Source: Ruminococcus sp. Phil11
GTDB taxonomy: Bacteria; Bacillota; Clostridia; Oscillospirales; Ruminococcaceae
DNA length: 64,000 nt
Assembly: GCA_001940925.1 (NCBI GenBank)
Contig: MSGZ01000027.1
Span: 1 to 64,000 of the forward strand
Reading direction: 5' to 3'
The position numbers were made by a program, and so were the translations under genes. The notes below the pieces were generated by a model. The model was not told the origin of the DNA and did no database searches. It saw only the letters and a list, made by a program, of their open reading frames with translations. Positions 1 to 64,000 of this stretch are shown piece by piece (within the stretch, counting starts at the first letter, position 1; every line of letters begins with the position of its first letter).

Positions 1-483
1 AAAGCCGGTCGGAACCCTGAAAAAGAATTGGGCTCCAATGGAGCCCAATTAACCGGACAGAGATCGAGCGAGCAGCTTGCTGCGGAAGCAGGCGAAAGTG
101 CAGCGCAGATCAAGCGGTATGTTCGTCTGACATATCTTCTTCCGGAGCTTCTGGAAATGGTCGATTCCCGGCAGCTCGGATTCAGACCGGCGGTTGAGTT
201 GTCATACCTGAATGAGGAAGAACAGAAGTGGCTGCTTGACGGTATTTCGTCCGAGCAGACGTTCCCGACACTTGCACAGGCAGGGAAGATCCGCCGGTTT
301 TCCGCAACCGGCAATCTGAACAGCGGCGTGATCCTGTCGGTTCTCATGGAATCCAAGCCGCAGACGGCGGACAGTTTTAAGCTGCCGCGTGCGAAATTCG
401 CACACTATTTCAAGGAAAACGCCAAGCCGAAGGAGATCGAGGACACGATTGAAAAGGCATTGAAGCAGTATTTCGGGAGGTAA
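1..483 (+). CDS. ParB/RepB/Spo0J-type partition protein, 3' part
   Basis: The frame is open from base 1, so the gene starts upstream of the window and only its C-terminal part is present. The remaining 160 or so residues resemble the middle and C-terminal region of ParB/Noc-like proteins carried by Firmicutes plasmids and integrative elements: a helical segment like the ParB HTH (the stretch SSEQLAAEAGESAAQIKRY) is followed by LLELVD-like and RPAVELSYL-like motifs. ParB proteins bind parS-like sites and work with a ParA ATPase in segregation; no ParA is visible here. The next gene starts 5 bp downstream, which suggests one transcript. The nearby TnpV-like gene and IS remnants suggest that this copy belongs to a mobile element rather than being the chromosomal ParB. 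The family call is good; the element type is inference. Confidence 0.7.
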   Translation, partial: KAGRNPEKELGSNGAQLTGQRSSEQLAAEAGESAAQIKRYVRLTYLLPELLEMVDSRQLGFRPAVELSYLNEEEQKWLLDGISSEQTFPTLAQAGKIRRFSATGNLNSGVILSVLMESKPQTADSFKLPRAKFAHYFKENAKPKEIEDTIEKALKQYFGR

Positions 484-488
484 GAGCC

Positions 489-815
489 ATGATTCAGGAC
501 GGGAACAAGTACACATCTGAAAAGATGCAGTGGGACGAGGAACTCCAGCAGAACTTCCCGCTGTGGAAATATGAGGTTGATCTGAACAGCGGCGAAATGC
601 TGTGGTACGGCTATGATTCCGCCATGGGATATAAGAAGATGCCGGTGCATTCCGGCTATTTCGGGAGTCTGCATCTCCGCTGGCTGATGAACGAATGCCC
701 GGAGCGTCTGGAGCAGATTCTCGACGAGAAACGGTTTCAGGAGTATCTGGACGGCGTGCAGGAGCGCGGCACGGACATGATGCTGGAGATGCTGTGTGGT
801 CGTTGCCGACGGTGA
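489..815 (+). pseudogene. TnpV-like transposon protein, truncated at its 3' end
   Basis: This reading frame begins 5 bp after the ParB stop. It has the look of the small TnpV-like proteins found next to conjugative-transposon genes in Clostridia: about 110 residues, a first half with short aromatic strands (FPLWKYEVDL), then a helix-rich second half (LRWLMNECPERLEQILDEKR). Up to about residue 100 the protein looks natural. It then ends in a short Arg/Cys-rich tail just before the IS3-type remnant, so the original C-terminus was probably lost when sequence was joined at about position 800. The function of TnpV proteins is not established. The TnpV assignment is by overall pattern only and is uncertain. 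Confidence 0.45.
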
Positions 816-877
816 CGAACTCAGGAACAGCTTCTCTGGCCACACCACCGTCAGTAGCATCCATTGTAGCATTTCTT

Positions 878-1015
878 TCAGAACCCGTCAAGGGCAAGCC
901 GTATGTTAAACTGCCGTGCAGCTTCATGGTAGCTTAGCTTTTCTCGATGCATTGTTTCAATAACTCTGATCTTGAACTCCGGCGTATACCGCCTATTCGG
1001 TTTCCCTTTTGGCAT
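878..1015 (-). pseudogene. IS3-family transposase OrfA stub
   Basis: The first 38 residues, starting at the ATG at 1015, are a typical N-terminus of an IS3-family OrfA, the helix-turn-helix protein that binds the IS ends: RRYTPEFKIRVIETMHREK, then LSYHEAARQFNI. After NI the expected continuation (a Trp-containing segment and leucine zipper) is replaced by seven unrelated residues and a stop. There is no OrfB with a DDE domain. This is therefore a decayed IS that cannot move by itself. It abuts the truncated TnpV-like gene, so the IS or a later deletion probably cut that gene. Confidence 0.7.
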
Positions 1016-1020
1016 AAAAA

Positions 1021-1089
1021 TGCCCCCTTTCGTTAGACTTTGATTCGGTATATCTCTATTATACCACATTGTCTAACAAAAGGGGAGCA
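1021..1089. repeat. Imperfect inverted repeat around the OrfA promoter
   Basis: The arm at 1021-1038 (TGCCCCCTTTCGTTAGAC) is an imperfect inverted copy of the arm at 1071-1089 (GTCTAACAAAAGGGGAGCA). Between them, on the reverse strand, lies a TATAAT box (1058-1063) that would drive OrfA. The outer arm is placed like the terminal inverted repeat of an IS3 element, and the inner arm may be a transposase binding site that lets the protein repress its own promoter. The repeat is directly visible; its role is inference. Confidence 0.55.
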
Positions 1090-1142
1090 TTTCAAAGTCG
1101 CGGGTACTGTTTGATGATCATGATTGATTGATTGGCGGAAGA

Positions 1143-1793
1143 TTAGTGGAAGAAGAAGTGTACGGCGAGGACGACAATGACGATGAATGCAGCAGTAATA
1201 CAAATCGCAGGAATGCAGTCTGCCCAAGTGGCGTTTTTCGCTGCTTCCTCTCTTGCACGCTCTCGATTCCACGCCTCTTTGATTCTTTCAAAGTCAGCTT
1301 TCTGCTCTGGGGTCATCTTGCTCGAGAATAGAATTCTCTCTTCGGACGCTGTAGCTTCGGGCTCATAGCCGTTGAGGGGATTGAGGGTTTTCTCGCCGCC
1401 GAGGTATACGGGGCTGACCTGGTCGAAACCGCCGTTTGCGGATGCGAGCCCATTAACGCCTATTGTCTTGACGAGGACGTCGCTTGCGACGCATGCGCCA
1501 CCGTTTGGGTTGGCGATGCATCCGCGCTGCTCGGCGTTTGGATCGATCTTACCAGTCACCTTATCGAAAGAATCTACCGTCTCACCGTAGGTGTTCTTAC
1601 CCTCATAGAAGAACTTGCCTTCGCCGTCGCTAGACTCATCAAAGAAGATATTGTCGTTCTGCTCCTCTGCGTCGTCCCTTGGATTTGTCCAAGTGAGGCG
1701 CTGAGCAGCCGCAAAGGCCAGCTCGCTGTCTTTGCTCATGCAGAGCACGAAGATTGTCAGCATCATGATCATAAAAGTTACGTAAGCAGTCAT
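1143..1793 (-). CDS. Small membrane protein of unknown function, IS-flanked
   Basis: I do not recognise this 216-residue protein. The start at 1793 is chosen because AAAAGGAGGT lies 5-6 bases upstream; the frame stays open beyond it without a better signal. It has one hydrophobic segment at the N-terminus (about residues 3-20) and one at the C-terminus (about 190-215). Between them is an acidic extracytoplasmic or cytoplasmic region with two spaced cysteines (RGCIANPNGGACVAS) and a charged helix rich in Glu and Arg before the last membrane segment. The gene sits between an IS3 stub and an IS66 remnant and is probably cargo of the accessory region. Topology is predicted from hydrophobicity only. 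Confidence 0.6.
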   Translation of the reverse strand: MTAYVTFMIMMLTIFVLCMSKDSELAFAAAQRLTWTNPRDDAEEQNDNIFFDESSDGEGKFFYEGKNTYGETVDSFDKVTGKIDPNAEQRGCIANPNGGACVASDVLVKTIGVNGLASANGGFDQVSPVYLGGEKTLNPLNGYEPEATASEERILFSSKMTPEQKADFERIKEAWNRERAREEAAKNATWADCIPAICITAAFIVIVVLAVHFFFH

Positions 1794-1868
1794 TGATAGC
1801 ACCTCCTTTTGGGCAAATTTTGGACGCTTACAGTTTCTATTATACGCCATTTGTTGGTTTTTGTCAAT

Positions 1869-2432
1869 AGCGGGTACCATAAGGTCACAGGCGTGAAGCA
1901 CGTTGCTTGTATGATTCATGTTAGACGCGCTTTTGTCAACGCAATGCCGAGTGACAAGCCGATTTACGGCGTATCATACGCAACAGAAGCAGTCAAATGC
2001 TTCAACCGCATCTACCATGAAGAAAGTCTGCTGAAAGGAATGACAGCGGAAGAAAGAAAACAACAGCGGCTAGCAAAGATCAAGCCTTTGCTGGACGAGC
2101 TTTTTGCGCGGCTTGAAACTTTACAGGTCAGCGGAAACGGCAATCTGGCGAAGGCGGTGAATTATGCACTGCATGAAAAGCCGAATCTCTACACGTTTTT
2201 AGAAGATGGCAATGTTCTGCTTGACAATAATCGAGCCGAAAATGCGATCCGCCCTTTTACCCTAGGCAGGAAGAATTGGATGCATTGCAATACTGCGAAC
2301 GGCGCAAAAGCAAGCGCGATACTCTACTCGATCGCTGCCACAGCACAGGCAAACGGAATCGACACAGAGCAGTATCTGACGGAGCTGTTCTTGCAGCCTG
2401 TCGGGACGATTAGCTTGCCATTTAATACTTGA
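1869..2432 (+). pseudogene. IS66-family transposase, C-terminal remnant
   Basis: Recognisable IS66 TnpC sequence starts abruptly at about 1869 (GYHKVTGVKHVACMIHVRR) and runs to the normal C-terminus. It includes the region before the final catalytic Glu and the typical motif LLDNNRAENAIRPFTLGRK followed by GAKASAILYSIAATAQANG. About two thirds of the usual roughly 500-residue transposase, including the N-terminal part and the first DDE aspartates, is missing, as are TnpA and TnpB. The element is therefore inactive. A hairpin lies just after the stop. Confidence 0.85.
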
Positions 2433-2437
2433 TACTC

Positions 2438-2468
2438 AAACAGACCCACCTTCGAGGTGAGTCTGTTT
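2438..2468 (+). terminator. Hairpin after the IS66 remnant
   Basis: A 14-bp stem with one mismatch (2438-2451 with 2455-2468, loop TCG) is followed by TTTC. It is placed 5 bp after the transposase stop and may be a terminator or the inner part of the IS66 end. Confidence 0.6.
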
Positions 2469-2506
2469 CTTTGATAGCATATTCTGACGCTTACCGTAGA
2501 AAAGCC

Positions 2507-2536
2507 AAAAATGCAGCCCCTCGGGGCTGCATTTTT
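2507..2536. terminator. Bidirectional intrinsic terminator
   Basis: AAAATGCAGCCCC pairs with GGGGCTGCATTTT around a TC loop, with a T-run on either strand. It lies about 60 bp after the stop of the reverse-strand subtilase and can end that transcript as well as anything coming from the IS66 side. Confidence 0.85.
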
Positions 2537-2595
2537 ATAAGTGCCAAATTCGCTTACGCTCCTGCCGGAACAGGAACCCGGTTTTCAGTTTTCTC

Positions 2596-5355
2596 TTACG
2601 GTTCTGTATTCCATTCCATAATATAACCGTATTCCTCCAGATAGCACATCGGGAAGAACGTGGCAAATGTTTCGTGATGCACCTTCCAGAAACCGTATTC
2701 CGGATCATCCGGACCGCTGCCGCGGTAGAGTGACGCATAGTTTCCGATCCAGATATCCTGATTGAATCCATGCCCGTTGGCAAAATGCTGGTATCCGGTA
2801 CTGCCGTCCTCGATTGCCCAGTAGAGATCTTGCTTATCAATCTCGACAATCTGTCCGCCGGTAAGATACGCTTCTTTTTTGCCGTATTCCATCAGCGCCT
2901 CCAGTGCGAGCTGCTCGTCATTGGTTTCAATAGCAACCGGATATGGATTCTGCACAAACAGCACCTTCCACCATTTTGCATTTCCGGATGACGGATAATC
3001 AAAAAGGCCGTAAACATGCCCGTTATAACGCATCCATGCTTTGGGTCGCAGTTTGGAGCCGGTCGCATGCTTGAATTCGTCGAAGTGATCTGTATAGATC
3101 TCATATTTATCTTTTTTGTAAACAGCATCATCTTTTTCGCTCAGGAACAGCGTACCGGCATCAACGGTTTTCTCGGATTCCACTTTATCCAAATCGTAAA
3201 CCTCTTTGCCCTTGTACTGGTTCTTGATCTTCTTGCCGTATCGGAGTGAGTATTCTCCCGTAGGGACGGAAAGATAGAACACGCCGTTTGGACCGGTCTG
3301 TGTCACATACTTTTTCACAGAGTTAGTTCCATCTTGTTTCACAGCGACAATCGTAGCATATTCCAGCGAACGGCATCGTTCCTCAACGCCGTAGTTCTCC
3401 TGTGAATCCGCCCACACCACACGGCCAATAATTGCACCGGCATTATTATTCTTAGAGTTGCCGTGCGCGGATGTGCCGGCTGCATGCCTGACTGCTTTTT
3501 CAACATCCAGCAGCCGGTAGTTTCCTGCATAACTGATTTTTCCGATTCCGCCGTCAGAACCGTATTCATTGTTGGAATAGATGCAGCCGTGCTTTGCCGT
3601 ATTGCAGAGAATCTCCTTGACCTGTTCACCGGAAAGATCCGAATTAACCGACCAGACCAGCGCCGCAGCACCTGCTGCCTCCGGTGCCGCAAAGGATGTT
3701 CCGGCTACAAACGTATACTTATTATCGATTCCGCTTGTGTAGATCATGGTTCCGTTTGCAGCTTGGAGGTATTTATCATCCTCTTTACCCGATTCGATTA
3801 ACTTGCCGCCCGGTGCAAACAAATCCACGCGTTGACCGGCATCGGAATAACCAGCCACCATCGGAACAACGCCCTCAGATTCCGGTGTACCCGGCCTGGG
3901 TTCAACGGCACCGACCACCAAAATCCGCTTGTACACTGCCGGATATTCGGATTCTGAGATCATCGTCAGCGGACTGTTAAACCTGCTTTCAAACGGCAGT
4001 ATGCTTGGCCGCGGATATTTCAGTTCCGTCATGCCGTCCGATGAAACGCTGTCAAAGCGTCCGGAATTACCGGCAGAATTCACAATAAGAAAATCGTAGC
4101 CGGCATCCAGCAAGCGCTGATAAAAAGCACCGACCTTCTGCGCTTCTGCCACCCACGGTTCAAAGTTGCTGTAGTCAGAATACATCGCTTTGACGGCATC
4201 CGGCTGGTTTTCCGGCACATCCTTCCCCAGTTCCTTGAATCTGTCCTGAATCGTGCGCAGTCCATCAGTATTGTTGCCCCAGCCATGCCCCTGACTGATA
4301 TTGATGACCTTCACATTCTGCACGACCAGTGTTGCAACGGACATCATATTTGCTACGCAGCTTGTATACATGTACCAGTCTTTACTTGTTTTCTCCGGAT
4401 CAGGACGTCCTACAAGAGTCCGTGCATAACCGTAGAGGTTGTAATCAGGATTACCGAGCGAACCGTACGGATATACGCCGGATGCACCTTTTTGGCTGTT
4501 GCCTGCAAAGATGTTTGCAACATGCATGCCGTGTGACACGTTCGGATCACCGGATGACGGCGACGGGAAGATTTTATTAAACTTTAGGTCATCGTTATTG
4601 ATAAAATACGAATCGACCAAGCCGACACGTACAGGCGAAACCGTGACTCCCTCACTCTGCACGAATTTCCATGCACGGTAGCAGTTTATGATTTCCTTAT
4701 CCCAGCTGATCCCGCGATTGTCATAAATCGGATCATCATACACATCGACATCGTTTGCTTTCGCGTCCTCGCGCACCGCATCGCCGTAACAGAATGTCCC
4801 GACACCGTTTTCATAATCGGAGACACTGTCCGAAATCGTGAAATGCAGCCAGTCCGGATACGCATCTTCGACGGCAGCATCCGTACAAAGATCTTGACAG
4901 AGTACATTTAGATTATCATATGCATGCGATTCCTGCAGCCGAAACTGATAGGTGCCGGTCACTGTGATCTCACCGACAATTTCAGCGCCGATCCGTGCAG
5001 CCGCTGCTGCTATGTCCTCGCCGGATGCATCTTTCGTTGCGGTCACCAGAATCTCATTGTCCACATATGCCTCTCCGTTTCCGACTTCCGCATAATGCGT
5101 CTCATCCGATTCGGTATAGTACATTTTGCCGTACTGTTCCGGCATGCGCAGCTCAAACCTGTTACCTTCAACAAAAAAGTCCATCTCCGGTTCATCGGAT
5201 GCTGCAAACGTCAATGCGCTGAGCTTCTTTGCAACACTTTTACTCCGCAGAGCGGTAATCTGCGGAATCACTGCAGTGCAGCATACACTCACAAGCATCA
5301 GGATGCCGCAGCCAAAACAGCACCCGCGGTGCTTTTTTTTATTTTTCATTCTCAT
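2596..5355 (-). CDS. Secreted subtilisin-like serine protease with C-type-lectin-like tail
   Basis: This S8-family protease has about 919 residues; an in-frame ATG at 5349 is an equally possible start, since neither has a strong RBS. A basic, Cys-containing signal peptide or membrane anchor (about 1-35) is followed by a propeptide-like region. The catalytic domain spans about 235-600, with Asp248 in GLVDS, His275 in SHGMH, oxyanion Asn430 in NSAGN and Ser554 in GTSFAAPEAAGAA. Next come a carboxypeptidase-regulatory-like beta sandwich (about 640-720) and a C-terminal domain (about 755-919). The last domain has the layout of a C-type lectin fold: LALEALM helix, WIGN, FWKVHHE and a final YGYIMEW. 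It is monocistronic, with its own promoter and terminator. It probably acts outside the cell on proteins; the target is unknown. Confidence 0.85.
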   Translation of the reverse strand: MRMKNKKKHRGCCFGCGILMLVSVCCTAVIPQITALRSKSVAKKLSALTFAASDEPEMDFFVEGNRFELRMPEQYGKMYYTESDETHYAEVGNGEAYVDNEILVTATKDASGEDIAAAAARIGAEIVGEITVTGTYQFRLQESHAYDNLNVLCQDLCTDAAVEDAYPDWLHFTISDSVSDYENGVGTFCYGDAVREDAKANDVDVYDDPIYDNRGISWDKEIINCYRAWKFVQSEGVTVSPVRVGLVDSYFINNDDLKFNKIFPSPSSGDPNVSHGMHVANIFAGNSQKGASGVYPYGSLGNPDYNLYGYARTLVGRPDPEKTSKDWYMYTSCVANMMSVATLVVQNVKVINISQGHGWGNNTDGLRTIQDRFKELGKDVPENQPDAVKAMYSDYSNFEPWVAEAQKVGAFYQRLLDAGYDFLIVNSAGNSGRFDSVSSDGMTELKYPRPSILPFESRFNSPLTMISESEYPAVYKRILVVGAVEPRPGTPESEGVVPMVAGYSDAGQRVDLFAPGGKLIESGKEDDKYLQAANGTMIYTSGIDNKYTFVAGTSFAAPEAAGAAALVWSVNSDLSGEQVKEILCNTAKHGCIYSNNEYGSDGGIGKISYAGNYRLLDVEKAVRHAAGTSAHGNSKNNNAGAIIGRVVWADSQENYGVEERCRSLEYATIVAVKQDGTNSVKKYVTQTGPNGVFYLSVPTGEYSLRYGKKIKNQYKGKEVYDLDKVESEKTVDAGTLFLSEKDDAVYKKDKYEIYTDHFDEFKHATGSKLRPKAWMRYNGHVYGLFDYPSSGNAKWWKVLFVQNPYPVAIETNDEQLALEALMEYGKKEAYLTGGQIVEIDKQDLYWAIEDGSTGYQHFANGHGFNQDIWIGNYASLYRGSGPDDPEYGFWKVHHETFATFFPMCYLEEYGYIMEWNTEP

Positions 5356-5412
5356 TCAGCAAATGCCGCAGCAACACGGCACAGCTTTCCCCCTCGATAT
5401 AGTATTCCTAAT

Positions 5413-5441
5413 ATTATACCATATCGTATTATAAAACACAA
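5413..5441 (-). promoter_or_regulatory. Sigma-A-type promoter of the subtilase gene
   Basis: On the reverse strand, TTGTGT (5436-5441) and TATAAT (5413-5418) are separated by exactly 17 bp, leaving a leader of about 50 bases before the subtilase start. The rest of the gap up to 5587 shows no gene. Confidence 0.65.
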
Positions 5442-5587
5442 CGATGTTCCGGGAAAACCGCAATTTATGAGCATTTTGAGGCGAAAAATCGCATCAGAGG
5501 CACAAAAGGATCCCGATGCTTGACTTTGCAGACAGACTAATTGACCAATAGCTGATTGTTTCGCTTAGCATAAAGCGCTTGAATAAG

Positions 5588-5738
5588 GGTCACCTCCGTG
5601 TGTGCGGGGAGTAGCTTAAAAATTTTTTGGATTTATGGATTTGGACAAGGTCACCTCCGTGTGTGCGGGGAGTAGCTGCCGAGCCTCGGCGACGAGGCGT
5701 TCGGTTACAGGATCACCCCCGCATGCGCGGGGAGTAGT
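5588..5738 (-). CRISPR. Orphan three-repeat type I-E-like CRISPR relic
   Basis: Two identical 28-base repeats (5588-5615 and 5649-5676) and one 29-base variant (5710-5738) are separated by two different 33-base spacers, giving a constant 61-base period. On the reverse strand the repeat begins GCTACTCCCCGCACAC and ends GGAGGTGACC, the pattern of Gram-positive type I-E repeats (a central CCCCGC...GCGGGG-like palindrome and a GTGA(T)CC end). The third copy has the more canonical palindrome. Spacer 1 is AT-rich and spacer 2 GC-rich. No cas gene is present in the window, so this is either an eroded array or a detached satellite served from elsewhere. Nothing else is visible in the 5442-5805 gap. 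Confidence 0.65.
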
Positions 5739-5805
5739 GTAATGCGACGGATGATTTACGTTATCGTTCTGATCTGAAAGCAGGAAACACGGATCATAAA
5801 ATTGG

Positions 5806-5829
5806 AAAGCAGCCCCGAAGGACTGCTTT
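5806..5829 (-). terminator. Terminator of the cohesin-dockerin gene
   Basis: AAAGCAGCCC pairs with GGACTGCTTT (one mismatch), and on the reverse strand a T-run follows. It sits just after the stop of the reverse-strand gene at 5838. Confidence 0.8.
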
Positions 5830-5837
5830 TTTCTTGT

Positions 5838-6800
5838 CTATCCGGTTTTTGCACCAAGCAGATCCGAGAGCAGCTTCCTTGCATCCAGAATGGTGATCAG
5901 GTTATCTTTGTCATAATCAGCGGCGAGGAAGCTCTTCTCCGTCAGCGGAATATCCGCGCAGGGATCCTCTGCGGCAATCCGGATGAGCAGAACTGCATCC
6001 GCAGCGGAAACGGTGCCGTCACAGTTGACATCGCCCAAAAGCGGTTCCGCTGAGGGCGGCGCAGCCGTCGTCTTTTTCTCCCCCAGAATTTTAATATATC
6101 CGTTGTAGATTCCCTTTGTGAACAGATATGTCATCTGGAGTTTTCCGGCTTCATCCTTTTCCGAATTGATAAAGCAATCGCTCACAATGCCGTCATCCAC
6201 ATAGGAAATGCCGATCGGATACATCTCGCCCTGCTCTGCATTTTCGGGGAGGGTGAAATCAATCGTGAACAGGCAGCTGTGCGGAATCTGCACGGCTTCA
6301 TCGGAATAAGCATAGAAAGCAAGCTGTCCTTCTTTGACCATTGCGGAGCCTGTTGTGAAGCCGGTTGTTCCTTTGCCGGCCGTCGCAGGTTCGCCCTTTG
6401 TATTGTTTTTGACGGTCAGCCGGGTGTCATAAAAAATATGGAATTTGATGTAATTGACGGGATCTTCTGCACCGGTGATGCTGAAATAAATGCGCTGTGT
6501 CTTGCCCGGTGCATAGGAAGGCTCCAGTCCGATTTTGTCAATATAAAACATGATGCCGCCTTCATAATCTTTGGGATTTATTGGGGGCGTGTTCCAGTCC
6601 TTCGGCTGAATCCAGCGCGAACCGTCATAGCGAACCTCTTTATCATCCTGTTTGTTGCAGGGATTCTCCGATGCGCCGGAATCTTCCGTTCCCTGTGCTT
6701 CCGCAGATGCAGATGAACGGGACAGATTCTCTGCTGCGCAAACTGTTCCGCAGGTCAGCGCACATGACAGCAATGCGGCAATGATCTTTTTCAGATTCAT
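5838..6800 (-). CDS. Secreted cohesin-dockerin protein, small adaptor scaffoldin-like
   Basis: This 320-residue protein has a clear signal peptide (MNLKKIIAALLSCALTCGTVCAA), a low-complexity linker and a beta-sandwich domain at about 85-240 with the cohesin/CBM2-CBM3-like pattern: KFHIFYDTRLTV, a GTTGF-like turn, then LFTIDFTLPENAEQGEMYPI. The C-terminus (about 254-316) is a type I dockerin with two Ca-binding repeats, GDVNCDGTVSAADAVLLIR and AADYDKDNLITILDARKLL. Cohesin plus dockerin in one short chain is the layout of the ScaC adaptor of Ruminococcus flavefaciens, which binds a scaffoldin with its dockerin and an enzyme with its cohesin. The dockerin is certain; the cohesin is a structural reading. 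It has its own promoter (6862-6890), an RBS (GGAGGAAG) and a terminator. Confidence 0.75.
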   Translation of the reverse strand: MNLKKIIAALLSCALTCGTVCAAENLSRSSASAEAQGTEDSGASENPCNKQDDKEVRYDGSRWIQPKDWNTPPINPKDYEGGIMFYIDKIGLEPSYAPGKTQRIYFSITGAEDPVNYIKFHIFYDTRLTVKNNTKGEPATAGKGTTGFTTGSAMVKEGQLAFYAYSDEAVQIPHSCLFTIDFTLPENAEQGEMYPIGISYVDDGIVSDCFINSEKDEAGKLQMTYLFTKGIYNGYIKILGEKKTTAAPPSAEPLLGDVNCDGTVSAADAVLLIRIAAEDPCADIPLTEKSFLAADYDKDNLITILDARKLLSDLLGAKTG

Positions 6801-6861
6801 AAAGTGCTTCCTCCGCTCCGGAATTGAGACGGATCCATAGCAGTATCAGTCTCTATCAGGG

Positions 6862-6890
6862 ATTATAACACAGCTGCAAAGGAAAGTCAA
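6862..6890 (-). promoter_or_regulatory. Promoter of the cohesin-dockerin gene
   Basis: Reverse-strand TTGACT (6885-6890), 17 bp, TATAAT (6862-6867), about 60 bases before the ATG at 6800. Confidence 0.85.
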
Positions 6891-6932
6891 GCGGACGGAT
6901 GACGGAATACACAATCAGATTGATTCTAAATG

Positions 6933-6961
6933 TTGACAAAAAGCCCGAATCATACTATAAT
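6933..6961 (+). promoter_or_regulatory. Consensus promoter of a lost gene
   Basis: TTGACA (6933-6938), 17 bp, TATAAT (6956-6961). This is a full consensus promoter facing right. It is followed by AAGGAG and an ATG at 7020, but the gene it should drive is cut off at about 7070. Confidence 0.85.
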
Positions 6962-7019
6962 GAGAGAAACCATACGGACGGCAAACAGGCTGTAAAACGC
7001 GGAAGGAGCAGGTGCGGAG

Positions 7020-7178
7020 ATGAGAAAAATGAACAAACAGAACAGGCGCACGCTGATTTTTATCTGCTTTCGCCGATTTTCGGCGAGGCTAGTATTTTCA
7101 TGTATTCAATTAGATTCGGCAGTTCCGCTGCTCGATCAATCAATCCATCATCGGAGTTTTCCGCAGCGTCAGGATTGA
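7020..7178 (+). pseudogene. Decapitated 5' end of a membrane or secreted protein gene
   Basis: Behind a consensus promoter and an AAGGAG site, an ATG at 7020 opens the frame MRKMNKQNRRTLIFI, the basic-then-hydrophobic start of a signal peptide or membrane anchor. After about 16 residues the frame runs antisense through the 3' end of the replication-type gene on the other strand and stops at 7178. The first part is therefore native and the rest is accidental. The missing body of the gene is not visible in the window. The likely cause is insertion of, or a deletion next to, the mobile fragment at 7060-8300. Confidence 0.5.
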
Positions 7179-7749
7179 TAGATTGATTGAGTTTTTGATT
7201 CGATGAGTTTTTGATTTCATGAGTATTTAATTGCGTGCGATTTTCCGCTGACGGTTTTTCCGTTGGCGGATTGACCGCTGACGGATTATCCGCTGGCGGA
7301 AAATCGACTGTCGGATCAACCGACGTATCTGCGCGATTTTTAAATGATTTCTGTTTTAATTCATACTTTGTTTCATCTTTTGATTTGCACTCCACACCTT
7401 TTGAATTGTTTGTTTTATTTTTGAAATAAGGGTTCTGCGCTGGATCTTCGTATACCTGAAATTCCATTGTAGACCATGTTCCGTCAGGTTTTCGTTGCTG
7501 AATCCGATACAGATAACCGTTTTCTTCAAGTTCAATCACGCCGCTTTTCGTGGCTGAAAGACTGTCTTTAGCACAAGCTGCCAGACCGGTGATTGAATAG
7601 TCCCAATCCGGCGGGAAGCTCAAAATTGTTGACATCAGACCACGGGCTTTCCATGTCAGGTTCGGATCACGGAGATGCACATTCGACATGACTGTGTAGT
7701 TTTCTTGACGCGGCACACGGAAAATTGTGCCGTTTGAAACTCCTCCCAT
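7060..7749 (-). CDS. Plasmid/ICE-type HTH replication protein, C-terminus probably lost
   Basis: The start at 7749 is set by GGAAAGGAGG 6 bases upstream. Residues 1-100 match the winged-helix N-terminal domain common to replication initiator-like proteins of Clostridial plasmids, ICEs and phages: FRVPRQENYTVMSNVHLRD, LTWKARGLMSTILSFPPDW, GLAACAKDSLSATKSGVIE. A Pro-rich repetitive linker (about 150-180, PPADNPSAVNPPTEKPSAEN) follows. The expected C-terminal domain (DUF6017-like, usually about 100 residues) is missing. The protein stops at the junction with the decapitated plus-strand gene, so both genes seem to have been cut by one rearrangement. It may still bind DNA. Its 3' partner sequence is not in the window. 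Confidence 0.65.
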   Translation of the reverse strand: MGGVSNGTIFRVPRQENYTVMSNVHLRDPNLTWKARGLMSTILSFPPDWDYSITGLAACAKDSLSATKSGVIELEENGYLYRIQQRKPDGTWSTMEFQVYEDPAQNPYFKNKTNNSKGVECKSKDETKYELKQKSFKNRADTSVDPTVDFPPADNPSAVNPPTEKPSAENRTQLNTHEIKNSSNQKLNQSINPDAAENSDDGLIDRAAELPNLIEYMKILASPKIGESR

Positions 7750-7795
7750 GCTTATCCTCCTTTCCGTCAACATTGTCAGTAAAGCGGATTACCTG

Positions 7796-8098
7796 TCATT
7801 TCTGAATCTCTGTGAGCTGCATATCCTTAATGCGGTACTTGTTGATGCAGTAAATCCCGTCCATGTTCTGAACGAAGTCTTTTTTAACAAGCCCGTCCAG
7901 CAGTTTTCTGACCGCTTCCGGAGAATCACTGGAATACCGCGCAAGCTGTTCTGGCGTAACGTAGTCACATTCCGGGATATTGAGCATCTGGCTCAGAATA
8001 CCCATTTCTTCCCAAGAAATGCCGCTTTTGGTGATGTCCGGTGTCAGCATCGTGTGTGACTGCTGCGGCTGTGAATCTTTGCTTCGTCCTGACGGCAT
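7796..8098 (-). CDS. Small winged-helix protein of the replication module
   Basis: The 100-residue frame starts at 8098 behind AAAGGAGGTT. After a Gln/Ser-rich N-terminus it has a short winged-helix-like domain: ISWEEMGILSQMLNIPECDYV, TPEQLARYSSDSPEAVRKLLDGLVKK, then a strand with GIYCINKY. Small proteins of this kind are often found just upstream of the HTH replication gene on Clostridial mobile elements, as here (46 bp apart, same strand). They are thought to regulate or assist replication, but I do not know a verified function. A promoter at 8172-8202 and a hairpin between promoter and RBS point to tight control. Confidence 0.5.
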   Translation of the reverse strand: MPSGRSKDSQPQQSHTMLTPDITKSGISWEEMGILSQMLNIPECDYVTPEQLARYSSDSPEAVRKLLDGLVKKDFVQNMDGIYCINKYRIKDMQLTEIQK

Positions 8099-8123
8099 GA
8101 TTGAACCTCCTTTGTTTGGGCAC

Positions 8124-8158
8124 AAAAAAACAGCGCATCCCTTTCGGGACGCGCTGTT
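8124..8158 (-). terminator. Terminator hairpin right after the promoter, attenuator-like
   Basis: Reverse-strand AACAGCGCGTCCC pairs with GGGATGCGCTGTT (one G-U pair), followed by seven T. It lies only about 10 bases after the predicted transcription start and 10-15 bases before the RBS of the gene at 8098, so it would act as an attenuator in that gene's leader. It could instead be the terminator of the DUF3592 gene upstream. Confidence 0.65.
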
Positions 8159-8171
8159 GGTTGCGTCGATT

Positions 8172-8202
8172 ATTATACAACAATATAGTACATATTCACC
8201 AA
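8172..8202 (-). promoter_or_regulatory. Candidate promoter of the replication module
   Basis: Reverse-strand TTGGTG (8197-8202) and TATAAT (8172-8177) in an AT-rich stretch. The spacer is 19 bp, longer than ideal. Confidence 0.45.
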
Positions 8203-8296
8203 TTAGCTTTACTATCCTAAAAAAATATTTATGCTCGCCTTTCGGCGGGTCATACATGAATCACAGTCAGCCGCTTTTCATTTGCGGCGGGGCGTG

Positions 8297-8364
8297 CGGT
8301 TATGATAATTCCCGGTTACGAGAAGTGTGACGGGTTATTATAATTCCTGGTTATGAGAAGTGTG
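8297..8364. repeat. 33-bp direct repeat at the DUF3592 3' end
   Basis: 8297-8329 and 8332-8364 match at 29 of 33 positions (35-bp period). The DUF3592 stop lies in the left copy, so the last residues of the protein were produced by this duplication. This is also about where the mobile fragment ends. Confidence 0.75.
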
Positions 8365-8786
8365 CCGGTCAGACCGAACAGAACGGAAAGGAAAAACATC
8401 GCGATCAGAAAAATCGGCTGATGATGCGTTTCGGATTCCAGCACGGCATTCTGATGATCCTCCGAGCATTTGAGCGCGATCTGTTCGCCGACCTTGTATT
8501 CGCCCGGGAGACGTTTTCGCCCGATCGTTCTCTGCTGACCGTTCAGCGCTTCATAGCTGATCGTGATATCGCTGTAAACGGTTCTGCCGCCGTTTTTATC
8601 TGTTTCGTGAAAAACCATGCAGTCGGTGACGACGCCGGTCGCGTCGGACTGGTAGGTTCCGGCGTAGCTGACGGTCCGGATCACGGAATAAACCGCAACG
8701 GCTGCGACGAATAACGCGATCACGATCAGGAAGATCCCTGTTCTGAACAACGGATTGTTTTTGCGTGTGATAACAAATGCTGCCAT
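8316..8786 (-). CDS. DUF3592-like membrane protein
   Basis: The start at 8786 has AAGGAGA 6 bases upstream. The 156 residues form a two-TM protein: an N-terminal TM at about 17-40, a beta-rich extracytoplasmic domain (GVVTDCMVFHETDKNGG, YSDITISYEALNGQQRT, YKVGEQIALKCSED) and a second TM at about 130-150. This is the pattern of DUF3592 proteins, which have no established function. A second member of similar design is at 28252. It has its own promoter at 8863-8891. The C-terminus lies in a tandem repeat. Confidence 0.6.
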   Translation of the reverse strand: MAAFVITRKNNPLFRTGIFLIVIALFVAAVAVYSVIRTVSYAGTYQSDATGVVTDCMVFHETDKNGGRTVYSDITISYEALNGQQRTIGRKRLPGEYKVGEQIALKCSEDHQNAVLESETHHQPIFLIAMFFLSVLFGLTGTLLITRNYNNPSHFS

Positions 8787-8862
8787 ATCTGTCTCCTTAT
8801 GTCTGAAATGTCCGCTTTTCTTCCGTCCGGCATACTGTGCTGACGGAAGCTTCTGTACATCA

Positions 8863-8891
8863 AGCATAGCACATTTCAGCGGTTTTGTCAA
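8863..8891 (-). promoter_or_regulatory. Promoter of the DUF3592 gene
   Basis: Reverse-strand TTGACA (8886-8891), 17 bp, TATGCT (8863-8868). Confidence 0.75.
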
Positions 8892-8910
8892 GCCTTCTGC
8901 GGTGCGGCCG

Positions 8911-8948
8911 AAAAAAGCCGGACATCGGGTACATCCCGGTGTCCGGCT
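8911..8948 (-). terminator. Terminator of the dockerin amidase-like gene
   Basis: A 14-bp GC-rich stem (AGCCGGACA..CGGG with CCCG.TGTCCGGCT) is followed on the reverse strand by TTTTTT. It lies 34 bp past the stop at 8982. Confidence 0.9.
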
Positions 8949-8981
8949 CTGATGATCTGTGCGGTCTGATCAGCGGTCTGA

Positions 8982-9911
8982 TCAATAGTATTGACAATGC
9001 GTGTTGCTGTAGCTTGTGAGCGTGCAATAGGTCAGGAATTTCTGATTGGTGAGGATCGGTGCATTGAGCTGCGCATTTGCAATGTTCCAGTCTGCCATGG
9101 TGACCTGACCGTCATTGTTCAGATCGGCAGCGTCATTTGCATAGTCATTGTTGACGTTGTTGTAGGAATACACGTTGTTTGCGATGTACAGGATCGCATC
9201 GCGGTCCTGACTGTTGACGACGGTATCGCCGTTGACATCGCCTGCCATGCCCGGACGGATCACATAGTTGATCGCGGTGTTGTGGTAGCCCTGCTGATCA
9301 TAGTACTGCAGTGTACCGGTTTGCTGATTGACCGTTGCAGTGATGTTCCAGCGGATCTGGCAGTCGCCGAAGGCATTGCAGTCTGCAAATTTCACGGTAT
9401 TGCCCTGTACATCTGAGATGAATACGGTATGAGAGCCGATGCGTACCTGATCGCCGACGCGCAGTGCAATGTTGCCCATATTGAAGTTTCCGACCAGCCA
9501 TGCGCCGCCTGCGCTGGAGGAGATCCCGTAGAAGTCCTGCGCAAGCTTTCTTGCAAAACCGGCGCACTGATGCATATAAGGATCACCGTTTCCGGGGAGC
9601 AGCACGTTGTTCGAGCCGGAAATAAAATGGAGGCCGCTGTATACCTGACCGCAGTTGGAGCTGGTATTCATCCAGCAGCCGTGGCTGGTGTAGCCGTCCG
9701 GATCGTTGTGTTTGTTCCAGAATTTTCCGTTCGGGAATTTCTGCATTTCTTTCTGTTTCCAGAAAGTCTGATATGAGGTCGTGAATGCTTCGACCTGTGT
9801 TGTGGAAGAAACATTCCAGCCTGCGAATGCAGAGATGACGGAACTGCTGAGTGCGACAGCAGCTGCTGCACAGATGACAGCGGTAAGCTTTGCGGTAAAT
9901 TTGATTTTCAT
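8982..9911 (-). CDS. Secreted CHAP/NlpC-like cysteine amidase or peptidase with dockerin
   Basis: The start at 9911 (MKIKFT) is supported by AAAAGGAGT 8 bases upstream; total 309 residues. A signal peptide ends near AFA (about residue 30). The middle domain (about 55-215) has a Cys-His pattern typical of CHAP/NlpC-P60-type hydrolases: QCAGFARKLAQDFYG supplies the Cys, and IGSHTVFISDVQGNTVKFADCNAFGDCQIRWN supplies the His and a polar residue. The C-terminal part has two dockerin Ca-binding repeats: GDVNGDTVVNSQDRDAILYIA and ADLNNDGQVTMADWNIANAQL, followed by an unusual aromatic/Asn-rich tail with a Cys pair. It should be exported and attached to a cohesin. Substrate (peptidoglycan or protein) is not known. 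It is monocistronic. Confidence 0.7.
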   Translation of the reverse strand: MKIKFTAKLTAVICAAAAVALSSSVISAFAGWNVSSTTQVEAFTTSYQTFWKQKEMQKFPNGKFWNKHNDPDGYTSHGCWMNTSSNCGQVYSGLHFISGSNNVLLPGNGDPYMHQCAGFARKLAQDFYGISSSAGGAWLVGNFNMGNIALRVGDQVRIGSHTVFISDVQGNTVKFADCNAFGDCQIRWNITATVNQQTGTLQYYDQQGYHNTAINYVIRPGMAGDVNGDTVVNSQDRDAILYIANNVYSYNNVNNDYANDAADLNNDGQVTMADWNIANAQLNAPILTNQKFLTYCTLTSYSNTHCQYY

Positions 9912-10114
9912 ATTTGATACTCCTTTTCCGTAATTATCCATGCATGTTTGAATGACTTTTCTGCGAACGCATGATGCATTCAGAAGCGCATATCATTCCT
10001 GCGTCCGGGCAGAGCAATGTGCACATCGTTGCTGTGTTTGTGGTCATGTGTAGATCCTGAAGCTTCATCGCAGCTCATCCCGGCGTATCCGGACATCCGT
10101 AAATGAGCAATATG

Positions 10115-10143
10115 ATTATAGCACAACTGCCGCCGGGATGCAA
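10115..10143 (-). promoter_or_regulatory. Promoter of the dockerin amidase-like gene
   Basis: Reverse-strand TTGCAT (10138-10143), 17 bp, TATAAT (10115-10120). It leaves a leader of about 200 bases (9912-10110) that holds no ORF and no motif I can name. The rest of the gap to purL holds only the purL terminator. Confidence 0.75.
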
Positions 10144-10286
10144 TCTTCTTCAGAAAAATATCATAAATCTTTTGAACAAACGCAATATCTTAAATGATTT
10201 TTCAGAAACAGGCAGCAAAACATGATCGTCTGGCGGGAAAAAGGCGCATCACAGGACAGGATCGGCCGGTATTTCTGCATACAAAA

Positions 10287-10314
10287 ACAGCGCATCCTGT
10301 TTCGGATGCGCTGT
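10287..10314 (-). terminator. Terminator of purL
   Basis: ACAGCGCATCC pairs with GGATGCGCTGT around a six-base loop, followed on the reverse strand by TTTTTG. Its stem is nearly the same sequence as the hairpin at 8124-8158, so this looks like a repeated terminator type in the genome. Confidence 0.85.
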
Positions 10315-10343
10315 CTGATGCGAAGATTCGCGTGTTTTTATGC

Positions 10344-13300
10344 TTAGTCCGCGAAGTATCTGACGCCGCTCTCAAAGATCTTCTGATCCTTTTCACCCGG
10401 CACATTCTTGCAGACAAGGCTGCCGATACGCTCGCTGTGACCCATCTTGCCGAGGACTCTGCCGTCCGGCGAGGTGATGCCTTCGATCGCGTCTACGGAG
10501 CCGTTCGGATTGAAGCGGATATCCATGGTCGGGCGGCCGGAGAGATCGACATACTGCGTTGCGATCTGGCCGTTGTTTGCCATACGCTGCAGCAGCGAGC
10601 CGGATGCGATGAACCGGCCTTCGCCGTGGGAGATCGGGATCGTGTGCAGGTCGCCGACCTCACACGCTGCCAGCCACGGAGACTTGTTCGACGCGATGCG
10701 CGTGGTGACCATCATGCTCTGGTGGCGTGCGATCGTGTTGAAGGTCAGGGTCGGGGAGTTCTCGCTCATATCGGTGATCTCGCCGTATGGGACAAGACCC
10801 AGCTTGACGAGTGCCTGGAAGCCGTTGCAGATGCCGAGCATCAGGCCGTCACGGTTCTTCAGCAGATTATGCACGGCCTCGGTGACCTTCGGGTTGCGGA
10901 AGAAAGCAGTAATGAACTTGCCGGAGCCGTCCGGCTCATCTCCGCCGGAGAAGCCGCCCGGAATCATAATCATCTGGGAATTGTCGATCAGCCTGACGGC
11001 AGCCTCAACGGACTGTTCAATATCGTTTGCGGAGAGATTGCGCACGACAAGGATCTCCGGCACGGCGCCTGCGCGCTCAAAGACTCTTGCGGTATCGTAT
11101 TCGCAGTTCGTGCCCGGGAATACCGGGATCAGCACGCGCGGCTTTGCGGTCTTGACAGCCGGTGCCGGACGGGTCGCGGCCTTGTGCGAATACGCCTCGA
11201 TCGTTGCGAACGGGGTCTTGATGCGGCAGGGGAATACCGATTCCAGCTTGCCTTCCCACGCCTTCTGCAGCGTGTCAAGGCTGATCGTCTGCGTATCGCT
11301 GAAGATCTTGTACTGCTCAGTCGTCCGGCCGATGACCTCCTCGCCGGACTTGGCGGCACCGTTCAGTTCGACGATAAACGAGCCTGCGCACGGCTCAAAG
11401 AGGATGCGCTCCGGCAGCACCTTGGTGAACTCAAAGCCGATGTGGTTGCCGAATGCCATTTTTGCAAGACCCTCTGCGACGCCGCCGTTTTCAACAGACC
11501 AGATCGCTTTGGCTCTGCCCTCGGAGATCAGTTGTTCCAGTTGATCAAAGACTGCACGGACGCTTTCCCAGTTCGGCAGACCGCTGCTGGAATACTCCGG
11601 TGCAATGCGAATGACCGTGCTGCCGGCCTCCTTGAACTCCGTGGAGACGACGCGCTTTGCATCGGCGGTGGAGACTGCGAAGGAAACGAGTGTCGGCGGA
11701 ACGTCGATCTGCTCAAATGTGCCGGACATGGAATCCTTGCCGCCGATCGAGGCGCAGGAGAGCTCCAGCTGTGCCCGGAATGCGCCGAGCAGTGCCGAGA
11801 ACGGCTTGCCCCAGCGCTTCGGATTGTTCTGTGTGCGCTCAAAATATTCCTGGAAGGTCAGCCAGCACTGCTTGCGGGTACCGCCCGCTGCAATGACCTT
11901 TGCGACCGATTCGATGACCGCGTAGATCGCGCCGTGATACGGGGAGTGCTCCGAGATGACCGGATTGAAGCCCCAGCCCATCAGCGAGCAGGTCGAGGTT
12001 TCGCCCTTGAGCACCGGAATCTTTGCTGCCATCGCCTGTGCGGGGGTCAGTTGGTAGACGCCGCCGTAGGGCATCAGGACGGTGCCGGCACCGATCGTCG
12101 AGTCGAACTTCTCGACCAGACCCTTCTGCGAGCAGATATTGAGACTGCTCATCAGCTCCCGCCAGCCGTCCGGGGTATCTTCAAAGCGCTCATCGCGCTG
12201 CGGCATTGCAGTCGGTGCCGCTGCCACAATATCGGTATGCTTTTCCGCGCCGTTCGAGTTCAGGAACTCGCGGGAGAGGTCAACAATGGTCCTGCCGTTC
12301 CAGTTCATGCGCAGGCGGTTCGTATCGGTCGCCTTTGCCACGACGGTCGCGAGCAGATTTTCCTTTGCCGCTGCCGCCATGAATGCGTCCACATCCTCCG
12401 GTGCGACGACGACAGCCATGCGCTCCTGCGATTCGGAGATCGCGAGCTCGGTGCCGTCCAGACCGTCATACTTCTTCGGAACTGCGTTGAGGTCGATATC
12501 CAGACCGTCGGTCAGCTCACCGATCGCGACGGAAACGCCGCCTGCGCCGAAGTCGTTGCATCGCTTGATGAGCTTTGTGACAGCCGGGTCACGGAACAGA
12601 CGCTGCAGCTTGCGCTCCTCGGGCGGATTGCCCTTCTGCACCTCTGCGCCGCAGTGCGTCAGGGATTCGAGCGTGTGGGACTTGGAAGAACCGGTCGCAC
12701 CGCCGCAGCCGTCACGGCCGGTCTTGCCGCCCAGCAGAATGATGATATCGCCCGGCTCCGGACGCTCTCTGCGGATATTTTCAGCCGGTGCCGCACCGAC
12801 GACCGCACCGATCTCAAGACGCTTTGCGACATAGCCCGGATGATAGACCTCCGAGACATGTCCCGTCGCCAGTCCGATCTGGTTGCCGTAGGAGCTGTAG
12901 CCGTTTGCTGCGCCGACGGTGATCTTTCTCTGCGGCAGCTTGCCGGGAATCGTATCTGCGACCGGGACCAGCGGATTCGCCGCACCGGTCACGCGCATAG
13001 CCTGATAGACATAGCTTCTGCCGGAGAGCGGGTCGCGGATCGCGCCGCCCAGACAGGTCGCTGCGCCGCCGAACGGCTCGATCTCGGTCGGGTGGTTATG
13101 CGTTTCATTCTTGAACATGAGGATCCAGTCCTCCTGTCCGTTGTCGGTATCGACCCGGATTTTGACGGAGCACGCATTGATCTCCTCACTCTCGTCGAGT
13201 GCAGGAATCTTGCCGTCGGCCTTCAGCTTCCGCATGGCCATGGTTGCCATATCCATGAGCGTGACAGGCTTATGCTCTCTGCCGAGTGCCTTGCGCGCTG

Positions 13301-14057
13301 CGAGATATTCGTCATACGCATCGCGGATATACGGCGTGTCGATCTTCACATTGTCGATCGTTGTCAGGAAGGTGGTGTGACGGCAGTGATCGCTCCAGTA
13401 GGTGTCGATCATACGAATCTCGGTGATCGTCGGGTCACGGTGTTCGGTATCGCGGAAGTAGCTCTGGCAGAACGTGACATCGTCGAGATCCATTGCAAGG
13501 CCGTACTGCGCAAGGAATGCCTTTCTGCCGGCCTCATCGAGCGCAGTGAAGCCGTCGAGCGTCTCAACAGTCTCCGGCAGTGCATAGTTCGTGTCGAGCG
13601 TATCGACTGTTTCCAGCGAAGCCTCACGGCTCTCGACCGGGTTGATGAGATATGCCTTCAGCTTGTCAAACTCTGCGTCGGTCAGCACGCCGGATACAAT
13701 ATAAATGCGGGCGTTGCGGACGCGGCAGCGATCCTTTCCGTTCAGGATCTGGATGCACTGCTCGCAGGAGTCGGCGCGCTGGTCAAACTGTCCCGGGAGA
13801 TACTCCACGGCAAAGACGCGCTCCTGATTCGAGAGCATCGGCAGCTTTTCGTAAACAAAATCAACTGCGGGTTCGGAGAACACGGTCGGGATCGCCCGGC
13901 GGAAATCCTCCTCGTCAATATGGTCGGCGTCGTAGCGGTTCAGCACACGGATGCCCTGCACATCCAGACGCAGCGCAGTGCGCAGGTCGGACAGCACGGA
14001 TTGCGCTTCTACGGCATATTGCGGCTTTTTCTCGGTGTAAATACGATAAACAGCCAT
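10344..14057 (-). CDS. purL: Phosphoribosylformylglycinamidine synthase (single-chain)
   Basis: This cytoplasmic enzyme of purine synthesis turns FGAR, glutamine and ATP into FGAM. The start at 14057 (MAVYRIYTEKK) has GGAGG 11 bases upstream and matches the usual N-terminus; an upstream ATG at 14078 has no RBS. The 1237 residues contain the N-terminal PurS-like region, two AIRS-type ATP-binding halves (for example ETHNHPTEIEPFGGAATCLGG and GGKTGRDGCGGATGSS) and a C-terminal class I glutaminase with GTNCEYDT, the nucleophile Cys in LGICNGFQ and the loop GGFSGGDEPDGSG. This is the long, fused form, unlike the PurS/PurQ/PurL set of Bacillus. No other pur gene is adjacent. Its 3' end has a clear terminator. 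Confidence 0.97.
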   Translation of the reverse strand: MAVYRIYTEKKPQYAVEAQSVLSDLRTALRLDVQGIRVLNRYDADHIDEEDFRRAIPTVFSEPAVDFVYEKLPMLSNQERVFAVEYLPGQFDQRADSCEQCIQILNGKDRCRVRNARIYIVSGVLTDAEFDKLKAYLINPVESREASLETVDTLDTNYALPETVETLDGFTALDEAGRKAFLAQYGLAMDLDDVTFCQSYFRDTEHRDPTITEIRMIDTYWSDHCRHTTFLTTIDNVKIDTPYIRDAYDEYLAARKALGREHKPVTLMDMATMAMRKLKADGKIPALDESEEINACSVKIRVDTDNGQEDWILMFKNETHNHPTEIEPFGGAATCLGGAIRDPLSGRSYVYQAMRVTGAANPLVPVADTIPGKLPQRKITVGAANGYSSYGNQIGLATGHVSEVYHPGYVAKRLEIGAVVGAAPAENIRRERPEPGDIIILLGGKTGRDGCGGATGSSKSHTLESLTHCGAEVQKGNPPEERKLQRLFRDPAVTKLIKRCNDFGAGGVSVAIGELTDGLDIDLNAVPKKYDGLDGTELAISESQERMAVVVAPEDVDAFMAAAAKENLLATVVAKATDTNRLRMNWNGRTIVDLSREFLNSNGAEKHTDIVAAAPTAMPQRDERFEDTPDGWRELMSSLNICSQKGLVEKFDSTIGAGTVLMPYGGVYQLTPAQAMAAKIPVLKGETSTCSLMGWGFNPVISEHSPYHGAIYAVIESVAKVIAAGGTRKQCWLTFQEYFERTQNNPKRWGKPFSALLGAFRAQLELSCASIGGKDSMSGTFEQIDVPPTLVSFAVSTADAKRVVSTEFKEAGSTVIRIAPEYSSSGLPNWESVRAVFDQLEQLISEGRAKAIWSVENGGVAEGLAKMAFGNHIGFEFTKVLPERILFEPCAGSFIVELNGAAKSGEEVIGRTTEQYKIFSDTQTISLDTLQKAWEGKLESVFPCRIKTPFATIEAYSHKAATRPAPAVKTAKPRVLIPVFPGTNCEYDTARVFERAGAVPEILVVRNLSANDIEQSVEAAVRLIDNSQMIMIPGGFSGGDEPDGSGKFITAFFRNPKVTEAVHNLLKNRDGLMLGICNGFQALVKLGLVPYGEITDMSENSPTLTFNTIARHQSMMVTTRIASNKSPWLAACEVGDLHTIPISHGEGRFIASGSLLQRMANNGQIATQYVDLSGRPTMDIRFNPNGSVDAIEGITSPDGRVLGKMGHSERIGSLVCKNVPGEKDQKIFESGVRYFAD

Positions 14058-14122
14058 GAACAGATCAGCCTCCAACATCATAGTATGTAATAGGGAATCG
14101 GATGCATCCGTCCGCAGGTGCA

Positions 14123-15415
14123 TCAGCAGCGTCCCGTCAGACAGTCATCCTCATACCCCTCTATTGTAACACAAATCACGCAATTCTGCAAACCCTTTTC
14201 TGCATTTTCCGGAAAAATTTTCACAAGTGTACCATCCGGCGTATGCCCTTGGTAAAACCGCTGTGCATTTTGCTGTTTCTCACGCTCCGCGAGTACCGAA
14301 ACGGTCTGCCCGACATGCTCCGCGAGATGCTTCCGGCGGAGCGCGTCCGCAAGGGCAGAGAGCTGTGCCGCACGTTCGGTTTTGACATTTTGCGGAACCT
14401 GATCCGGAAATTCAGCTGCTCTGGTGCCGGTGCGCGGGGAGTACGGAAAAACATGCACCTTCGCGAATCCGGTTTCCTCGACAAAGCGGAGCGTCTCCCC
14501 GAAGTCAGCGTCCGTTTCGCCGGGAAACCCGACGATGACATCAGTCGTCAGCGCAGAATGCGGGAAAATGCTGCGGATTTGCGCTGCAAGCGCACGGTAT
14601 TCCGCTGTTGTATAGCGGCGGTTCATACGTTTGAGGATGCGGTCACAGCCGCTCTGCAGCGACAAATGGAACTGCGGACAGAATTTTTCGCAGGCGGCGA
14701 GTGCCTCAAGTGTCTGCCGGTCCATGCGCTCCGGTTCCAGTGAGCCGAGCCGTACCCGCAGGACGCCCGGCTGTGCGGCGCAGACACGAACCGCCTCAGC
14801 AAGGGTCTGCCCGGTGTCCGTTCCGAAGAAACCGAGGTTGATGCCGGTCAGAACGATCTCCCGGAAGCCTGCTTCCGCGAGCCGTTTTGCCTCCGCTTCC
14901 AGACGTTCCGGCGGCATGGAGCGGCACCGGCCGCGTGCAAAGGGGATGATGCAGTAGCTGCAGAACTGATTGCAGCCGTCCTGAATTTTCAGGAATGCGC
15001 GGGTGCGTGTCGTATCCGCGCAGGGAAGTGCGGAAAACGCATCGCCGGACTGATACGGCACGATGCTGCGCGACGGCATTTCTGCCTGTGCCTGCACGAT
15101 CCATTCCAGCAGCGCGTCACGGTTTTTGGTCCCCGTGACAAAATCCGCGTCCTCAAATTCGTCCTCCGGGAAGGCCTGCGGCCAGCATCCGGTCAGGATC
15201 AGCTTTGCCTGCGGATTCCGCCGCTTCAGGCTGCGGAGCAGCTGCTTGGCCTTGCGGACGCTCTCTCCGGTGACGGCGCAGCTGTTGACGATCAGGAAGT
15301 CAGCTTCGGCGGCAGAATCCGCCTCTGTCAGTGCCCGTTCACGCAGTGCCTGTGCCAGTCCGGAGCTCTCCGCCTGATTGACCTTGCAGCCCAGTGTCAA
15401 AATTTTGAATCTCAT
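14123..15415 (-). CDS. mtaB: tRNA t6A37 methylthiotransferase
   Basis: This radical-SAM enzyme converts t6A37 to ms2t6A in tRNAs that read ANN codons. The start at 15415 (MRFKILTLGCKVNQ) follows AGGAG. The 430 residues show the MTTase N-terminal domain with its three cluster cysteines (TLGCKVNQAE, VNSCAVTGES, LTGCWPQ), the radical-SAM motif CNQFCSYC at about residue 145, the TGINLGFFG and VGFPGETD motifs and a C-terminal TRAM-like domain. The first motif, LGCKVN, and the length separate MtaB from MiaB and RimO. It sits 65 bp upstream of purL on the same strand and may share its transcript. Confidence 0.93.
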   Translation of the reverse strand: MRFKILTLGCKVNQAESSGLAQALRERALTEADSAAEADFLIVNSCAVTGESVRKAKQLLRSLKRRNPQAKLILTGCWPQAFPEDEFEDADFVTGTKNRDALLEWIVQAQAEMPSRSIVPYQSGDAFSALPCADTTRTRAFLKIQDGCNQFCSYCIIPFARGRCRSMPPERLEAEAKRLAEAGFREIVLTGINLGFFGTDTGQTLAEAVRVCAAQPGVLRVRLGSLEPERMDRQTLEALAACEKFCPQFHLSLQSGCDRILKRMNRRYTTAEYRALAAQIRSIFPHSALTTDVIVGFPGETDADFGETLRFVEETGFAKVHVFPYSPRTGTRAAEFPDQVPQNVKTERAAQLSALADALRRKHLAEHVGQTVSVLAEREKQQNAQRFYQGHTPDGTLVKIFPENAEKGLQNCVICVTIEGYEDDCLTGRC

Positions 15416-15550
15416 ATTTTTCTCCTGTTTATAGTGCACAAATTCAACATTCTGGCATTGTGCAATCCCTACAGTTTATTCGGATTGCAAAAAAGATATG
15501 CGAAACCCGTGCGAAAAATCGGTCAGGTGTACAAAAAAGCGCGTTTTCAC

Positions 15551-15579
15551 TTGACTTTTTCGCCTTTCTCGTGTAATAT
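15551..15579 (+). promoter_or_regulatory. Promoter of the HPr-like gene
   Basis: TTGACT (15551-15556), 17 bp, TAATAT (15574-15579). It gives a leader of about 165 bases that contains short GC-rich imperfect repeats (GTGTCCCCCC, GGCGCTGCGCC) but no ORF. The remainder of the 15416-15753 gap shows nothing else. Confidence 0.7.
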
Positions 15580-15753
15580 TGAGCATAGGGTATTCATGAC
15601 AACCCTCCAAAACGATTTCAGGTGCGCGGGAGCACGCAATCCGGAAGGATGTGTCCCCCCTCTCGGCACACTGCCGGGCGCTGCGCCCACGCTACCGCTG
15701 TTTTTTACGACCATTCTGCCGTATTCGGCCCGCGAAAAGTGAGGTTTTATTTG

Positions 15754-16002
15754 ATGTACGTAACCACCGTTCATCTCCCCGAGATCGCAGATGTTGCAGA
15801 GTTTGTCAACATCATGAGCCGCTTCCGCTTTGAGGCACAGCTTCATGTCGGCAGCTATTCCGTCGATGCCAAGTCGATCATGGGCATTTTCACGCTCGAC
15901 CGTGAGCAGCCGCTGACCCTCGAGGCCTTCGTGACTGAGGCGTCCGAGCAGGAAAAGCTGAATCAAGCCCTCGGCAGATTTCTTTATCATCCGGTGCACT
16001 GA
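15754..16002 (+). CDS. HPr-like protein lacking the phospho-accepting His
   Basis: The 82-residue frame has the length and beta-alpha pattern of HPr. The Ser46-type regulatory region is well kept (SVDAKSIMGIFTLD; compare AKSIMG in HPr). The N-terminal active-site loop, normally GLHARPA, reads here as EIADVAEFV, so the His that takes phosphate from enzyme I is absent. It cannot carry phosphate in the PTS in the normal way. It may be a Crh-like regulator or have no role in sugar transport. It has its own promoter and is followed by a strong terminator, so it is transcribed alone. RBS is weak (GTGAGG). Confidence 0.75.
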   Translation: MYVTTVHLPEIADVAEFVNIMSRFRFEAQLHVGSYSVDAKSIMGIFTLDREQPLTLEAFVTEASEQEKLNQALGRFLYHPVH

Positions 16003-16072
16003 TTACACCGACCTTTCTTGATAACCTCCTTTGGGAGACACACGCTGCTCCCGAAATCCCCCTTTTTTCATG

Positions 16073-16160
16073 TTGCTCCCCTTACGCAATGCCATGGGGA
16101 GCAAACAACCCTCTGCGTATCGTTCTCTGCCGCGTGCAGAGAATGATGCGTGTTTTTTTT
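16073..16160 (+). terminator. Double hairpin with T-run after the HPr-like gene
   Basis: Hairpin 1 pairs TTGCTCCCC (16073-16081) with GGGGAGCAA (16096-16104). Hairpin 2 pairs GCGTATCGTTCTCTGC (16115-16130) with GCAGAGAATGATGCG (16136-16150) and is followed by eight T. The second is a strong intrinsic terminator. The first, with its conserved-looking loop, may be part of a small structured RNA. Confidence 0.75.
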
Positions 16161-16169
16161 ACCCTGCCT

Positions 16170-16198
16170 ATTATAACATAAATCCCGGTGAATTTCAA
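16170..16198 (-). promoter_or_regulatory. Leftward promoter with no gene in front of it
   Basis: Reverse-strand TTGAAA (16193-16198), 17 bp, TATAAT (16170-16175). A transcript from here would run through the double hairpin and antisense into the HPr-like gene; no ORF on that strand looks real. It may make a small or antisense RNA. Confidence 0.6.
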
Positions 16199-16350
16199 TG
16201 GGGAGAAATCCAGTTTTTTTCTCTCTCCCATTGAAATTAGTTTTTATGTGATCAGCGGGCAGATATGACGCAATTTTTGCTTTCCTCTCGCGAAATGTTT
16301 TTTATCACGCTTTTGGAAAATGATTTTTTCATCTTTCTCCCATTGAAATT
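16191..16350. repeat. Three copies of a CTCCCATTGAAATT box
   Basis: The box occurs inverted at 16191-16205 (with one extra G) and directly at 16225-16238 and 16337-16350. Copies 1 and 3 contain the -35 element (TTGAAA) of the leftward and rightward promoters. It could be an operator shared by both promoters. No other gene lies between 16003 and 16412. Confidence 0.65.
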
Positions 16351-16371
16351 CTGCTTTTTTTATGCTATAAT
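16343..16371 (+). promoter_or_regulatory. Promoter of the GTPase-NYN gene
   Basis: TTGAAA (16343-16348), 17 bp, TATAAT (16366-16371) with a TGC extended -10. The ATG is 42 bases downstream. Confidence 0.85.
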
Positions 16372-16412
16372 CTAAATATCTATGCAAAATCAGAAGAAAG
16401 GGGGGCAGCTGC

Positions 16413-18980
16413 ATGAAGCAGCTCACAGTCGGTCTGACAGCGCATGTCGATGCAGGCAAGACCACGCTTGCAGAGGCACTGCTGTTCCGCACCGGCGAGA
16501 TCCGGAAGCGCGGACGCGTCGATCACGGCGATTCGTGGCTTGATACAAACGAAATCGAGCGCAGCCGCGGTATCACGGTGTTTGCGCATCAGGCTTCCCT
16601 GACGCTCGGCGATACCGTCGTCACGCTGCTCGATACGCCGGGACATGTCGATTTTTCCGCGGAAACCGAGCGCATCATGCAGGTGCTTGACTATGCGGTG
16701 CTGGTCATCAGCGGAACGGACGGCGTTCAGAGCCATACACGGACGCTGTGGAAATTGCTGGAACGCTGCGGCGTACCGGTCATCCTGTTCGTCAACAAAA
16801 TGGATATCTCCGACCGCACGGAAACCGCACTGATACAGGAATTGCAGGGCAGACTGTCCGCGGGCTGCGTGCAGTTTGATACTGATTATGCGGCGGTTTG
16901 CGAGAATGCAGCAGCCTGCTCGGAAACGCTGATGACGGCGTATTTTGAGGACGATACGCTTTCGCAGGACTTGTTGCGGGATGCGATTGCAGCGCGGGAG
17001 ATTTTTCCGGTCTGCTTCGGTGCGGCAAGAGATCTGGCCGGTGTGGAATCGCTGCTGCAGATCATTGCGCAGTATACAAAGGAGCCGCCGCGCACGGAGA
17101 CCTTCGGTGCGCATGTGTTCAAGATTTCTGCGGATGCAAAAGGGAATCGCCTGACCTATCTGAAAATCCTGGGCGGAACGCTGCATAACCGCGACGAGAT
17201 CACCTATACCGGCGCAGACCATGCGGAATATACCGAAAAGGTGACCGGCATCCGGTTTTATTCCGGCGCAAAATATGCGCCTGCTGATGAAGCGGAGCCG
17301 GGCGCAGTCTGTGCGGTAACGGGTCTGACCGCTGCGTATGCAGGGCAGGGGCTCGGCTGCTGCGGCGATACCGCTGACGCAGTCCTGACGCCGGTCATGC
17401 GCTACCGCGTGCTGCTGCCGGAACACATTGCGCCGCAGGATGCGATGACGCATTTTCAGTTGCTCGAAGCAGAGGATCCGCAGCTCCATGTCGAATGGGA
17501 CAGCCGAGCAAAGGCGATCTTCGTGCAGCTTATGGGTGCGGTGCAGCTTGAGGTGCTGACCGGACTTGTCGCGTCGCGCTTCGGCTATGAGATCGCATTT
17601 GACAGCGGCGCCGTGACCTACCGCGAAACGATCCGTGATGCTGTCGAGGGCGTCGGGCATTACGAGCCGCTGCGGCATTATGCGGAGGTGCATCTGCTGC
17701 TGGAACCGCTGCCTGCGGGAAGCGGTCTGCAGTGCGGCACACGATGCTCCGAGGATGTGCTTGACCGCAACTGGCAGCGTCTGATCCTGACGCATCTGCT
17801 TGAAAAAACGCATATCGGCGTGCTGACGGGCTCGCCGGTCACCGATCTGAAGATCACGCTGGTCAGCGGCAGGGCGCATCTCAAGCATACCGAGGGCGGC
17901 GACTTCCGTCAGGCGACCTACCGCGCCGTCCGGCAGGGACTTCGCGCAGCGGAGAGCATTTTGCTGGAACCGTATTATGAATTCACGCTGGAAATCCCTG
18001 CGGAATGCGTCGGCCGTTCGATGACCGATATTCAGCAGCGTGCGGGACAGTTCGACCCGCCGGAGATTCTCGGTGAGAACGCAGTTCTGACCGGCAGTGC
18101 GCCGGTCTCGGAGCTGAACGATTATGCGTCCGAGGTGTTGAGTTATACAAAGGGCAGAGGAACACTGACGCTCTCCGTGGCAGGATACCGGCCGTGCCAT
18201 AATGCAGAGGATGTGATCGGACAGATCGGCTACGATGCGGACAGTGACATTGAAAACAGTGCCGATTCGATCTTCTGTTCACACGGCGCGGGGTATAATG
18301 TCAACTGGCAGGAGGTTCCGCTTTATATGCATCTGCCGGCAGTCCTGCCGCACCGTTACGAATTTCCGGAGGAGGAGCTTCTGCCGGAACCGTCCGGCCG
18401 GAACGTACAGATGCCGGCGGCAGGTGATGAGGAGCTCATGGCGATCTATGAGCGCACCTACGGCAAGATCAACCGCGATCAGCCCAAGGCGATGCGGCGC
18501 AACAAAACTGCGGAGCTCACAGAGGGCAATATCAGAGTGCCGGCTCCGCCGGAGAAGGAATATCTGCTGGTGGACGGCTACAACATCATTTTTGCATGGG
18601 ATTCGCTGAAAGCACTCGCGAAGGACAGTCTGGAACATGCTAGGGACAAGCTGCTCGGGATTCTGCAGAATTATCAGGGCTATAAAAAATGCGAGGTCAT
18701 TCTTGTGTTTGACGCCTACAAGCTTAAGGGACACGGCCGGGAGATCGAGCAGCACGGCGGCGTCAGCGTTGTATATACAAAGGAAGCGGAAACTGCCGAT
18801 TCCTATATCGAGCGTGTTTCCAAGCAATTGCTGAAGGAAAACCGCGTGCGCGTTGCGACCTCTGACGGGCTGGAGCAGCTCATTATTCTGGGCAACGGCG
18901 CGATCCGTATTTCGGCGCGGGAATTTGAAGCGGAGATTCGTGCCGCAGAGCAGGAAATCCGTGCACTGATCGGAGGGTGA
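16413..18980 (+). CDS. Tet(M)/EF-G-like translational GTPase fused to a Rae1/YacP NYN nuclease
   Basis: The first 650 or so residues follow the Tet(M)/Tet(O) branch of EF-G-like GTPases: G1 AHVDAGKTT, switch RSRGITVF, G3 DTPGHVDF, G4 VNKMD, then domain II, an EF-G IV-like region and an EF-G C-terminal domain. Ribosomal protection proteins of this class release tetracycline or act on stalled ribosomes. After a linker, residues about 714-855 form an NYN/PIN-like domain like YacP/Rae1, the ribosome A-site mRNA endonuclease of Bacillus. Its acidic residues are in place: LLVDGYN, LVFDAYK, ETADSYIE and ATSDGLEQ. The fusion suggests one protein that docks in the A site and cuts the mRNA there. Start is set by AAAGGGGGG before the ATG. 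It is co-transcribed with the DUF4279 gene. Tetracycline resistance is not implied. Confidence 0.88.
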   Translation: MKQLTVGLTAHVDAGKTTLAEALLFRTGEIRKRGRVDHGDSWLDTNEIERSRGITVFAHQASLTLGDTVVTLLDTPGHVDFSAETERIMQVLDYAVLVISGTDGVQSHTRTLWKLLERCGVPVILFVNKMDISDRTETALIQELQGRLSAGCVQFDTDYAAVCENAAACSETLMTAYFEDDTLSQDLLRDAIAAREIFPVCFGAARDLAGVESLLQIIAQYTKEPPRTETFGAHVFKISADAKGNRLTYLKILGGTLHNRDEITYTGADHAEYTEKVTGIRFYSGAKYAPADEAEPGAVCAVTGLTAAYAGQGLGCCGDTADAVLTPVMRYRVLLPEHIAPQDAMTHFQLLEAEDPQLHVEWDSRAKAIFVQLMGAVQLEVLTGLVASRFGYEIAFDSGAVTYRETIRDAVEGVGHYEPLRHYAEVHLLLEPLPAGSGLQCGTRCSEDVLDRNWQRLILTHLLEKTHIGVLTGSPVTDLKITLVSGRAHLKHTEGGDFRQATYRAVRQGLRAAESILLEPYYEFTLEIPAECVGRSMTDIQQRAGQFDPPEILGENAVLTGSAPVSELNDYASEVLSYTKGRGTLTLSVAGYRPCHNAEDVIGQIGYDADSDIENSADSIFCSHGAGYNVNWQEVPLYMHLPAVLPHRYEFPEEELLPEPSGRNVQMPAAGDEELMAIYERTYGKINRDQPKAMRRNKTAELTEGNIRVPAPPEKEYLLVDGYNIIFAWDSLKALAKDSLEHARDKLLGILQNYQGYKKCEVILVFDAYKLKGHGREIEQHGGVSVVYTKEAETADSYIERVSKQLLKENRVRVATSDGLEQLIILGNGAIRISAREFEAEIRAAEQEIRALIGG

Positions 18981-18983
18981 GCA

Positions 18984-19475
18984 ATGGCAATGGAGTTTCA
19001 GCTGCCGGAGGACATGAAGCGCGTGTATTACCACACGGAGCACACCGAATGCATGACATATTTCCAGATCACCGGCAAATTTGATCCGGATGCGATCTCC
19101 GCGTATCTGCGGCTCGTGCCGGAGCGCACACAGTCGATCGGCGACATGAAGCTGAACGGCGCGACGTATGATTATGCACTGTGGCGGTTCGGGACGGTCA
19201 AAAGCACGCGGCTCGATATCGCGAACCAGATGATGCAGACGATCGACCCGCTGCTGGCGAAGGCCGATCTGCTGCGCAAGATCAAGCTGACTTATGACGC
19301 ACAGCTGCTGCTGCAGGTCGTGCCGCTTGTGCGGTACGATGAACCGGCACCGATGCTGGCGCCTTCTATGGCGGTGATGCGGTTCTGCATGGAGACCGGC
19401 ACCGAGATCGACATTGACCTGTATGTCGGCTGTCCGGACGAGATGACAGGGGGACAGGAACCGGAGGAATTGTAA
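18984..19475 (+). CDS. DUF4279-like protein
   Basis: The ATG lies 3 bases past the stop of the GTPase-NYN gene, with GGAGGG inside that gene's end, so translation is probably coupled. The 163 residues match the DUF4279 pattern: TYFQITGKFDPDAISAYLRL near the N-terminus, the tryptophan strand YDYALWRFG, a helix LDIANQMMQTIDPLLAKADLL and the LYVGCPDE end. DUF4279 proteins are small, soluble and of unknown function. The tight link to a ribosome-acting GTPase may be only operon packing. Confidence 0.75.
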   Translation: MAMEFQLPEDMKRVYYHTEHTECMTYFQITGKFDPDAISAYLRLVPERTQSIGDMKLNGATYDYALWRFGTVKSTRLDIANQMMQTIDPLLAKADLLRKIKLTYDAQLLLQVVPLVRYDEPAPMLAPSMAVMRFCMETGTEIDIDLYVGCPDEMTGGQEPEEL

Positions 19476-19543
19476 GAATCAGAAACAGCGGCCGTTCCGG
19501 GTGGATCGGCCGCTGTATGCTGCATGACATTGTTTTGATGTGC

Positions 19544-19579
19544 AAAAACAAAGACCGATGCGTCTGCATCGGTCTTTGT
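19544..19579 (-). terminator. Terminator of the tRNA pair
   Basis: ACAAAGACCGATGC pairs with GCATCGGTCTTTGT, with a T-run on the reverse strand (GTTTTTG). It starts directly after the CCA of tRNA-Tyr. Confidence 0.85.
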
Positions 19580-19580
19580 C

Positions 19581-19666
19581 TGGTGGGAGAGGGTGGATTC
19601 GAACCACCGAAGTTAAAGAACAACAGATTTACAGTCTGCCCCCTTTGGCCACTCGGGAACTCTCCC
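19581..19666 (-). tRNA. tRNA-Tyr (anticodon GTA)
   Basis: An 86-base type II tRNA with a long variable arm. The acceptor stem is GGGAGAG/CTCTCCC, the anticodon loop CTGTAAA carries GTA, the T loop is GGTTCGAATCC and the 3' CCA is encoded. Its long variable arm fits Tyr; the discriminator is A. Confidence 0.95.
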
Positions 19667-19675
19667 ATACATATA

Positions 19676-19748
19676 AGCTGGTGGACGGACTCGAACCCCC
19701 GACCTGCTGATTACAAATCAGCTGCTCTACCAACTGAGCTACACCAGC
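19676..19748 (-). tRNA. tRNA-Thr (anticodon TGT)
   Basis: A 73-base tRNA with acceptor GCTGGTG/CACCAGC, D arm TAGCTCAGTTGGTAGAGCA, anticodon loop TTTGTAA (TGT) and T loop GGTTCGAGTCC. The discriminator is T and CCA is not encoded. It is 9 bp upstream of tRNA-Tyr in the same transcript. Confidence 0.95.
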
Positions 19749-19786
19749 ATTTGGTTTCGTTCGCGTTCTCCGCGGTCAGCTTGTTC

Positions 19787-19815
19787 ATTATAGCACAGTG
19801 AGGGCTGAAAGTCAA
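19787..19815 (-). promoter_or_regulatory. Promoter of the tRNA-Thr/tRNA-Tyr transcript
   Basis: Reverse-strand TTGACT (19810-19815), 17 bp, TATAAT (19787-19792). Confidence 0.85.
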
Positions 19816-19924
19816 GCATTTTTTTGAAAAAGGACGAAAACCGGCAAAATAGACAAATATCAACAAGATTTTTCAGAACATTCTCAAAATCGGATCGCGC
19901 GCAAAAACGGCGTATCTGCGCATA

Positions 19925-20719
19925 CTATGCGGCAGGATCAGGCTCCGCGGCGTGCAGCTCCAGCTCTGAAAAAGCATTGCGCTGTCCCGGCTGCTGATGC
20001 CGCCATGCATTCGCAAACCGGATCTGCTCCGCGGCGAGCAGCACCGGCAGCGCGCTGACAGCCGTAAACGGCAGCGGGAGCAGCGGCAGCGTACAGAGCC
20101 GCAAAAATACGGTCGCGGCAGTCTGTCCGCTGCTGAGCCGGAATGCAGCGCGCAGGATCTTTCTGTTCGGGAGATGCGGCATTTTGAGCAGGCAGTAGGG
20201 GAGTGCCGCAGAAGCCGCATACACCCGGAGCGGGAGCCACAGTGCCGCCGCTGCGAGAAATCCGAGATGCAGCACCGTCAGAACGCTCAGCATGTCCTCC
20301 TGCTGCGGCGGCGCGGTCAGCCAGATGCTTTTGGCTGCGGCGTAGAGCAGGCAGGCCGGCAGCAGCGCGAGAACCGTCAGCAGCGCTGCGGTCAGCCGGA
20401 GCAGGAATGCCTTGCCCCACAGCCACAGACTGCTGCTGCATGAAAGAAATCCGAGGTCATTTTCATTGAGCGTGCCGCAGAGCCTGCCGATCTGCCAGTC
20501 GGACTGGATGTGCAGCGGCGTCCGGGCGGCGGCTGCGGTCAGGAGTGCCGCGGGCAGATACCACGGCTGCATCTGCGGGATCGCCTGCACGGTATGCTGC
20601 GTCATGTACCCGGCCAGCAGGCAGAGCACCGCCGTCAGATATCCTGCCGCGCCGATGACGGCTGCACTGCGGCGGTACGGCTTCAGCCTTCTGGCTGCCT
20701 CATGCCGGAGCCGCTTCAT
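19925..20719 (-). CDS. Polytopic membrane protein of unknown function
   Basis: I do not recognise this 264-residue protein. It has a basic N-terminus (MKRLRHEAARRLKPYRR) and about four to five hydrophobic segments (for example AAVIGAAGYLTAVLCLLAGY, LLRLTAALLTVLALLPACLLY, LGFLAAAALWLPLRVYAASA and LCTLPLLPLPFTAVSALPVLL). The general layout resembles integral membrane subunits that accompany small export or cell-envelope complexes. Its start overlaps the stop of the gene upstream by 4 bp (ATGA), so the two are an operon. The very high GC and Ala/Leu content is in line with its membrane nature. Confidence 0.6.
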   Translation of the reverse strand: MKRLRHEAARRLKPYRRSAAVIGAAGYLTAVLCLLAGYMTQHTVQAIPQMQPWYLPAALLTAAAARTPLHIQSDWQIGRLCGTLNENDLGFLSCSSSLWLWGKAFLLRLTAALLTVLALLPACLLYAAAKSIWLTAPPQQEDMLSVLTVLHLGFLAAAALWLPLRVYAASAALPYCLLKMPHLPNRKILRAAFRLSSGQTAATVFLRLCTLPLLPLPFTAVSALPVLLAAEQIRFANAWRHQQPGQRNAFSELELHAAEPDPAA

Positions 20720-21096
20720 GAGATATAGTCCTCGAGGATCTGCCGGAGCTCCTCCGTATCCCGCACGCGGATGCCGTATTCCAGCAGGATGCGGTCGTAG
20801 TCCGGGAGCCAGCCTGCCGGGAGCTCGTATTCCGCCGCGGGTGTCCGGCTGCCCTCCGCAAACACGCAGAGCATATCGCCGTTCAGCCGGATCAGATAGG
20901 CAGAAGCAGCTGCTTTTTCGGCCTCCTCGCAGAGCTCCGCCGGGCTTTCGGCGGCATGGGCGTGCTGCTGCTCTCCGGCGGGCTCCGGCGTGACCGGCAG
21001 CAGGTCCTTCGGCATGGTGTAAACGGCGGCAAGTACGGCAGTCGCGATCGCGATGACTGCCGCAGTGCCCGTCCAGATTCCGGTGTTTCTTGTCAT
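20716..21096 (-). CDS. Single-TM exported protein of unknown function
   Basis: The 126 residues have a signal anchor (about 8-28, IWTGTAAVIAIATAVLAAVY), a Pro/Glu/Ala-rich linker and a small C-terminal domain (about 65-126, AYLIRLNGDMLCVFAEGSR, then WLPDYDRILLEYGIRVRDTEELRQILEDY). The domain is like the BofC C-terminal/forespore-regulator fold seen in short Clostridial proteins, but this is only a pattern similarity. The 3' end overlaps the membrane gene by 4 bp. The two probably work together at the envelope. Confidence 0.55.
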   Translation of the reverse strand: MTRNTGIWTGTAAVIAIATAVLAAVYTMPKDLLPVTPEPAGEQQHAHAAESPAELCEEAEKAAASAYLIRLNGDMLCVFAEGSRTPAAEYELPAGWLPDYDRILLEYGIRVRDTEELRQILEDYIS

Positions 21097-21207
21097 GATT
21101 TCTGCATCATCCTTTCCGAACAGCTGTGTTCTGTCGTCATTATGCTGTATTTTTTCCGGATTTATGCGGCCGGGAGTTAAGAAAAGATGAAAAATTTATG
21201 AAAGCAC

Positions 21208-21236
21208 TTAACATGCGGCGGATTTTGTGCTATAAT
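21208..21236 (+). promoter_or_regulatory. Promoter of the PBP1A gene
   Basis: TTAACA (21208-21213), 17 bp, TATAAT (21231-21236) with an extended TGC. It leaves a leader of about 105 bases before the ATG at 21348. Confidence 0.8.
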
Positions 21237-21347
21237 ATATCCTGTACGATTATTGGTATTTTTGCGCAGCGGCAGGATGCGCCGTCTGTGCTGATGCAGC
21301 GGCGGGGCCGTGACCCGTTTCCGCCGTATCCGAAAGGAGTTCTGTTC

Positions 21348-23783
21348 ATGAGTCAAGCAACCCGTCCCCGTCGCCCGTCCGCTCAGAAAAAGGGCGGCTC
21401 CGGCAAGAAGAAAACGCGGCGCAAGCCTCTGATCCTGCGCTTTTTAAGCAGTGCGGGCACCGTGATCCTGACGACGTTCCTGTCGTTCTTTCTGCTGTTC
21501 GCCGTGACCGGTACGATCTGCGCCATTGCAGCCGCGATCTACATCACGGATTATATGGAAAGCACGCAGAAGGTCAGCATCAATGAGCTGGCGACCAGCT
21601 ACGAGACAAAGATCTTCGAGCGCGATCCGAAGAACAAGGAGAAGTGGGTCGAGATCTACCGCGTGCAGGCGGAGCTGCAGCGCATCCCTGTCACGCTGGA
21701 CAAGGTCCCGCAGTATACCCGTGACGCCTTTGTCTGCGCCGAGGATGAGCGTTTCTATTCGCATCAGGGCGTGGACTACAAGCGCACGGCTGCTTCCTTC
21801 GCAAACATGATCCTGCATTTCTGGAGCTCCGATCAGGGCGGTTCCACGATCACGCAGCAGCTGGTCAAGAACCTGACGCAGGACGACGACAAGAGCCCGC
21901 AGCGTAAGATCCGTGAGATCAAGCGTGCGATGCGTCTTGAGAAGGAATATTCCAAGGACGACATTCTGGAAGCTTACCTCAACTATATCGGCTTCGGCGG
22001 TGCGGCAAACGGCATTGAGCTGGCGGCGAAAAAATATTTCGGCAAGAGCTGCGACCAGCTCACGATCGCAGAATCCGCATGTCTGGCTGCGATCCCGCAG
22101 AGCCCTGAGAAAAATAACCCGTTCGCGGGCTACAACACCACGGAAAAGAACGAGGTCACGGGCACCTATTATTATACCGATACCAAGATCAACACCGGCC
22201 GTGAGGAAAACCGCAAGCGTATGGAGTATATCCTGAAGCAGATGTACAGCAACGGTGCCATTACCTTTGACGAGTATCAGGAGGCGCTGACGGAGCATCT
22301 GGTCTTTACGGATACCGACGAATACCTGCTGGCACATCCGGAGCTGCAGAAGATTGCCGAGGACGGCACCATCACGCTCAAGGAGGACGAGCAGGAGAGC
22401 ACCACATGGGTCATCGACGAGGCACTGAACGAATTTGCCTCTGTTCTGATGCAGGAGCGCGGCATTTCCAAGGAGCGTGCGATGACGCTCATCAACCGCG
22501 GCGGCTACGATATCTATCTCACGGTTGACCGCGAGATGCAGGACTATATCGAAGAAAAATATGCCGATCTGGACAACCTGCTGGCCGGCATGACCAATAC
22601 GCAGAGAACGCGCTTTTACCGCGATCTGGACGGCGACGGCATCCGCTCCGATGAGGAGAGCATGACGCTGCAGTCCGGCTTTACCGCGATCGACTACCGC
22701 GGCCGGATCCTCTGCACGGTCGGTGCTGTCGGCGAAAAGGTCGGCTCCCTCGGCACGAGCTATGCATCCAACGAGCCGCAGCAGCCGGGTTCCGCGATCA
22801 AGCCGGTCACGGCCTACGGCTACGCGCTGGAGAATGACTATATTACATGGGCAACGCATGTTCTGGACTATCCGCCGCTGGAGGTCGATGATACGCAGCA
22901 TCCGGGAAAGAAGAAGCTCTGGCCGACCAACTATGCGGATACGAATGACGTCACCGTTTACACGAACCAGATGATTGATATCTATTATGCACTGCAGGTC
23001 TCCAAGAACACGATCCCTGCGCTGCTCTGCAAGACCTACGGCGTGGACAGGGTGTATGATTTCGCGACCAAGACGCTCGGCCTGAAGCTGACCCTGCGCG
23101 ATCAGGACTACGCACCGCTGTCCGTCGGCGCACTGGACCGCGGCGTCACCGTCACGAACCTTGCCAATGCATATATGGTATACGGCAGCGGCGGCAAGTA
23201 TTCCCCGGCGCACATCATCGAAAAGGTCGTCACGACCGAGGGCGAGACCAAGACGCTGCCGGGCGATGTGTATAATCAGGTCATCGGTGAGGACACCGCC
23301 TATATCATGAATCAGCTGCTGCAGAACGTCGTCAAGAACGGTACCGGTACCTCTGCACAGATGTACAAGAACGGCCGGTATATCCCGATTGCCGGCAAGA
23401 CCGGTACGACATCTGACTGGTTCGACCTGACGTTCGTCGGCCTGAATCCGCAGTTTGTCAGTGCGGTGTGGCTCGGCTATCCGCAGAACAAAAAGATCAA
23501 CGATCACTTCTCGATCAAGTCGCCGCTGCTCTGGAAGAACATCATCGGTGAATGGATCCAGCAGCATTATGACGACGATGACTTCAACAGAGAGTATCCG
23601 GAGCCGCCGGAAGGGTCGATCGTGACGGGTTCGGTCTGTGCGTATACCGGAAAGATCGCAGGACAGGGCTGCCCGAAGGAGCAGGGCGTCGGCTACTGGA
23701 AGGCGACCAACGCGCCTCCCTGCGACAACCGTCCGCTTGGTCTCGGCTACAACGTCTACGATGACTACGCAGAAGATGAGTAA
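21348..23783 (+). CDS. pbpA: Class A penicillin-binding protein (PBP1A type)
   Basis: This bifunctional peptidoglycan synthase has 811 residues. The start at 21348 follows AAAGGAGTT. After a Lys/Arg-rich cytoplasmic tail comes one TM (about 45-70). The GT51 glycosyltransferase domain (about 115-290) has the catalytic Glu in CAEDERFYSHQGVD and the GGSTITQQLVKNL motif. The transpeptidase domain (about 440-740) has the serine in SAIK (PGSAIKPVTAYG), the SKN motif (VSKNTIPAL) and KTG (AGKTGTTSDW). A short C-terminal tail has a Cys pair (VCAYTGKIAGQGCPKE). The gene symbol is a family-level label. The next gene overlaps its end. Confidence 0.93.
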   Translation: MSQATRPRRPSAQKKGGSGKKKTRRKPLILRFLSSAGTVILTTFLSFFLLFAVTGTICAIAAAIYITDYMESTQKVSINELATSYETKIFERDPKNKEKWVEIYRVQAELQRIPVTLDKVPQYTRDAFVCAEDERFYSHQGVDYKRTAASFANMILHFWSSDQGGSTITQQLVKNLTQDDDKSPQRKIREIKRAMRLEKEYSKDDILEAYLNYIGFGGAANGIELAAKKYFGKSCDQLTIAESACLAAIPQSPEKNNPFAGYNTTEKNEVTGTYYYTDTKINTGREENRKRMEYILKQMYSNGAITFDEYQEALTEHLVFTDTDEYLLAHPELQKIAEDGTITLKEDEQESTTWVIDEALNEFASVLMQERGISKERAMTLINRGGYDIYLTVDREMQDYIEEKYADLDNLLAGMTNTQRTRFYRDLDGDGIRSDEESMTLQSGFTAIDYRGRILCTVGAVGEKVGSLGTSYASNEPQQPGSAIKPVTAYGYALENDYITWATHVLDYPPLEVDDTQHPGKKKLWPTNYADTNDVTVYTNQMIDIYYALQVSKNTIPALLCKTYGVDRVYDFATKTLGLKLTLRDQDYAPLSVGALDRGVTVTNLANAYMVYGSGGKYSPAHIIEKVVTTEGETKTLPGDVYNQVIGEDTAYIMNQLLQNVVKNGTGTSAQMYKNGRYIPIAGKTGTTSDWFDLTFVGLNPQFVSAVWLGYPQNKKINDHFSIKSPLLWKNIIGEWIQQHYDDDDFNREYPEPPEGSIVTGSVCAYTGKIAGQGCPKEQGVGYWKATNAPPCDNRPLGLGYNVYDDYAEDE

Positions 23784-25389
23784 TTCTGCGGACGGCAGAA
23801 AAAGCCGCATTCTTTCCAGCAAATGGTATCTGTATCTCACCGAGTTCTTTTCCGGCATGGCAGTCATGGCGGCGGAGCTCGGTGCGAGCAGATTGCTGGC
23901 ACCTTATTTCAGTTCCTCGCAGATCGTGTGGACTATCATAATAGGTACTATTATGATAGCGATTGCACTGGGCAATCTCTACGGCGGACGCTCCGCCGAC
24001 CGGCATCCGGATCCCGACCGGCTTTACAGCAGACTGCTCATTGCGGCAGTCTGGATCGCGGCGATCCCGTTCCTCGGCAAAATGGTGATTGCGGGTGTCT
24101 CCGCGCTGCTGGTTGTCACGATCAACACGAATTTCCTGATCTGGGCGGCATTCCTTTCCTGCATGATCGTATTTGTGTATCCGCTGTTCCTGCTCGGCAC
24201 CGTGACGCCCTCGCTGGTGAAATACACGGTCAGCAGCCTGGACGACAGCGGCAAGACCGTCGGCGCGCTCGGTGCCGCGAATACGATCGGCAGCATCATC
24301 GGCACCTTTGTCCCGACCTTTATCTCGATTCCCGCGGTCGGCACAGCGGCGACCTTCGTGATCTTTTCCGGTATTCTGCTGCTGCTCGGCGTTGTGTATT
24401 TCCTTGCGGAGCGGCGCGGCACCGTGAAGGTGATCGTCTCCGTGCTGCTGTTTGCGGGCGCATCTGCCGCGGCACTGTCGCTGGGGTTTGCGTTCTGGGA
24501 AAAGACGCTGACGCTCGAGGACGAATCCGTTTACAATTATCTGCAGGTGAAAGAGGATGACCGCCGCGTCATCCTCTCGACAAATGTGCTGTTCGGCGTG
24601 CAGTCGGTGTATATCCGCGACGGCTCGCTGACCGGCATGTATTACGATTATGCACTGGCTGCACCGATGATGACGCCGGAGCCGGACAGCCCGAAGGATC
24701 TTCTGATCCTCGGAATGGGCACCGGCACGTATGCCACACAGTGCAGCCGTTATTTCCCGCAGATCAGAACCGAGGGCGTGGAGATCGACGAAAAGATCAC
24801 CGCACTTGCAAGGGAATATTTCTCGCTGGATCCTGCGATCCCGGTCACGACCTATGACGGCAGGGCGTATCTCGCGGGAACCGATAAGCTGTATGACGTC
24901 ATCATGGTGGACGCCTATCAGGATATCACGATCCCGTTTCAGATGTCCTCGCAGGAGTTTTTCAGCATGGTGCGCTCGCATCTGAAGGAAAACGGCGTCA
25001 TGATCGTCAACATGAACATGACCTCGGATGCGGAAGACGGCATCAATGCCTGTCTGCAGGATACGATCTGCTCCGTGTTTGACCATGTGTATACGGCTGA
25101 TGTGCGCGGCAGCTCCAACCGCGAGCTGTTCGCTTCGCAGAATCCGGAGATCCTGAACCTGCTCACGGAAAATACCGAAGCCTGTGAGAATGAACCGCTC
25201 CGGAAGATGCTGAAGGATGTGCAGAAGCAGATCGCTCCGTGTGAGGCGGGCGGGCTGATCCTGACCGACGACAAGGCACCGGTCGAGCTGCTCGGCATGA
25301 AAACGATCGACGGAATGATCGGTGAGGAGCTTTCGTATTACAGAAGGCGTTTTGAAGAGGATGGCATCGCCGGGATCATCGGCGGATAA
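23776..25389 (+). CDS. Membrane-fused spermidine synthase-like protein
   Basis: The frame overlaps the PBP stop by 8 bp; ATGs at 23761 and 23776 are both possible, and neither has a strong RBS. From 23776 it has about 537 residues. The N-terminal half has six or so TM helices (FFSGMAVMAAELGASRLLAPY, TIIIGTIMIAIALGNLYGG and so on) of the fused membrane type. The C-terminal half is a spermidine synthase-like methyltransferase fold with LLILGMGTGTYATQ, VEIDEKITALAREYF, YDGRAYL and DVIMVDAYQ. Such fusion proteins are common in Firmicutes and Actinobacteria. Whether they make polyamines or modify other amines is not settled. Confidence 0.85.
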   Translation: MSNSADGRKSRILSSKWYLYLTEFFSGMAVMAAELGASRLLAPYFSSSQIVWTIIIGTIMIAIALGNLYGGRSADRHPDPDRLYSRLLIAAVWIAAIPFLGKMVIAGVSALLVVTINTNFLIWAAFLSCMIVFVYPLFLLGTVTPSLVKYTVSSLDDSGKTVGALGAANTIGSIIGTFVPTFISIPAVGTAATFVIFSGILLLLGVVYFLAERRGTVKVIVSVLLFAGASAAALSLGFAFWEKTLTLEDESVYNYLQVKEDDRRVILSTNVLFGVQSVYIRDGSLTGMYYDYALAAPMMTPEPDSPKDLLILGMGTGTYATQCSRYFPQIRTEGVEIDEKITALAREYFSLDPAIPVTTYDGRAYLAGTDKLYDVIMVDAYQDITIPFQMSSQEFFSMVRSHLKENGVMIVNMNMTSDAEDGINACLQDTICSVFDHVYTADVRGSSNRELFASQNPEILNLLTENTEACENEPLRKMLKDVQKQIAPCEAGGLILTDDKAPVELLGMKTIDGMIGEELSYYRRRFEEDGIAGIIGG

Positions 25390-25405
25390 CGATAAGGATG
25401 GAAAC

Positions 25406-26530
25406 ATGTTCCGAATTTGCTGCCCGTGTCATTTCGGGCTTGAAAGTGTACTGAAATTTGAGCTGGTGCGCCTGAGCGTTCCGGAGATCACCGCCGCAGA
25501 CGGCAGAGTATCGTTTTCCGGCGGCTGGGACGAGGTCGCAGCGGCGAATGTCTGCCTGACTGCCGCAGAGCGCGTGCTGATCGAGCTCGGCAGCTTCTCC
25601 GTGAAGCCGCAGTCCGGCAAAACACCGTTTGACCCGCTGTTTGAGGGCGTGCTCTCACTGCCGCTCGAAGAATTTATCGGGCGGGACGATGCGTTTATCG
25701 TCAAGGGAAGCTCACTGAATTCTGCGCTGTCGAGCGTTCCGGCCTGCCAGAAAATCGTCAAAAAGGCAGCCGTGACGCGTCTGCAGCGCGCATACAAAAC
25801 ACAGACCTTACCGGAATCCGGCGCGCCGCATACGCTGCAGTTCCAGATCCGCAGCGATGTCTGCACGCTGTATCTCGATACGACCGGCATTCCGCTTTAT
25901 AAGCGCGGCTGGCGGAAACAGTCGGTGCTCGCGCCGATCAGAGAGACGCTGGCGGCAGGCATCCTTGACCTATCCCATGTCCGCAGCGACACGCAGCTCT
26001 GCGACCCGTTCTGCGGCAGCGGCACATTCCTGATCGAGGGCGCGCGCCGTGCGATGCACATTGCACCGGGGCTTTACCGCAAATTTGTCTGCGAGCAGTG
26101 GGAGCAGATGCCGGAAGCGGCGTTCCGCAATGCAAGAGCCGCCGCGGCGGAGAAGATTGACCGCAAGGCGGAGTTCCACGCATTCGGCTTTGACCGCGAC
26201 CCGGAGGCGATCGCCCTGACGCTGGAAAATGCGAAAAAAGCCGGCGTCGCAGACCGCATTACGGTCAAACAGCAGGATATCCGCGATTTTCAGGCGGTCA
26301 AAGGACAGAACATTGTCTGCAATCCGCCCTACGGTGAGCGGATGCTCGATGTGGAGCAGGCGCGGGAGATCTACCGCATTCTGAAGCAGGTGATCCCGCA
26401 GGACAGCCCGTTCAGCGTTATCACGCCGGATGCGGAATTTGAAAAATGCTTCGGCAGAAAAGCACGAAAGCAGCGCAAGCTCTACAACGGCATGATGCAG
26501 TGCCGGCTTTATCAGTACTGGAACCCGTAA
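25406..26530 (+). CDS. THUMP-domain class I RNA methyltransferase (RlmL/YpsC type)
   Basis: The ATG at 25406 follows AAGGATGG. The 374 residues contain an N-terminal ferredoxin-like/THUMP region (about 1-155, MFRICCPCHFGLESVLKFEL, LYLDTTGIPLYKRGWRK) and an SAM-dependent methyltransferase domain with DPFCGSGTFLIEGARRA at about 195, FGFDRDPEAIALTLENA and the catalytic NPPYGER. This is the layout of the rRNA m2G methyltransferases RlmL and YpsC, which modify 23S rRNA. It lies 16 bp after the spermidine synthase-like gene in one run of genes. The exact target base cannot be read from the sequence. Confidence 0.92.
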   Translation: MFRICCPCHFGLESVLKFELVRLSVPEITAADGRVSFSGGWDEVAAANVCLTAAERVLIELGSFSVKPQSGKTPFDPLFEGVLSLPLEEFIGRDDAFIVKGSSLNSALSSVPACQKIVKKAAVTRLQRAYKTQTLPESGAPHTLQFQIRSDVCTLYLDTTGIPLYKRGWRKQSVLAPIRETLAAGILDLSHVRSDTQLCDPFCGSGTFLIEGARRAMHIAPGLYRKFVCEQWEQMPEAAFRNARAAAAEKIDRKAEFHAFGFDRDPEAIALTLENAKKAGVADRITVKQQDIRDFQAVKGQNIVCNPPYGERMLDVEQAREIYRILKQVIPQDSPFSVITPDAEFEKCFGRKARKQRKLYNGMMQCRLYQYWNP

Positions 26531-26548
26531 CAGAAAGGAAGGACGATC

Positions 26549-26902
26549 ATGGCCAGAAACAAATTTGCGCTTTGCTGCGCACTCAGACACATTTTTTTCA
26601 ATGATTACGGACTGGAAAAGACCTTCATTATGAGCGATCTGCTGGCACTGACGGCATATTATTCCGATCAGAATACGCCGCCGGAGATCATCTCCAATCA
26701 GAAAAAGCTGCATTTGTGGCTTACCAGAGCTGAGCTGATCAAAAAGCTCGGAAAGGAGGAGGAGCCGGATACGCTGGATACCCTGATGCGCGAGCTGGAG
26801 CTTATCAATTTGAATGCGATGCTGCAATATGTCAAGAGCAAGGCACTGGAATCCGGCGATCTCGCGCTGCAGCATATCAAGGGCGACAACGAAAAGTGGT
26901 AA
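26549..26902 (+). CDS. Small soluble protein of unknown function
   Basis: I do not recognise this 117-residue protein. It has AAAGGAAGG 7 bases before the ATG. It is helical and charged (IFFNDYGLEKTFIMSDLLALTAYY, LWLTRAELIKKLG, DTLDTLMRELELINLNAMLQYVKSKA) with no signal peptide or TM. It lies between the methyltransferase gene and lysA with gaps of 18 and 16 bp, so it is transcribed with them. Confidence 0.6.
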   Translation: MARNKFALCCALRHIFFNDYGLEKTFIMSDLLALTAYYSDQNTPPEIISNQKKLHLWLTRAELIKKLGKEEEPDTLDTLMRELELINLNAMLQYVKSKALESGDLALQHIKGDNEKW

Positions 26903-26918
26903 AGAAAGGATGATTAAT

Positions 26919-28214
26919 ATGCTGACACCAAACCTGACAGTCAACGCAGAGGGACATCTCTGCATCGGCGGTGCCGATACAGTGGTACTGGCCAAGACCC
27001 ACGGCACGCCGCTCTACGTCATGGACGAGAACATGATCCGCGAAAACTGCCGCGGCTTTGCGCGCGTGATCTCCGAGGAATACGGCGGAAGGGGACTGAT
27101 CTGCTTTGCGAGCAAGGCACTTTCCTGCAAGGAGCTTTACCGCATTGTCGATTCCGAAGGTCTCGGCGCGGACGTCGTGTCCGGCGGCGAGCTCTACACC
27201 GCATTAAAGGCCGGGATGCCTGCGGAAAAGATCGTCATGCACGGCAACAGCAAGTCGAATGCGGAGCTGCAGATGGCCGTGACGCACGGTGTCGGCAGGA
27301 TCGTCTGCGACAATCTGCCGGAGCTTGACCGCCTGAACAGGATCGCGGAAGCATCCGGAAAGACTGTGAACATCATGCTGCGCATCAAGCCCGGCATCGA
27401 CGCACATACGCATGATTTCGTCAAGACCGGACAGATCGACAGCAAGTTCGGCTTTGCACTGGAAACCGGTGAGGCAATGGCTGCGGTCAAGGCGGCAAGC
27501 CTGTACCCGAATCTGAATCTGGTCGGCCTGCACTGCCACATCGGCTCGCAGATCCTCGATACCGCCCCGTTTGCAGAGGCTGCGCGCGTGATGCTCGGCC
27601 TGATGAATAAAATCCGCACAGAGATCGGTGTTACGCTGCCGGAGCTGAACCTCGGCGGCGGCCCCGGCATCCGCTATACGGAGGCGGATGATCCCATGCC
27701 GTTCAGTGAGATCGTCCGTGCGATCCTCGGCGCGGTCAAGGAGACCTGCGCGGAGCTGAGCTTCCCGGAGCCGTTCGTGCTGTTTGAGCCGGGACGTTCG
27801 ATTGTCGGCGGCGCGGGTCTGACGCTGTATACCGTCATGGCCAAGAAAACGATCCCGGACATCCGTACATACGTGCTGGTGGACGGCGGCATGTGCGACA
27901 ATCCGCGCTATGCGCTCTATCAGTCGCGCTATGAGGCGATGATCGCAAATAAGGCTGCGGAGCCCCGCAGCGAGCGCGTCACGATTGGCGGCAAGTGCTG
28001 CGAATCCGGCGATCTCATCGGCGAGGATATGCCGCTGCAGCCTGCTGCGGAGGATGATATCCTTGCAGTTTTGGCGACCGGTGCCTATAACTACTCCATG
28101 GCATCGAATTACAACCGCAATCCGCGCGCGGAGCTCGTCATGGTCAGAGACGACGCGGCGCGTACCGTCGTGAAGCGCGAGACCTACGAGGACATTGTGC
28201 GCAACGACATCTGA
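26919..28214 (+). CDS. lysA: Diaminopimelate decarboxylase
   Basis: The last step of lysine synthesis: meso-diaminopimelate to lysine and CO2, with PLP. The start at 26919 (MLTPNLTV) has AAGGA 8 bases upstream; the ATG at 26910 overlaps that site. The 431 residues have the type III PLP fold: the PLP lysine in CFASKALSCKELY (about residue 65), VSGGELYTA, HGNSKSNAEL, LHCHIGSQI, LNLGGGPGIRY, FEPGRSIVG and the C-terminal barrel with CCESGDLIGED and GAYNYSMASNYN. No other lysine gene is next to it. Confidence 0.96.
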   Translation: MLTPNLTVNAEGHLCIGGADTVVLAKTHGTPLYVMDENMIRENCRGFARVISEEYGGRGLICFASKALSCKELYRIVDSEGLGADVVSGGELYTALKAGMPAEKIVMHGNSKSNAELQMAVTHGVGRIVCDNLPELDRLNRIAEASGKTVNIMLRIKPGIDAHTHDFVKTGQIDSKFGFALETGEAMAAVKAASLYPNLNLVGLHCHIGSQILDTAPFAEAARVMLGLMNKIRTEIGVTLPELNLGGGPGIRYTEADDPMPFSEIVRAILGAVKETCAELSFPEPFVLFEPGRSIVGGAGLTLYTVMAKKTIPDIRTYVLVDGGMCDNPRYALYQSRYEAMIANKAAEPRSERVTIGGKCCESGDLIGEDMPLQPAAEDDILAVLATGAYNYSMASNYNRNPRAELVMVRDDAARTVVKRETYEDIVRNDI

Positions 28215-28251
28215 CAGCTTCTGACCCCCTGACATCACGGAGGGATGCAGC

Positions 28252-28752
28252 ATGAAAAAGTATCTTCAGGTGCTGCTGATCGCAGTCTGTGTTCTGCTCG
28301 GCGCGGCATTTTTCGTGTATACGGTCGCCCGGCCGCGTTTGCTGCTGTTCCGCAGTCTGTATGTGGAGCGGCCTGTGACGGCGACCGGCGTCATCACCGG
28401 CTTTGATACGAGAGCATCGGTCACGGACGGCATAAAGGTGCAGTCGCGGTTCCCGGTCGTGGAATTTGTGACCGAGGACGGCGTGAAGCGGAAATTTACA
28501 TCGGAGATCACGGCGCGGCCGGATATGAAAAAAGGCGACAAAACAGAGGTGCTGTTCAACGCGAAAAAGGCTGTGATCAAACAGGAATATGTCTCGATGC
28601 GCAATGCACTGATTGTCCGGGTGGTGCTGGCGAGTGTTGCCGCCGCCGCGATCATCGCGGGCACGCTGTATGCATTTTTCAGCAAGCCAAAGCAGGAGAA
28701 ACCGAAAAAGAAACGCAGAAATCCCTACAAGAAATATCTATGGAGATCATGA
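28252..28752 (+). CDS. DUF3592-like two-TM membrane protein
   Basis: The ATG at 28252 follows GGAGGGATGC. The 166 residues have a TM near the N-terminus (about 5-25), a beta-rich middle (ATGVITGFDTRASVTDG, FPVVEFVTEDGVKRKFTSE, KKGDKTEVLFNAKKAVIK), a second TM (about 120-140) and a Lys/Arg-rich cytoplasmic tail. The design is the same as the protein at 8316. It overlaps the next gene by 4 bp. Function is unknown. Confidence 0.6.
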   Translation: MKKYLQVLLIAVCVLLGAAFFVYTVARPRLLLFRSLYVERPVTATGVITGFDTRASVTDGIKVQSRFPVVEFVTEDGVKRKFTSEITARPDMKKGDKTEVLFNAKKAVIKQEYVSMRNALIVRVVLASVAAAAIIAGTLYAFFSKPKQEKPKKKRRNPYKKYLWRS

Positions 28753-29069
28753 TGAATCAGACAAAGGAAGAAAAGGAACGGCAGTATTATAACAAAAAGC
28801 TGATCAAAGAGGGCTTTCAGAATGAGCTGAAACAGCCGTTCCGGATTGACTGGCCTGCACGGCTGGCGGACTGCATCGGCATTTTTATCGGCCTGCGCAT
28901 CATTCACCTGACCGGTCTTGAGGAACGCATCACAAACGGCGTACTCAGCATTCTGGTTCAGGCGGCGGTCATTGCGGTCTGTATGATGGTTATGACGCTG
29001 ATTCTTTCAGCACTGCGCAGGCTGACCGGAAAGAAGCAGGATTCTGCCGCTCCGGAACAGGACGACTGA
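28749..29069 (+). CDS. Small two-TM membrane protein of unknown function
   Basis: The ATG at 28749 overlaps the stop of the DUF3592-like gene (ATGA); the next ATG at 28752 has GGAG in front and is also possible. About 106 residues: a charged N-terminus with many Lys and Glu (KEEKERQYYNKKLIKEGF), TM helices at about 45-62 and 75-95 and a Lys/Glu/Asp-rich tail. The overlap suggests that it is made together with the DUF3592-like protein. I do not recognise the family. Confidence 0.55.
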   Translation: MMNQTKEEKERQYYNKKLIKEGFQNELKQPFRIDWPARLADCIGIFIGLRIIHLTGLEERITNGVLSILVQAAVIAVCMMVMTLILSALRRLTGKKQDSAAPEQDD

Positions 29070-29150
29070 AGCGGGCAGCCGGATGCTCATTTTGTGTCAT
29101 CCGGCGCGGCGATATGTATTCAGAAGAAACGCAGCGAATAGGAGAGTTTG

Positions 29151-30101
29151 ATGCGTACATTTATGATTGCGGCGAATGATGCGGGGCAGCGGGCAGATAA
29201 GTTTCTGCTGAAGGCCTGCCCGAAGCTGCCGAAATCGCTGCTGTATAAGACCTTCCGCAAAAAGGACGTCAAACTGAACGGCAGGCGCATCCCGGCGGAG
29301 ACCTTTCTGAAAACCGGCGATGTACTGCAGATTTATCTGCCGGACGATGTGTTTGCATCGCAGCCGAAAAAAACGGTGCCGAAGCATCTGCCGCCTCCGG
29401 AGATCGAATACGAGGACGAACAGATCGTCATTCTGCGCAAGCCGGTCAATCTGCCTGTCCATGCGGACGACAGGGGCAGCACCGATACGCTGGCGGGACG
29501 CTTTCTGCAGTATCTGACGGAAAACGGGTCTTACGATCCGGAATCGGAACAGAGCTTCTCACCGGCATTCTGCAACCGGCTCGACCGCAATACCGAGGGC
29601 TTTGTCATCGGTGCAAAGACTGCCGAAGCCCTGCGCACGGTCAATGAGATGATCCGCGAAAACCGTGTCATCAAGCAGTATCTATGCATCACGGCGGGGA
29701 TCCCGCCGAAGCAGCATGACATTGTGCGCGCGTATCACCGCAAGCCCGAAAGCCGTCCGGCGGAGCTTTCCGAGCAGCCGCGTGAAGGCTTCCGCGAGAT
29801 CGTGACCGAATACGAGCTTCTGCAGCGGAAAGAGGGGCTTGCGCTGCTTCTGATAACACTGCATACCGGCCGGACGCATCAGATCCGGCTGCAGACGGCG
29901 GCACTCGGCTGCCCGGTGCTCGGCGACAACCGCTACGGCGACCGCGCGGTCAACGAGCTCTGCGGGGAGGGGCATCAGCTCCTTGCGGCGTGTCTGCTGC
30001 GATTTGATGTGCCTGCGGAGGGACATCTGCTTTCGCATCTGTACGGCAGATCGTTTTCGTATACGCCTGCATTCTGCCGAAAATACGGTTTTTCTGTCTG
30101 A
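29151..30101 (+). CDS. RluA/RluD-family rRNA pseudouridine synthase
   Basis: The ATG at 29151 has GGAGAG 6 bases upstream. The 316 residues have an N-terminal S4 domain (about 1-65, GQRADKFLLKACPKLPKSLLYK, KTGDVLQIYL) and the RluA catalytic domain with NRLDRNTEGFVIGAK (catalytic Asp in RLDR), the GRTHQIRLQTAALGCPVLGD motif and RYGD. The family isomerises uridine to pseudouridine in 23S rRNA. Clostridia have several paralogues, so the target is not clear from sequence. Confidence 0.92.
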   Translation: MRTFMIAANDAGQRADKFLLKACPKLPKSLLYKTFRKKDVKLNGRRIPAETFLKTGDVLQIYLPDDVFASQPKKTVPKHLPPPEIEYEDEQIVILRKPVNLPVHADDRGSTDTLAGRFLQYLTENGSYDPESEQSFSPAFCNRLDRNTEGFVIGAKTAEALRTVNEMIRENRVIKQYLCITAGIPPKQHDIVRAYHRKPESRPAELSEQPREGFREIVTEYELLQRKEGLALLLITLHTGRTHQIRLQTAALGCPVLGDNRYGDRAVNELCGEGHQLLAACLLRFDVPAEGHLLSHLYGRSFSYTPAFCRKYGFSV

Positions 30102-30218
30102 TCGACTGTTCAGCCGGTACGTTCCGCGTACCGGCATTTTCATATTCCTTTCAGGATTCTGCGGTATGATATGCTTGCGGATAATATGTGTTCGGTTTAT
30201 GAAAACGCGTGAAACTCC

Positions 30219-30247
30219 TTGCAAAGCGGCCGCTTTTGTGGTATAAT
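30219..30247 (+). promoter_or_regulatory. Promoter of the TerB-ATPase operon
   Basis: TTGCAA (30219-30224), 17 bp, TATAAT (30242-30247), about 38 bases before the chosen start at 30286. Confidence 0.8.
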
Positions 30248-30285
30248 GAATATGTATATTATGCCGAGGGGAGATGTTCTGCGAA

Positions 30286-31914
30286 ATGAGTATGCTCAGT
30301 ATGCTGAAGCGGCTGTTCCGCGCCGCGGAGGAGGCCTATCAGGACGAGCAGCTGCCGAAGCCGAAAAAGCCGGCTGCAAAGAAGCCTGCTGCAAAGAAGC
30401 CTGCGTCTGCGGCAAAAAAGCCGGCAGCGAAGAAACCGGCATCGGCAGCGAAAAAGCCGTCATCGGCGAGAAGAAAACCCGGCACGGCATCCCATTCCGC
30501 GCAGATCTACGGCGAGCAGTCGATCTTTGCGAATCCGTCGGCCATGTTCTATCCGGTGCCGCAGCAGATCCGCCAGATGCGGACGCTCTCCGGCTACAAC
30601 AATCTCGACGGCAAGCGTTCCATGGAAAGCCTCTTTTATCAGCAGGGCAAATACATGGAGAATTTCACCGACGATTTCCCGGATACGGTACAGTGCGGAC
30701 GCTCCGTGCCGATGTACTATAACCTCAAGGACAATGAGCTGCGCGCATACTTCACATGGCGCACGCGCTACCGCATGGGTGCGATGCCGCCTGCACAGAA
30801 TGCATTTCTGCTGCTGTATGCCTATGAGATCCTGAACCTGATCGGGTTTCAGAGCGCGGAGCTTGCATACGATGCGCTCAGTCAGCTGCTGCGGGATTAC
30901 GGGGAGCAGTTCCCGTCCGTGAAGAAGTCGCTGCTGCGCTGGATCCCGGATTTTGCGGCGTATTATCAGCAGCCGTACCGTCTGGAGGACGAAAAGGAGG
31001 CGGCAGCGATCACGGTGCTGCGCCACAGTGCGCAGACAGCGAAGGACCTGCTGCTCGCGCTGGACACGCTCTCCAAATATCACATCAAAAATTCCAAGCT
31101 CTATCTTGCGGAGCCGGAGCAGGTCTCAGAGATCGTCAAGGCGGTCTACAAGGCGTTGCTGACCTATTACGCGGAGAAAAAGGAGAAGTCCTTTTCTGCG
31201 TATCTGCTCGGCGAGCAGCAGCGCAGCGAGCATCTGATGTTCGAGGGCGCGGTCTTTTATCAGCGGACGCTTGTGCCGAACGGCGATTACCGGCTGTCCC
31301 CGCTCTGCGTGTATCACTGCTATCAGGGACGCTGGGCGAAGGAGACCTTTGCGGGCAGTCCGAATGCCGCGCGCATCGGGGAGCTGCTGCGGACGATCGA
31401 CTCCATGCTGCGGGAGCAGCTCGGGTTCAAGGGCAAGCTGAAGGCAGGCGAGCTGCCGGAGGGCGATGCCGAAGTGATCCGGAAAGCGATCGCGGATTAT
31501 TTCGAGGAGCAGAAGCGCAAGAATGTGCCGGTCATCACGCTGAACGAGGAAGAACTGGAAAAGATCCGGCAGGCGGCGGAGCATACGACCGATATGCTGA
31601 CGCTGCCGGAGGATGAGCAGTCCGAAGCCGCCGTACCCGCGCCGGAGGAGCCGGCAGAGGATGACGACGATGACGGCGAACTGCCCGATCTGCCGCTGAG
31701 CGCACCGGCCATGGCATTGCTGATCTGTCTGGTGACAGGCGAATCCTATCAGCCGCTTGTCGATGCGGGACAGATGCTCTCGGTGCTGGCGGATGAGATC
31801 AACGAAAACCTGTATGATACCTTCGGTGATACGGTCATCGAAATGGAGGATGACAATACCCCGGTTCTGATCGAGGACTATGCGGAAGACCTGAAAGGAA
31901 TGCTGGAAACATGA
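30286..31914 (+). CDS. TerB_N/TerB_C protein with histone H1-like Lys/Ala/Pro tail
   Basis: Two starts are possible, 30274 and 30286; the second is better spaced from GAGGGGAG. The 542 residues begin with an amphipathic segment, then a repeated AAKKPA/KKPASAAKK tract (about 24-65) like the C-terminal tail of histone H1 and bacterial histone-like proteins, which bind nucleic acid by charge. A TerB_N domain (about 70-230) has SIFANPSAMFYPVPQQIRQM, GRSVPMYYNL and YFTWRTRYR. A middle helical region and a TerB_C-type end (ALLICLVTGESYQPLVDAG, LYDTFGDTVIEMEDDNTPVLIEDY) follow. TerB_N/TerB_C proteins are found beside an ATPase and an Lhr-like helicase in many bacteria and were proposed to act in stress or phage defence. 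The next gene overlaps by 4 bp. Confidence 0.85.
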   Translation: MSMLSMLKRLFRAAEEAYQDEQLPKPKKPAAKKPAAKKPASAAKKPAAKKPASAAKKPSSARRKPGTASHSAQIYGEQSIFANPSAMFYPVPQQIRQMRTLSGYNNLDGKRSMESLFYQQGKYMENFTDDFPDTVQCGRSVPMYYNLKDNELRAYFTWRTRYRMGAMPPAQNAFLLLYAYEILNLIGFQSAELAYDALSQLLRDYGEQFPSVKKSLLRWIPDFAAYYQQPYRLEDEKEAAAITVLRHSAQTAKDLLLALDTLSKYHIKNSKLYLAEPEQVSEIVKAVYKALLTYYAEKKEKSFSAYLLGEQQRSEHLMFEGAVFYQRTLVPNGDYRLSPLCVYHCYQGRWAKETFAGSPNAARIGELLRTIDSMLREQLGFKGKLKAGELPEGDAEVIRKAIADYFEEQKRKNVPVITLNEEELEKIRQAAEHTTDMLTLPEDEQSEAAVPAPEEPAEDDDDDGELPDLPLSAPAMALLICLVTGESYQPLVDAGQMLSVLADEINENLYDTFGDTVIEMEDDNTPVLIEDYAEDLKGMLET

Positions 31915-33230
31915 ATATTCCGAAACGAATGGCGGGCGCGGTGATCCACGCGCTGCAGGGCGGCGTCGTGCCGCGCATCGGTCTGCAGTATATTGCAGTC
32001 GGCAGAGAGCGTGAGATCGAAGCACTGCTGCACGATATTGAAGTCATGGCGGACGGCGGCGCGTCGTTCCGGTTCATCAGCGGCAAATACGGCAGCGGCA
32101 AGAGCTTTCTGCTGCAGACCGTGCGCAACTACGCAATGGACAGAGGCTTTGCGGTCTGTGACGCAGACCTTTCCCCGGAGCGCAGATTACAGGGCGCGAA
32201 CGGGCAGGGACTCGGCACCTACAAGGAGCTGATGCAGAATCTCTCGACCAAATCAAAGCCCGACGGCGGCGCACTTTCGCTGATTCTTGACCGCTGGATC
32301 AACGGCATCCGCATGGATGTCGCGGCAAAGAGCGGTCTGGAGCTGACCGACCCGCAGTTCCACAAGCTGGTCGAGCAGCAGATCTATACCGTTGTCGATT
32401 CGCTGAGTTCATTGGTGCACGGCTTTGATTTCGCGACGCTGCTGCGGATATACTATCAGTCCTTTGTCAATGACGATGCGGAGACCAAGGCGAAGGTCGT
32501 CAAATGGTTCCGCGGTGAATATCAGACCAAGACTGAGGCGAAAAACGAGCTCGGCGTGAGCATCTGCATCCGCGATGACGACTGGTACGAATATATCAAG
32601 CTGTTCGCGATGTTCCTGAAACAGGCGGGCTATCAGGGACTGATCGTGCTCGTGGACGAGCTCGTCAACCTGTACAAGATCCCGCAGAGCATTTCCCGCG
32701 AGAAGAATTACGAGAAGATCCTGACGATGTACAATGACACGATGCAGGGCAAGGCGCAGTATCTCGGCATTGTGATGTGCGGCACGCCCCAGTGCATGGA
32801 GGATCCGCGGCGCGGCATTTACAGCTACGAGGCGCTGAAATCGCGGCTTGTGGACGGAAAATACTGCGACGGGCAGAACAATCTCCATGCGCCGATCATC
32901 CGTCTGGAACCGCTCAGTTATGCGGAAATGCGCATTCTCGTCGAGAAGCTGGCGGAGATCCATGCGGTGCTCTATGACTATCAGCAGATCGTCACGGCGG
33001 CGGATATGGACGCCTTCATCAAGATCGAATACGGCCGCATCGGCGCGGACAGCAACCTGACGCCGCGCGAGGTCATCCGCGACTTTATCGAGGTGCTCGA
33101 TATCCTGCAGCAGCATCCCGGCAGCACGGTCGCCGGACTGCTCGGCGGAGAAGCCGGCTTTACCTATACCCCGACGGCACTGGAGGAACAGGAGCCGGTC
33201 GAGGACGAATACGCGGAATTTACCGTGTAA
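31911..33230 (+). CDS. P-loop ATPase, DUF2791/BrxC-BrxD-like
   Basis: The ATG at 31911 overlaps the TerB stop (ATGA), so the two proteins are probably made in equal amounts. The 439 residues have Walker A GKYGSGKS (58-65), Walker B LIVLVDELVNL (about 242-252), and the fingerprint IPKRMAGAVIHALQGGVVPRIG at the N-terminus and LTPREVIRDFIEVLDIL near the C-terminus that marks the DUF2791 family. Related ATPases are BrxD of BREX type 2 and similar AAA+ proteins in defence islands. It is expected to use ATP to remodel or load onto DNA. In related genomes an Lhr-like helicase usually comes next; here it is 4.6 kb away. Confidence 0.9.
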   Translation: MNIPKRMAGAVIHALQGGVVPRIGLQYIAVGREREIEALLHDIEVMADGGASFRFISGKYGSGKSFLLQTVRNYAMDRGFAVCDADLSPERRLQGANGQGLGTYKELMQNLSTKSKPDGGALSLILDRWINGIRMDVAAKSGLELTDPQFHKLVEQQIYTVVDSLSSLVHGFDFATLLRIYYQSFVNDDAETKAKVVKWFRGEYQTKTEAKNELGVSICIRDDDWYEYIKLFAMFLKQAGYQGLIVLVDELVNLYKIPQSISREKNYEKILTMYNDTMQGKAQYLGIVMCGTPQCMEDPRRGIYSYEALKSRLVDGKYCDGQNNLHAPIIRLEPLSYAEMRILVEKLAEIHAVLYDYQQIVTAADMDAFIKIEYGRIGADSNLTPREVIRDFIEVLDILQQHPGSTVAGLLGGEAGFTYTPTALEEQEPVEDEYAEFTV

Positions 33231-33292
33231 ATCAGCAGAAACCGCGGGCAACCGCGTTTCTATACAGTATTCCAAAAGGAGAGAGTTTTTAC

Positions 33293-34150
33293 ATGAAACT
33301 GAAGAAAACTGCGATCTGTACGGCGGCCATGGTGCTGCTGACGGGACTGTGCGGCTGCGGCGATACGCGTCCCGCTTTTACAGATGCACAGCTGCAGGCG
33401 ATCAGCGAGGCAAAGGTCGGCGAGGATTCGTTTATCATCACGCTGTATCCGGACGTTGCACCGATCACCTGCAAGAACTTTGAGAAGCTCGTGAATGAGG
33501 GATTTTACAACGGGCTGACCTTCCACCGCGTCATGATCGACTTTATGGCACAGGGCGGCGACCCTGAAGGCACCGGCATGGGCGGCAGTGAGGAAACGAT
33601 CAAGGGCGAGTTCAGCAGCAACGGCGTCCAGAATAATCTGTCGCATCAGCGCGGCGTCGTTTCCATGGCACGCAGCGCCGATCCGAACAGCGCATCGAGC
33701 CAGTTCTTTATCTGCTACGGTGACGAATCCTTCTTGGACGGCAATTATGCCGCATTCGGTGAGGTCACGGAGGGCATGGAGGTCGTGGACAGCTTCCTGA
33801 AGGTTCCTGTCACGATGAGCATGGGCGGTGAGGCTTCCTCGCCGACGGAGCCGATCGTCATGGAGATCGTCTGGCAGATCGAGGACGATGCCGAGGGTCA
33901 TCCGCGCATCGAGGTCAAGATGATGCCGATTCCGGTCGCGGAGGAAGAAGCGGAAGAAACTTCTGCCGTGGAAGAATCCGTTGCTGAGGAGGAGCCCGTC
34001 GCTGAGACAGAACCCGCAGCCGAGGAAGAATCCGAAGCCGGGGAGGAAACTGAGACGGAGGAATCGTCCGATGCGGCGGAAGTGACCGATGCACCGGAGG
34101 AAGCCGACGTACCGGAGGAGACCACGACGACAGAGGAAACGGCGGAATAA
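33293..34150 (+). CDS. Cyclophilin-type peptidyl-prolyl isomerase lipoprotein
   Basis: The ATG at 33293 follows AAAAGGAGAGAG. The 285 residues have a lipoprotein signal with Cys at about 20 or 22 (LTGLCGCGD), a cyclophilin domain (about 45-205: FYNGLTFHRVMIDFMAQGGDP, catalytic FHRV, GVVSMARS, ASSQFFICYG) and a C-terminal tail made almost only of Glu, Ala, Thr and Val (about 220-285). The domain is complete. It should fold proteins outside the membrane; the acidic tail may extend through the cell wall. It starts 63 bp after the ATPase stop. Confidence 0.9.
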   Translation: MKLKKTAICTAAMVLLTGLCGCGDTRPAFTDAQLQAISEAKVGEDSFIITLYPDVAPITCKNFEKLVNEGFYNGLTFHRVMIDFMAQGGDPEGTGMGGSEETIKGEFSSNGVQNNLSHQRGVVSMARSADPNSASSQFFICYGDESFLDGNYAAFGEVTEGMEVVDSFLKVPVTMSMGGEASSPTEPIVMEIVWQIEDDAEGHPRIEVKMMPIPVAEEEAEETSAVEESVAEEEPVAETEPAAEEESEAGEETETEESSDAAEVTDAPEEADVPEETTTTEETAE

Positions 34151-34256
34151 GCCGGCGCAAAGGGACATCCTGCACAGAAACAGTACAAGACGAAACACGC
34201 GGCAGGAATCCGGTATCAGATTCTTGCCGCGTGTTTGCCGTATTTCCGGCGTGATA

Positions 34257-34469
34257 CTATGTTTCGTCCTCGGTAAATTCGAGGATATCTCCCGGCTGAC
34301 AGTGCAGTGCCGTGCAGATCGCGTTCAGCGTGGAAAAGCGGATCGCACTGACCTTTCCGGTTTTCAGCTTGGAGAGATTGACATTGCTGACGCCGACCTT
34401 TTCGCTTAATTCGTTGAGGCTCATTTTCCGGTCTGCCATGACGCGGTCGAGCCGTAAAATAATTGCCAT
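34257..34469 (-). CDS. Cro/C1-type (YozG-like) transcription regulator
   Basis: The start at 34469 has GAGGTG 2-9 bases upstream; total 70 residues. It is a single HTH domain: LRLDRVMADRKMSLNELSEKVGVSNVNLSKLKTGK, then IRFSTLNAICTALHCQPGDIL. This is the short form found next to DUF2975 membrane proteins in many Firmicutes. It is the last gene of a reverse-strand cassette that starts with two DUF2975 genes. It most likely represses that cassette, and perhaps the divergent hydrolase, through the inverted repeats at 36681-36777. Confidence 0.85.
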   Translation of the reverse strand: MAIILRLDRVMADRKMSLNELSEKVGVSNVNLSKLKTGKVSAIRFSTLNAICTALHCQPGDILEFTEDET

Positions 34470-34477
34470 ATCGCACC

Positions 34478-35520
34478 TCACTGTATCTCATCGAGAAATT
34501 TGCGAATCTCCGCGCTGACTGCATCAGGGGCTTCCACATGGATATAATGCCCGCAGTTAAGCTGAACCAGTCTGCCGGTTGTCAGTGCTGCGTTATAGTT
34601 TTCATGGAGCTGCCGCCATTTCTGCAGGCCGTTTTCCCCGAGCATCAGCGAAAAGGTCGCTTCATCAGAGGAAAGCAGCTGCAGGGTCGGCACATCCGGC
34701 ACGGGACTGCCGCGGACGGCCTGAAAATCACTGCGCTGTGCTTCGGTCAGGATGCCTTCCCGGAACATCGCGGTCTGATAAAACCGGCTGTACCAGAGAT
34801 AGGTGATCGCCCTGTATTCCGCGCGCTCGGCTTCCGTCAGATCGGGGCTTGCCGCAGCCGGGAACACCTTGTTGGTATTGTAAAGCCGGTAACCGCCCAT
34901 GTCATAGAGCCAGAAGTGCAGAAATTCGTTTTCCTGCAGTGCCTGTTCAAGGGTCTGCGTCTGTACATTGTTCAGGTCGCCGATCTGTATATCGAACTGC
35001 TCCGGCACTGCCATGTCCAGCCCGACGATCGCTTCGACCTCGTCCGGATAAAGCTGCGCCCAGCGGACGGCTTCCAGTCCGGAAGCGGAATGCGGGCAAA
35101 GGACATCGGCGCGGAAAGCCCGGCCTTTTCCAGTGCTTCGCGGTCCTGCCTGAGCAGTGTCCCGAGATTCCGTTCGCCGTCAGCGTCGTCGCTGCAGCCG
35201 TAGCCGAATTTCTCGATCACCGCGATCCGGTACGTGTCCGAAAGCCTGCTGAACAGCGGCTTGAAATCGAAGATCACGGCGGGCGTATTCGCACCGGCCA
35301 TGAACACGAGCGTTTTGTCTCCGCTGCCCGCGGTATAAAGGTTCATGTTCCTGCCGCCGATCTCAATATACTGCCCCTGATGCCGGATCAGTGCGGATTC
35401 TTTTTTCAGCTGATGCCGGTTATAGCCGTACAGCCCCGCAGCGAATGCGGCGCAGAGCAGCAGCGGAATCAGCAGGATCGCTGCAAGGATGTTCAGCGGA
35501 CGGTGTTTGCGTTTTGTCAT
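34478..35520 (-). pseudogene. Alpha/beta hydrolase, broken by a 1-bp frameshift
   Basis: The reading frame is split at about 35105. The 5' part (35520 to about 35107) has a membrane anchor and the hydrolase start (GKTLVFMAGANT-like region, IEKFGYGCSDDADGERNLG). The 3' part resumes in another frame with CPHSASGLEAVRWAQLYPDEVEAIVGLDMAVPE and runs to the normal end with LNCGHYIHVEAPD. Comparison with the intact paralogue at 36844 shows one missing base (T) after the codons for SAP, before VLCPHS. The sequence of the nucleophile region is otherwise intact. It is either a recent mutation or a read error. With repair it would have about 347 residues. Confidence 0.85.
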
Positions 35521-35540
35521 CGGTATGCTTTTCGGAGCTG

Positions 35541-36023
35541 TCAGAGCGTTTCATCGGATTCCTGCTGCAGCATCGCGCCGTACCGGATGATATGCGCGAT
35601 GAACAGGAACAGCAGACCTTCGATCAGTGCGGACGGGTTGACAATTCCGCCGACGCCGTTTGCAGAGCCGATGATGCATGCCGCGGTGACCGAAGGAATC
35701 ACGGCATTGACCAGAAACAGAATGCCGATAATGCGCACGGTGCGGACATTCTTCGCGGTGAACGGAATGCCGTCCCTGGAGATGCGGAAGAACATCAAAG
35801 CGGCCGCGGCCATGATCGCCGCACCGAGCACGCCGGATATCATCACCCGGCAGATCGTGTACCGCTGAATCAGATCGGTTTCGTTCGGTGCAGCATTATA
35901 CAGGCGCAGCGCGGAAATCCCCAGCGTGAGCAGTGCTGCAATGCAGCAGATAACTGCAATGCCGAGGCTGCCTTCTTTGAGTTTTTCCATGATTTCAGGT
36001 TTGGAATGGATTTGTTCTTTCAT
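35541..36023 (-). CDS. DUF2975 membrane protein (second copy)
   Basis: The start at 36023 has AAAGGAG 8 bases upstream. About 160 residues with four TM helices (IAVICCIAALLTLGISALRLY, VLGAAIMAAAALMFF, RIIGILFLVNAVIPSVTAACI, ALIEGLLFLFIAHIIR). DUF2975 proteins have no proven role and often come with a YozG-like regulator. The last 14 residues, RYGAMLQQESDETL, are the same as in the next DUF2975 gene upstream, while the bodies have diverged. It is 13 bp from that gene. Confidence 0.8.
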   Translation of the reverse strand: MKEQIHSKPEIMEKLKEGSLGIAVICCIAALLTLGISALRLYNAAPNETDLIQRYTICRVMISGVLGAAIMAAAALMFFRISRDGIPFTAKNVRTVRIIGILFLVNAVIPSVTAACIIGSANGVGGIVNPSALIEGLLFLFIAHIIRYGAMLQQESDETL

Positions 36024-36036
36024 CAGGAAACTCCTT

Positions 36037-36585
36037 TCACAGTGTTTCGTCGGATTCCTGCTGGAGCATTGCACCGTAGCGGAATGCTTTTGCGAGGAAG
36101 AGCAGCAGAATGCAGAATCCGACTGCCGGATACGACAGCGTGCGGTGTTCAAACACATCAAGAAAAACGGACGGATTTGAAATGCCTTCGTAGCGCAGAA
36201 GCCTGAAAAAATAGATCAGCGCGGGAACTGCTGCACGGAGCCCCAGCAAAATGCCTGCCGCTTTGAGGAATTTGGCATTTCGCTCCGTGAAAGGCTGACC
36301 GTCCTTTCTGAGGCTTCTGAACAGCAGGATCAGCGGGATCAGTGTGGCTGCCGTAAGCATGAACTTCACGATCATCTCCGGAAGCTCAGCGTAGGCAAGA
36401 GCGGACATATAGCTTGTGATCGTGCCGTTAAATGTATGCGGCTGCGAGAGCGTGTACACCAGCTTGTATGCAGTGCTGAGAAGCTGCACTGCGAGGAACA
36501 GCACCGTCAGGATCAGTGCCGGCTTTGCAAGACGGCGGATATGTTCGGTGTTTTTCTGCTTGACAGAATCATGATTGTTTTCCAT
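36037..36585 (-). CDS. DUF2975 membrane protein (first copy)
   Basis: The start at 36585 follows AAGGAGGTTT. The 182 residues have four TM helices (ALILTVLFLAVQLLSTAYKLVY, MIVKFMLTAATLIPLILLF, FLKAAGILLGLRAAVPALIYFF, PAVGFCILLLFLAKAFR). The loop GQPFTERNAK matches GIPFTAKNVR of the other copy and is typical of DUF2975. First gene of the reverse-strand cassette, divergent from the hydrolase at 36844. Confidence 0.8.
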   Translation of the reverse strand: MENNHDSVKQKNTEHIRRLAKPALILTVLFLAVQLLSTAYKLVYTLSQPHTFNGTITSYMSALAYAELPEMIVKFMLTAATLIPLILLFRSLRKDGQPFTERNAKFLKAAGILLGLRAAVPALIYFFRLLRYEGISNPSVFLDVFEHRTLSYPAVGFCILLLFLAKAFRYGAMLQQESDETL

Positions 36586-36680
36586 AGTAAACCTCCTTGT
36601 GTGCTTCCTGATGTCCGGAGCCCTGTTGCTCCGTTGGCTGTATCATAACACATAGTTTTATGTTTGTCAACTACTTTTTA

Positions 36681-36777
36681 ATGATAAACGATAAAAATTA
36701 GATGCTTGCACAATCCGGCATGACGGATACGCAAGCCCCGTTATGCATTTTAACGATAAAAAATTATCGTTTATCAT
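36681..36777. promoter_or_regulatory. Inverted-repeat operator in the divergent control region
   Basis: ATGATAAACGATAA (36681-36694) has a perfect inverted copy TTATCGTTTATCAT (36764-36777). The second copy overlaps a palindrome, AACGATAAAAAATTATCGTT (36752-36771). The region is AT-rich and lies between the DUF2975 cassette (left) and the hydrolase (right). A dimeric repressor such as the Cro/C1-type protein at 34257 could bind both sites and loop the DNA. Confidence 0.7.
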
Positions 36778-36843
36778 AAAACTCTTTAGAAAATGTGTCG
36801 CTGAGATCAATCGGAATTTGTTAAGCGAAAGGCGCAGGGTCGT

Positions 36844-37797
36844 ATGAAAAAAGCATTCAGAATAATCGGAAAAGTATTCCTCGGACTGCTGATCCTGATC
36901 GTGTTATTCCTTGTAGTTATGACGGTATACAATCAGATCATGCTCAAAAAGAATAAAGCCCTCTGCGAAACGCCGCTTGGACAGCTTGTGGAGGTAGACG
37001 GTCACAATATGAGCATCTACACGGAAGGTGAGGGAGAACACACGATCGTGTTCCTGTCGGGTCACGGAACAGCCTCTCCGATCCTGGATTTCAAACCGCT
37101 TTACAGCAGGCTTTCCGATGATTATAAAATCGTCGTTGTGGAAAAGTTCGGCTACGGCTTCAGCGATCTGGTTGACGGCGAACGGGATCTTGACACGATC
37201 CTCCGTCAGGACAGGGAGGCACTCGAAAAGTGCGGAATCGAAGCACCGTATGTGCTGTGCCCGCATTCATTTTCAGGCTATGAGGCAACCCGCTGGGCGC
37301 AGGAGTACCCTGATGAGGTTGAAGCAATCGTTGGTTTGGATATGTGTACGCCGCACTGTATGGACGTCAATAAACTGAAAGAAAAATATTCAAGCTCCGC
37401 GTTCCTGTGGGGAATTGCAAGGTTTATGAAAGCCGTCGGAATTGTCCGACTGTTTGACTACAACGAATCAGGCGTGCTCTCAGAGGAAGACTGCGCAATC
37501 TATAAAGAGATTGCCTGTCATAAAAACGTGAATGATACTATGCAGAATGAGGGTGATGTTGAAATCGCCCTGAATGATGAACGCAATTCCGCACCTCTGC
37601 CGACAGTTCCCGTGCTGCTGTACGTTTCCAACGAAACCTCAAATGATGAATACCGGATAGGCGGGATGCAGGCGATGGTCGATGCTTCCTCAGACGGCAC
37701 GCTGATCCAGCTTGACTGCGGGCATTATGTGCATTACTATGCGTATGAAAGAATCAGTCAGGATATGAAAGCGTTTATTGAAAAGCCGGATCGCTGA
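36844..37797 (+). CDS. Membrane-anchored alpha/beta hydrolase
   Basis: The ATG at 36844 follows GAAAGGCGCAGGG. The 317 residues have one N-terminal TM (about 8-28) and an alpha/beta hydrolase domain: TIVFLSGHGTASPILDFKPLY, VEKFGYGFSD, nucleophile region CPHSFSGYEATRW (about residue 140) in which GxSxG is replaced by PHSFS, the acid in the LGLDM-like strand and the His in DCGHYVHYYAYE. Its closest relative in the window is the frameshifted gene at 34478. The substrate is unknown. It is 67 bp upstream of the helicase gene. Confidence 0.85.
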   Translation: MKKAFRIIGKVFLGLLILIVLFLVVMTVYNQIMLKKNKALCETPLGQLVEVDGHNMSIYTEGEGEHTIVFLSGHGTASPILDFKPLYSRLSDDYKIVVVEKFGYGFSDLVDGERDLDTILRQDREALEKCGIEAPYVLCPHSFSGYEATRWAQEYPDEVEAIVGLDMCTPHCMDVNKLKEKYSSSAFLWGIARFMKAVGIVRLFDYNESGVLSEEDCAIYKEIACHKNVNDTMQNEGDVEIALNDERNSAPLPTVPVLLYVSNETSNDEYRIGGMQAMVDASSDGTLIQLDCGHYVHYYAYERISQDMKAFIEKPDR

Positions 37798-37864
37798 ATG
37801 ATTTACAGCAGGAGCACTTTTCTTAAATGATCGTATCATAAAAAGAACGGAGGCGTTGTACAGC

Positions 37865-40144
37865 ATGGATGCTTTTTCACGCTATGCGCCCTTTATACAG
37901 GAATACATTTTCCGCGCGGGCTGGGAGAAGCTCCGTGCGGTGCAGGTCGCAGCCGCGGACGCGATCTTCAATTCGGAGGACAATGTGCTGATCTCCGCGT
38001 CCACGGCGTCCGGCAAGACCGAAGCGGCGTTCTTTCCGGTGCTGACGCTGCTGGAGGAGGATCCGCCCGCATCGGTCGGCGCGATCTACATTGCACCGCT
38101 GAAAGCACTCATCAATGACCAGTTCACGCGCATGACCGATCTCTGCGAACCTGCGGGAATCAGGGTCTGGCGGTGGCACGGGGATGTCGGGCAGTCACAG
38201 AAGGCGAAACTGCTGAAGCATCCGTCCGGCATTCTGCAAATTACACCGGAATCGCTGGAAGCCCTGATGCTGCATAAGCACGCAATGATTCCCGCGCTGT
38301 TCCGCGATCTGCGTTTTGTCATTATCGACGAGGTGCACTCGCTGCTGCGCGGCGACCGCGGCGGTCAGACGCTCTGCCTGATCGAGCGGCTTTCCGATCT
38401 CTCCGGTGCAAGGCCGCGCAGAATCGGGCTTTCCGCGACGATCGGCGACATTGAGCAGACAGCCGTCTATCTCGGCACCGGTTCGGGACGGAACACCGTG
38501 ATTCCGCAGATCGCGCCGCAGAAAAGTACATGGCGGCTTTCCATGGAGCATTTTTATGCGCTGGATTCGCAGGCCGCGGAGGGTAAGGAGGTCGATGCGC
38601 CGGAGCCGCTGGAACGGGAGACCGATCCGGCACCGCCTGCGGCTGACCCCGCTTACGGCTACATCTTTTCGCACACGCGGGGGAAGAAATGTCTGGTGTT
38701 CGTCAATTCCCGCGAGGAATGCGAGGCCGTGACGACTTCGCTGCGGCAGTACTGCGAAAGCAAGAACGAGCCGGACAGATTCCTGATTCACCACGGCAAT
38801 CTTTCTGCCGCTTACAGAGAAACAGCGGAGGCAGTCATGAAGGATGAGGAGCAGACCATGACGACCGTCACGACTGCGACGCTGGAGCTCGGCATCGACA
38901 TCGGCAAGCTGGAACGCGCGTTTCAGCTCGATGCGCCGTTCACGGTATCCTCATTCCTGCAGCGCATGGGACGCACCGGGCGCAGGGGACTCCCGCCCGA
39001 GATGTGGTTCGTTATGCGGGAGGAGGAGCCGGAGGCGCGTGCGATGCTGCCTTCCACGGTCCCGTGGAAGCTGCTGCAGGGCATCGCGCTGGTACAGCTT
39101 TATGCAGAGGAGCACTGGGTCGAGCCGCCGAAGCTGGACCGCCTGCCGTTCAGTCTGCTGTACCACCAGACCATGAGCACACTGGCGGCCAACGGCGAGA
39201 TGACCCCCGCACAGCTTGCGGGGCGCGTCCTGAAGCTGCAGCCGTTCGGCCGGATCACGCAGGATGACTACCGCATTCTGCTGCGGCACCTGATTGACAA
39301 GGATCATATTCAGCGCACCGAACGCGGCGGCCTGATCGCCGGTTTAGCGGGGGAGCGCGTCATCAACAATTACAAGTTCTACGCGGTTTTTCAGGACAGC
39401 GAGGAGTTCACCGTGCGGTCGGAATCACAGGAGATCGGCACGATCGTTCAGCCGCCGCCCGCCGGGGAAAAAATCGCGATCGCGGGTCATGTGTGGGTCG
39501 TGGATGAGGTCGATTACGACCGGCATCTGGTCTACTGCACGCAGGTCAAGGGCAAGGTCCCGGCGTATTTCGGCGACTGCCCCGGCGATATCCAGACGAA
39601 GATCCTGGAACGGATGCGCGGCGTTCTGCAGGAGGATCAGCAGTATCCCTATGTCATGAAGAACGCGGTCGCCCGGCTGGCACAGGCGAGAAATACCGCG
39701 GCGCATTCGGGACTTCTGACCGAGCCGCTGATCTGCATGGGCGGCGACATGTGGGCACTGTTCCCGTGGCTCGGCAGCTACGGCTTTCTGGCACTGGAAC
39801 GCCTGCTGAAGATCAAATGCGCGCAGGAGCTGCATTTATCGGGTCTTGCACCGTCAAGGCCGTATTTCATGACGTTCAAGATGAAGGCAGACAAGGAGAC
39901 CTTTTTCCGCGTTGTGCGGGAGCAGGCGGAGGCGGAATTTGATCCGCTGGAGCTCGTCTATCCGGACGAGATCCCGCTGTTTGAGAAATATGACGAGTAT
40001 GTTCCGGCAGAGCTGGTACGGAAAGGCTTTGCCTACGGCATCCTTGCGGTCGATGAGATGCGCGCGCGGGTGCGGAACTGGACAGGGAGCATTGAAGATA
40101 CAATTTGCGGGGATGGCAGCGGCGGGCTGCCGATGTACGGGTAA
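37865..40144 (+). CDS. Lhr-like DEAD/DEAH-box SF2 helicase
   Basis: The ATG at 37865 has GGAGG 11 bases upstream; a TTG at 37856 is less well placed. The 759 residues contain SF2 motifs: Q-like region LRAVQVAAADAIF, I ASTASGKTEAA, Ia APLKALINDQF, II DEVHSLLRG, III SATIGD, V TATLELGIDIG and VI QRMGRTGRRG, then an Lhr-type C-terminal region (EERVINNYKFYAVF-like, GHVWVVDEVDYDRHLVYCTQVKG). Relatives are BrxHI of BREX type 2 and the helicase that accompanies TerB_N/DUF2791 genes. It probably forms one system with 30286 and 31911, now separated by 4.6 kb of other genes. Confidence 0.9.
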   Translation: MDAFSRYAPFIQEYIFRAGWEKLRAVQVAAADAIFNSEDNVLISASTASGKTEAAFFPVLTLLEEDPPASVGAIYIAPLKALINDQFTRMTDLCEPAGIRVWRWHGDVGQSQKAKLLKHPSGILQITPESLEALMLHKHAMIPALFRDLRFVIIDEVHSLLRGDRGGQTLCLIERLSDLSGARPRRIGLSATIGDIEQTAVYLGTGSGRNTVIPQIAPQKSTWRLSMEHFYALDSQAAEGKEVDAPEPLERETDPAPPAADPAYGYIFSHTRGKKCLVFVNSREECEAVTTSLRQYCESKNEPDRFLIHHGNLSAAYRETAEAVMKDEEQTMTTVTTATLELGIDIGKLERAFQLDAPFTVSSFLQRMGRTGRRGLPPEMWFVMREEEPEARAMLPSTVPWKLLQGIALVQLYAEEHWVEPPKLDRLPFSLLYHQTMSTLAANGEMTPAQLAGRVLKLQPFGRITQDDYRILLRHLIDKDHIQRTERGGLIAGLAGERVINNYKFYAVFQDSEEFTVRSESQEIGTIVQPPPAGEKIAIAGHVWVVDEVDYDRHLVYCTQVKGKVPAYFGDCPGDIQTKILERMRGVLQEDQQYPYVMKNAVARLAQARNTAAHSGLLTEPLICMGGDMWALFPWLGSYGFLALERLLKIKCAQELHLSGLAPSRPYFMTFKMKADKETFFRVVREQAEAEFDPLELVYPDEIPLFEKYDEYVPAELVRKGFAYGILAVDEMRARVRNWTGSIEDTICGDGSGGLPMYG

Positions 40145-40169
40145 ATTCATAAAAAAAGGGGCATTGAAC

Positions 40170-43100
40170 ATGAAACAGAAACGAATCGGATGTGTCGTGA
40201 CGGCGGCTGTTACGGGGATGCAGCTGGTCGCGGCACTGCCGGTCACGGCTCTGACCGTTCCGGGCGCGGCAGATGCGGACGGAACGGCACTGACGGCATT
40301 TGCGGAGCAGATTACTGCGGTGACGCAGCAGGATGAGAACAGATCATTCTATGAAACGGTCTGCTATGACAGCGAAACGGGGCTGCTTTCCGCGGACGGC
40401 GTTCCGGCGGATTCCTGCGGTGATCTGAAAATACGGAACGGCGAGCTGATGATCGTCTCCGCCGCACCGGACAGCAGGCTGCAGACGGCCGGCACGATCC
40501 GGCGGTTCGCGGATGCCGCCGCGGAATACGGCTATGAAACGGAATCCGACGGCAGTCTGCTGACGGTCACGAACGAATTTCAGACCGCCCGCCTGATCGT
40601 CAAGGCAAAGGGGCAGATCGACCCGCACGGCGCACAGAAAACAGCGGACGGCTACAACGATCTGCACATTTTCCAGTATGCGGATACGGCCGCGGCATAT
40701 GCGGCATATCAGCTTTATCAGCAGGATCCGGCGGTGCAGTATGTGCAGCCGTCGCATATCGTGCAGATCGACCCGATCGAGCTGGAATCTGCGGAAGAAA
40801 GCACGGTCAGCGCACTGGATACCGGCACCTATATGACATGGGGTGCCGGACTGATCGGCACGGAGCAGTTTTACGATACCTATCTGAAGGGCAAGGAGCT
40901 GCCGGAGGTCAAGGTCGCGGTCATTGATACCGGACTGAACACCGCCCCCGCGCTGTTTAACGGCAGAGTGCTGGAAGGCGGCGTCAATTTCTCGAGCTCC
41001 GGCGACGACAGCTTTGCGGATGACATCAGCCACGGCACACATGTCTCCGGCACGATCTGTGAGCTGACACCGGACAATGTCAAGATCCTGCCGATCAAAT
41101 CGTTTGACAGCAGCGGCACCGCAAGCGATGAGCAGATTTATGCCGGCATCATGTACGCACTGGAAAACGATGCGGATGTTCTGAACATGAGCTTCGGCGG
41201 TCTGGGCGTCAATCCGCTTGAGGTCGAGGCCATGATGATCGCCGAGAAAAAGGGCATCATCTGCTGTGCGGCCGCGGGCAACAACTCGGACGATGCACGG
41301 TATTTCTATCCGAGCAGCATCGAAAGCTGCATTACCGTTGCGGCGGTCGGAGAGGAAATGAAGCGTGCGGAGTTTTCAAATTACGGTGACATGATCGACG
41401 TATCCGCGCCGGGTGTCGGCATCCGCAGCTACGGCAAGGACGGCCCGGACAAGCAGGAATCCAAGAACGGCACGAGCATGGCGACGCCGCATGTGACGGC
41501 CTGCTGTGCGCTGCTCTGCAGCTACGATCCGGAGATCACGGCGGCGCGGGTCGAGAACCTGCTCTGCCTGAATGCGACCGACCTCGGCAAGCCCGGATTT
41601 GATTCGGATACCGGCTGGGGACTGGTCTGCATGAAGAATTTTCACTGGGATGAGGGCATCTGCAAGGCACCGGTCTTTTCCCGGAAGGCGGGCAATTACG
41701 GCACGGAGCAGACCGTCAGCATCACGGCGGAAAGCCCGGATATGCAGATCTATTACACCACGGACGGCACGCTCCCGGACAGGGAGAACGGCACGCTTTA
41801 TACAGAGCCGCTCGTGATCACGGAATCGACAAGAGTCACGGCGATCGCCGTGAAGGACAAGTACATCGACAGTGTGCCCGCCGAGGCGATCTATACGATC
41901 GGCGGCAAGGATATTGCCGGTTCGCTTGTCATAGCGGAAGGCGTTGTGAAATCCTATACCGGTATCCGCAAATCAGTCACGATTCCGGATACGGCAGACG
42001 GCGTTCCGGTAACGGCAGTCGCGGCGGAGGCCTTTGCGGGCAATCATGCCGTTGAGACGGTCAAGCTGCCGGAATCCGTCACGGAGATCGGTGACGGTGC
42101 ATTCAGAGAATGCGTGAAGCTGGAGAATGTCACGGCATCCGGTGTGAAAACCGTCGGCAAAGAGGCATTTTTCGGCGATGCCGCACTGAAAACGGTCACG
42201 CTTCACGAGGATGCGGATTCGCTCGGCGCATCGGTCTTTGAGGGCTGCGTCAGCCTGAAGGAAATGGAGCTGCCGCAGATCAGCCGGCTGCCTGACCGCT
42301 GCTTTGCGGACTGCACCGGCCTGAAAAAGCTGACAGTCCCGGCTGTCACGGAATTCGGCAGCGAAGCCTGCCTGAACTGCGCAGCACTGACGGAGCTGTA
42401 TCCGGACTGGCGGCAGGTGAAGGCACTCGGCAGCGGCTGTCTGTCCGGCTGCAAGGCATTTGCGGGCAGTCTGACGCTGGATTCGCTGGAAACGCTCGGT
42501 GACGGCGTTTTTGCGGGAGACAAGGCATTGCTGCGCGTGTCTCTGCCGGAGACCGTGACCGTGCTCCCCAAGGGCAGCTTCTCGGACTGCTCCGGGCTGC
42601 GGCTGCTGGAGCTGCCCGGGATCACGGAGCTCCGCGAAAATGCGATCGCGCTCGGGACCTGCAGCGAGGCGTTCACGCTGGTCTTGGATTACGGAAAGAT
42701 CAAGTCCGCAGGAACCAATGCATTCTGCGGTGCAAGGCTCGGAACCGGCTTTGATACGGTCACATTCTCTGCACTGGAAACGCTGGAATTCCGTTCCTTC
42801 GGCGGCGTGATCGCGGGCGTCATTGAACTGCCGCTCGTGAAGCATGTTCCGCGCTATGCGTTTGCATCGGCGATCCTTTACGGCGCGGTGCTGGAAAACG
42901 CGGAGACGCTTGAAACGGAAAGCATGTTCAGCGTCAAGGCGGTCAAGCTGACGGATGCCGCAAAGGAGATCGCGGCGGACGCCTTTGATGCGGAAACTTA
43001 TATCCACGCGCCGGAGACGCTCTCCGCGCTGGATGTCTGTACGGACATACACCGCTGTCAGGAACCGCTTGTCATGCGGGTCAATACGAAAATGCTGCAG

Positions 43101-46100
43101 GTTTCCCTGCATGAATACGGTGCATTCCTCGTGACGGCTATGGGCGACGGGCTGACCTATCAGTGGTACCGCCTGAACGGGGAAGCTGCCGAGCCGCTCG
43201 CGGGTGAGACCGGTGCCGTATTCGCGCCGGAGAGCGGCCGGATCGGCGAATACGATTACCGCTGTGTCGTGACCGATGCTGCCGGAAAGACGGAACAGTT
43301 TGATCTGAAAGCAGTGATCTCCGGTGCACATGCCTATACGGAGCTGCAGCCGGAAACGCCGCTGTTTGCCGACGGGACCGAAACAGGCTTTTATCAGCTG
43401 ACGGTGCCGGAATCCGGCGAATGGTATCTGGAATCGGCAGGCGAAGCATCGCTGAACGGTCTGCTGACTGATGAGAACGGAAAAAAATGCGGCGAATTTG
43501 CGCTGCAGCCGGATCACAGTGCGCGGATGACCGCAGACCTGACGGCGGGACAGACCTATTATCTGGTCGCCGCACCGCGCTGGCAGCGATGCTGCTCCCT
43601 GCTCCTGACGAAGGCGCATACGGAGAAAACGCTGCTTGCAGACTGCACGGTCTCGCTGATCCCGACCGCGTTCGGCAGCTTTGACGCAGACTGGCATCCG
43701 GCACTGAAGGTCGTTTCCCCTTCGGGCGCGGAGCTCACCGAGGGCACGGATTATACCGTGCAGATCACGCAGCGGAACATGCATTATCAGCTTGATCTGT
43801 TCGGGCTCGGTCATTATCAGGGCAATGTCACGGTGCGGACGGATGTGATCGACCGCATCCCGAAGGATACGCCGGTTCCGGTCGTGCTCTCCGGCAAGGA
43901 GGACCGTGCGACCGTGCTGTTTATCCCGGAGGAGACCGGCACCTATTATTTCTACGGCAGCGTGGATCCGCGCTGTCAGCCGGAATGGGCAGGCTATCTC
44001 CGCAGCGGCGTGATGCGCAGCCAGCGTTATACGAATGTCATGGCGGTCTGCGTGGTATCCAGCAAGCCGGACGGCGAAGGCACGGTCTTTGCGTCGAGTG
44101 CCTATTCCAACCAGAATGACGGGCAGTTCTGCGGCTCGCTCAGGATGAATGCCGGCCAGATGTACTATCTGACCTGTTCACTCCGCGAGACGCGGGATGC
44201 AGAGTTCTCGATCGTGATCTCCGACCGTCTGCGCGATATCCGCGAGGCGGATCTGAAGGGCAATTTCTATGCGGTCTATGAGGATGACATGATCTACGAG
44301 CCGAAGATCAAGCTGACCTACGAAGGGGAGCTGCTGACGGAGGGGCAGGATTATGTCGTGATGCATTCCGGCAATGAGGTACCCGGCTCCGCGAAGATCC
44401 TGCTGGCCGGCACGGGGCTCTTTATCGGAAGGGTCGAGCGCAGCTACGAGATCATTTACCCGATGCAGGAGATTCCGGAGCAGACGGTACCGCTCGGGGA
44501 AACGACAGCTGTCAGCTGTGAGCAGCAGAAGTATCAGACCGTCTGGTTCCGTGCGGACCGTGCGGAAAACAATCACACCAATGCGCGCTACCGCGTGCTG
44601 AACGAGCAGACCGCCGGATCCGCCCTGCAGTATCAGATCTACCGTCTGGACGAAAAGCTGAAAACGCTTTCTCCGATGCAGGCGATGCAGGACGATAAGA
44701 ATGACTACATGCTGAAAAACGGTCTGTACTGCGTTTCCGTTTCCCGCAAGTATGCGGAGCGGGGCGGTGCGACCAACATCACGGTCGTGGAGCCGTATGC
44801 GCTGGCAGAAGCCGAAATGACCGTCACCGATGCGGTATATACCGGCGGAAAGGTAGAAGCACCGGTCACGCTGACGATGAAGGACGGCACCGTGCTGCAG
44901 CAGGGCCGCGACTACATTGTCGCCTATGCGGAGGATGACGCGAATGTCATGTTCGGCGAGGTGCCGTTCACGCTTCGCTCCACCAAGTATTCCTACGGTT
45001 CGGGCGCGGGCTCCTATCGGATCAAGGTCAAGCTTCCGGAGGAGGAGCCGCCGGAGCTGACGCCGGGCGAACATGCCGTTCCGCTGACGCTGGACGACCG
45101 CCTTGCATGGTATCAGCTGACGGCAGATGAAGCCGCCGACTATCTCCTGGTTTCCGACGATATCCCGGATATCGTTCTGCGCGTGTTCACGCCGGAGGCG
45201 GATATGACGGAGCAGTGTGCCGGTACCGGCATCAAGGCACTGTCCTTCTATGTACCGAAGGGCGATACCCGCTACATCATGGTAAAATACAACGGCCTGC
45301 TGCGTGAGGGCACGCTGCATTTCCGGCTGGAGACAGAGCAGCGGGCACTTGCCGACTGCGAGGCCATTGCCAGACCTGTGACATGGACAGGGGAGAAAGT
45401 CAAGCCGGATATCGTGCTCCGGGACGGCAGCTATACGCTGATCGAGGGCACGGACTATGATCAGCGGTACATCGTGAATGATACGGATATCGGAACGGCC
45501 ACCGTCAATTATATCGGCAAGGGCAGATATGCCGGTATGCTGGATGTGGAATTTCCGATCGTCATGCCGAAGGAGGAGCTTGCGGATCTGTGCTATGAAA
45601 AGGTACTGGATATCCCGCTCAAGCCGCTGATGCTTGATTATGAGTACGAGGTGAAGAACACCGAGGAAAACCGTTATCTGATCTTCTCTTATTACTCCGT
45701 GCTGGAAGCGGATATCCGGCTTTCTGTTTACGATGCGCGCTGCAAGCTCTCCGTGCAGATGTACGACAGTACCGGAAACTATCTCGGCGATGCGTTCTTC
45801 TCAAGAAAGGGCGAACTGATCACGGATGTCTGGGCGGAGCAATATGTGCTGTTCCTGTTCTCTGCAACGGATATTTCCAGCTCCAATCAGTACTGGAAAA
45901 TGCAGCTGACGGATCTGACGCATGAGAACATGCAGATCGTGGAGGATACCGAAAACGGCGTTCTGTACCGGGTGGATACCGAAACACGCTATGCGGAGGC
46001 TTACGGCATCATCCCGGGCAGATCGACCTATACGTTCACGACCTCTGTTTATGCTGCGGAGTATGATTCCCTCTTTGTGGAGCACTATCAGCCCGGCCTT

Positions 46101-46487
46101 TTCGCAGAGATCCCGAAAACGGCAGTGGTCAAGGGCAGGCCGTCCGGGATACTGACACGCTATGCGGACTATTATCATTTCCTGTTCCTGCCGCTGGAAT
46201 ATTCCATGTCATCGTGGCATACGGAGAACACGAGCGGTGACCTGAACGGAGACGACGAAACAACGGAGGCAGATGCCGTGCTGTTGTCGGCGCTGCTCGC
46301 GGAGCATCCGGCGATCGACCCGGACTGGATCCGGTTCGATGCGGATCTGGATCTGAACGGCGTGCTGGACACCCGTGATCTGATGCTGATCCTCAGGCAG
46401 GTGGAATGGCCGACAAAGGCCGTGCCGCTGCTGCCGTGGTGGGATCGTGTCTACGAAGATCAACCTGGGGTGATTTACCGGGAATGA
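40170..46487 (+). CDS. Very large secreted subtilase with leucine-rich repeats and dockerin
   Basis: The ATG at 40170 follows AAAAAAAGGGG. The 2105 residues start with a signal peptide and a propeptide. The S8 protease domain has Asp about 251 (VAVIDTGLN), His about 287 (SHGTHVSG) and Ser about 434 (NGTSMATPHV). After it come a chitobiase/hexosaminidase C-terminal-like beta domain (about 500-577, YYTTDGTLPDRENGTLY), BspA-type leucine-rich repeats (about 590-940, many units of LPESVTEIGDGAF type), a long series of beta domains with EGTDYTVQ or EGQDYVVM repeats, and a type I dockerin (about 2019-2080, GDLNGDDETTEADAVLLSALL and ADLDLNGVLDTRDLMLILR). It would be an exported protease mounted on a cellulosome. 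It lies 25 bp after the helicase gene. Confidence 0.88.
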   Translation: MKQKRIGCVVTAAVTGMQLVAALPVTALTVPGAADADGTALTAFAEQITAVTQQDENRSFYETVCYDSETGLLSADGVPADSCGDLKIRNGELMIVSAAPDSRLQTAGTIRRFADAAAEYGYETESDGSLLTVTNEFQTARLIVKAKGQIDPHGAQKTADGYNDLHIFQYADTAAAYAAYQLYQQDPAVQYVQPSHIVQIDPIELESAEESTVSALDTGTYMTWGAGLIGTEQFYDTYLKGKELPEVKVAVIDTGLNTAPALFNGRVLEGGVNFSSSGDDSFADDISHGTHVSGTICELTPDNVKILPIKSFDSSGTASDEQIYAGIMYALENDADVLNMSFGGLGVNPLEVEAMMIAEKKGIICCAAAGNNSDDARYFYPSSIESCITVAAVGEEMKRAEFSNYGDMIDVSAPGVGIRSYGKDGPDKQESKNGTSMATPHVTACCALLCSYDPEITAARVENLLCLNATDLGKPGFDSDTGWGLVCMKNFHWDEGICKAPVFSRKAGNYGTEQTVSITAESPDMQIYYTTDGTLPDRENGTLYTEPLVITESTRVTAIAVKDKYIDSVPAEAIYTIGGKDIAGSLVIAEGVVKSYTGIRKSVTIPDTADGVPVTAVAAEAFAGNHAVETVKLPESVTEIGDGAFRECVKLENVTASGVKTVGKEAFFGDAALKTVTLHEDADSLGASVFEGCVSLKEMELPQISRLPDRCFADCTGLKKLTVPAVTEFGSEACLNCAALTELYPDWRQVKALGSGCLSGCKAFAGSLTLDSLETLGDGVFAGDKALLRVSLPETVTVLPKGSFSDCSGLRLLELPGITELRENAIALGTCSEAFTLVLDYGKIKSAGTNAFCGARLGTGFDTVTFSALETLEFRSFGGVIAGVIELPLVKHVPRYAFASAILYGAVLENAETLETESMFSVKAVKLTDAAKEIAADAFDAETYIHAPETLSALDVCTDIHRCQEPLVMRVNTKMLQVSLHEYGAFLVTAMGDGLTYQWYRLNGEAAEPLAGETGAVFAPESGRIGEYDYRCVVTDAAGKTEQFDLKAVISGAHAYTELQPETPLFADGTETGFYQLTVPESGEWYLESAGEASLNGLLTDENGKKCGEFALQPDHSARMTADLTAGQTYYLVAAPRWQRCCSLLLTKAHTEKTLLADCTVSLIPTAFGSFDADWHPALKVVSPSGAELTEGTDYTVQITQRNMHYQLDLFGLGHYQGNVTVRTDVIDRIPKDTPVPVVLSGKEDRATVLFIPEETGTYYFYGSVDPRCQPEWAGYLRSGVMRSQRYTNVMAVCVVSSKPDGEGTVFASSAYSNQNDGQFCGSLRMNAGQMYYLTCSLRETRDAEFSIVISDRLRDIREADLKGNFYAVYEDDMIYEPKIKLTYEGELLTEGQDYVVMHSGNEVPGSAKILLAGTGLFIGRVERSYEIIYPMQEIPEQTVPLGETTAVSCEQQKYQTVWFRADRAENNHTNARYRVLNEQTAGSALQYQIYRLDEKLKTLSPMQAMQDDKNDYMLKNGLYCVSVSRKYAERGGATNITVVEPYALAEAEMTVTDAVYTGGKVEAPVTLTMKDGTVLQQGRDYIVAYAEDDANVMFGEVPFTLRSTKYSYGSGAGSYRIKVKLPEEEPPELTPGEHAVPLTLDDRLAWYQLTADEAADYLLVSDDIPDIVLRVFTPEADMTEQCAGTGIKALSFYVPKGDTRYIMVKYNGLLREGTLHFRLETEQRALADCEAIARPVTWTGEKVKPDIVLRDGSYTLIEGTDYDQRYIVNDTDIGTATVNYIGKGRYAGMLDVEFPIVMPKEELADLCYEKVLDIPLKPLMLDYEYEVKNTEENRYLIFSYYSVLEADIRLSVYDARCKLSVQMYDSTGNYLGDAFFSRKGELITDVWAEQYVLFLFSATDISSSNQYWKMQLTDLTHENMQIVEDTENGVLYRVDTETRYAEAYGIIPGRSTYTFTTSVYAAEYDSLFVEHYQPGLFAEIPKTAVVKGRPSGILTRYADYYHFLFLPLEYSMSSWHTENTSGDLNGDDETTEADAVLLSALLAEHPAIDPDWIRFDADLDLNGVLDTRDLMLILRQVEWPTKAVPLLPWWDRVYEDQPGVIYRE

Positions 46488-46510
46488 TGACCTGCCGGAC
46501 AGCAGGCTGA

Positions 46511-46532
46511 CGCCGGATTTTCCGGCAGTTTT
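46511..46532 (+). terminator. Weak terminator after the large subtilase
   Basis: GCCGG(A) pairs with (T)CCGGC around a short T-rich loop, followed by AGTTTTC. Short stem, so only a probable terminator. Confidence 0.4.
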
Positions 46533-46688
46533 CACCGGATGCCCACAGTTTCTGTTTATAATATAACAGAAGCAGCGGGCTGTCATACAAATGAATGCGG
46601 TCTGTTCTGTTTTGCAGGACAGGCCGCTTTTTTCAGATTATTTTGGGATATTTGTGCTATGATGCGGCATGAAAGGAAGGCGGTCAGT

Positions 46689-47951
46689 TTGAATTACAAA
46701 AAAATCGCGATCGTATACGGCGCATTGCTTGCGGGTTTTTCTGCTTATGTCCTGCTGGATACCTTTGTGCTGGCGAGCAGCGTGCAGACCGGCGCAAAGG
46801 AGATGAATCTCTCCCTGTTTGCGGAGCCGGAGAAGGAAGCAGTCAGCGGCACGGCTTTGCCCGCAGAAAGCGCCGGGGACACACCTGCGGAAACCGCAGT
46901 TCCGCAGCAGCACGGCACGCAGACGGAAACTGCAGCAGCCGGAACAGACATGATCGGAACCGGATCCGCGGATGAGGCAGAAGCAGGCACCGAGCCTGCG
47001 CAGTCTGCCGGACGGTCGGTCAAAACGCTGGCACCGACGGCAGCCGGGAACAGCAAAAGCAGCAATACCGCTGCCAAAACAGAACCTGCGGCCAAAACCG
47101 AGCAGGCCGCGACGGCAAAGACCGCTGCAGCAACGACGCAGCCGCCTGCAGCGACGCAGCCGCCTGCAGCGACGGAACCGGAGCCGGAAACGGAACCGCC
47201 CGCACCGGAATCTCCGTACCTCAATGATGCGAACCATTATCAGGATGAGAACATCAGCATTGAGCTTTCGGAATACAGCTATCTGGATACCGCAGTCTAT
47301 GTCGCGGACATTCAGGTCAGCTCTGCGCAGTATCTCAAGACGGCCTTTGCAAAGGATACCTACGGCCGGAACATCACGGCGGCGACCTCGGAGATCGCTG
47401 CTTCAAAGGGCGCGATCCTTGCGGTCAACGGCGATTTCTACGGCACGCATACGCACGGCTATGTGATCCGGAACGGCGTGCTGTACCGCGATGTGCCGCG
47501 GGACAACACCGATTTTCTCTGCATCATGGCAGACGGCAGCTTCTTCTTCACGACCAGTGCCGAGCATTCCGCGCAGGAGCTTCTGGATATGGGCACATGG
47601 CAGTGCTTCATGTTCGGGCCGCGGCTGGTCGAGAACGGCGTGATGACGGTCGATGAAAACTCCGAGGTCGCGCGTTCCATGGCGAGCAATCCGCGCACCG
47701 CGATCGGCCAGATCGACGGGCTGCATTATGTGTTTGTGGTCTCGGACGGCCGGACATCGGAAAGCGACGGACTTTCGCTCTCCGAGCTGGCAGCGTTTAT
47801 GCAGGGGCTCGGTGCGCAGAATGCCTATAATCTGGACGGCGGCGGCTCCTCGACGATGTGCTTCAACGGAGCGGTCATCAACAATCCGACGACCAGCGGC
47901 AGAACGATCCGCGAAAGGAGCGTGAGCGACATTGTTTACATCGGATATTAA
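46689..47951 (+). CDS. Phosphodiester glycosidase (NAGPA-like) membrane-anchored protein
   Basis: The TTG at 46689 is chosen because GAAAGGAAGG lies 8-15 bases upstream; an upstream ATG pair overlaps an extended -10 promoter (TGTGCTATGAT) and is less likely. The 420 residues have a TM anchor (about 7-28), a long Ala/Thr/Pro/Glu-rich low-complexity stalk (about 45-175) and a NAGPA domain (about 185-415: VYVADIQVSSAQYLKTAFA, ILAVNGDFYGTHTHGYVIRNG, RTAIGQIDG, AYNLDGGGSSTMCFNG). NAGPA enzymes remove GlcNAc-type groups from phosphodiesters in cell-wall polymers or exopolysaccharide. Overlaps the next gene by 20 bp. Confidence 0.88.
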   Translation: MNYKKIAIVYGALLAGFSAYVLLDTFVLASSVQTGAKEMNLSLFAEPEKEAVSGTALPAESAGDTPAETAVPQQHGTQTETAAAGTDMIGTGSADEAEAGTEPAQSAGRSVKTLAPTAAGNSKSSNTAAKTEPAAKTEQAATAKTAAATTQPPAATQPPAATEPEPETEPPAPESPYLNDANHYQDENISIELSEYSYLDTAVYVADIQVSSAQYLKTAFAKDTYGRNITAATSEIAASKGAILAVNGDFYGTHTHGYVIRNGVLYRDVPRDNTDFLCIMADGSFFFTTSAEHSAQELLDMGTWQCFMFGPRLVENGVMTVDENSEVARSMASNPRTAIGQIDGLHYVFVVSDGRTSESDGLSLSELAAFMQGLGAQNAYNLDGGGSSTMCFNGAVINNPTTSGRTIRERSVSDIVYIGY

Positions 47952-48333
47952 CGCGGCGGACAAAAAAAGCCTGAAGCATATCGCGGTCTGCATCGGATGT
48001 GCGCTGTTTCTTGCGCTGTTCGGCGCGGTCTACGAGCATTTCAGCTACGGCGTTTACAGCAATTTCATGATCTACGCATTCACCCCGCCGCTGATCGCAG
48101 GGATGCTGCTGCTGCTCGCGCTGCTCTGCGGAAAGCCGCCGCAGGAGCGGACGCTGTTTCTGCTGCACTGTGCATCGGCGGCGTGTACGGTCGGCTGCAT
48201 CGTGACGGGCATTGTCCGCATCAGCGGCAGGACCCATGCACTGCTCCCGGTGTTCGCGGTACTCGGCGGCGTGCTGCTGATCCTTGCACTTGTGTCGTAC
48301 CGGCAGGAGAAAGCGGTCTCTCCGACGGAATAA
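47932..48333 (+). CDS. Small polytopic membrane protein of unknown function
   Basis: The TTG start at 47932 lies inside the 3' end of the glycosidase gene with AAAGGAGCG upstream, so translation is coupled. The 133 residues have four TM helices (HIAVCIGCALFLALFGAVY, LIAGMLLLLALLC, AACTVGCIVTGIVRI, LLPVFAVLGGVLLILALV). I do not recognise the family. A terminator follows. Confidence 0.6.
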   Translation: MFTSDINAADKKSLKHIAVCIGCALFLALFGAVYEHFSYGVYSNFMIYAFTPPLIAGMLLLLALLCGKPPQERTLFLLHCASAACTVGCIVTGIVRISGRTHALLPVFAVLGGVLLILALVSYRQEKAVSPTE

Positions 48334-48366
48334 AAACGGCGATCCCGCAAACGCATCACAGATCAC

Positions 48367-48402
48367 AAAACGGGCACTGACCAAGCGGTCGGTGCCCGTT
48401 TT
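48367..48402. terminator. Bidirectional terminator
   Basis: AAAACGGGCAC pairs with GTGCCCGTTTT, with T-runs in both directions. It serves the membrane gene (left) and the anti-sigma-like gene (right). Confidence 0.85.
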
Positions 48403-48410
48403 CCTGTGCT

Positions 48411-49424
48411 TTATTCCAGCGGGAACGTCACCCGCCAGTTTCCGTGCAGGCAGGGCTCCGAGGTGACAAATTCACCGTATAAAAAGGAATCCGCGAGTGT
48501 GTCGTATGCGACCGGAATGATCGTCTCGTCAAAGCTGTTTGTATGCGTATCATCCCAGAACGAAAAGCTGATGACGGAGCGGTCAGCGGGATCATCGCCC
48601 TGTAGCGTGATCCAGCCGTGATTGTCCGTTTCAAAGATATTATCATATTCCGTCAGGATATGCAGTGCGCCGTCGATATACCCGATACCGCGGATATTGA
48701 TTCCCGGTGTGGGCGTACAAAGCGGCTCCTCCGAAGGGATCAGGAACCGGAACTGCTCCGGCTCCGGAAAATCACCGTCCGGGAAATAACCGCTTGCACT
48801 GCGGGATTCCGTGCGCTTCATTGTTTCCGGTTCGTATGGCACGCCGCTCAGGTCGATCTCATCGAGCACACGTTCTGTCTTGGTTTTGCCCGTCAGCAGC
48901 GCACGGACGGAAAATGTGATCTTGCGCTTCGGGATCGGGCTGCCGTCCATTGTCTCCAGATGCGTGACAAAATAGGCGGTATCCGTTTCGCTGTCGTATT
49001 CCGAAAAATAACAGGTACCGGCCATATCCTTTCCGGTGCGGATATCGTAGCTGTCAAACAGATCCCAATTTCCGCCGGGGTACTGATGTTCAAGGTCGCA
49101 CATCGCGATATAGCAGTCGGCGGAATTGCCGCTGCATTCCGCGGAGATGACGGTCATCTGAATGCCCTGATCCGTGCAGGACATCCGCACCGGCGTAAAG
49201 CGTTGTGCGACCGGCGGCGCAATATGGTTCAGGATATCGTATGCGGTATCCGCGCCGAACGCGGTCATGACCGGCAGCGGAAGGACGATTACTGCGGCAG
49301 CGGCGGCAATTCCGAGCAATGCGCGTCTTCTTCTGCGCTGCCGGATAAAATGCTGCGGCTGTTTCAGTTCCAGAAAACGGTCGTCGATCATGCCGACGGC
49401 ATCTATAAAAGTATCGGGCTTCAT
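48411..49424 (-). CDS. Membrane-bound anti-sigma-type protein (DUF4179-like)
   Basis: The 337 residues have an N-terminal cytoplasmic helix (MKPDTFIDAVGMIDDRFLEL), a basic stretch RQRRRRR, one TM (about 35-57) and a beta-rich extracellular part (about 65-337). This is the layout of the regulators encoded next to ECF sigma factors in Clostridia. Its first 4 bp overlap the sigma gene, so both are made together. The conserved cysteines outside the membrane (CTDQGI, AECSGNSADCYIAMCD) may be involved in signal sensing; that is inference. Confidence 0.7.
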   Translation of the reverse strand: MKPDTFIDAVGMIDDRFLELKQPQHFIRQRRRRRALLGIAAAAAVIVLPLPVMTAFGADTAYDILNHIAPPVAQRFTPVRMSCTDQGIQMTVISAECSGNSADCYIAMCDLEHQYPGGNWDLFDSYDIRTGKDMAGTCYFSEYDSETDTAYFVTHLETMDGSPIPKRKITFSVRALLTGKTKTERVLDEIDLSGVPYEPETMKRTESRSASGYFPDGDFPEPEQFRFLIPSEEPLCTPTPGINIRGIGYIDGALHILTEYDNIFETDNHGWITLQGDDPADRSVISFSFWDDTHTNSFDETIIPVAYDTLADSFLYGEFVTSEPCLHGNWRVTFPLE

Positions 49425-49978
49425 AACAGTGCCTCCTGTTCCAAAGCTTTATGCAGCTTTTTGCGTGTGCGGTACAGCATAGACTTGACCTTGCTTTCCG
49501 AGCAGCGGCAGACCACCGCGATCTCCGCAACAGACTGAAAATACCAGTAACGCCGGACGAAAACCTGACGGTCGGTCTCCGGAAGCCGATCCAGAAACCG
49601 GTTGATCGCATCGGCAAGCATCCGCGCATCTGCTTCGGATTCCGTGTCATGCTCTGCGCGAAGCCAGTCCGCAACCTCGTCGAGAACGGCCTCCGCATTT
49701 CCGGCACCGCGCTTGACCGCCTGACTGCTCCGCAGCTTGTTCAGCGCGATATTGCGCGTCAGTCTGCCGAGAAAGGTCTGCAGACGTTCGGGTCTGTGCG
49801 GCGGGATGCTGTTCCACGCAGCCAGCCATGTATCGTTGAGCACTTCGTCGGCGTCCTCCGGACTTTGCAAAATCTGTATTGCAATTTTTCTGCAGTAGCC
49901 GTGATATTTCCGATTCGTTTCGTGCAAAGCGGATTCCTCCCGCCGGAAAAAACGTTCGATGATCTGTGCGTCCTCCAT
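49421..49978 (-). CDS. ECF-type RNA polymerase sigma factor
   Basis: The 185 residues match sigma-70 region 2 (about 10-80, YCRKIAIQILQSPEDADEVLNDTWLAAWNSI) and region 4 (about 120-175, RFLDRLPETDRQVFVRRYWYFQSVAEIAVVCRCSESKVKSMLYRTRKKL), with no region 1 or 3. The start is set by AAAGGAGGGA upstream. Together with the overlapping membrane protein it forms a sigma/anti-sigma pair. Targets are not identifiable here; I saw no repeated non-sigma-A promoter. Confidence 0.92.
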   Translation of the reverse strand: MEDAQIIERFFRREESALHETNRKYHGYCRKIAIQILQSPEDADEVLNDTWLAAWNSIPPHRPERLQTFLGRLTRNIALNKLRSSQAVKRGAGNAEAVLDEVADWLRAEHDTESEADARMLADAINRFLDRLPETDRQVFVRRYWYFQSVAEIAVVCRCSESKVKSMLYRTRKKLHKALEQEALL

Positions 49979-50058
49979 GCTGTCCCTCCTTTCGTATGAA
50001 TTCAGAAGCTTCTGTTATACTACTACCCGAAACGGGTGTTCAGGTTGCATCCGTATCA

Positions 50059-50097
50059 GAAAAAAGCAAGGGCTGCTTCCGTGCGGAAACAGCCCTG
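50059..50097 (-). terminator. Terminator of the rplJ-rplL operon
   Basis: AGGGCTGCTTCCG pairs with CGGAAACAGCCCT (one mismatch) around a TG loop; on the reverse strand TGCTTTTTT follows. Confidence 0.85.
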
Positions 50098-50122
50098 ATT
50101 CTGCGTATGCAGGAGAAGTTGA

Positions 50123-50494
50123 TTACTTCAGCTCGATGGTAGCGCCAGCCTCTTCAAACTTCTTCTTGATCTCCTCTGCCTCAGCCTTCGGCACAGCCTC
50201 TTTCAGAGTGCCCAGACCCTCAACAGCAGCCTTTGCCTCCTTGAGGCCGAGGCCGAGGATGTCCTTCGCAGCCTTGATGACGTTCATCTTTGCATCGCCA
50301 AAGGACTTCAGAACAACGTCAAACTCAGTCTTTTCTGCCTCAGCAGCTGCGCCTGCGCCTGCTGCCGGACCTGCTGCTGCAACAACAGCGGTAACGCCGA
50401 ACTCTTCCTGGATCGCCTCGACCAGCTCAGCGAGCTCGAGGACGGAAAGAGCCTTGATATCTTCGATAAACTTCAGTGTCTTTTCGGAAGCCAT
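50123..50494 (-). CDS. rplL: 50S ribosomal protein L7/L12
   Basis: The 123 residues form a complete L7/L12: N-terminal dimerisation helices ([34 protein letters not shown]), an Ala/Gly-rich hinge (about 38-55) and the C-terminal domain [69 protein letters not shown]-type, with its conserved KxxVIKxxR-like face. It forms the stalk that recruits translation GTPases. AAGGAGAT precedes the ATG. It is 52 bp from rplJ. Confidence 0.98.
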
Positions 50495-50546
50495 GATAAT
50501 ATCTCCTTTTCAAAAATAAAATAGATTCGGATTTCAGGCGGCCTGA

Positions 50547-51056
50547 TTAAGCAGCCTCTTCGTTCTTCTTGTCCGCGAGTGCCTGGAGCGTTGCAGCGAG
50601 CTTCTGCATCGGACCCTGCAGGGAGCCGACGAGCTGTGCAAGCAGCACATCCTTGGACGGGATCTTGGAAAGTGCCTTGACGCCTGCCTCATCGTAGAAG
50701 GTACCCTCGACGAAGCCTGCCTTGAGGTTGAACTTTCCGTTGGACTTCTCCGCAAACTCACCGAGGATTCTTGCGGCAGCCGTCTGGTCGTTTTCGCAGA
50801 TCGCGATCGCAGTGGTGCCCTCGAGGATGCTGTCGAACTGATCGTAGCCGACTGCATTCATCGCGAGACGGATCAGCGTGTTCTTCTGAACAGAGTAGGA
50901 AACGCCTGCCTCACGCAGCTCACGGCGCAGCTTGGTATCGTCCGCAACGGTGATACCCTTGTAGTCCACGAGCACGCAAGCGGCAGCATTCTTGAGCTGT
51001 TCGGTCAGAGCAGCGACCTTAGCCTGCTTCGCCTGCAAAACCTTTTCACTTGGCAT
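50547..51056 (-). CDS. rplJ: 50S ribosomal protein L10
   Basis: The 169 residues match L10: the N-terminal rRNA-binding domain with AACVLVDYKGITVADDTKLR and YSVQKNTLIRLAM, and the C-terminal helix that binds L7/L12. The ATG at 51056 has CGGAGGTG 6 bases upstream. The gene is preceded by a 235-base leader with an attenuator and by a consensus promoter. The rest of the L11 operon (rplK, rplA) is not in the window. Confidence 0.98.
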   Translation of the reverse strand: MPSEKVLQAKQAKVAALTEQLKNAAACVLVDYKGITVADDTKLRRELREAGVSYSVQKNTLIRLAMNAVGYDQFDSILEGTTAIAICENDQTAAARILGEFAEKSNGKFNLKAGFVEGTFYDEAGVKALSKIPSKDVLLAQLVGSLQGPMQKLAATLQALADKKNEEAA

Positions 51057-51291
51057 GTTGTATTCACCTCCGTATAGATTGATCGCTCAAACAAACGCAG
51101 CGACCGGAGGCATTCCGGCAGATGTGACTGCCGATAAAAAAGCCTCTCCCGAAATAGCGGAGAGGCGGAGTTCCAGTATCAGGTGATACGAAGCGGAACG
51201 ACCGGCACTCCTCGGCTGGACTTCTGCGGTGTATCGGATACGCCGCTGCCTGCTGTCTGTGGAATACGGGATTCGTCTGTTTCATTCAAGC
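51057..51291 (-). ncRNA. L10-type leader RNA with transcription attenuator
   Basis: About 235 bases lie between the predicted start and rplJ. Near the 5' end are ACAGACAGCAGGC and later GTATCACCTGATAC, as in Firmicutes L10 leaders, which are bound by the L10-L12 complex. At 51141-51166 (reverse strand) GCCTCTCCGC...GGGAGAGGC is followed by six T, an intrinsic terminator in front of the RBS. Excess L10 should promote termination. The motif match is by eye. Confidence 0.75.
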
Positions 51292-51297
51292 TTTTCT

Positions 51298-51326
51298 ATT
51301 ATAGCATACTTTTTCCGGCTTGTCAA
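51298..51326 (-). promoter_or_regulatory. Promoter of rplJ-rplL
   Basis: Reverse-strand TTGACA (51321-51326), 17 bp, TATAAT (51298-51303) with an extended TGC: full consensus, as expected for a ribosomal operon. Confidence 0.9.
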
Positions 51327-51348
51327 GCATTTTTTCAAAAAAATCTGT

Positions 51349-52131
51349 TTATCCGCCGATTTTCCGGTATTCGCCGGGCGGCATCCCGCAGCAGCTCCGG
51401 AACTGTCTGGCGAAGTGCTCATAATTGCGGTAGCCGCACTGCTCCGCGATATCCTGGATCGTCATATTCGTCGTGGTCAGCAGCATTTTTGCGCGCGCGA
51501 TGCGGCTTGCGATGAGATCCTGAATGAACGTGACGCCGAACTGTTCTCTGTAATGGTGCTGGAAGGCTGAGCGGCTCATATTCATCTCATGGGAGGCACC
51601 GTCCACCGACCAGTTCAGATACGGCATACTGTAGATCTTGTTGCGGACGACCAGAAGCTGCTCATAATGCGTACTTTTGGCAAGCTGCGCGTCCTCATGG
51701 AGCTGCTCGCTGACCTTGTTGCACATCAGCCAGAAATAATGCCCGATCGAGTCGGATTTGTGCAGATGATTCGTACCGTTCTCATCGGCAATGGATTTGA
51801 TGCAGAAGCTGAAAAATTCAATATGCCGGAGCGGGATAGGCGTTGCCCACGGGATATCCTTGCAGCGGAACCATTCCGGCTCGTCGTGCTCAAACAGAAA
51901 ATGGATCCAGTCGTTCGCGAAGGTCTTTTGGGGAACGGCACGGTACTGCTGCGGCATATCCTTCGGGTATAAAAAGAAGCTGTTTGCCGGAACTGTAATA
52001 TCTTCTCCGCCGAGCGTGAAGATCGCGTCCGTCCGGAGGATCAGCAGCAGATTGTCGCCGCTGCCCTGCGGCCGGTCCACGAAAAAGTCCGCATCATGCT
52101 GATGATTATACCCGACGTTATGAAGAATCAT
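51349..52131 (-). CDS. AraC-family regulator next to the GH9 gene
   Basis: The start at 52131 (MILHNVG) has AAAGGAG 8 bases upstream; the longer frame to 52161 has none. The 260 residues have an N-terminal cupin ligand domain (about 1-130, ITVPANSFFLYPKDMPQQYRA) and a C-terminal pair of HTH motifs (about 160-258, SRSAFQHHYREQFGVTFIQDLIASRIARAKMLL, IQDIAEQCGYRNYEHFARQFRS, GMPPGEYRK). It is divergent from the GH9 gene and is likely to control it in response to a sugar. It has its own strong promoter. Confidence 0.9.
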   Translation of the reverse strand: MILHNVGYNHQHDADFFVDRPQGSGDNLLLILRTDAIFTLGGEDITVPANSFFLYPKDMPQQYRAVPQKTFANDWIHFLFEHDEPEWFRCKDIPWATPIPLRHIEFFSFCIKSIADENGTNHLHKSDSIGHYFWLMCNKVSEQLHEDAQLAKSTHYEQLLVVRNKIYSMPYLNWSVDGASHEMNMSRSAFQHHYREQFGVTFIQDLIASRIARAKMLLTTTNMTIQDIAEQCGYRNYEHFARQFRSCCGMPPGEYRKIGG

Positions 52132-52180
52132 TTTTTTACTCCTTTCAATCATGAAATGCACAAAATGTCATATAACTTGT

Positions 52181-52209
52181 ATTATATCCTATTCCATTTT
52201 GTTTGTCAA
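52181..52209 (-). promoter_or_regulatory. Promoter of the AraC gene at 51349
   Basis: Reverse-strand TTGACA (52204-52209), 17 bp, TATAAT (52181-52186). On the other strand a TATAAT at 52215-52220 without a good -35 may serve the GH9 gene, as expected for an activator-dependent promoter; these two start sites almost overlap. Confidence 0.85.
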
Positions 52210-52365
52210 TGCTTTATAATAAAAAAGCAGACTGAAAAAGTCTGCACTGAATGCAGTATACGCTGCATGATCCGGTGCCGGAGAGGGAACGGATCACGGT
52301 CGAGAGGGGACCGGCAGATGTATACAGAAACTACCTTAACGGGTAAATCGGGAGGGCGATTAGTT

Positions 52366-54753
52366 ATGAGAAAAAGTATCAGAAGCAGAATGCTGTCCCT
52401 GCTGGCAGCATGTGCGATGCTGGCAGGCGCTGCGCAGGCAGTTGTACCGGCTGCCGGCTTCGCAGCGGAAAACCTCATCAGCAACTCCACGTTCGAGAAC
52501 GGAACTGCTGACTGGGGTATTTACAAGGAGAGCGGCGGTGCTGCAAAGCTGTCCACAGAGGACGGCAAGCTGGCGATGAAGATCACGGACCGTGGCACAA
52601 AGAACTATGCTGTACAGCTTTTCTATGACATCATCCCGCTGTATCAGAACGCGACCTATAAGTTCACCTATGAGATCTCCTGTGACAAGGAGCGTTATGT
52701 GGAAGCGATGATCCAGCAGAACGGCGGCACCTATCAGTCCTACACATGGAAGGGCATCGAGATCGGACCGGAGCCGGTCAAGGTTGACTATCAGTTCACC
52801 ATGACCAAGGATACCGATATCATGGCAAAGCTGTGCATCAACTGCGGTGTTGAGGAGCGCGATGCAGACCGCGATCTGGGTGAACACACCGTTTATCTGG
52901 ATAATGTCGTTCTGGAGCTCGTGAATGATGATGAAGTCGATTACAGCTCGGTCGGCCCGTATCAGGCACCGATCCTTGCAAACCAGATCGGTTACCGCAC
53001 CAACGATAAAAAGACCGCAGTTGTCCGTGAGGACGGCGGCAATGAATTCAAGGTCGTGAATGCGGAGAACGACGAGGTCGTTTATACCGGTACGCTGGGT
53101 GAGGCGGTTGAGAATAAGAGCGCAAAGGAAAATGACCGCATCGCAGACTTCTCCGAGGTCAAGACTCCGGGCAAGTATTACATCACCTGCGGCGATCTGG
53201 ATAAGTCCTATACATTCGTGATCGCAGACGATCCTTATAAGGAACTGATGAAGGAAGCAGTCAGAATGTTCTATCTCCAGCGCTGCGGCTGTGAGATCGA
53301 GGATGAGACCTTCGGGCACAAGGCATGCCATACCGCTGAGGCAACGATCTACGGCACGAGTGACAAGATCGACGTCAGCGGCGGCTGGCACGATGCCGGT
53401 GACTACGGCAGATACACGGTTGCAGCAGCAAAGGCTGTTGCTGACCTGCTCTATGCTTATGATGCAAATCCGGAGCTGTTCACGGATGACATCGGAATTC
53501 CGGAGAGCGGCAACAGCATTCCGGACGTCCTCGATGAGGTCCGGTATGAGCTCGAGTGGATGCTGAAGATGCAGGCTGCTGACGGCGGTGTCTACCACAA
53601 GGTTTCCTGCGCAAACTTCCCGGCTTATGTCATGCCGGAAAAAGAAGTTGCAGAGTTGATCGTGATGCCTGTTTCCTCGACTGCAACGGCTGATTTCGTT
53701 GCATCCATGGCAATGGCTTACGAGTTCTATAAGGGCATTGACGAAGCATTCGCCAAGAAGTGCCTGGCAGCGGCTGAAAAGTCATGGGCATATCTGGAAG
53801 CAAATCCGGATTACAAAGGCTACACCAACCCGAAGGATGTTGTCACCGGTGAATACGGCGACAGAACCGACAAGGACGAGCGTTACTGGGCAGCCTGCCA
53901 GATGTACGCCGCAACATGGGATGTCAAATATCTGGACGGCGTCAGCTCTGTCAAGACCGGTCTTGACTGGTCTACAGTCGGTGACTACGGCAACATCGCG
54001 CTGACCACGCTGCTGAAGGAAAAGGATTCTCAGAATGAAACCGAGCAGAATCTGACGCAGCTTGCACTGGCCAGCCTGAAAAAGACAGCGGATTCCGCTG
54101 AAAGCATCGTGAAGGCCAGCCCGTACGGCTCCCCGATCACGGAGTACAACTGGGGCTCCAACATGACGATTGCAAATGCAGGTGTTGTGCTCGGCCTCGA
54201 GGGCAAGACTGAGGCAGCAAACGAAGTCCTCAACTATCTGCTCGGCAAGAACCCGCTGGGCGCAAGCTTCGTGACCGGCTTCGGCACGGTTTCTCCGGAG
54301 GCACCGCATCACCGTCCGTCCATGGCAAAGAATGCGGCACAGAAGGGTATGCTGGTCGGCGGCGTCAACTCCAATCTGGAGGACAGCGCAGCAAAAGCTT
54401 ACTGCAAGACCAATCCGCCTGCAAAGTGCTGGGTTGACAACAGCGAGAGCTACTCCACCAACGAGATCACGATCTACTGGAACTCGCCGCTGATTTATCT
54501 GCTGGCCGTGACCGAGAAGCAGGATTCCGCACCGGTTGAGCAGCCGAAGGTCACCCTCAAGGGCGACATGGACGAAAGCGGCAAGCTGGATGTATCGGAT
54601 GCTGTTCTGCTCGCAAGATTCCTGGTTGCGGATGCTGAGGCAACTGTGACCGAGCAGGGCCGTGTCAATGCAGACTGCAACGGCAACGGCAAGGCGGATG
54701 AGGATGACCTCACCATGATGCTGAAGGCGATCGCAAAGCAGATCGTCCTCTGA
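52366..54753 (+). CDS. Cellulosomal GH9 endoglucanase (CBM4-Ig-GH9-dockerin)
   Basis: The ATG at 52366 follows GGGAGGGCG; longer in-frame starts are not supported. The 795 residues have a signal peptide (about 1-33), a CBM4-like module (about 35-185, NLISNSTFENGTADWGIY), an Ig-like CelD_N domain (about 200-290, ILANQIGYRTNDKKTAVV), and the GH9 (alpha/alpha)6 barrel (about 295-725) with the catalytic Asp pair in GGWHDAGDYGRY (about 343/346), the substrate His region PHHRPS and the acid Glu in NEITIYWNSPLIYLL. A type I dockerin ends it (GDMDESGKLDVSDAVLLARFL and NADCNGNGKADEDDLTMML). It should act on cellulose or mixed-linkage glucan as part of the cellulosome. Confidence 0.95.
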   Translation: MRKSIRSRMLSLLAACAMLAGAAQAVVPAAGFAAENLISNSTFENGTADWGIYKESGGAAKLSTEDGKLAMKITDRGTKNYAVQLFYDIIPLYQNATYKFTYEISCDKERYVEAMIQQNGGTYQSYTWKGIEIGPEPVKVDYQFTMTKDTDIMAKLCINCGVEERDADRDLGEHTVYLDNVVLELVNDDEVDYSSVGPYQAPILANQIGYRTNDKKTAVVREDGGNEFKVVNAENDEVVYTGTLGEAVENKSAKENDRIADFSEVKTPGKYYITCGDLDKSYTFVIADDPYKELMKEAVRMFYLQRCGCEIEDETFGHKACHTAEATIYGTSDKIDVSGGWHDAGDYGRYTVAAAKAVADLLYAYDANPELFTDDIGIPESGNSIPDVLDEVRYELEWMLKMQAADGGVYHKVSCANFPAYVMPEKEVAELIVMPVSSTATADFVASMAMAYEFYKGIDEAFAKKCLAAAEKSWAYLEANPDYKGYTNPKDVVTGEYGDRTDKDERYWAACQMYAATWDVKYLDGVSSVKTGLDWSTVGDYGNIALTTLLKEKDSQNETEQNLTQLALASLKKTADSAESIVKASPYGSPITEYNWGSNMTIANAGVVLGLEGKTEAANEVLNYLLGKNPLGASFVTGFGTVSPEAPHHRPSMAKNAAQKGMLVGGVNSNLEDSAAKAYCKTNPPAKCWVDNSESYSTNEITIYWNSPLIYLLAVTEKQDSAPVEQPKVTLKGDMDESGKLDVSDAVLLARFLVADAEATVTEQGRVNADCNGNGKADEDDLTMMLKAIAKQIVL

Positions 54754-54757
54754 GCGG

Positions 54758-54964
54758 GGAGCCCCCGCGGGCATTTCCCTCCGGGGACATTGCACGAACC
54801 GCTCCCCGGCAGCGAAGCACACGCCGCTGAACGCGGCTTCCGAAAGGTTACTTCTCCTTGCGCGGAGCCCGCGCCGGCATTTCCCTCCGGGGACATTTCA
54901 CGAACCGCTCCCCGGCAGCAAAGCACACGCCGCTGAACGCGGCTTCTGAAAGGTTACTTCTCCT
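54758..54964 (+). repeat. Tandem 101-bp direct repeat after the GH9 gene
   Basis: 54758-54858 and 54864-54964 are nearly identical (a handful of mismatches, 106-bp period). Each contains GGAGCCC, CCTCCGGGGACAT, GCTCCCCGGCAGC and a GCCGCTGAACGCGGC hairpin. No ORF. It lies between the GH9 stop and its terminator, in the 3' untranslated part of the mRNA. With the two terminator-like elements below it fills the 54754-55127 gap. Confidence 0.85.
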
Positions 54965-54972
54965 AGTTATAA

Positions 54973-55007
54973 AAAGAGCACCGGCTGATATCAAGCCGGT
55001 GCTCTTT
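54973..55007. terminator. Terminator of the GH9 gene
   Basis: AAAGAGCACCGGCT pairs with AGCCGGTGCTCTTT around a seven-base loop. It works in both directions. Confidence 0.9.
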
Positions 55008-55055
55008 CGTTATGCGGTGATCTGGTACACCGCAATTTCTGCACTATATGGGATT

Positions 55056-55103
55056 CCAAAGGGACAGTGTCCCTTTGGCGGGAGTTTGAGGGCGGAGCCC
55101 TCA
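55056..55103. repeat. Two palindromic hairpins, REP-like
   Basis: CCAAAGGGAC pairs with GTCCCTTTGG around three bases (55056-55078), then TGAGGGC pairs with GCCCTCA around GGA (55087-55103). Pairs like this occur as dispersed repeats in Ruminococcus-type genomes; here they lie after the AraC gene on the reverse strand. Confidence 0.6.
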
Positions 55104-55127
55104 TTATAAATCCGTCGGAGACACCGC

Positions 55128-56012
55128 TCACTTCTCGCCGAGCGGTTCCTCGCCGGTGGAGCAGTAGAAACGCTGGAAGCTGGACGGCGTACAGTGCTTG
55201 ATCTCCTTGAAAATGCGGTTGAAGGTCGAAAGGCTCGAGAAGCCCGCACGCATCGCGACCTCGGTGATCGGGATCGACGGGTCGAGCAGGAGCATTTCCG
55301 CGGCGCGCGTCCGGCGGATATTGATGTACTGCAGATACGACATGGAGTTATACTGTTTGAAAATGCGGGAGAAATGGAATTTGCTGTAGCCCGCAATTTC
55401 TGCTAAGGTGTCAAGCGAGATGTCATACATATAATTCTGGTCGATATATTTCAGCACCAGCTTGAATTTCTCGTTGTACTGGAACATTTTGTCCTTGGCA
55501 AGCGCGAGGTTCTGCCGGGTCTGTTCAAGCTGGAATTCGCGGATTGAGACCAGCAGACTGATGAGATTCAGATAGATCCGGATGTCAGAGATTTCCGAAT
55601 TGATATAGTATTCGGAATAGATGTCTAAGATATTTTTCTTTGCACGCAGATACAGATCACGGTCGGTCTCGGGCGTGATGACGGTCGGGTTATGGAACAC
55701 GGGCATGAGCGCATTCAGTGCCGGGACATCGTTCAGCACGGTGTTGTCGCACTGGAAGATGATGCGGCGTCCCTCCTGCGGCGGCAGCGTATGCAGCTCA
55801 CCGGGCGGGATAATGATGATCTCACGTTCCTGCAGAATATAGTCCTTGCCGCCGGAGTTGACGCGAAAGCTGTTTTCGATCGGCATGATGATCTCCACGG
55901 CATTGTGCCAGTGCGTCGGATATAATTCGATCTCGTTGTTGTCATAGAGCATGACAAAACGCTTATCCTCATATTCAATGGTTTCAAACTCACCAGAGAT
56001 GTTCTTGATCAT
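55128..56012 (-). CDS. AraC-family regulator of the xylan/xylose operon
   Basis: The start at 56012 has GAGGAGGCG upstream. The 294 residues have an N-terminal cupin sensor (about 15-120, LYPTHWHNAVEIIMPIE and IIIPPGELHTL) and the C-terminal AraC/XylS DNA-binding domain (about 185-290, YDISLDTLAEIAGYSKFHFSRIFKQYN, SIPITEVAMRAGFSSLSTFNRIFKEIKHCTPSSFQR). It is divergent from the DUF4380-GH3-xylA-ABC operon and is the natural candidate for its regulator; the inducer is probably xylose or a xylo-oligosaccharide. Confidence 0.9.
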   Translation of the reverse strand: MIKNISGEFETIEYEDKRFVMLYDNNEIELYPTHWHNAVEIIMPIENSFRVNSGGKDYILQEREIIIIPPGELHTLPPQEGRRIIFQCDNTVLNDVPALNALMPVFHNPTVITPETDRDLYLRAKKNILDIYSEYYINSEISDIRIYLNLISLLVSIREFQLEQTRQNLALAKDKMFQYNEKFKLVLKYIDQNYMYDISLDTLAEIAGYSKFHFSRIFKQYNSMSYLQYINIRRTRAAEMLLLDPSIPITEVAMRAGFSSLSTFNRIFKEIKHCTPSSFQRFYCSTGEEPLGEK

Positions 56013-56102
56013 GTTTTCGCCTCCTCAGACTTCTATCAAATATTGCGCGATTCTCAAAAGTTGCTCCGTGCATCTGCGCGCGGCTGAGACCTTACATGCT
56101 TT

Positions 56103-56131
56103 ATTATAATGCAAATTCACTGATTTGTAAA
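56103..56131 (-). promoter_or_regulatory. Promoter of the AraC gene at 55128
   Basis: Reverse-strand TTTACA (56126-56131), 17 bp, TATAAT (56103-56108). The divergent operon has a TATAAT at 56217-56222 but no good -35, which suggests activation by AraC. Confidence 0.75.
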
Positions 56132-56251
56132 GAACTTTTCCGAAAATCTGTGATTCTTGCGCAAAAATCAATGAGAAGCCCGCAATTTTTGAGTAGCTGT
56201 TTGTATATTTTTACGATATAATACACATAGAACGGAGGGGGAGAGCAATTT

Positions 56252-57148
56252 ATGACAATCCAATGCTATGAGACCGAATATCAGAATTTCGGCAGATGCG
56301 TGTGTCTCGAGAACGGCTTTATCAAGCTCATGGCAACGGTCGATGTCGGACCGCGGATTATCTATTTCAGTACGCGGGGCAACCGCAATATCCTGTTTGA
56401 GGACATCAACCGGGATTTCTATGAGATGAATAAAGGTTACGGCATCTGGTATGCCTACGGCGGGCATCGGCTCTGGTCTGCACCGGAGAAAATGCCCGAA
56501 ACGTATTATCCCGATAACCACCGTGTCAGTTATAAGTATGAGGACGGCGTCCTGACGCTGGAGCCGCGGGAGACGATCTCCGGCAAGCAGTTCCGGCTGA
56601 CGGTCGAGTTTGTGTCCGATCACGCAGTCCGCGTGAAGAATACGATCGTGAATGTATCCGAAACGCCGCAGCGGTTCGCGCCGTGGTCGGTGACCGGTTT
56701 TGCTTCGGGCGGAACGGAGTTCATCCCGCTGAACAGAGCGGAGACAGGCTTCCTTCCGAACCGGACAATGGCACTCTGGAGCTATTCCGATGTGCGGGAC
56801 GAACGGTTCCGCCTGACGGATGCCTACGCAACGCTGACACATGACGAAAGCGCCGGCAAGCCGTTCAAGGCAGGCTTCAACGTGACGGAGGGATATGTGG
56901 TCTATGCGGCGGGCAATCAGCGGTTCAAAAAGACGTTTTCGGCGTATGAGGATCAGAAATATCCTGATTTCTGCTGCAATTTTGAAACATATACAAATAA
57001 GCACTTTTTAGAGTGCGAGCTGCTCGGAGAAGAACGGGTCTATCAGCCCGGGGAAAAAGCCGAGATCAACGAAACATGGGAAATTACTGAAACATCACAG
57101 ACTCCGGAGCAGGAGATCGCATCCTGCATAGCGGCATGTGATGCCTGA
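56252..57148 (+). CDS. DUF4380-like / mutarotase-fold protein
   Basis: The ATG follows ACGGAGGGGG. The 298 residues form a beta-rich protein with the aldose-epimerase-like pattern: FIKLMATVDVGPRIIYFSTRG near the start, YGGHRLWSAPEK in the middle (a possible sugar-binding His and Trp), then APWSVTGFASGGTEFIPLN. It matches the general layout of DUF4380/galactose mutarotase-like proteins. It is the first gene of the operon that goes on to the GH3 gene 12 bp later. It may bind or convert a sugar anomer; a reaction is not proven. Confidence 0.6.
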   Translation: MTIQCYETEYQNFGRCVCLENGFIKLMATVDVGPRIIYFSTRGNRNILFEDINRDFYEMNKGYGIWYAYGGHRLWSAPEKMPETYYPDNHRVSYKYEDGVLTLEPRETISGKQFRLTVEFVSDHAVRVKNTIVNVSETPQRFAPWSVTGFASGGTEFIPLNRAETGFLPNRTMALWSYSDVRDERFRLTDAYATLTHDESAGKPFKAGFNVTEGYVVYAAGNQRFKKTFSAYEDQKYPDFCCNFETYTNKHFLECELLGEERVYQPGEKAEINETWEITETSQTPEQEIASCIAACDA

Positions 57149-57160
57149 GGAGGAGTTTGC

Positions 57161-59236
57161 GTGGAGAAGTTCAGAGATCAGTCTCTTTCTGCACAGGAGC
57201 GTGCGGAAGCACTGGCCGACATCATGACGATCGAGGAGCAGGCTTCGCAGCTGCTGTACGATGCACCTGCGATCCCGCGTCTGGGTATTCCGGCGTACAA
57301 CTGGTGGAATGAGTGCCTGCACGGTCTGGCAAGATCGGGCATCGCAACGATGTTCCCGCAGGCGATTGCGCTTGCAGCCATGTTTGATACGGATGCACAG
57401 CAGAAAACGGGTGAGATTATCGCGGCGGAAACCCGTGCGAAGTACAACCAGATCAGTAAGCACGGTGACCGTGATATCTACAAGGGACTGACGCACTGGA
57501 CACCGAACATCAACATCTTCCGTGACCCGCGCTGGGGCAGAGGGCAGGAGACCTACGGCGAAGATCCGTTCCTGACCGGCGAGCTCGGCAAGGCACTTGT
57601 CAAGGGTCTGCAGGGTGACGGCAAGGTCATGAAGACTGCTGCGTGTGCAAAGCATTTCGCGGTGCACAGCGGTCCGGAGGCGCTCCGTCATGCGTTTGAT
57701 GCGAAGGCATCGGCAAAGGATATGGAGGAGACCTATCTTCCTGCTTTCAAGGAACTGGTGCAGGCAGGCGTTGAGTCCGTTATGGGTGCCTATAACCGCC
57801 TGAACACCGAGGGTTGCTGCGCAAGTGATTTTCTGCAGGGAAAGCTGAAGGAATGGGGCTTTGACGGCCACTTTGTTTCGGATTTCCGTGCGCTTGAGGA
57901 TTTCGATACCAACCACAAGCTGACCTCCTCCGAGGAGGAAACCGCAGCACTCGCGATCGCAAAGGGCTGTGACCTCAATGCCGGCTTTGTGTATGAAAAG
58001 CTCATGGATGCCTACAAGGCGGGCAAGGTCCGCAAGGAGGACATCCGCAGAGCATGTGTGCATGTGATGCGCACAAGGATCCGTCTCGGTATGTTCGATG
58101 ACCATACGGAGCTGGATGACATCCCGTATTCGGTGCTGGCATGTGAGGAGCATAAGGCGCATTCGCTGGCCTGCTCTGAAAAATGCATGGTGCTGCTGAA
58201 AAACAACGGCATTCTTCCGCTGGATGCGTCGAAGTATCAGACGATCGGCGTGATCGGCCCGAATGCGAACAGCCGCGTTGCACTGGAAGGCAACTACTGC
58301 GGCACAGCAGACCGCTACATCACCTTCTTAGAGGGTATTCAGGATGCATTCCCGGGCAGAGTCCTCACCTCTGAGGGCTGCCACCTTTATAAAGACCGCA
58401 CTTCCGGTCTTGCAAGAGCCGACGACCGTCTCGCGGAAGCGGAGGTCGTTGCGGAAAACTCCGATCTCGTCATTCTCTGCGTCGGACTGGACGCGTTCAT
58501 CGAGGGCGAGGAGGGCGATGCGGGCAATGAGTTCGCATCCGGCGACAAGATCGACCTCCGCCTGCCGGAGCCGCAGCGCAAGCTGGTCGCAAAGGTCATG
58601 GAGAAGGGCAAGCCGGTCATCATCGTGACCGCGGCAGGCTCCGCCATGAATATGGAAGCGGATTGTGACGCGATCATTCATGCTTGGTATCCCGGACAGT
58701 TCGGCGGTCTGGCACTTGCGAATATCCTGTTCGGCAAGGTGTCGCCGTCCGGCAAGCTGCCTGTCACATTCTATGAGAGTGCTGACAAGCTCCCGCCGTT
58801 CGAGGATTACAGCATGGCAGGCAGGACCTACCGTTACGTGCAGGGCAATGTGCTCTATCCGTTCGGCTACGGCCTGACCTATTCAAAGACCGAATGCAGC
58901 GATCTGAAAGCGGACAGCAAGTCTGCAACAGTTACGATCAAAAACACCGGCAGCGTCGATACCGACGACGTCGTGCAGCTTTATATCAAGGGCGACAGCG
59001 CAGCAGATACCCCGAACCCGAAGCTCTGCGGCTTTGCAAGAGTTTCGCTGAAGGCAGGGGAGAGCAAAACTGTCACGATCCCGATCCCGCAGAGCGCGTT
59101 TGAGACCGTCGATGAGGCCGGCGTCAGAGCCGTCCGCAGCACGGTGTTCACGCTGTATGCGGGCACCTGCCAGCCGGATGCGCAGAGCGAATCCCTGACG
59201 GGCACCAAAACACTCAGTACAGAAATCCATCTGTAA
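57161..59236 (+). CDS. GH3 family beta-xylosidase/beta-glucosidase
   Basis: The GTG start at 57161 has GAGGAGGAG 5-12 bases upstream. The 691 residues lack a signal peptide, so the enzyme is cytoplasmic. The N-terminal TIM barrel (about 15-290) has [35 protein letters not shown] and the nucleophile Asp in [11 protein letters not shown] (about 240). The C-terminal alpha/beta domain (about 340-560) carries KNNGILPLD and [10 protein letters not shown], and a fibronectin III-like domain (about 610-690) ends it. The WNECLHG sequence is typical of GH3 beta-xylosidases, and xylose isomerase is the next gene, so xylo-oligosaccharides are the best guess for the substrate. Confidence 0.93.
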
Positions 59237-59258
59237 TTATTTCACGGAGGTTTTATCT

Positions 59259-60581
59259 ATGAAGGAATATTTCAGCAACATCGGAAAGATCAAGTACGAG
59301 GGCAAGGACAGCACCAATCCGCTGGCGTTCAAGTACTATGATCCGGATCGTATCATTGACGGCAAGCCGATGCGCGAGCATCTGAAGTTTGCACTGTCCT
59401 GGTGGCACACCATGGGCGGCGACGGCACCGATATGTTCGGCTGCGGCACTGCTGACAAGACATGGGGCGAGACCGATCCCGAGGCACGCGCGATCGCGAA
59501 GGTCGATGCTGCTTTTGAGATCATGGATAAGCTTTCGATCGACTACTACTGCTTCCATGACCGTGATCTGTCGCCGGAGTACGCAAACCTCGGCGAGTCC
59601 AATGCAAAGCTGAAGGTCGTCGTTGACTACCTCGAGAAGAAGCAGAAGGAAACCGGCAAGAAGCTTCTGTGGGGTACCGCAAAGCTGTTCGATCATCCGC
59701 GCTTCATGCACGGTGCCGGCACCTCTCCGTCCGCTGATGTGTTCGCTTATGCAGCAGCACAGATCAAGTCCGCGATTGATGCGACTGTCCAGCTGGGCGG
59801 CAAGGGCTATGTGTTCTGGGGCGGCCGTGAGGGCTATGAGACCCTGCTGAATACCGATATGGGCCGTGAGCTCGATAACATGGCAACGCTGATGAGAATG
59901 GCTGTCGAGTATGCAAGAAGCATCGGCTATGACGGCGATTTCTACATCGAGCCGAAGCCGAAGGAGCCGACCAAGCATCAGTACGATTTCGATACCGCAA
60001 CCGTGCTCGGTTTCCTCAGAAAGTACGGTCTTGAAAAGGATTTCAAGATGAACATCGAGGCAAACCACGCAACGCTTGCACAGCATACCTTCCAGCATGA
60101 GCTGAATGTTGCCCGCGTCAACGGCGTGTTCGGTTCCATCGACGCGAACCAGGGCGATACGCTCCTCGGCTGGGATACCGACCAGTTCCCGACCAATGTC
60201 TATGACACCACCATGTGCATGTACGAAGTCCTGAAGGCCGGCGGCTTCACGAACGGCGGTCTGAACTTCGACGCAAAGGCACGCAGAGGCTCCTTCACCG
60301 CAGAGGATATCTTCTATTCCTATATCGCAGGTATGGACGCATTCGCACTCGGCTTCCTGGCAGCACGCAAGCTGCTCGCGGACGGCAGAATCGAAAAGTT
60401 CATCGAGGAAAGATATGCATCCTGGAAGACCGGTATCGGCGCAGATATCGTCGCCGGCAAGGCAGACTTCCGCAGCCTCGAAAAGTATGCTCTTGAGAAG
60501 GGCGAAGTTGTGGATTCCATCACCAGCGGCAGACAGGAACTGCTGGAATCCATCGTCAACAATGTTCTGTTTACCCTGTGA
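59259..60581 (+). CDS. xylA: Xylose isomerase
   Basis: D-xylose to D-xylulose. The ATG has ACGGAGG upstream. The 440 residues are the class II type with the usual motifs: [27 protein letters not shown] (catalytic His), [54 protein letters not shown] (metal Glu), [18 protein letters not shown] and [20 protein letters not shown]. It is 22 bp after the GH3 gene. Xylulokinase is not in the window. Confidence 0.98.
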
Positions 60582-60669
60582 TCAGAACGCATTACTCTGG
60601 TTTCGTTCGCTGACCTGACACAGCGAGTGGAATAAAAATCAAACTGTTTTTTAGTAGGAGGATTTTGTT

Positions 60670-62109
60670 ATGAAAAAGGCACTTTCATTGCTGGCAGCAC
60701 TCAGCTTGATGGCGTCGTTTACCGCTTGCGGTACTGACACCCCGGCAAGCACCCCGGATTCCACCCCGGATTCTCAGTCTGAGGCAGATCCGAGCAGCGA
60801 AGATTCCCCGGCAGAGCAGTCCGGCAAAAAGGGCGAGCTCAAGGTTTGGGCATTCACCACTGAGGTCCCGGGCATGGTCACCAAGTACATGGACCTCAAT
60901 CCGGATTTCGCAGCACAGTATGAGATGAAGGAATCCGTCATCGCTACCACCGACGGCGCATATCAGCCGGCTCTGGACGCTGCTCTGGCAGGCGACGAAG
61001 TCGATATGTATGCTGCTGAGGCTGCCTTCATTCTGAAGTATTCTCAGGGCGAAGCTGCAAAGTATGCTGCTCCGTACGAGGATCTGGGCATCGACATCGG
61101 CAAGGTCAAGGAAGCTGAGATCGCACAGTACACTGTCGATATCGGTACCAATCCTGACGGCAAGATCGTCGGTCTGGGCTACCAGGCAACGGGCGGTGCT
61201 TACATCTACCGTCGTTCCATCGCAAAGGACGTCTTCGGCACTGATGATCCGGCAACTGTGAAGTCCGAGATCGGTCCGGGCTGGGAGAAGTTCTTTGAGG
61301 CAGCTGCAAAGCTGAAGGAAAAAGGCTACGGCATCGTCTCCGGCGACGGCGACATCTGGCACGCAATCGAGAACAGCTCCGATAAGGGTTGGGTCGTCGA
61401 TGACAAGCTGCACATTGATCCGAAGCGCGAGGAGTTCCTTGATCTCTCCAAGAAGCTGATGGACAATGATTATCACAATGATACCCAGGACTGGCAGGAA
61501 GGCTGGTTCGCTGATATGGCTGGCACCGGCAAGAAGCAGATCTTCGGCTTCTTCGGCCCGGCTTGGCTGATCAACTACACCATGTCCGGCAACTGCGGCC
61601 GCGAGGTCGATGAGGAGACCGGCGAGGTGAAGTCTGAAGGTACATGGGGCGACTGGGCAGTCTGCGAGCCTCCGGTCGGCTTCTTCTGGGGCGGCACATG
61701 GGTTCTCGGCGCTGCTTCTTCCCAGAACAAGGAAGCTGTCGGCGACATCATCGAGTGGATCACCCTCGATACCTCTGAGACCGGCCTCCAGTACATGTGG
61801 GCAAACGGCACCTTCGCACCGAACGAGGATGGTACTCCTGGCACGAAGGACACCGTTGCTTCCGGCGTCGTCATGGCTAAGTCCGACGGTAAGGTTGACT
61901 TCCTCGGCGGCCAGAACATGTTTGACGTTTTCGTTCCGGCAAACCAGTTCGCAAACGGTAAGAACCTCACTCCGTACGATGAGGACATCAACACCGCATG
62001 GCGTGATCAGGTCCGTCAGTACACCTCCGGCCAGAAGACCAGAGATGCTGCGATCGCTGACTTCAAGCAGGCTGTCTCCGACAAGCTCGCTATCGATGCA
62101 GAGGACTAA
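60670..62109 (+). CDS. Sugar ABC transporter substrate-binding lipoprotein
   Basis: The ATG has TAGGAGG 8 bases upstream. The 479 residues have a lipoprotein signal with Cys at about 20 (SLMASFTACGTD), a Ser/Pro/Asp-rich linker (about 24-55) and an extracellular solute-binding family 1 domain (about 58-475, LKVWAFTTEVPGMVTKYMD, EKFFEAAAKLKEKGYGIVSGDGDIWH, GWLVDDKL-like). It is placed after xylA and before two permeases, so a xylo-oligosaccharide or similar plant-fibre sugar is expected; the exact ligand cannot be read. Confidence 0.93.
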   Translation: MKKALSLLAALSLMASFTACGTDTPASTPDSTPDSQSEADPSSEDSPAEQSGKKGELKVWAFTTEVPGMVTKYMDLNPDFAAQYEMKESVIATTDGAYQPALDAALAGDEVDMYAAEAAFILKYSQGEAAKYAAPYEDLGIDIGKVKEAEIAQYTVDIGTNPDGKIVGLGYQATGGAYIYRRSIAKDVFGTDDPATVKSEIGPGWEKFFEAAAKLKEKGYGIVSGDGDIWHAIENSSDKGWVVDDKLHIDPKREEFLDLSKKLMDNDYHNDTQDWQEGWFADMAGTGKKQIFGFFGPAWLINYTMSGNCGREVDEETGEVKSEGTWGDWAVCEPPVGFFWGGTWVLGAASSQNKEAVGDIIEWITLDTSETGLQYMWANGTFAPNEDGTPGTKDTVASGVVMAKSDGKVDFLGGQNMFDVFVPANQFANGKNLTPYDEDINTAWRDQVRQYTSGQKTRDAAIADFKQAVSDKLAIDAED

Positions 62110-62142
62110 TACTCTGTAATCCCAAGAGAAATCTGCTGCGAA

Positions 62143-62174
62143 GGGAGCAGGCAGGATCCATGCTGTCTGCTCCC
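62143..62174 (+). promoter_or_regulatory. Stable hairpin between binding protein and permease
   Basis: GGGAGCAGGCAG pairs with CTGTCTGCTCCC (one G-U) around eight bases. There is no T-run. Hairpins in this place stabilise or partly end the upstream mRNA, so that the binding protein is made in excess. Confidence 0.65.
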
Positions 62175-62202
62175 TGACAGCAAATGAGAGGAGGCGTTTT
62201 CT

Positions 62203-63198
62203 TTGAAGTCGGCACAAAGTCGGATTAAAAGCATCTCGAATGCGAAATACGGCTATTTGTTCATCATTCCGTTCGTGCTCGTATATCTCATCTTCCATTT
62301 CTACCCGACGATCTATACGACTGTTCTCGGTTTCACGGATTGTAAGGGTCTGAATAATACGGAATGGAATCTTCTGAAGGGCAATATCTTCGCGAACTAC
62401 CAGTCGATCCTTCAGAACAAGTCCTTCCAGACGGCGGTGAAGAATACGGTCGTCATTTGGATTATGAACTTTATCCCGCAGATCACACTTGCGATGCTTC
62501 TGACTGCTTGGTTCACTGCAAGACGCATCACTGTAAAGGGTCAGGGTATTTTCAAGGTGATCTTTTACATGCCGAATATTATTACGGCGGCAACGATTGC
62601 AATTCTGTTCCACGCACTTTTCAGCTATCCGACCGGTCCTGTCAATGACCTTCTGACCAAGAGACTCGGTATTCTGGACAGCTCCTACAACTTCTTTATC
62701 AGCAAAGCGGCCTCAAAGATCATTGTTGCGTTCATCCAGTTCTGGACTTGGTACGGCTATACGATGATCATTCTGATTTCGGGCGTGTTGGGCATTAACC
62801 CGGATATCTACGAGGCAGCTGATATCGACGGCGCAAACGGCGTGCAGATCTTCTTCCGGATCACGATCCCGAACCTGAAGACCGTTCTGCTGTTTACGCT
62901 CGTCACCTCCCTGATCGGCGGTCTCAACATGTTCGATATCCCGAAACTGTATTTGAACGGCGGTCCGGATAACTCTACCAAAACGGCATCTGTGTTCATT
63001 TATGAACAGGCTTTCTCCGGAAAGTATCTTTACAACCGCGCATCGGCAGCAAGTATGCTGATGTTTATTGTGATCGCGATTTGCTCTGCAATCCTGTTCT
63101 ATCTCATGCGTGATAAGGACGCGGCAGCGCTTGCGAAGCTCAAGAAGCAGGAACGTAAGGCCGCTGCACAGCGTGCGAAATCGCAGACTTGGAGATAA
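62203..63198 (+). CDS. Sugar ABC transporter permease (MalF/UgpA type)
   Basis: The TTG at 62203 follows GAGGAGGCG. The 331 residues have six TM helices (GYLFIIPFVLVYLIFHFYP and so on) and the cytoplasmic EAA loop YEAADIDGANGVQIFFRITIPNL (about residue 205) that contacts the ATPase. The C-terminal tail is Lys/Ala-rich. It pairs with the permease that starts 12 bp later. No ATPase gene is seen in the window. Confidence 0.94.
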   Translation: MKSAQSRIKSISNAKYGYLFIIPFVLVYLIFHFYPTIYTTVLGFTDCKGLNNTEWNLLKGNIFANYQSILQNKSFQTAVKNTVVIWIMNFIPQITLAMLLTAWFTARRITVKGQGIFKVIFYMPNIITAATIAILFHALFSYPTGPVNDLLTKRLGILDSSYNFFISKAASKIIVAFIQFWTWYGYTMIILISGVLGINPDIYEAADIDGANGVQIFFRITIPNLKTVLLFTLVTSLIGGLNMFDIPKLYLNGGPDNSTKTASVFIYEQAFSGKYLYNRASAASMLMFIVIAICSAILFYLMRDKDAAALAKLKKQERKAAAQRAKSQTWR

Positions 63199-63210
63199 GG
63201 GGGGATTGTG

Positions 63211-64000
63211 ATGGCAAAAACGAATTACGATGAGCCGAAGTCGGCAAAAGGACCCCTGTTCTACGGGTACAAGGTTTTTCAGTATGTATTTCTGATTTTC
63301 CTTGCGATCATGAGCTTACTTCCGTTTGTGATCATGATCATCAATGCGACGAGAAGCAGAAGCCAGATCGAATCCCATGCGATCTCGCTGATCCCGGGTA
63401 CGAACCTCGCAACGAACTGGAAGGTTTTTACAGGTAAATCCTTCAATGTTACGACCGGTTTCATTAACTCGATCATCGTTTCGACGGGTGCAACGATCTG
63501 TTCCGTTTACTTCTCGACGATGACAGCATTCGCCATTGTTGCGTATGACTGGAAATTCAAAAAGGCATTTTTCGCGTTTATCATGGCGGTTCTGATGATT
63601 CCGCCTCAGGTCACGTCGATCGGTATGTATCAGTTTATGTACAGCATCGGCATGACGAACAAGCTCTTTGCGCTGATCATCCCCGCGGTTGCGGCTCCGT
63701 CAACAGTGTTCTTCATGCGACAATATATGTCCGGTGCACTGCCGATGGAGATCCTGCAGTCTGCACGAATCGACGGCGCGGGCGAGTTCCGCATATTCAA
63801 TCAGATAGCACTCCCGATGATGAAGCCGGCTATGGCGACGCAGGCGATCTTCGCTTTCGTTTCCAGCTGGAACAACCTGTTCCTCCCGCTGATCCTTCTG
63901 ACCGACAAGAAGAAGTTTACAATGCCGATCATGGTCAGCCAGCTGAACGGCGACATCTACAAGACGGAGTACGGCGCGGTCTATCTTGGTTTGACGCTGA
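63211..64000 (+). CDS. Sugar ABC transporter permease (MalG/UgpE type), cut by the window edge
   Basis: The ATG at 63211 follows AAGGGGGGATT. The frame is open to the last base, giving about 263 residues. It shows TM helices (YVFLIFLAIMSLLPFVIMI, IVSTGATICSVYFSTM, IMAVLMIPPQV) and the EAA loop QSARIDGAGEFRIFNQIALPMM at about residue 185. It is the second permease of the transporter; the stop and any following genes lie beyond the window. Confidence 0.93.
   Translation, partial: MAKTNYDEPKSAKGPLFYGYKVFQYVFLIFLAIMSLLPFVIMIINATRSRSQIESHAISLIPGTNLATNWKVFTGKSFNVTTGFINSIIVSTGATICSVYFSTMTAFAIVAYDWKFKKAFFAFIMAVLMIPPQVTSIGMYQFMYSIGMTNKLFALIIPAVAAPSTVFFMRQYMSGALPMEILQSARIDGAGEFRIFNQIALPMMKPAMATQAIFAFVSSWNNLFLPLILLTDKKKFTMPIMVSQLNGDIYKTEYGAVYLGLTL

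Follow-up and report, generated by a model that had tools for sequence, protein, structure and literature searches.

RESULTS

Gene content of the locus

Within the window, the 64,000-nucleotide stretch of Ruminococcus sp. Phil11 DNA that we analyzed, three genes on one strand, sngA, sngB, and sngC, encode a TerB_N/TerB_C protein, a BrxC_BrxD/DUF2791 ATPase, and an Lhr-like SF2 helicase (Table 1). Pfam matches and coordinates confirmed the anatomy given in the original prediction, in which the first two genes overlap by 4 bp and the helicase gene follows 4.6 kb downstream on the same strand; the overlap reads ATGA, and we measured 4,634 bp between the stop codon of sngB and the start codon of sngC. 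Translation of sngA could alternatively begin at an in-frame ATG at 30274. A structure model of SngA had a mean pLDDT of 83, with residues 26 to 83 (numbered from 30274) below 50, and sequence searches of PDB chains found none for SngA and none for SngB. Helicase motifs II, III, and VI were found in 21/21 SngC sequences of the genus. In 19 of 20 genomes of the genus, a giant subtilase gene follows sngC.

Table 1. Positions of genes and putative control elements in the window
Feature	Position	Strand	Basis or remark
Sigma70-like promoter before sngA, TTGCAA-17-TATAAT	30219..30247	+	10/12 consensus positions; consensus match only
sngA, TerB_N + TerB_C protein, K/A/P-rich N-terminal tail	30286..31914	+	Pfam TerB_C 64 bits, TerB_N 57 bits
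sngB, AAA+ type ATPase (BrxC_BrxD/DUF2791)	31911..33230	+	Pfam 546 bits
Cyclophilin-type peptidyl-prolyl isomerase (cyp)	33293..34150	+	Pfam Pro_isomerase 151 bits; lipoprotein signal judged by eye
Strong hairpin after cyp; possible end of sngA-sngB-cyp transcript	34193..34236	+	RNA fold -37.2 kcal/mol
HTH_26 (Cro/CI) regulator of cassette	34257..34469	-	Pfam 84 bits
First alpha/beta hydrolase, coding sequence disrupted and in two frames	34478..35520	-	ORFs of 182 and 178 aa
DUF2975 membrane protein, copy a	35541..36023	-	Pfam DUF2975 30.7 bits; frame/start assigned
DUF2975 membrane protein, copy b	36037..36585	-	Pfam DUF2975 28.9 bits
Promoter-like site of reverse cassette, TTGACA-17-TATGAT	36642..36670	-	11/12 consensus positions; TG ahead of second hexamer
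Operator-like site 1	36681..36694	+	Sequence search of own genome
Operator-like site 2, inverted	36764..36777	-	Overlaps weak forward promoter match 36750-36777
Second alpha/beta hydrolase	36844..37797	+	Pfam Abhydrolase_1 weak, E 0.0039, below cut-off
sngC, SF2 Lhr-like helicase	37865..40144	+	DEAD + Helicase_C; PADLOC SngC 906 bits
Giant subtilase with LRR, weak dockerin match (context)	40164..46487	+	Pfam; begins 19 bp past sngC

The interval between sngB and sngC contains what had been described for it, a cyclophilin lipoprotein gene, a reverse-strand cassette, and a second hydrolase gene. Cyclophilin occupies this gap in 17 of the 18 genus genomes with a split locus, and the HTH_26 regulator, which we take to be YozG-like, is present at 89 to 100% identity in 13 of the 18. 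The first hydrolase has an unbroken 347-aa version in G005. DUF2975 genes are very variable, with 0 to 4 copies per genus locus, and copy b is merely 48% identical to its counterpart in G015, although the Shango proteins of that genome are 98 to 99% identical. In both the window and G015, the second hydrolase gene is placed between the operator region and sngC. Elsewhere in the genus, cyclophilin alone was detected in the gap of G022 and G029, and the gap is empty in G020 and G024. At other loci, namely L077, L099, L105, and R. albus 8, unrelated genes occupy the junction. The insert looks like a cyclophilin gene plus an HTH_26/DUF2975 regulatory or envelope cassette, rather than the added effectors that had been proposed.

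Identity of the SngA/SngB/SngC trio

Judged from family models, the trio is Shango, a published anti-phage system. Because all three proteins score on the PADLOC Shango models (SngA, 199 bits; SngB, 602 bits; SngC, 906 bits), the match is not one of chance. SngA aligns through residues 77 to 544 with positions 41 to 527 of the 528 in its model. SngB scores 182 bits on the PADLOC BrxD model and SngC scores 414 bits on that for BrxHI, so that both proteins fit the Shango ATPase and helicase far better than their BREX relatives. SngC also fell under the cut-offs of the Lhr-type models, with 192 of 850 bits for the ligase-associated TIGR04121 and 100 of 1,496 bits for NCBIfam PRK09751, which we take to be Lhr, and these comparisons set it apart from housekeeping Lhr proteins. 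The window retains the gene order A-B-C on one strand at one locus and lacks the customary adjacency of sngC; we treated close adjacency as customary and not as defining for membership.

The absence of BREX core genes noted earlier held among the window proteins scanned: no PglX, PglZ, or BrxC domain was found in the nine proteins of 30274-40144, and 10 window proteins gave no BREX hit. The idea of a new minimal stand-alone system did not survive, since the set is already named Shango and an anti-phage test has been published, as described in the accessible part of that report (PMC10250203).

The split is old and shared by one lineage

SngB is present in 25 of 30 genus genomes and in 13/13 of those of high quality. 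The five genus genomes without SngB are 75 to 88% complete; SngA was found in 0/5, and none had a SngC match above 68 bits. Among the 20 genus genomes with both genes placed, sngB and sngC lie 870 to 4,851 bp apart in 18 and are contiguous in the remaining two, both of which fall outside the split group. Outside the genus, the linkage anticipated for relatives was observed, with sngB and sngC no more than 700 bp apart in 56/59 loci. On the SngB tree, the genus forms one side of a single branch (support of 93), and 22 split-lineage sequences form a group (SH-aLRT of 100) that excludes the two contiguous members. The split is therefore old and common to one lineage, not a fresh disruption: the earlier description of a set interrupted by an insert was right about the insert, but most of the genus shares the split with the window. 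In the family as a whole, SngB is patchy (18/148).

The junction counts outside the genus omit L089, whose contig ends before sngC, and L115, in which sngA was not seen. From the 24 genus rows, we omitted G002, G003, G026, and G027 (no visible sngA) for the A-B count and G013, G017, G019, and G028 (sngC not on the same sequence) for the B-C count; G025 is absent from the genus junction table. L049-L067 and L070, most or all of which are named records duplicating genus loci in the tally, were not counted twice, and L118 was omitted from the tree.

Inheritance and constraint

Distances between Shango proteins track those of rpoB, with Mantel r values of 0.94, 0.92, and 0.93 for SngA, SngB, and SngC (17, 20, and 16 genomes, respectively) and 0.85, 0.84, and 0.86 without the two contiguous members; 0/2,000 permutations matched any of these values. 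By this sequence comparison, Shango is vertically inherited within the genus. Omega was 0.017 to 0.084 for SngB (9 pairs) and 0.026 to 0.106 for SngC (10 pairs), compared with 0.100 to 0.109 for lysA (4 pairs), with pairs omitted where dS was saturated and several of the dS values used exceeding 1. Constraint on SngB and SngC is similar to that in contiguous Shango. As estimated from these substitution rates, both proteins are under strong purifying selection, with the helicase motifs intact.

Candidate control elements around sngC

The hairpin after the cyclophilin gene was strong (z of -6.3; equally good shuffles, 0/200), lacks a long T run, and was absent from the terminator scan listing. 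The two operator-like sites in the divergent region are the sole sites within one mismatch of the query in the 3.7-Mb genome. At least two such sites precede sngC, or the hydrolase gene preceding sngC, in 16 of 23 genus genomes, spaced 78 to 86 bp apart in 15 of those 16; pairs are inverted in 13 genomes and run in the same direction in G003 and G006. No operator-like site was found upstream of sngA in the genus genomes searched (0/14). As read from these sites, the helicase gene probably lies behind a separate regulated switch.

Dispersed Shango genes in a second genus

A second genus of the family (g95) encodes SngA in 43/43, SngB in 37/43, and SngC in 39/43 genomes, with the genes dispersed. 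The abiD (Abi_2) genes form an abortive-infection family, and abiD is directly upstream of sngA in 17 of the 20 g95 genomes fetched. When the remaining Shango loci that we fetched were searched with a profile built from the g95 AbiD proteins, which a divergent AbiD could escape, no match appeared. In G123, a g95 member, sngA adjoins plsY/gpsA, and sngB adjoins genes judged by eye to be gltX and folD.

DISCUSSION

The locus is a known system in a new arrangement, a vertically inherited, de-clustered Shango whose helicase is probably controlled separately. The best explanation overall, in which we have good confidence, is that Shango descended vertically within the genus and that an old insertion separated its genes, leaving sngC under its own control. 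According to this model, sngA, sngB, and cyp would form one transcript that starts at a constitutive-looking promoter and terminates at the hairpin, while sngC, which in the window follows the second hydrolase gene, would be transcribed from a divergent region bearing two inverted sites for the HTH_26 repressor of the cassette. The amount of helicase would then be set separately and could rise once the repressor releases, with the variable DUF2975 membrane proteins perhaps directing that release. SngB would most likely load or activate the SngC helicase on invading DNA, and SngA, with its basic tail and possibly winged-helix C-terminal end, may act as an adaptor for DNA or a partner, with its translation coupled to that of SngB. 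The genes for cyclophilin, the hydrolases, and the subtilase would be neighbors and not effectors.

The window copy resembles known Shango in the family-model matches of its three proteins, the order A-B-C, and the sngA-sngB overlap, and it differs in its basic SngA tail, in a sngC gene 4.6 kb off with its own regulatory region, and in vertical descent within a genus as opposed to residence in a defense hotspot. The accessible part of one report describes phage restriction by Shango from Pseudomonas aeruginosa (PMC10250203) and notes that an Escherichia coli copy was also tested (Millman et al. 2022, as cited there), and available passages of another list Shango among the defense systems of rumen genomes (PMC13356809). 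For BREX type 2, the portion we consulted presents BrxD-BrxHI as a tight dyad with a suggested loader role (PMC12839542); the window set has a related ATPase, an Lhr-like SF2 helicase, and likely the loader-helicase logic in common with it and differs in including SngA. The HTH_26/DUF2975 cassette is like others in which a small Cro/CI regulator adjoins DUF2975 membrane genes and operator-like repeats, but in the window its divergent promoter region is oriented toward a defense helicase gene.

The kinship of SngB and SngC with BrxD and BrxHI could also mark the locus as a BREX type 2 remnant that lost its methylase, PglZ, and BrxC. We give this scarcely any credence: SngB scored 183.2 bits on the BrxD equivalog against a cut-off of 350, scores on the Shango models are two- to threefold higher, and SngA, joined to SngB by the overlap, is a Shango protein. 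It is likewise very improbable that the insertion broke Shango and the window copy is decaying. Coding linkage is lost, opposite-strand genes intervene, and one insert gene is broken, but the omega values of SngB and SngC lie within or below the lysA range, the helicase motifs are present, and the 22-sequence lineage shares the split. The location of the insert genes inside the locus, the recurrence of the cassette at this junction across much of the genus, and the variable DUF2975 copy number would suit an extended defense module that joins the hydrolases, DUF2975 proteins, and cyclophilin to Shango. The junctions that are empty, hold cyclophilin only, or carry unrelated genes, together with the broken first hydrolase and a second hydrolase that matched no PADLOC model, make such effectors improbable.

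The trio in these genera may instead be mainly a cellular DNA-maintenance machine, for repair or the clearing of replication conflicts, with island-borne Shango as its mobilized version or the reverse. Its presence in most genus genomes, its agreement with rpoB, the dispersed g95 trio with plsY/gpsA and the putative gltX and folD as neighbors in G123, and the distant match of SngC to Lhr-type models all fit this possibility, which we nevertheless consider rather unlikely. None of the three genes was detected in five genus genomes, and the set therefore seems dispensable. The family distribution of SngB is patchy, g95 sngA usually sits behind abiD, and Shango from P. aeruginosa restricts phages.

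A broader reading, which we consider less likely than not, takes in both genera. In each, Shango may no longer be an island-borne operon but a vertically inherited, de-clustered chromosomal machine found in most genomes, with its parts on different local circuits. In the genus of the window, a membrane-sensing HTH_26/DUF2975 cassette would gate the helicase; in g95, SngA would be coupled to AbiD, with the ATPase-helicase pair elsewhere. The resulting sensor-loader-helicase complex, built from separately controlled parts, may have a cellular role besides acting against phages.

On the SngB tree, A-B linkage changes three times, with unknown A-B rows scored as linked, against at least 10 changes in B-C separation. 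This contrast suggests that A and B form a unit and that the helicase can be tuned independently. The accessible portions of the literature contained no settled account of the Shango mechanism, for which these natural splits offer a handle, and the abiD-sngA pair of g95 presents a candidate partner. Some defense-finding tools apply spacing rules that require neighboring genes. Split or dispersed copies may be missed by such tools, and counts of Shango in gut Clostridia may consequently be too low.

Identity and locus anatomy

The three proteins encoded in the window matched the PADLOC models for SngA, SngB, and SngC at 199, 602, and 906 bits, respectively, and the BREX relatives scored lower with PADLOC (182 bits for BrxD and 414 bits for BrxHI). 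SngB also did not reach the NCBIfam BrxD cut-off (183 versus 350 bits). The trio is Shango, a three-gene TerB/ATPase/helicase system, and the proposal of a new minimal defense system was not borne out, since the trio already carries a name. In one study, Shango restricted phages after transfer from P. aeruginosa PA14 to PAO1 (PMC10250203). Another study groups SngC with BrxHI, DruE, and DpdJ in what may be a separate clade of defense helicases (PMC12278908), and a third already includes Shango among the defense systems of rumen genomes (PMC13356809). Coordinates and domains confirmed the anatomy described in the original prediction, with sngA and sngB overlapping by 4 bp, the helicase gene 4.6 kb further on, and the predicted genes in the insert.

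Features of the Shango locus and its insert in the window
Feature	Position	Strand	Remarks
Promoter-like site	upstream of sngA	+	TTGCAA-17-TATAAT
sngA	30286-31914	+	TerB_N + TerB_C
sngB	31911-33230	+	BrxC_BrxD/DUF2791
Cyclophilin lipoprotein gene	between sngB and sngC	+	
Reverse group (cassette)	in insert	-	two DUF2975 genes, hydrolase broken into two frames, HTH_26 regulator
HTH_26 regulator	34257-34469	-	
First alpha/beta hydrolase	34478-35520	-	two frames
Promoter-like site	36670-36642	-	TTGACA-17-TATGAT; directed into cassette
Operator-like sites	at 36681 and 36764		two, inverted; ATGATAAACGATAA
Second alpha/beta hydrolase	between reverse group and sngC	+	
sngC	37865-40144	+	helicase; start 4634 bp past sngB stop
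Subtilase	40164-46487	+	2107 aa; LRR repeats, weak dockerin match; 19 bp after sngC

Distribution and gene spacing

SngB was detected in 25 of 30 genomes of the window's genus (one of them a contig-end fragment), including 13 of 13 high-quality genomes, and strong SngC (best match of at least 550 bits) in 24 of 30. In the five SngB-negative genomes, SngA was not found and no SngC match exceeded 68 bits, so the set looks to be retained or lost whole; these genomes are 75 to 88% complete, and missing sequence may contribute to the absence. Across the family sample, SngB was patchy: it occurred in 18 of 148, a figure that takes in two weak matches as well as two members of the window's genus.

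A scan of named genomes retained 80 of 231 loci. At the 59 loci from outside the genus that showed both genes, sngB and sngC were at most 700 bp apart in 56 and more than 250 bp apart in 10; the largest gaps (4459 bp in L077, 1544 bp in L099, and 1113 bp in L105) held unrelated genes. Within the genus, 870 to 4851 bp separated the two genes in 18 of the 20 genomes with both on one sequence, and they were contiguous in G020 and G024. A distance above 250 bp between sngA and sngB was seen at 1 of the 59 outside loci and in 1 of 20 genus genomes. In G017 (loci L185/L196 and L186), sngA and sngB lay 1.3 kb apart with cyp-sngC on another contig, and the 10.5 kb downstream of sngB showed no sngC. 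In R. albus 8 and a relative (L114 and L123; 11314-11805), the sngB-sngC junction held a P-loop kinase-like gene, and in L100 an ArsC/Spx-like gene (gene names assigned by eye).

Insert contents across the genus

Across the 18 split genomes, the cyclophilin gene was present in 17 (not found in G023), and the HTH gene was 89 to 100% identical in 13; in G021 only a remnant of 31 residues was left, and G009, G010, G022, and G029 gave no match. DUF2975 copies numbered 0 to 4 per locus and were 28 to 75% identical to those of the window; copy b of G015 was only 48% identical, although its Shango proteins were 98 to 99% identical. Among the loci compared, the second hydrolase between the operator region and sngC occurred only in the window and G015. 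The first hydrolase appeared interrupted also in G015 and G001, and G005 contained an uninterrupted 347-aa ORF. The G009 locus (L033) carried a tandem pair of cyclophilin copies between sngB and sngC and had no subtilase match after sngC. A fast-evolving subtilase followed sngC in 19 of 20 genus genomes despite differing upstream flanks.

Control region

The two operator-like sites were the sole ones within one mismatch of the query in the 3.7-Mb genome. Allowing up to two mismatches in the 400 bp before sngC (before the hydrolase in the window's genome and G015), the core motif occurred at least twice in 16 of 23 genomes; the sites were not seen in five non-contiguous genomes (G009, G010, G017, G022, and G023). 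The two sites were 78 to 86 bp apart in 15 of the 16, usually near -119 and -38, and 13 of these 15 pairs were inverted, with those of G003 and G006 in the same direction. G026 had two overlapping distal sites and lacked the proximal one. At least one motif was found before sngA in 0 of 14, before the subtilase in 0 of 19, and before the cyclophilin gene in 1 of 15. A 161-bp DNA query containing the region hit 19 of the 30 genus genomes, 16 directly upstream of sngC (or the hydrolase); G006, G017, and G022 gave only weak matches elsewhere.

In G017, where sngC does not adjoin the cassette, the DUF2975-HTH genes are displaced, and one site lay ~1.7 kb before them. The sites are thus probably those of the cassette's own regulator, with sngC brought under them by position. 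G021, with its HTH remnant, and G029, with no HTH gene, retained both sites, as expected if the sites lie in the sngC promoter region. A five-base-arm inverted repeat (36713-36728) lay between the sites, and 13 of the 16 genus sequences aligned there retained both arms. A hairpin at 34193-34236 (-37.2 kcal/mol; z, -6.3) may mark the end of the upstream transcript.

Selection and integrity

Omega values (Nei-Gojobori, within genus, some dS values >1) were 0.017 to 0.084 for SngB (9 pairs), 0.026 to 0.106 for SngC (10 pairs), and 0.047 to 0.321 for SngA (9 pairs). Values were 0.100 to 0.109 for lysA and 0.139 to 0.190 for rluA (4 pairs each), 0.060 to 0.349 for the cyclophilin (8 pairs), 0.27 to 0.40 for DUF2975b (7 pairs), and 0.18 to 0.44 for the subtilase (9 pairs). 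Contiguous Shango elsewhere gave similar values for SngB (0.022 to 0.072; 8 pairs) and SngC (0.020 to 0.053; 9 pairs), indicating that selection on the split system is of about the same strength as on the intact operon, and no tighter. Counting sequences cut at one end, helicase motifs II, III, and VI were present in 21 of 21 genus SngC proteins, motif I in 20 of 21, and Walker A in 22 of 24 SngB proteins. The SngA N terminus (30349-30522) forms a lysine/alanine/proline repeat tail; such a basic low-complexity tail occurred in 14 of 16 genus sequences and was absent from the contiguous G020 and G024.

Separation in a second genus

In g95, a second genus of the family (43 genomes), SngA was found in 43, SngB in 37, and SngC in 39. 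In each of the 37 genomes that had both, sngA and sngB were on separate contigs. By match coordinates, sngB and sngC were within 700 bp in 17 of 34 genomes with both, 0.7 to 2.4 kb apart in 7, 30 kb apart in one (G212), and on different contigs in 9. In G123, a g95 genome, the three genes occupied three contigs, and in the three of the nine that were checked (G123, G180, and G216) the genes were internal to contigs rather than at their ends. Of the 20 g95 genomes fetched, 17 had an abiD gene upstream of sngA in the same orientation, close to it except in G183 (0.6 kb), and two of its products scored 311 and 314 bits against the AbiD model. This abiD-sngA pair, seen at L207, L208, L211, L214, L217, and further loci of g95 whose sngB and sngC are elsewhere, adjoined gpsA/plsY-like genes in many genomes; 15 of the 20 fetched stretches contained a gpsA-like gene (Pfam check in G123 only). 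The unlinked SngA and SngC showed correlated distances (r = 0.885; 19 genomes, 0 of 2000 permutations), and those of SngB and gpsA more weakly (r = 0.45; 1 of 2000).

Age and inheritance of the split

A joint SngB tree of 102 rows, built by a quick method and with many weakly supported forks, required at least 10 changes for sngB-sngC separation (a gap of >250 bp or dispersed genes; 95 rows scored) and 3 for sngA-sngB separation. In a separate SngB tree, the window's genus formed one side of a single branch. The 22 split-lineage sequences grouped together (SH-aLRT, 100), with G020 and G024 apart, a placement that is unsure for the long-branched G024 under this quick method. Pairwise rpoB distances correlated with those of SngA, SngB, and SngC (r = 0.94, 0.92, and 0.93), also when G020 and G024 were excluded (0.85, 0.84, and 0.86; 0 of 2000 permutations in each case). 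One misfit was G007, which adjoined the window's genome in the rpoB tree and lay deeper in the SngB tree. From the tree grouping and the congruence with rpoB, we read this history as a single acquisition passed on vertically, with one old insertion between sngB and sngC whose content has since turned over. The locus is thus a named system in a new arrangement, and the split noticed in the original prediction is a lineage-wide, informative feature.
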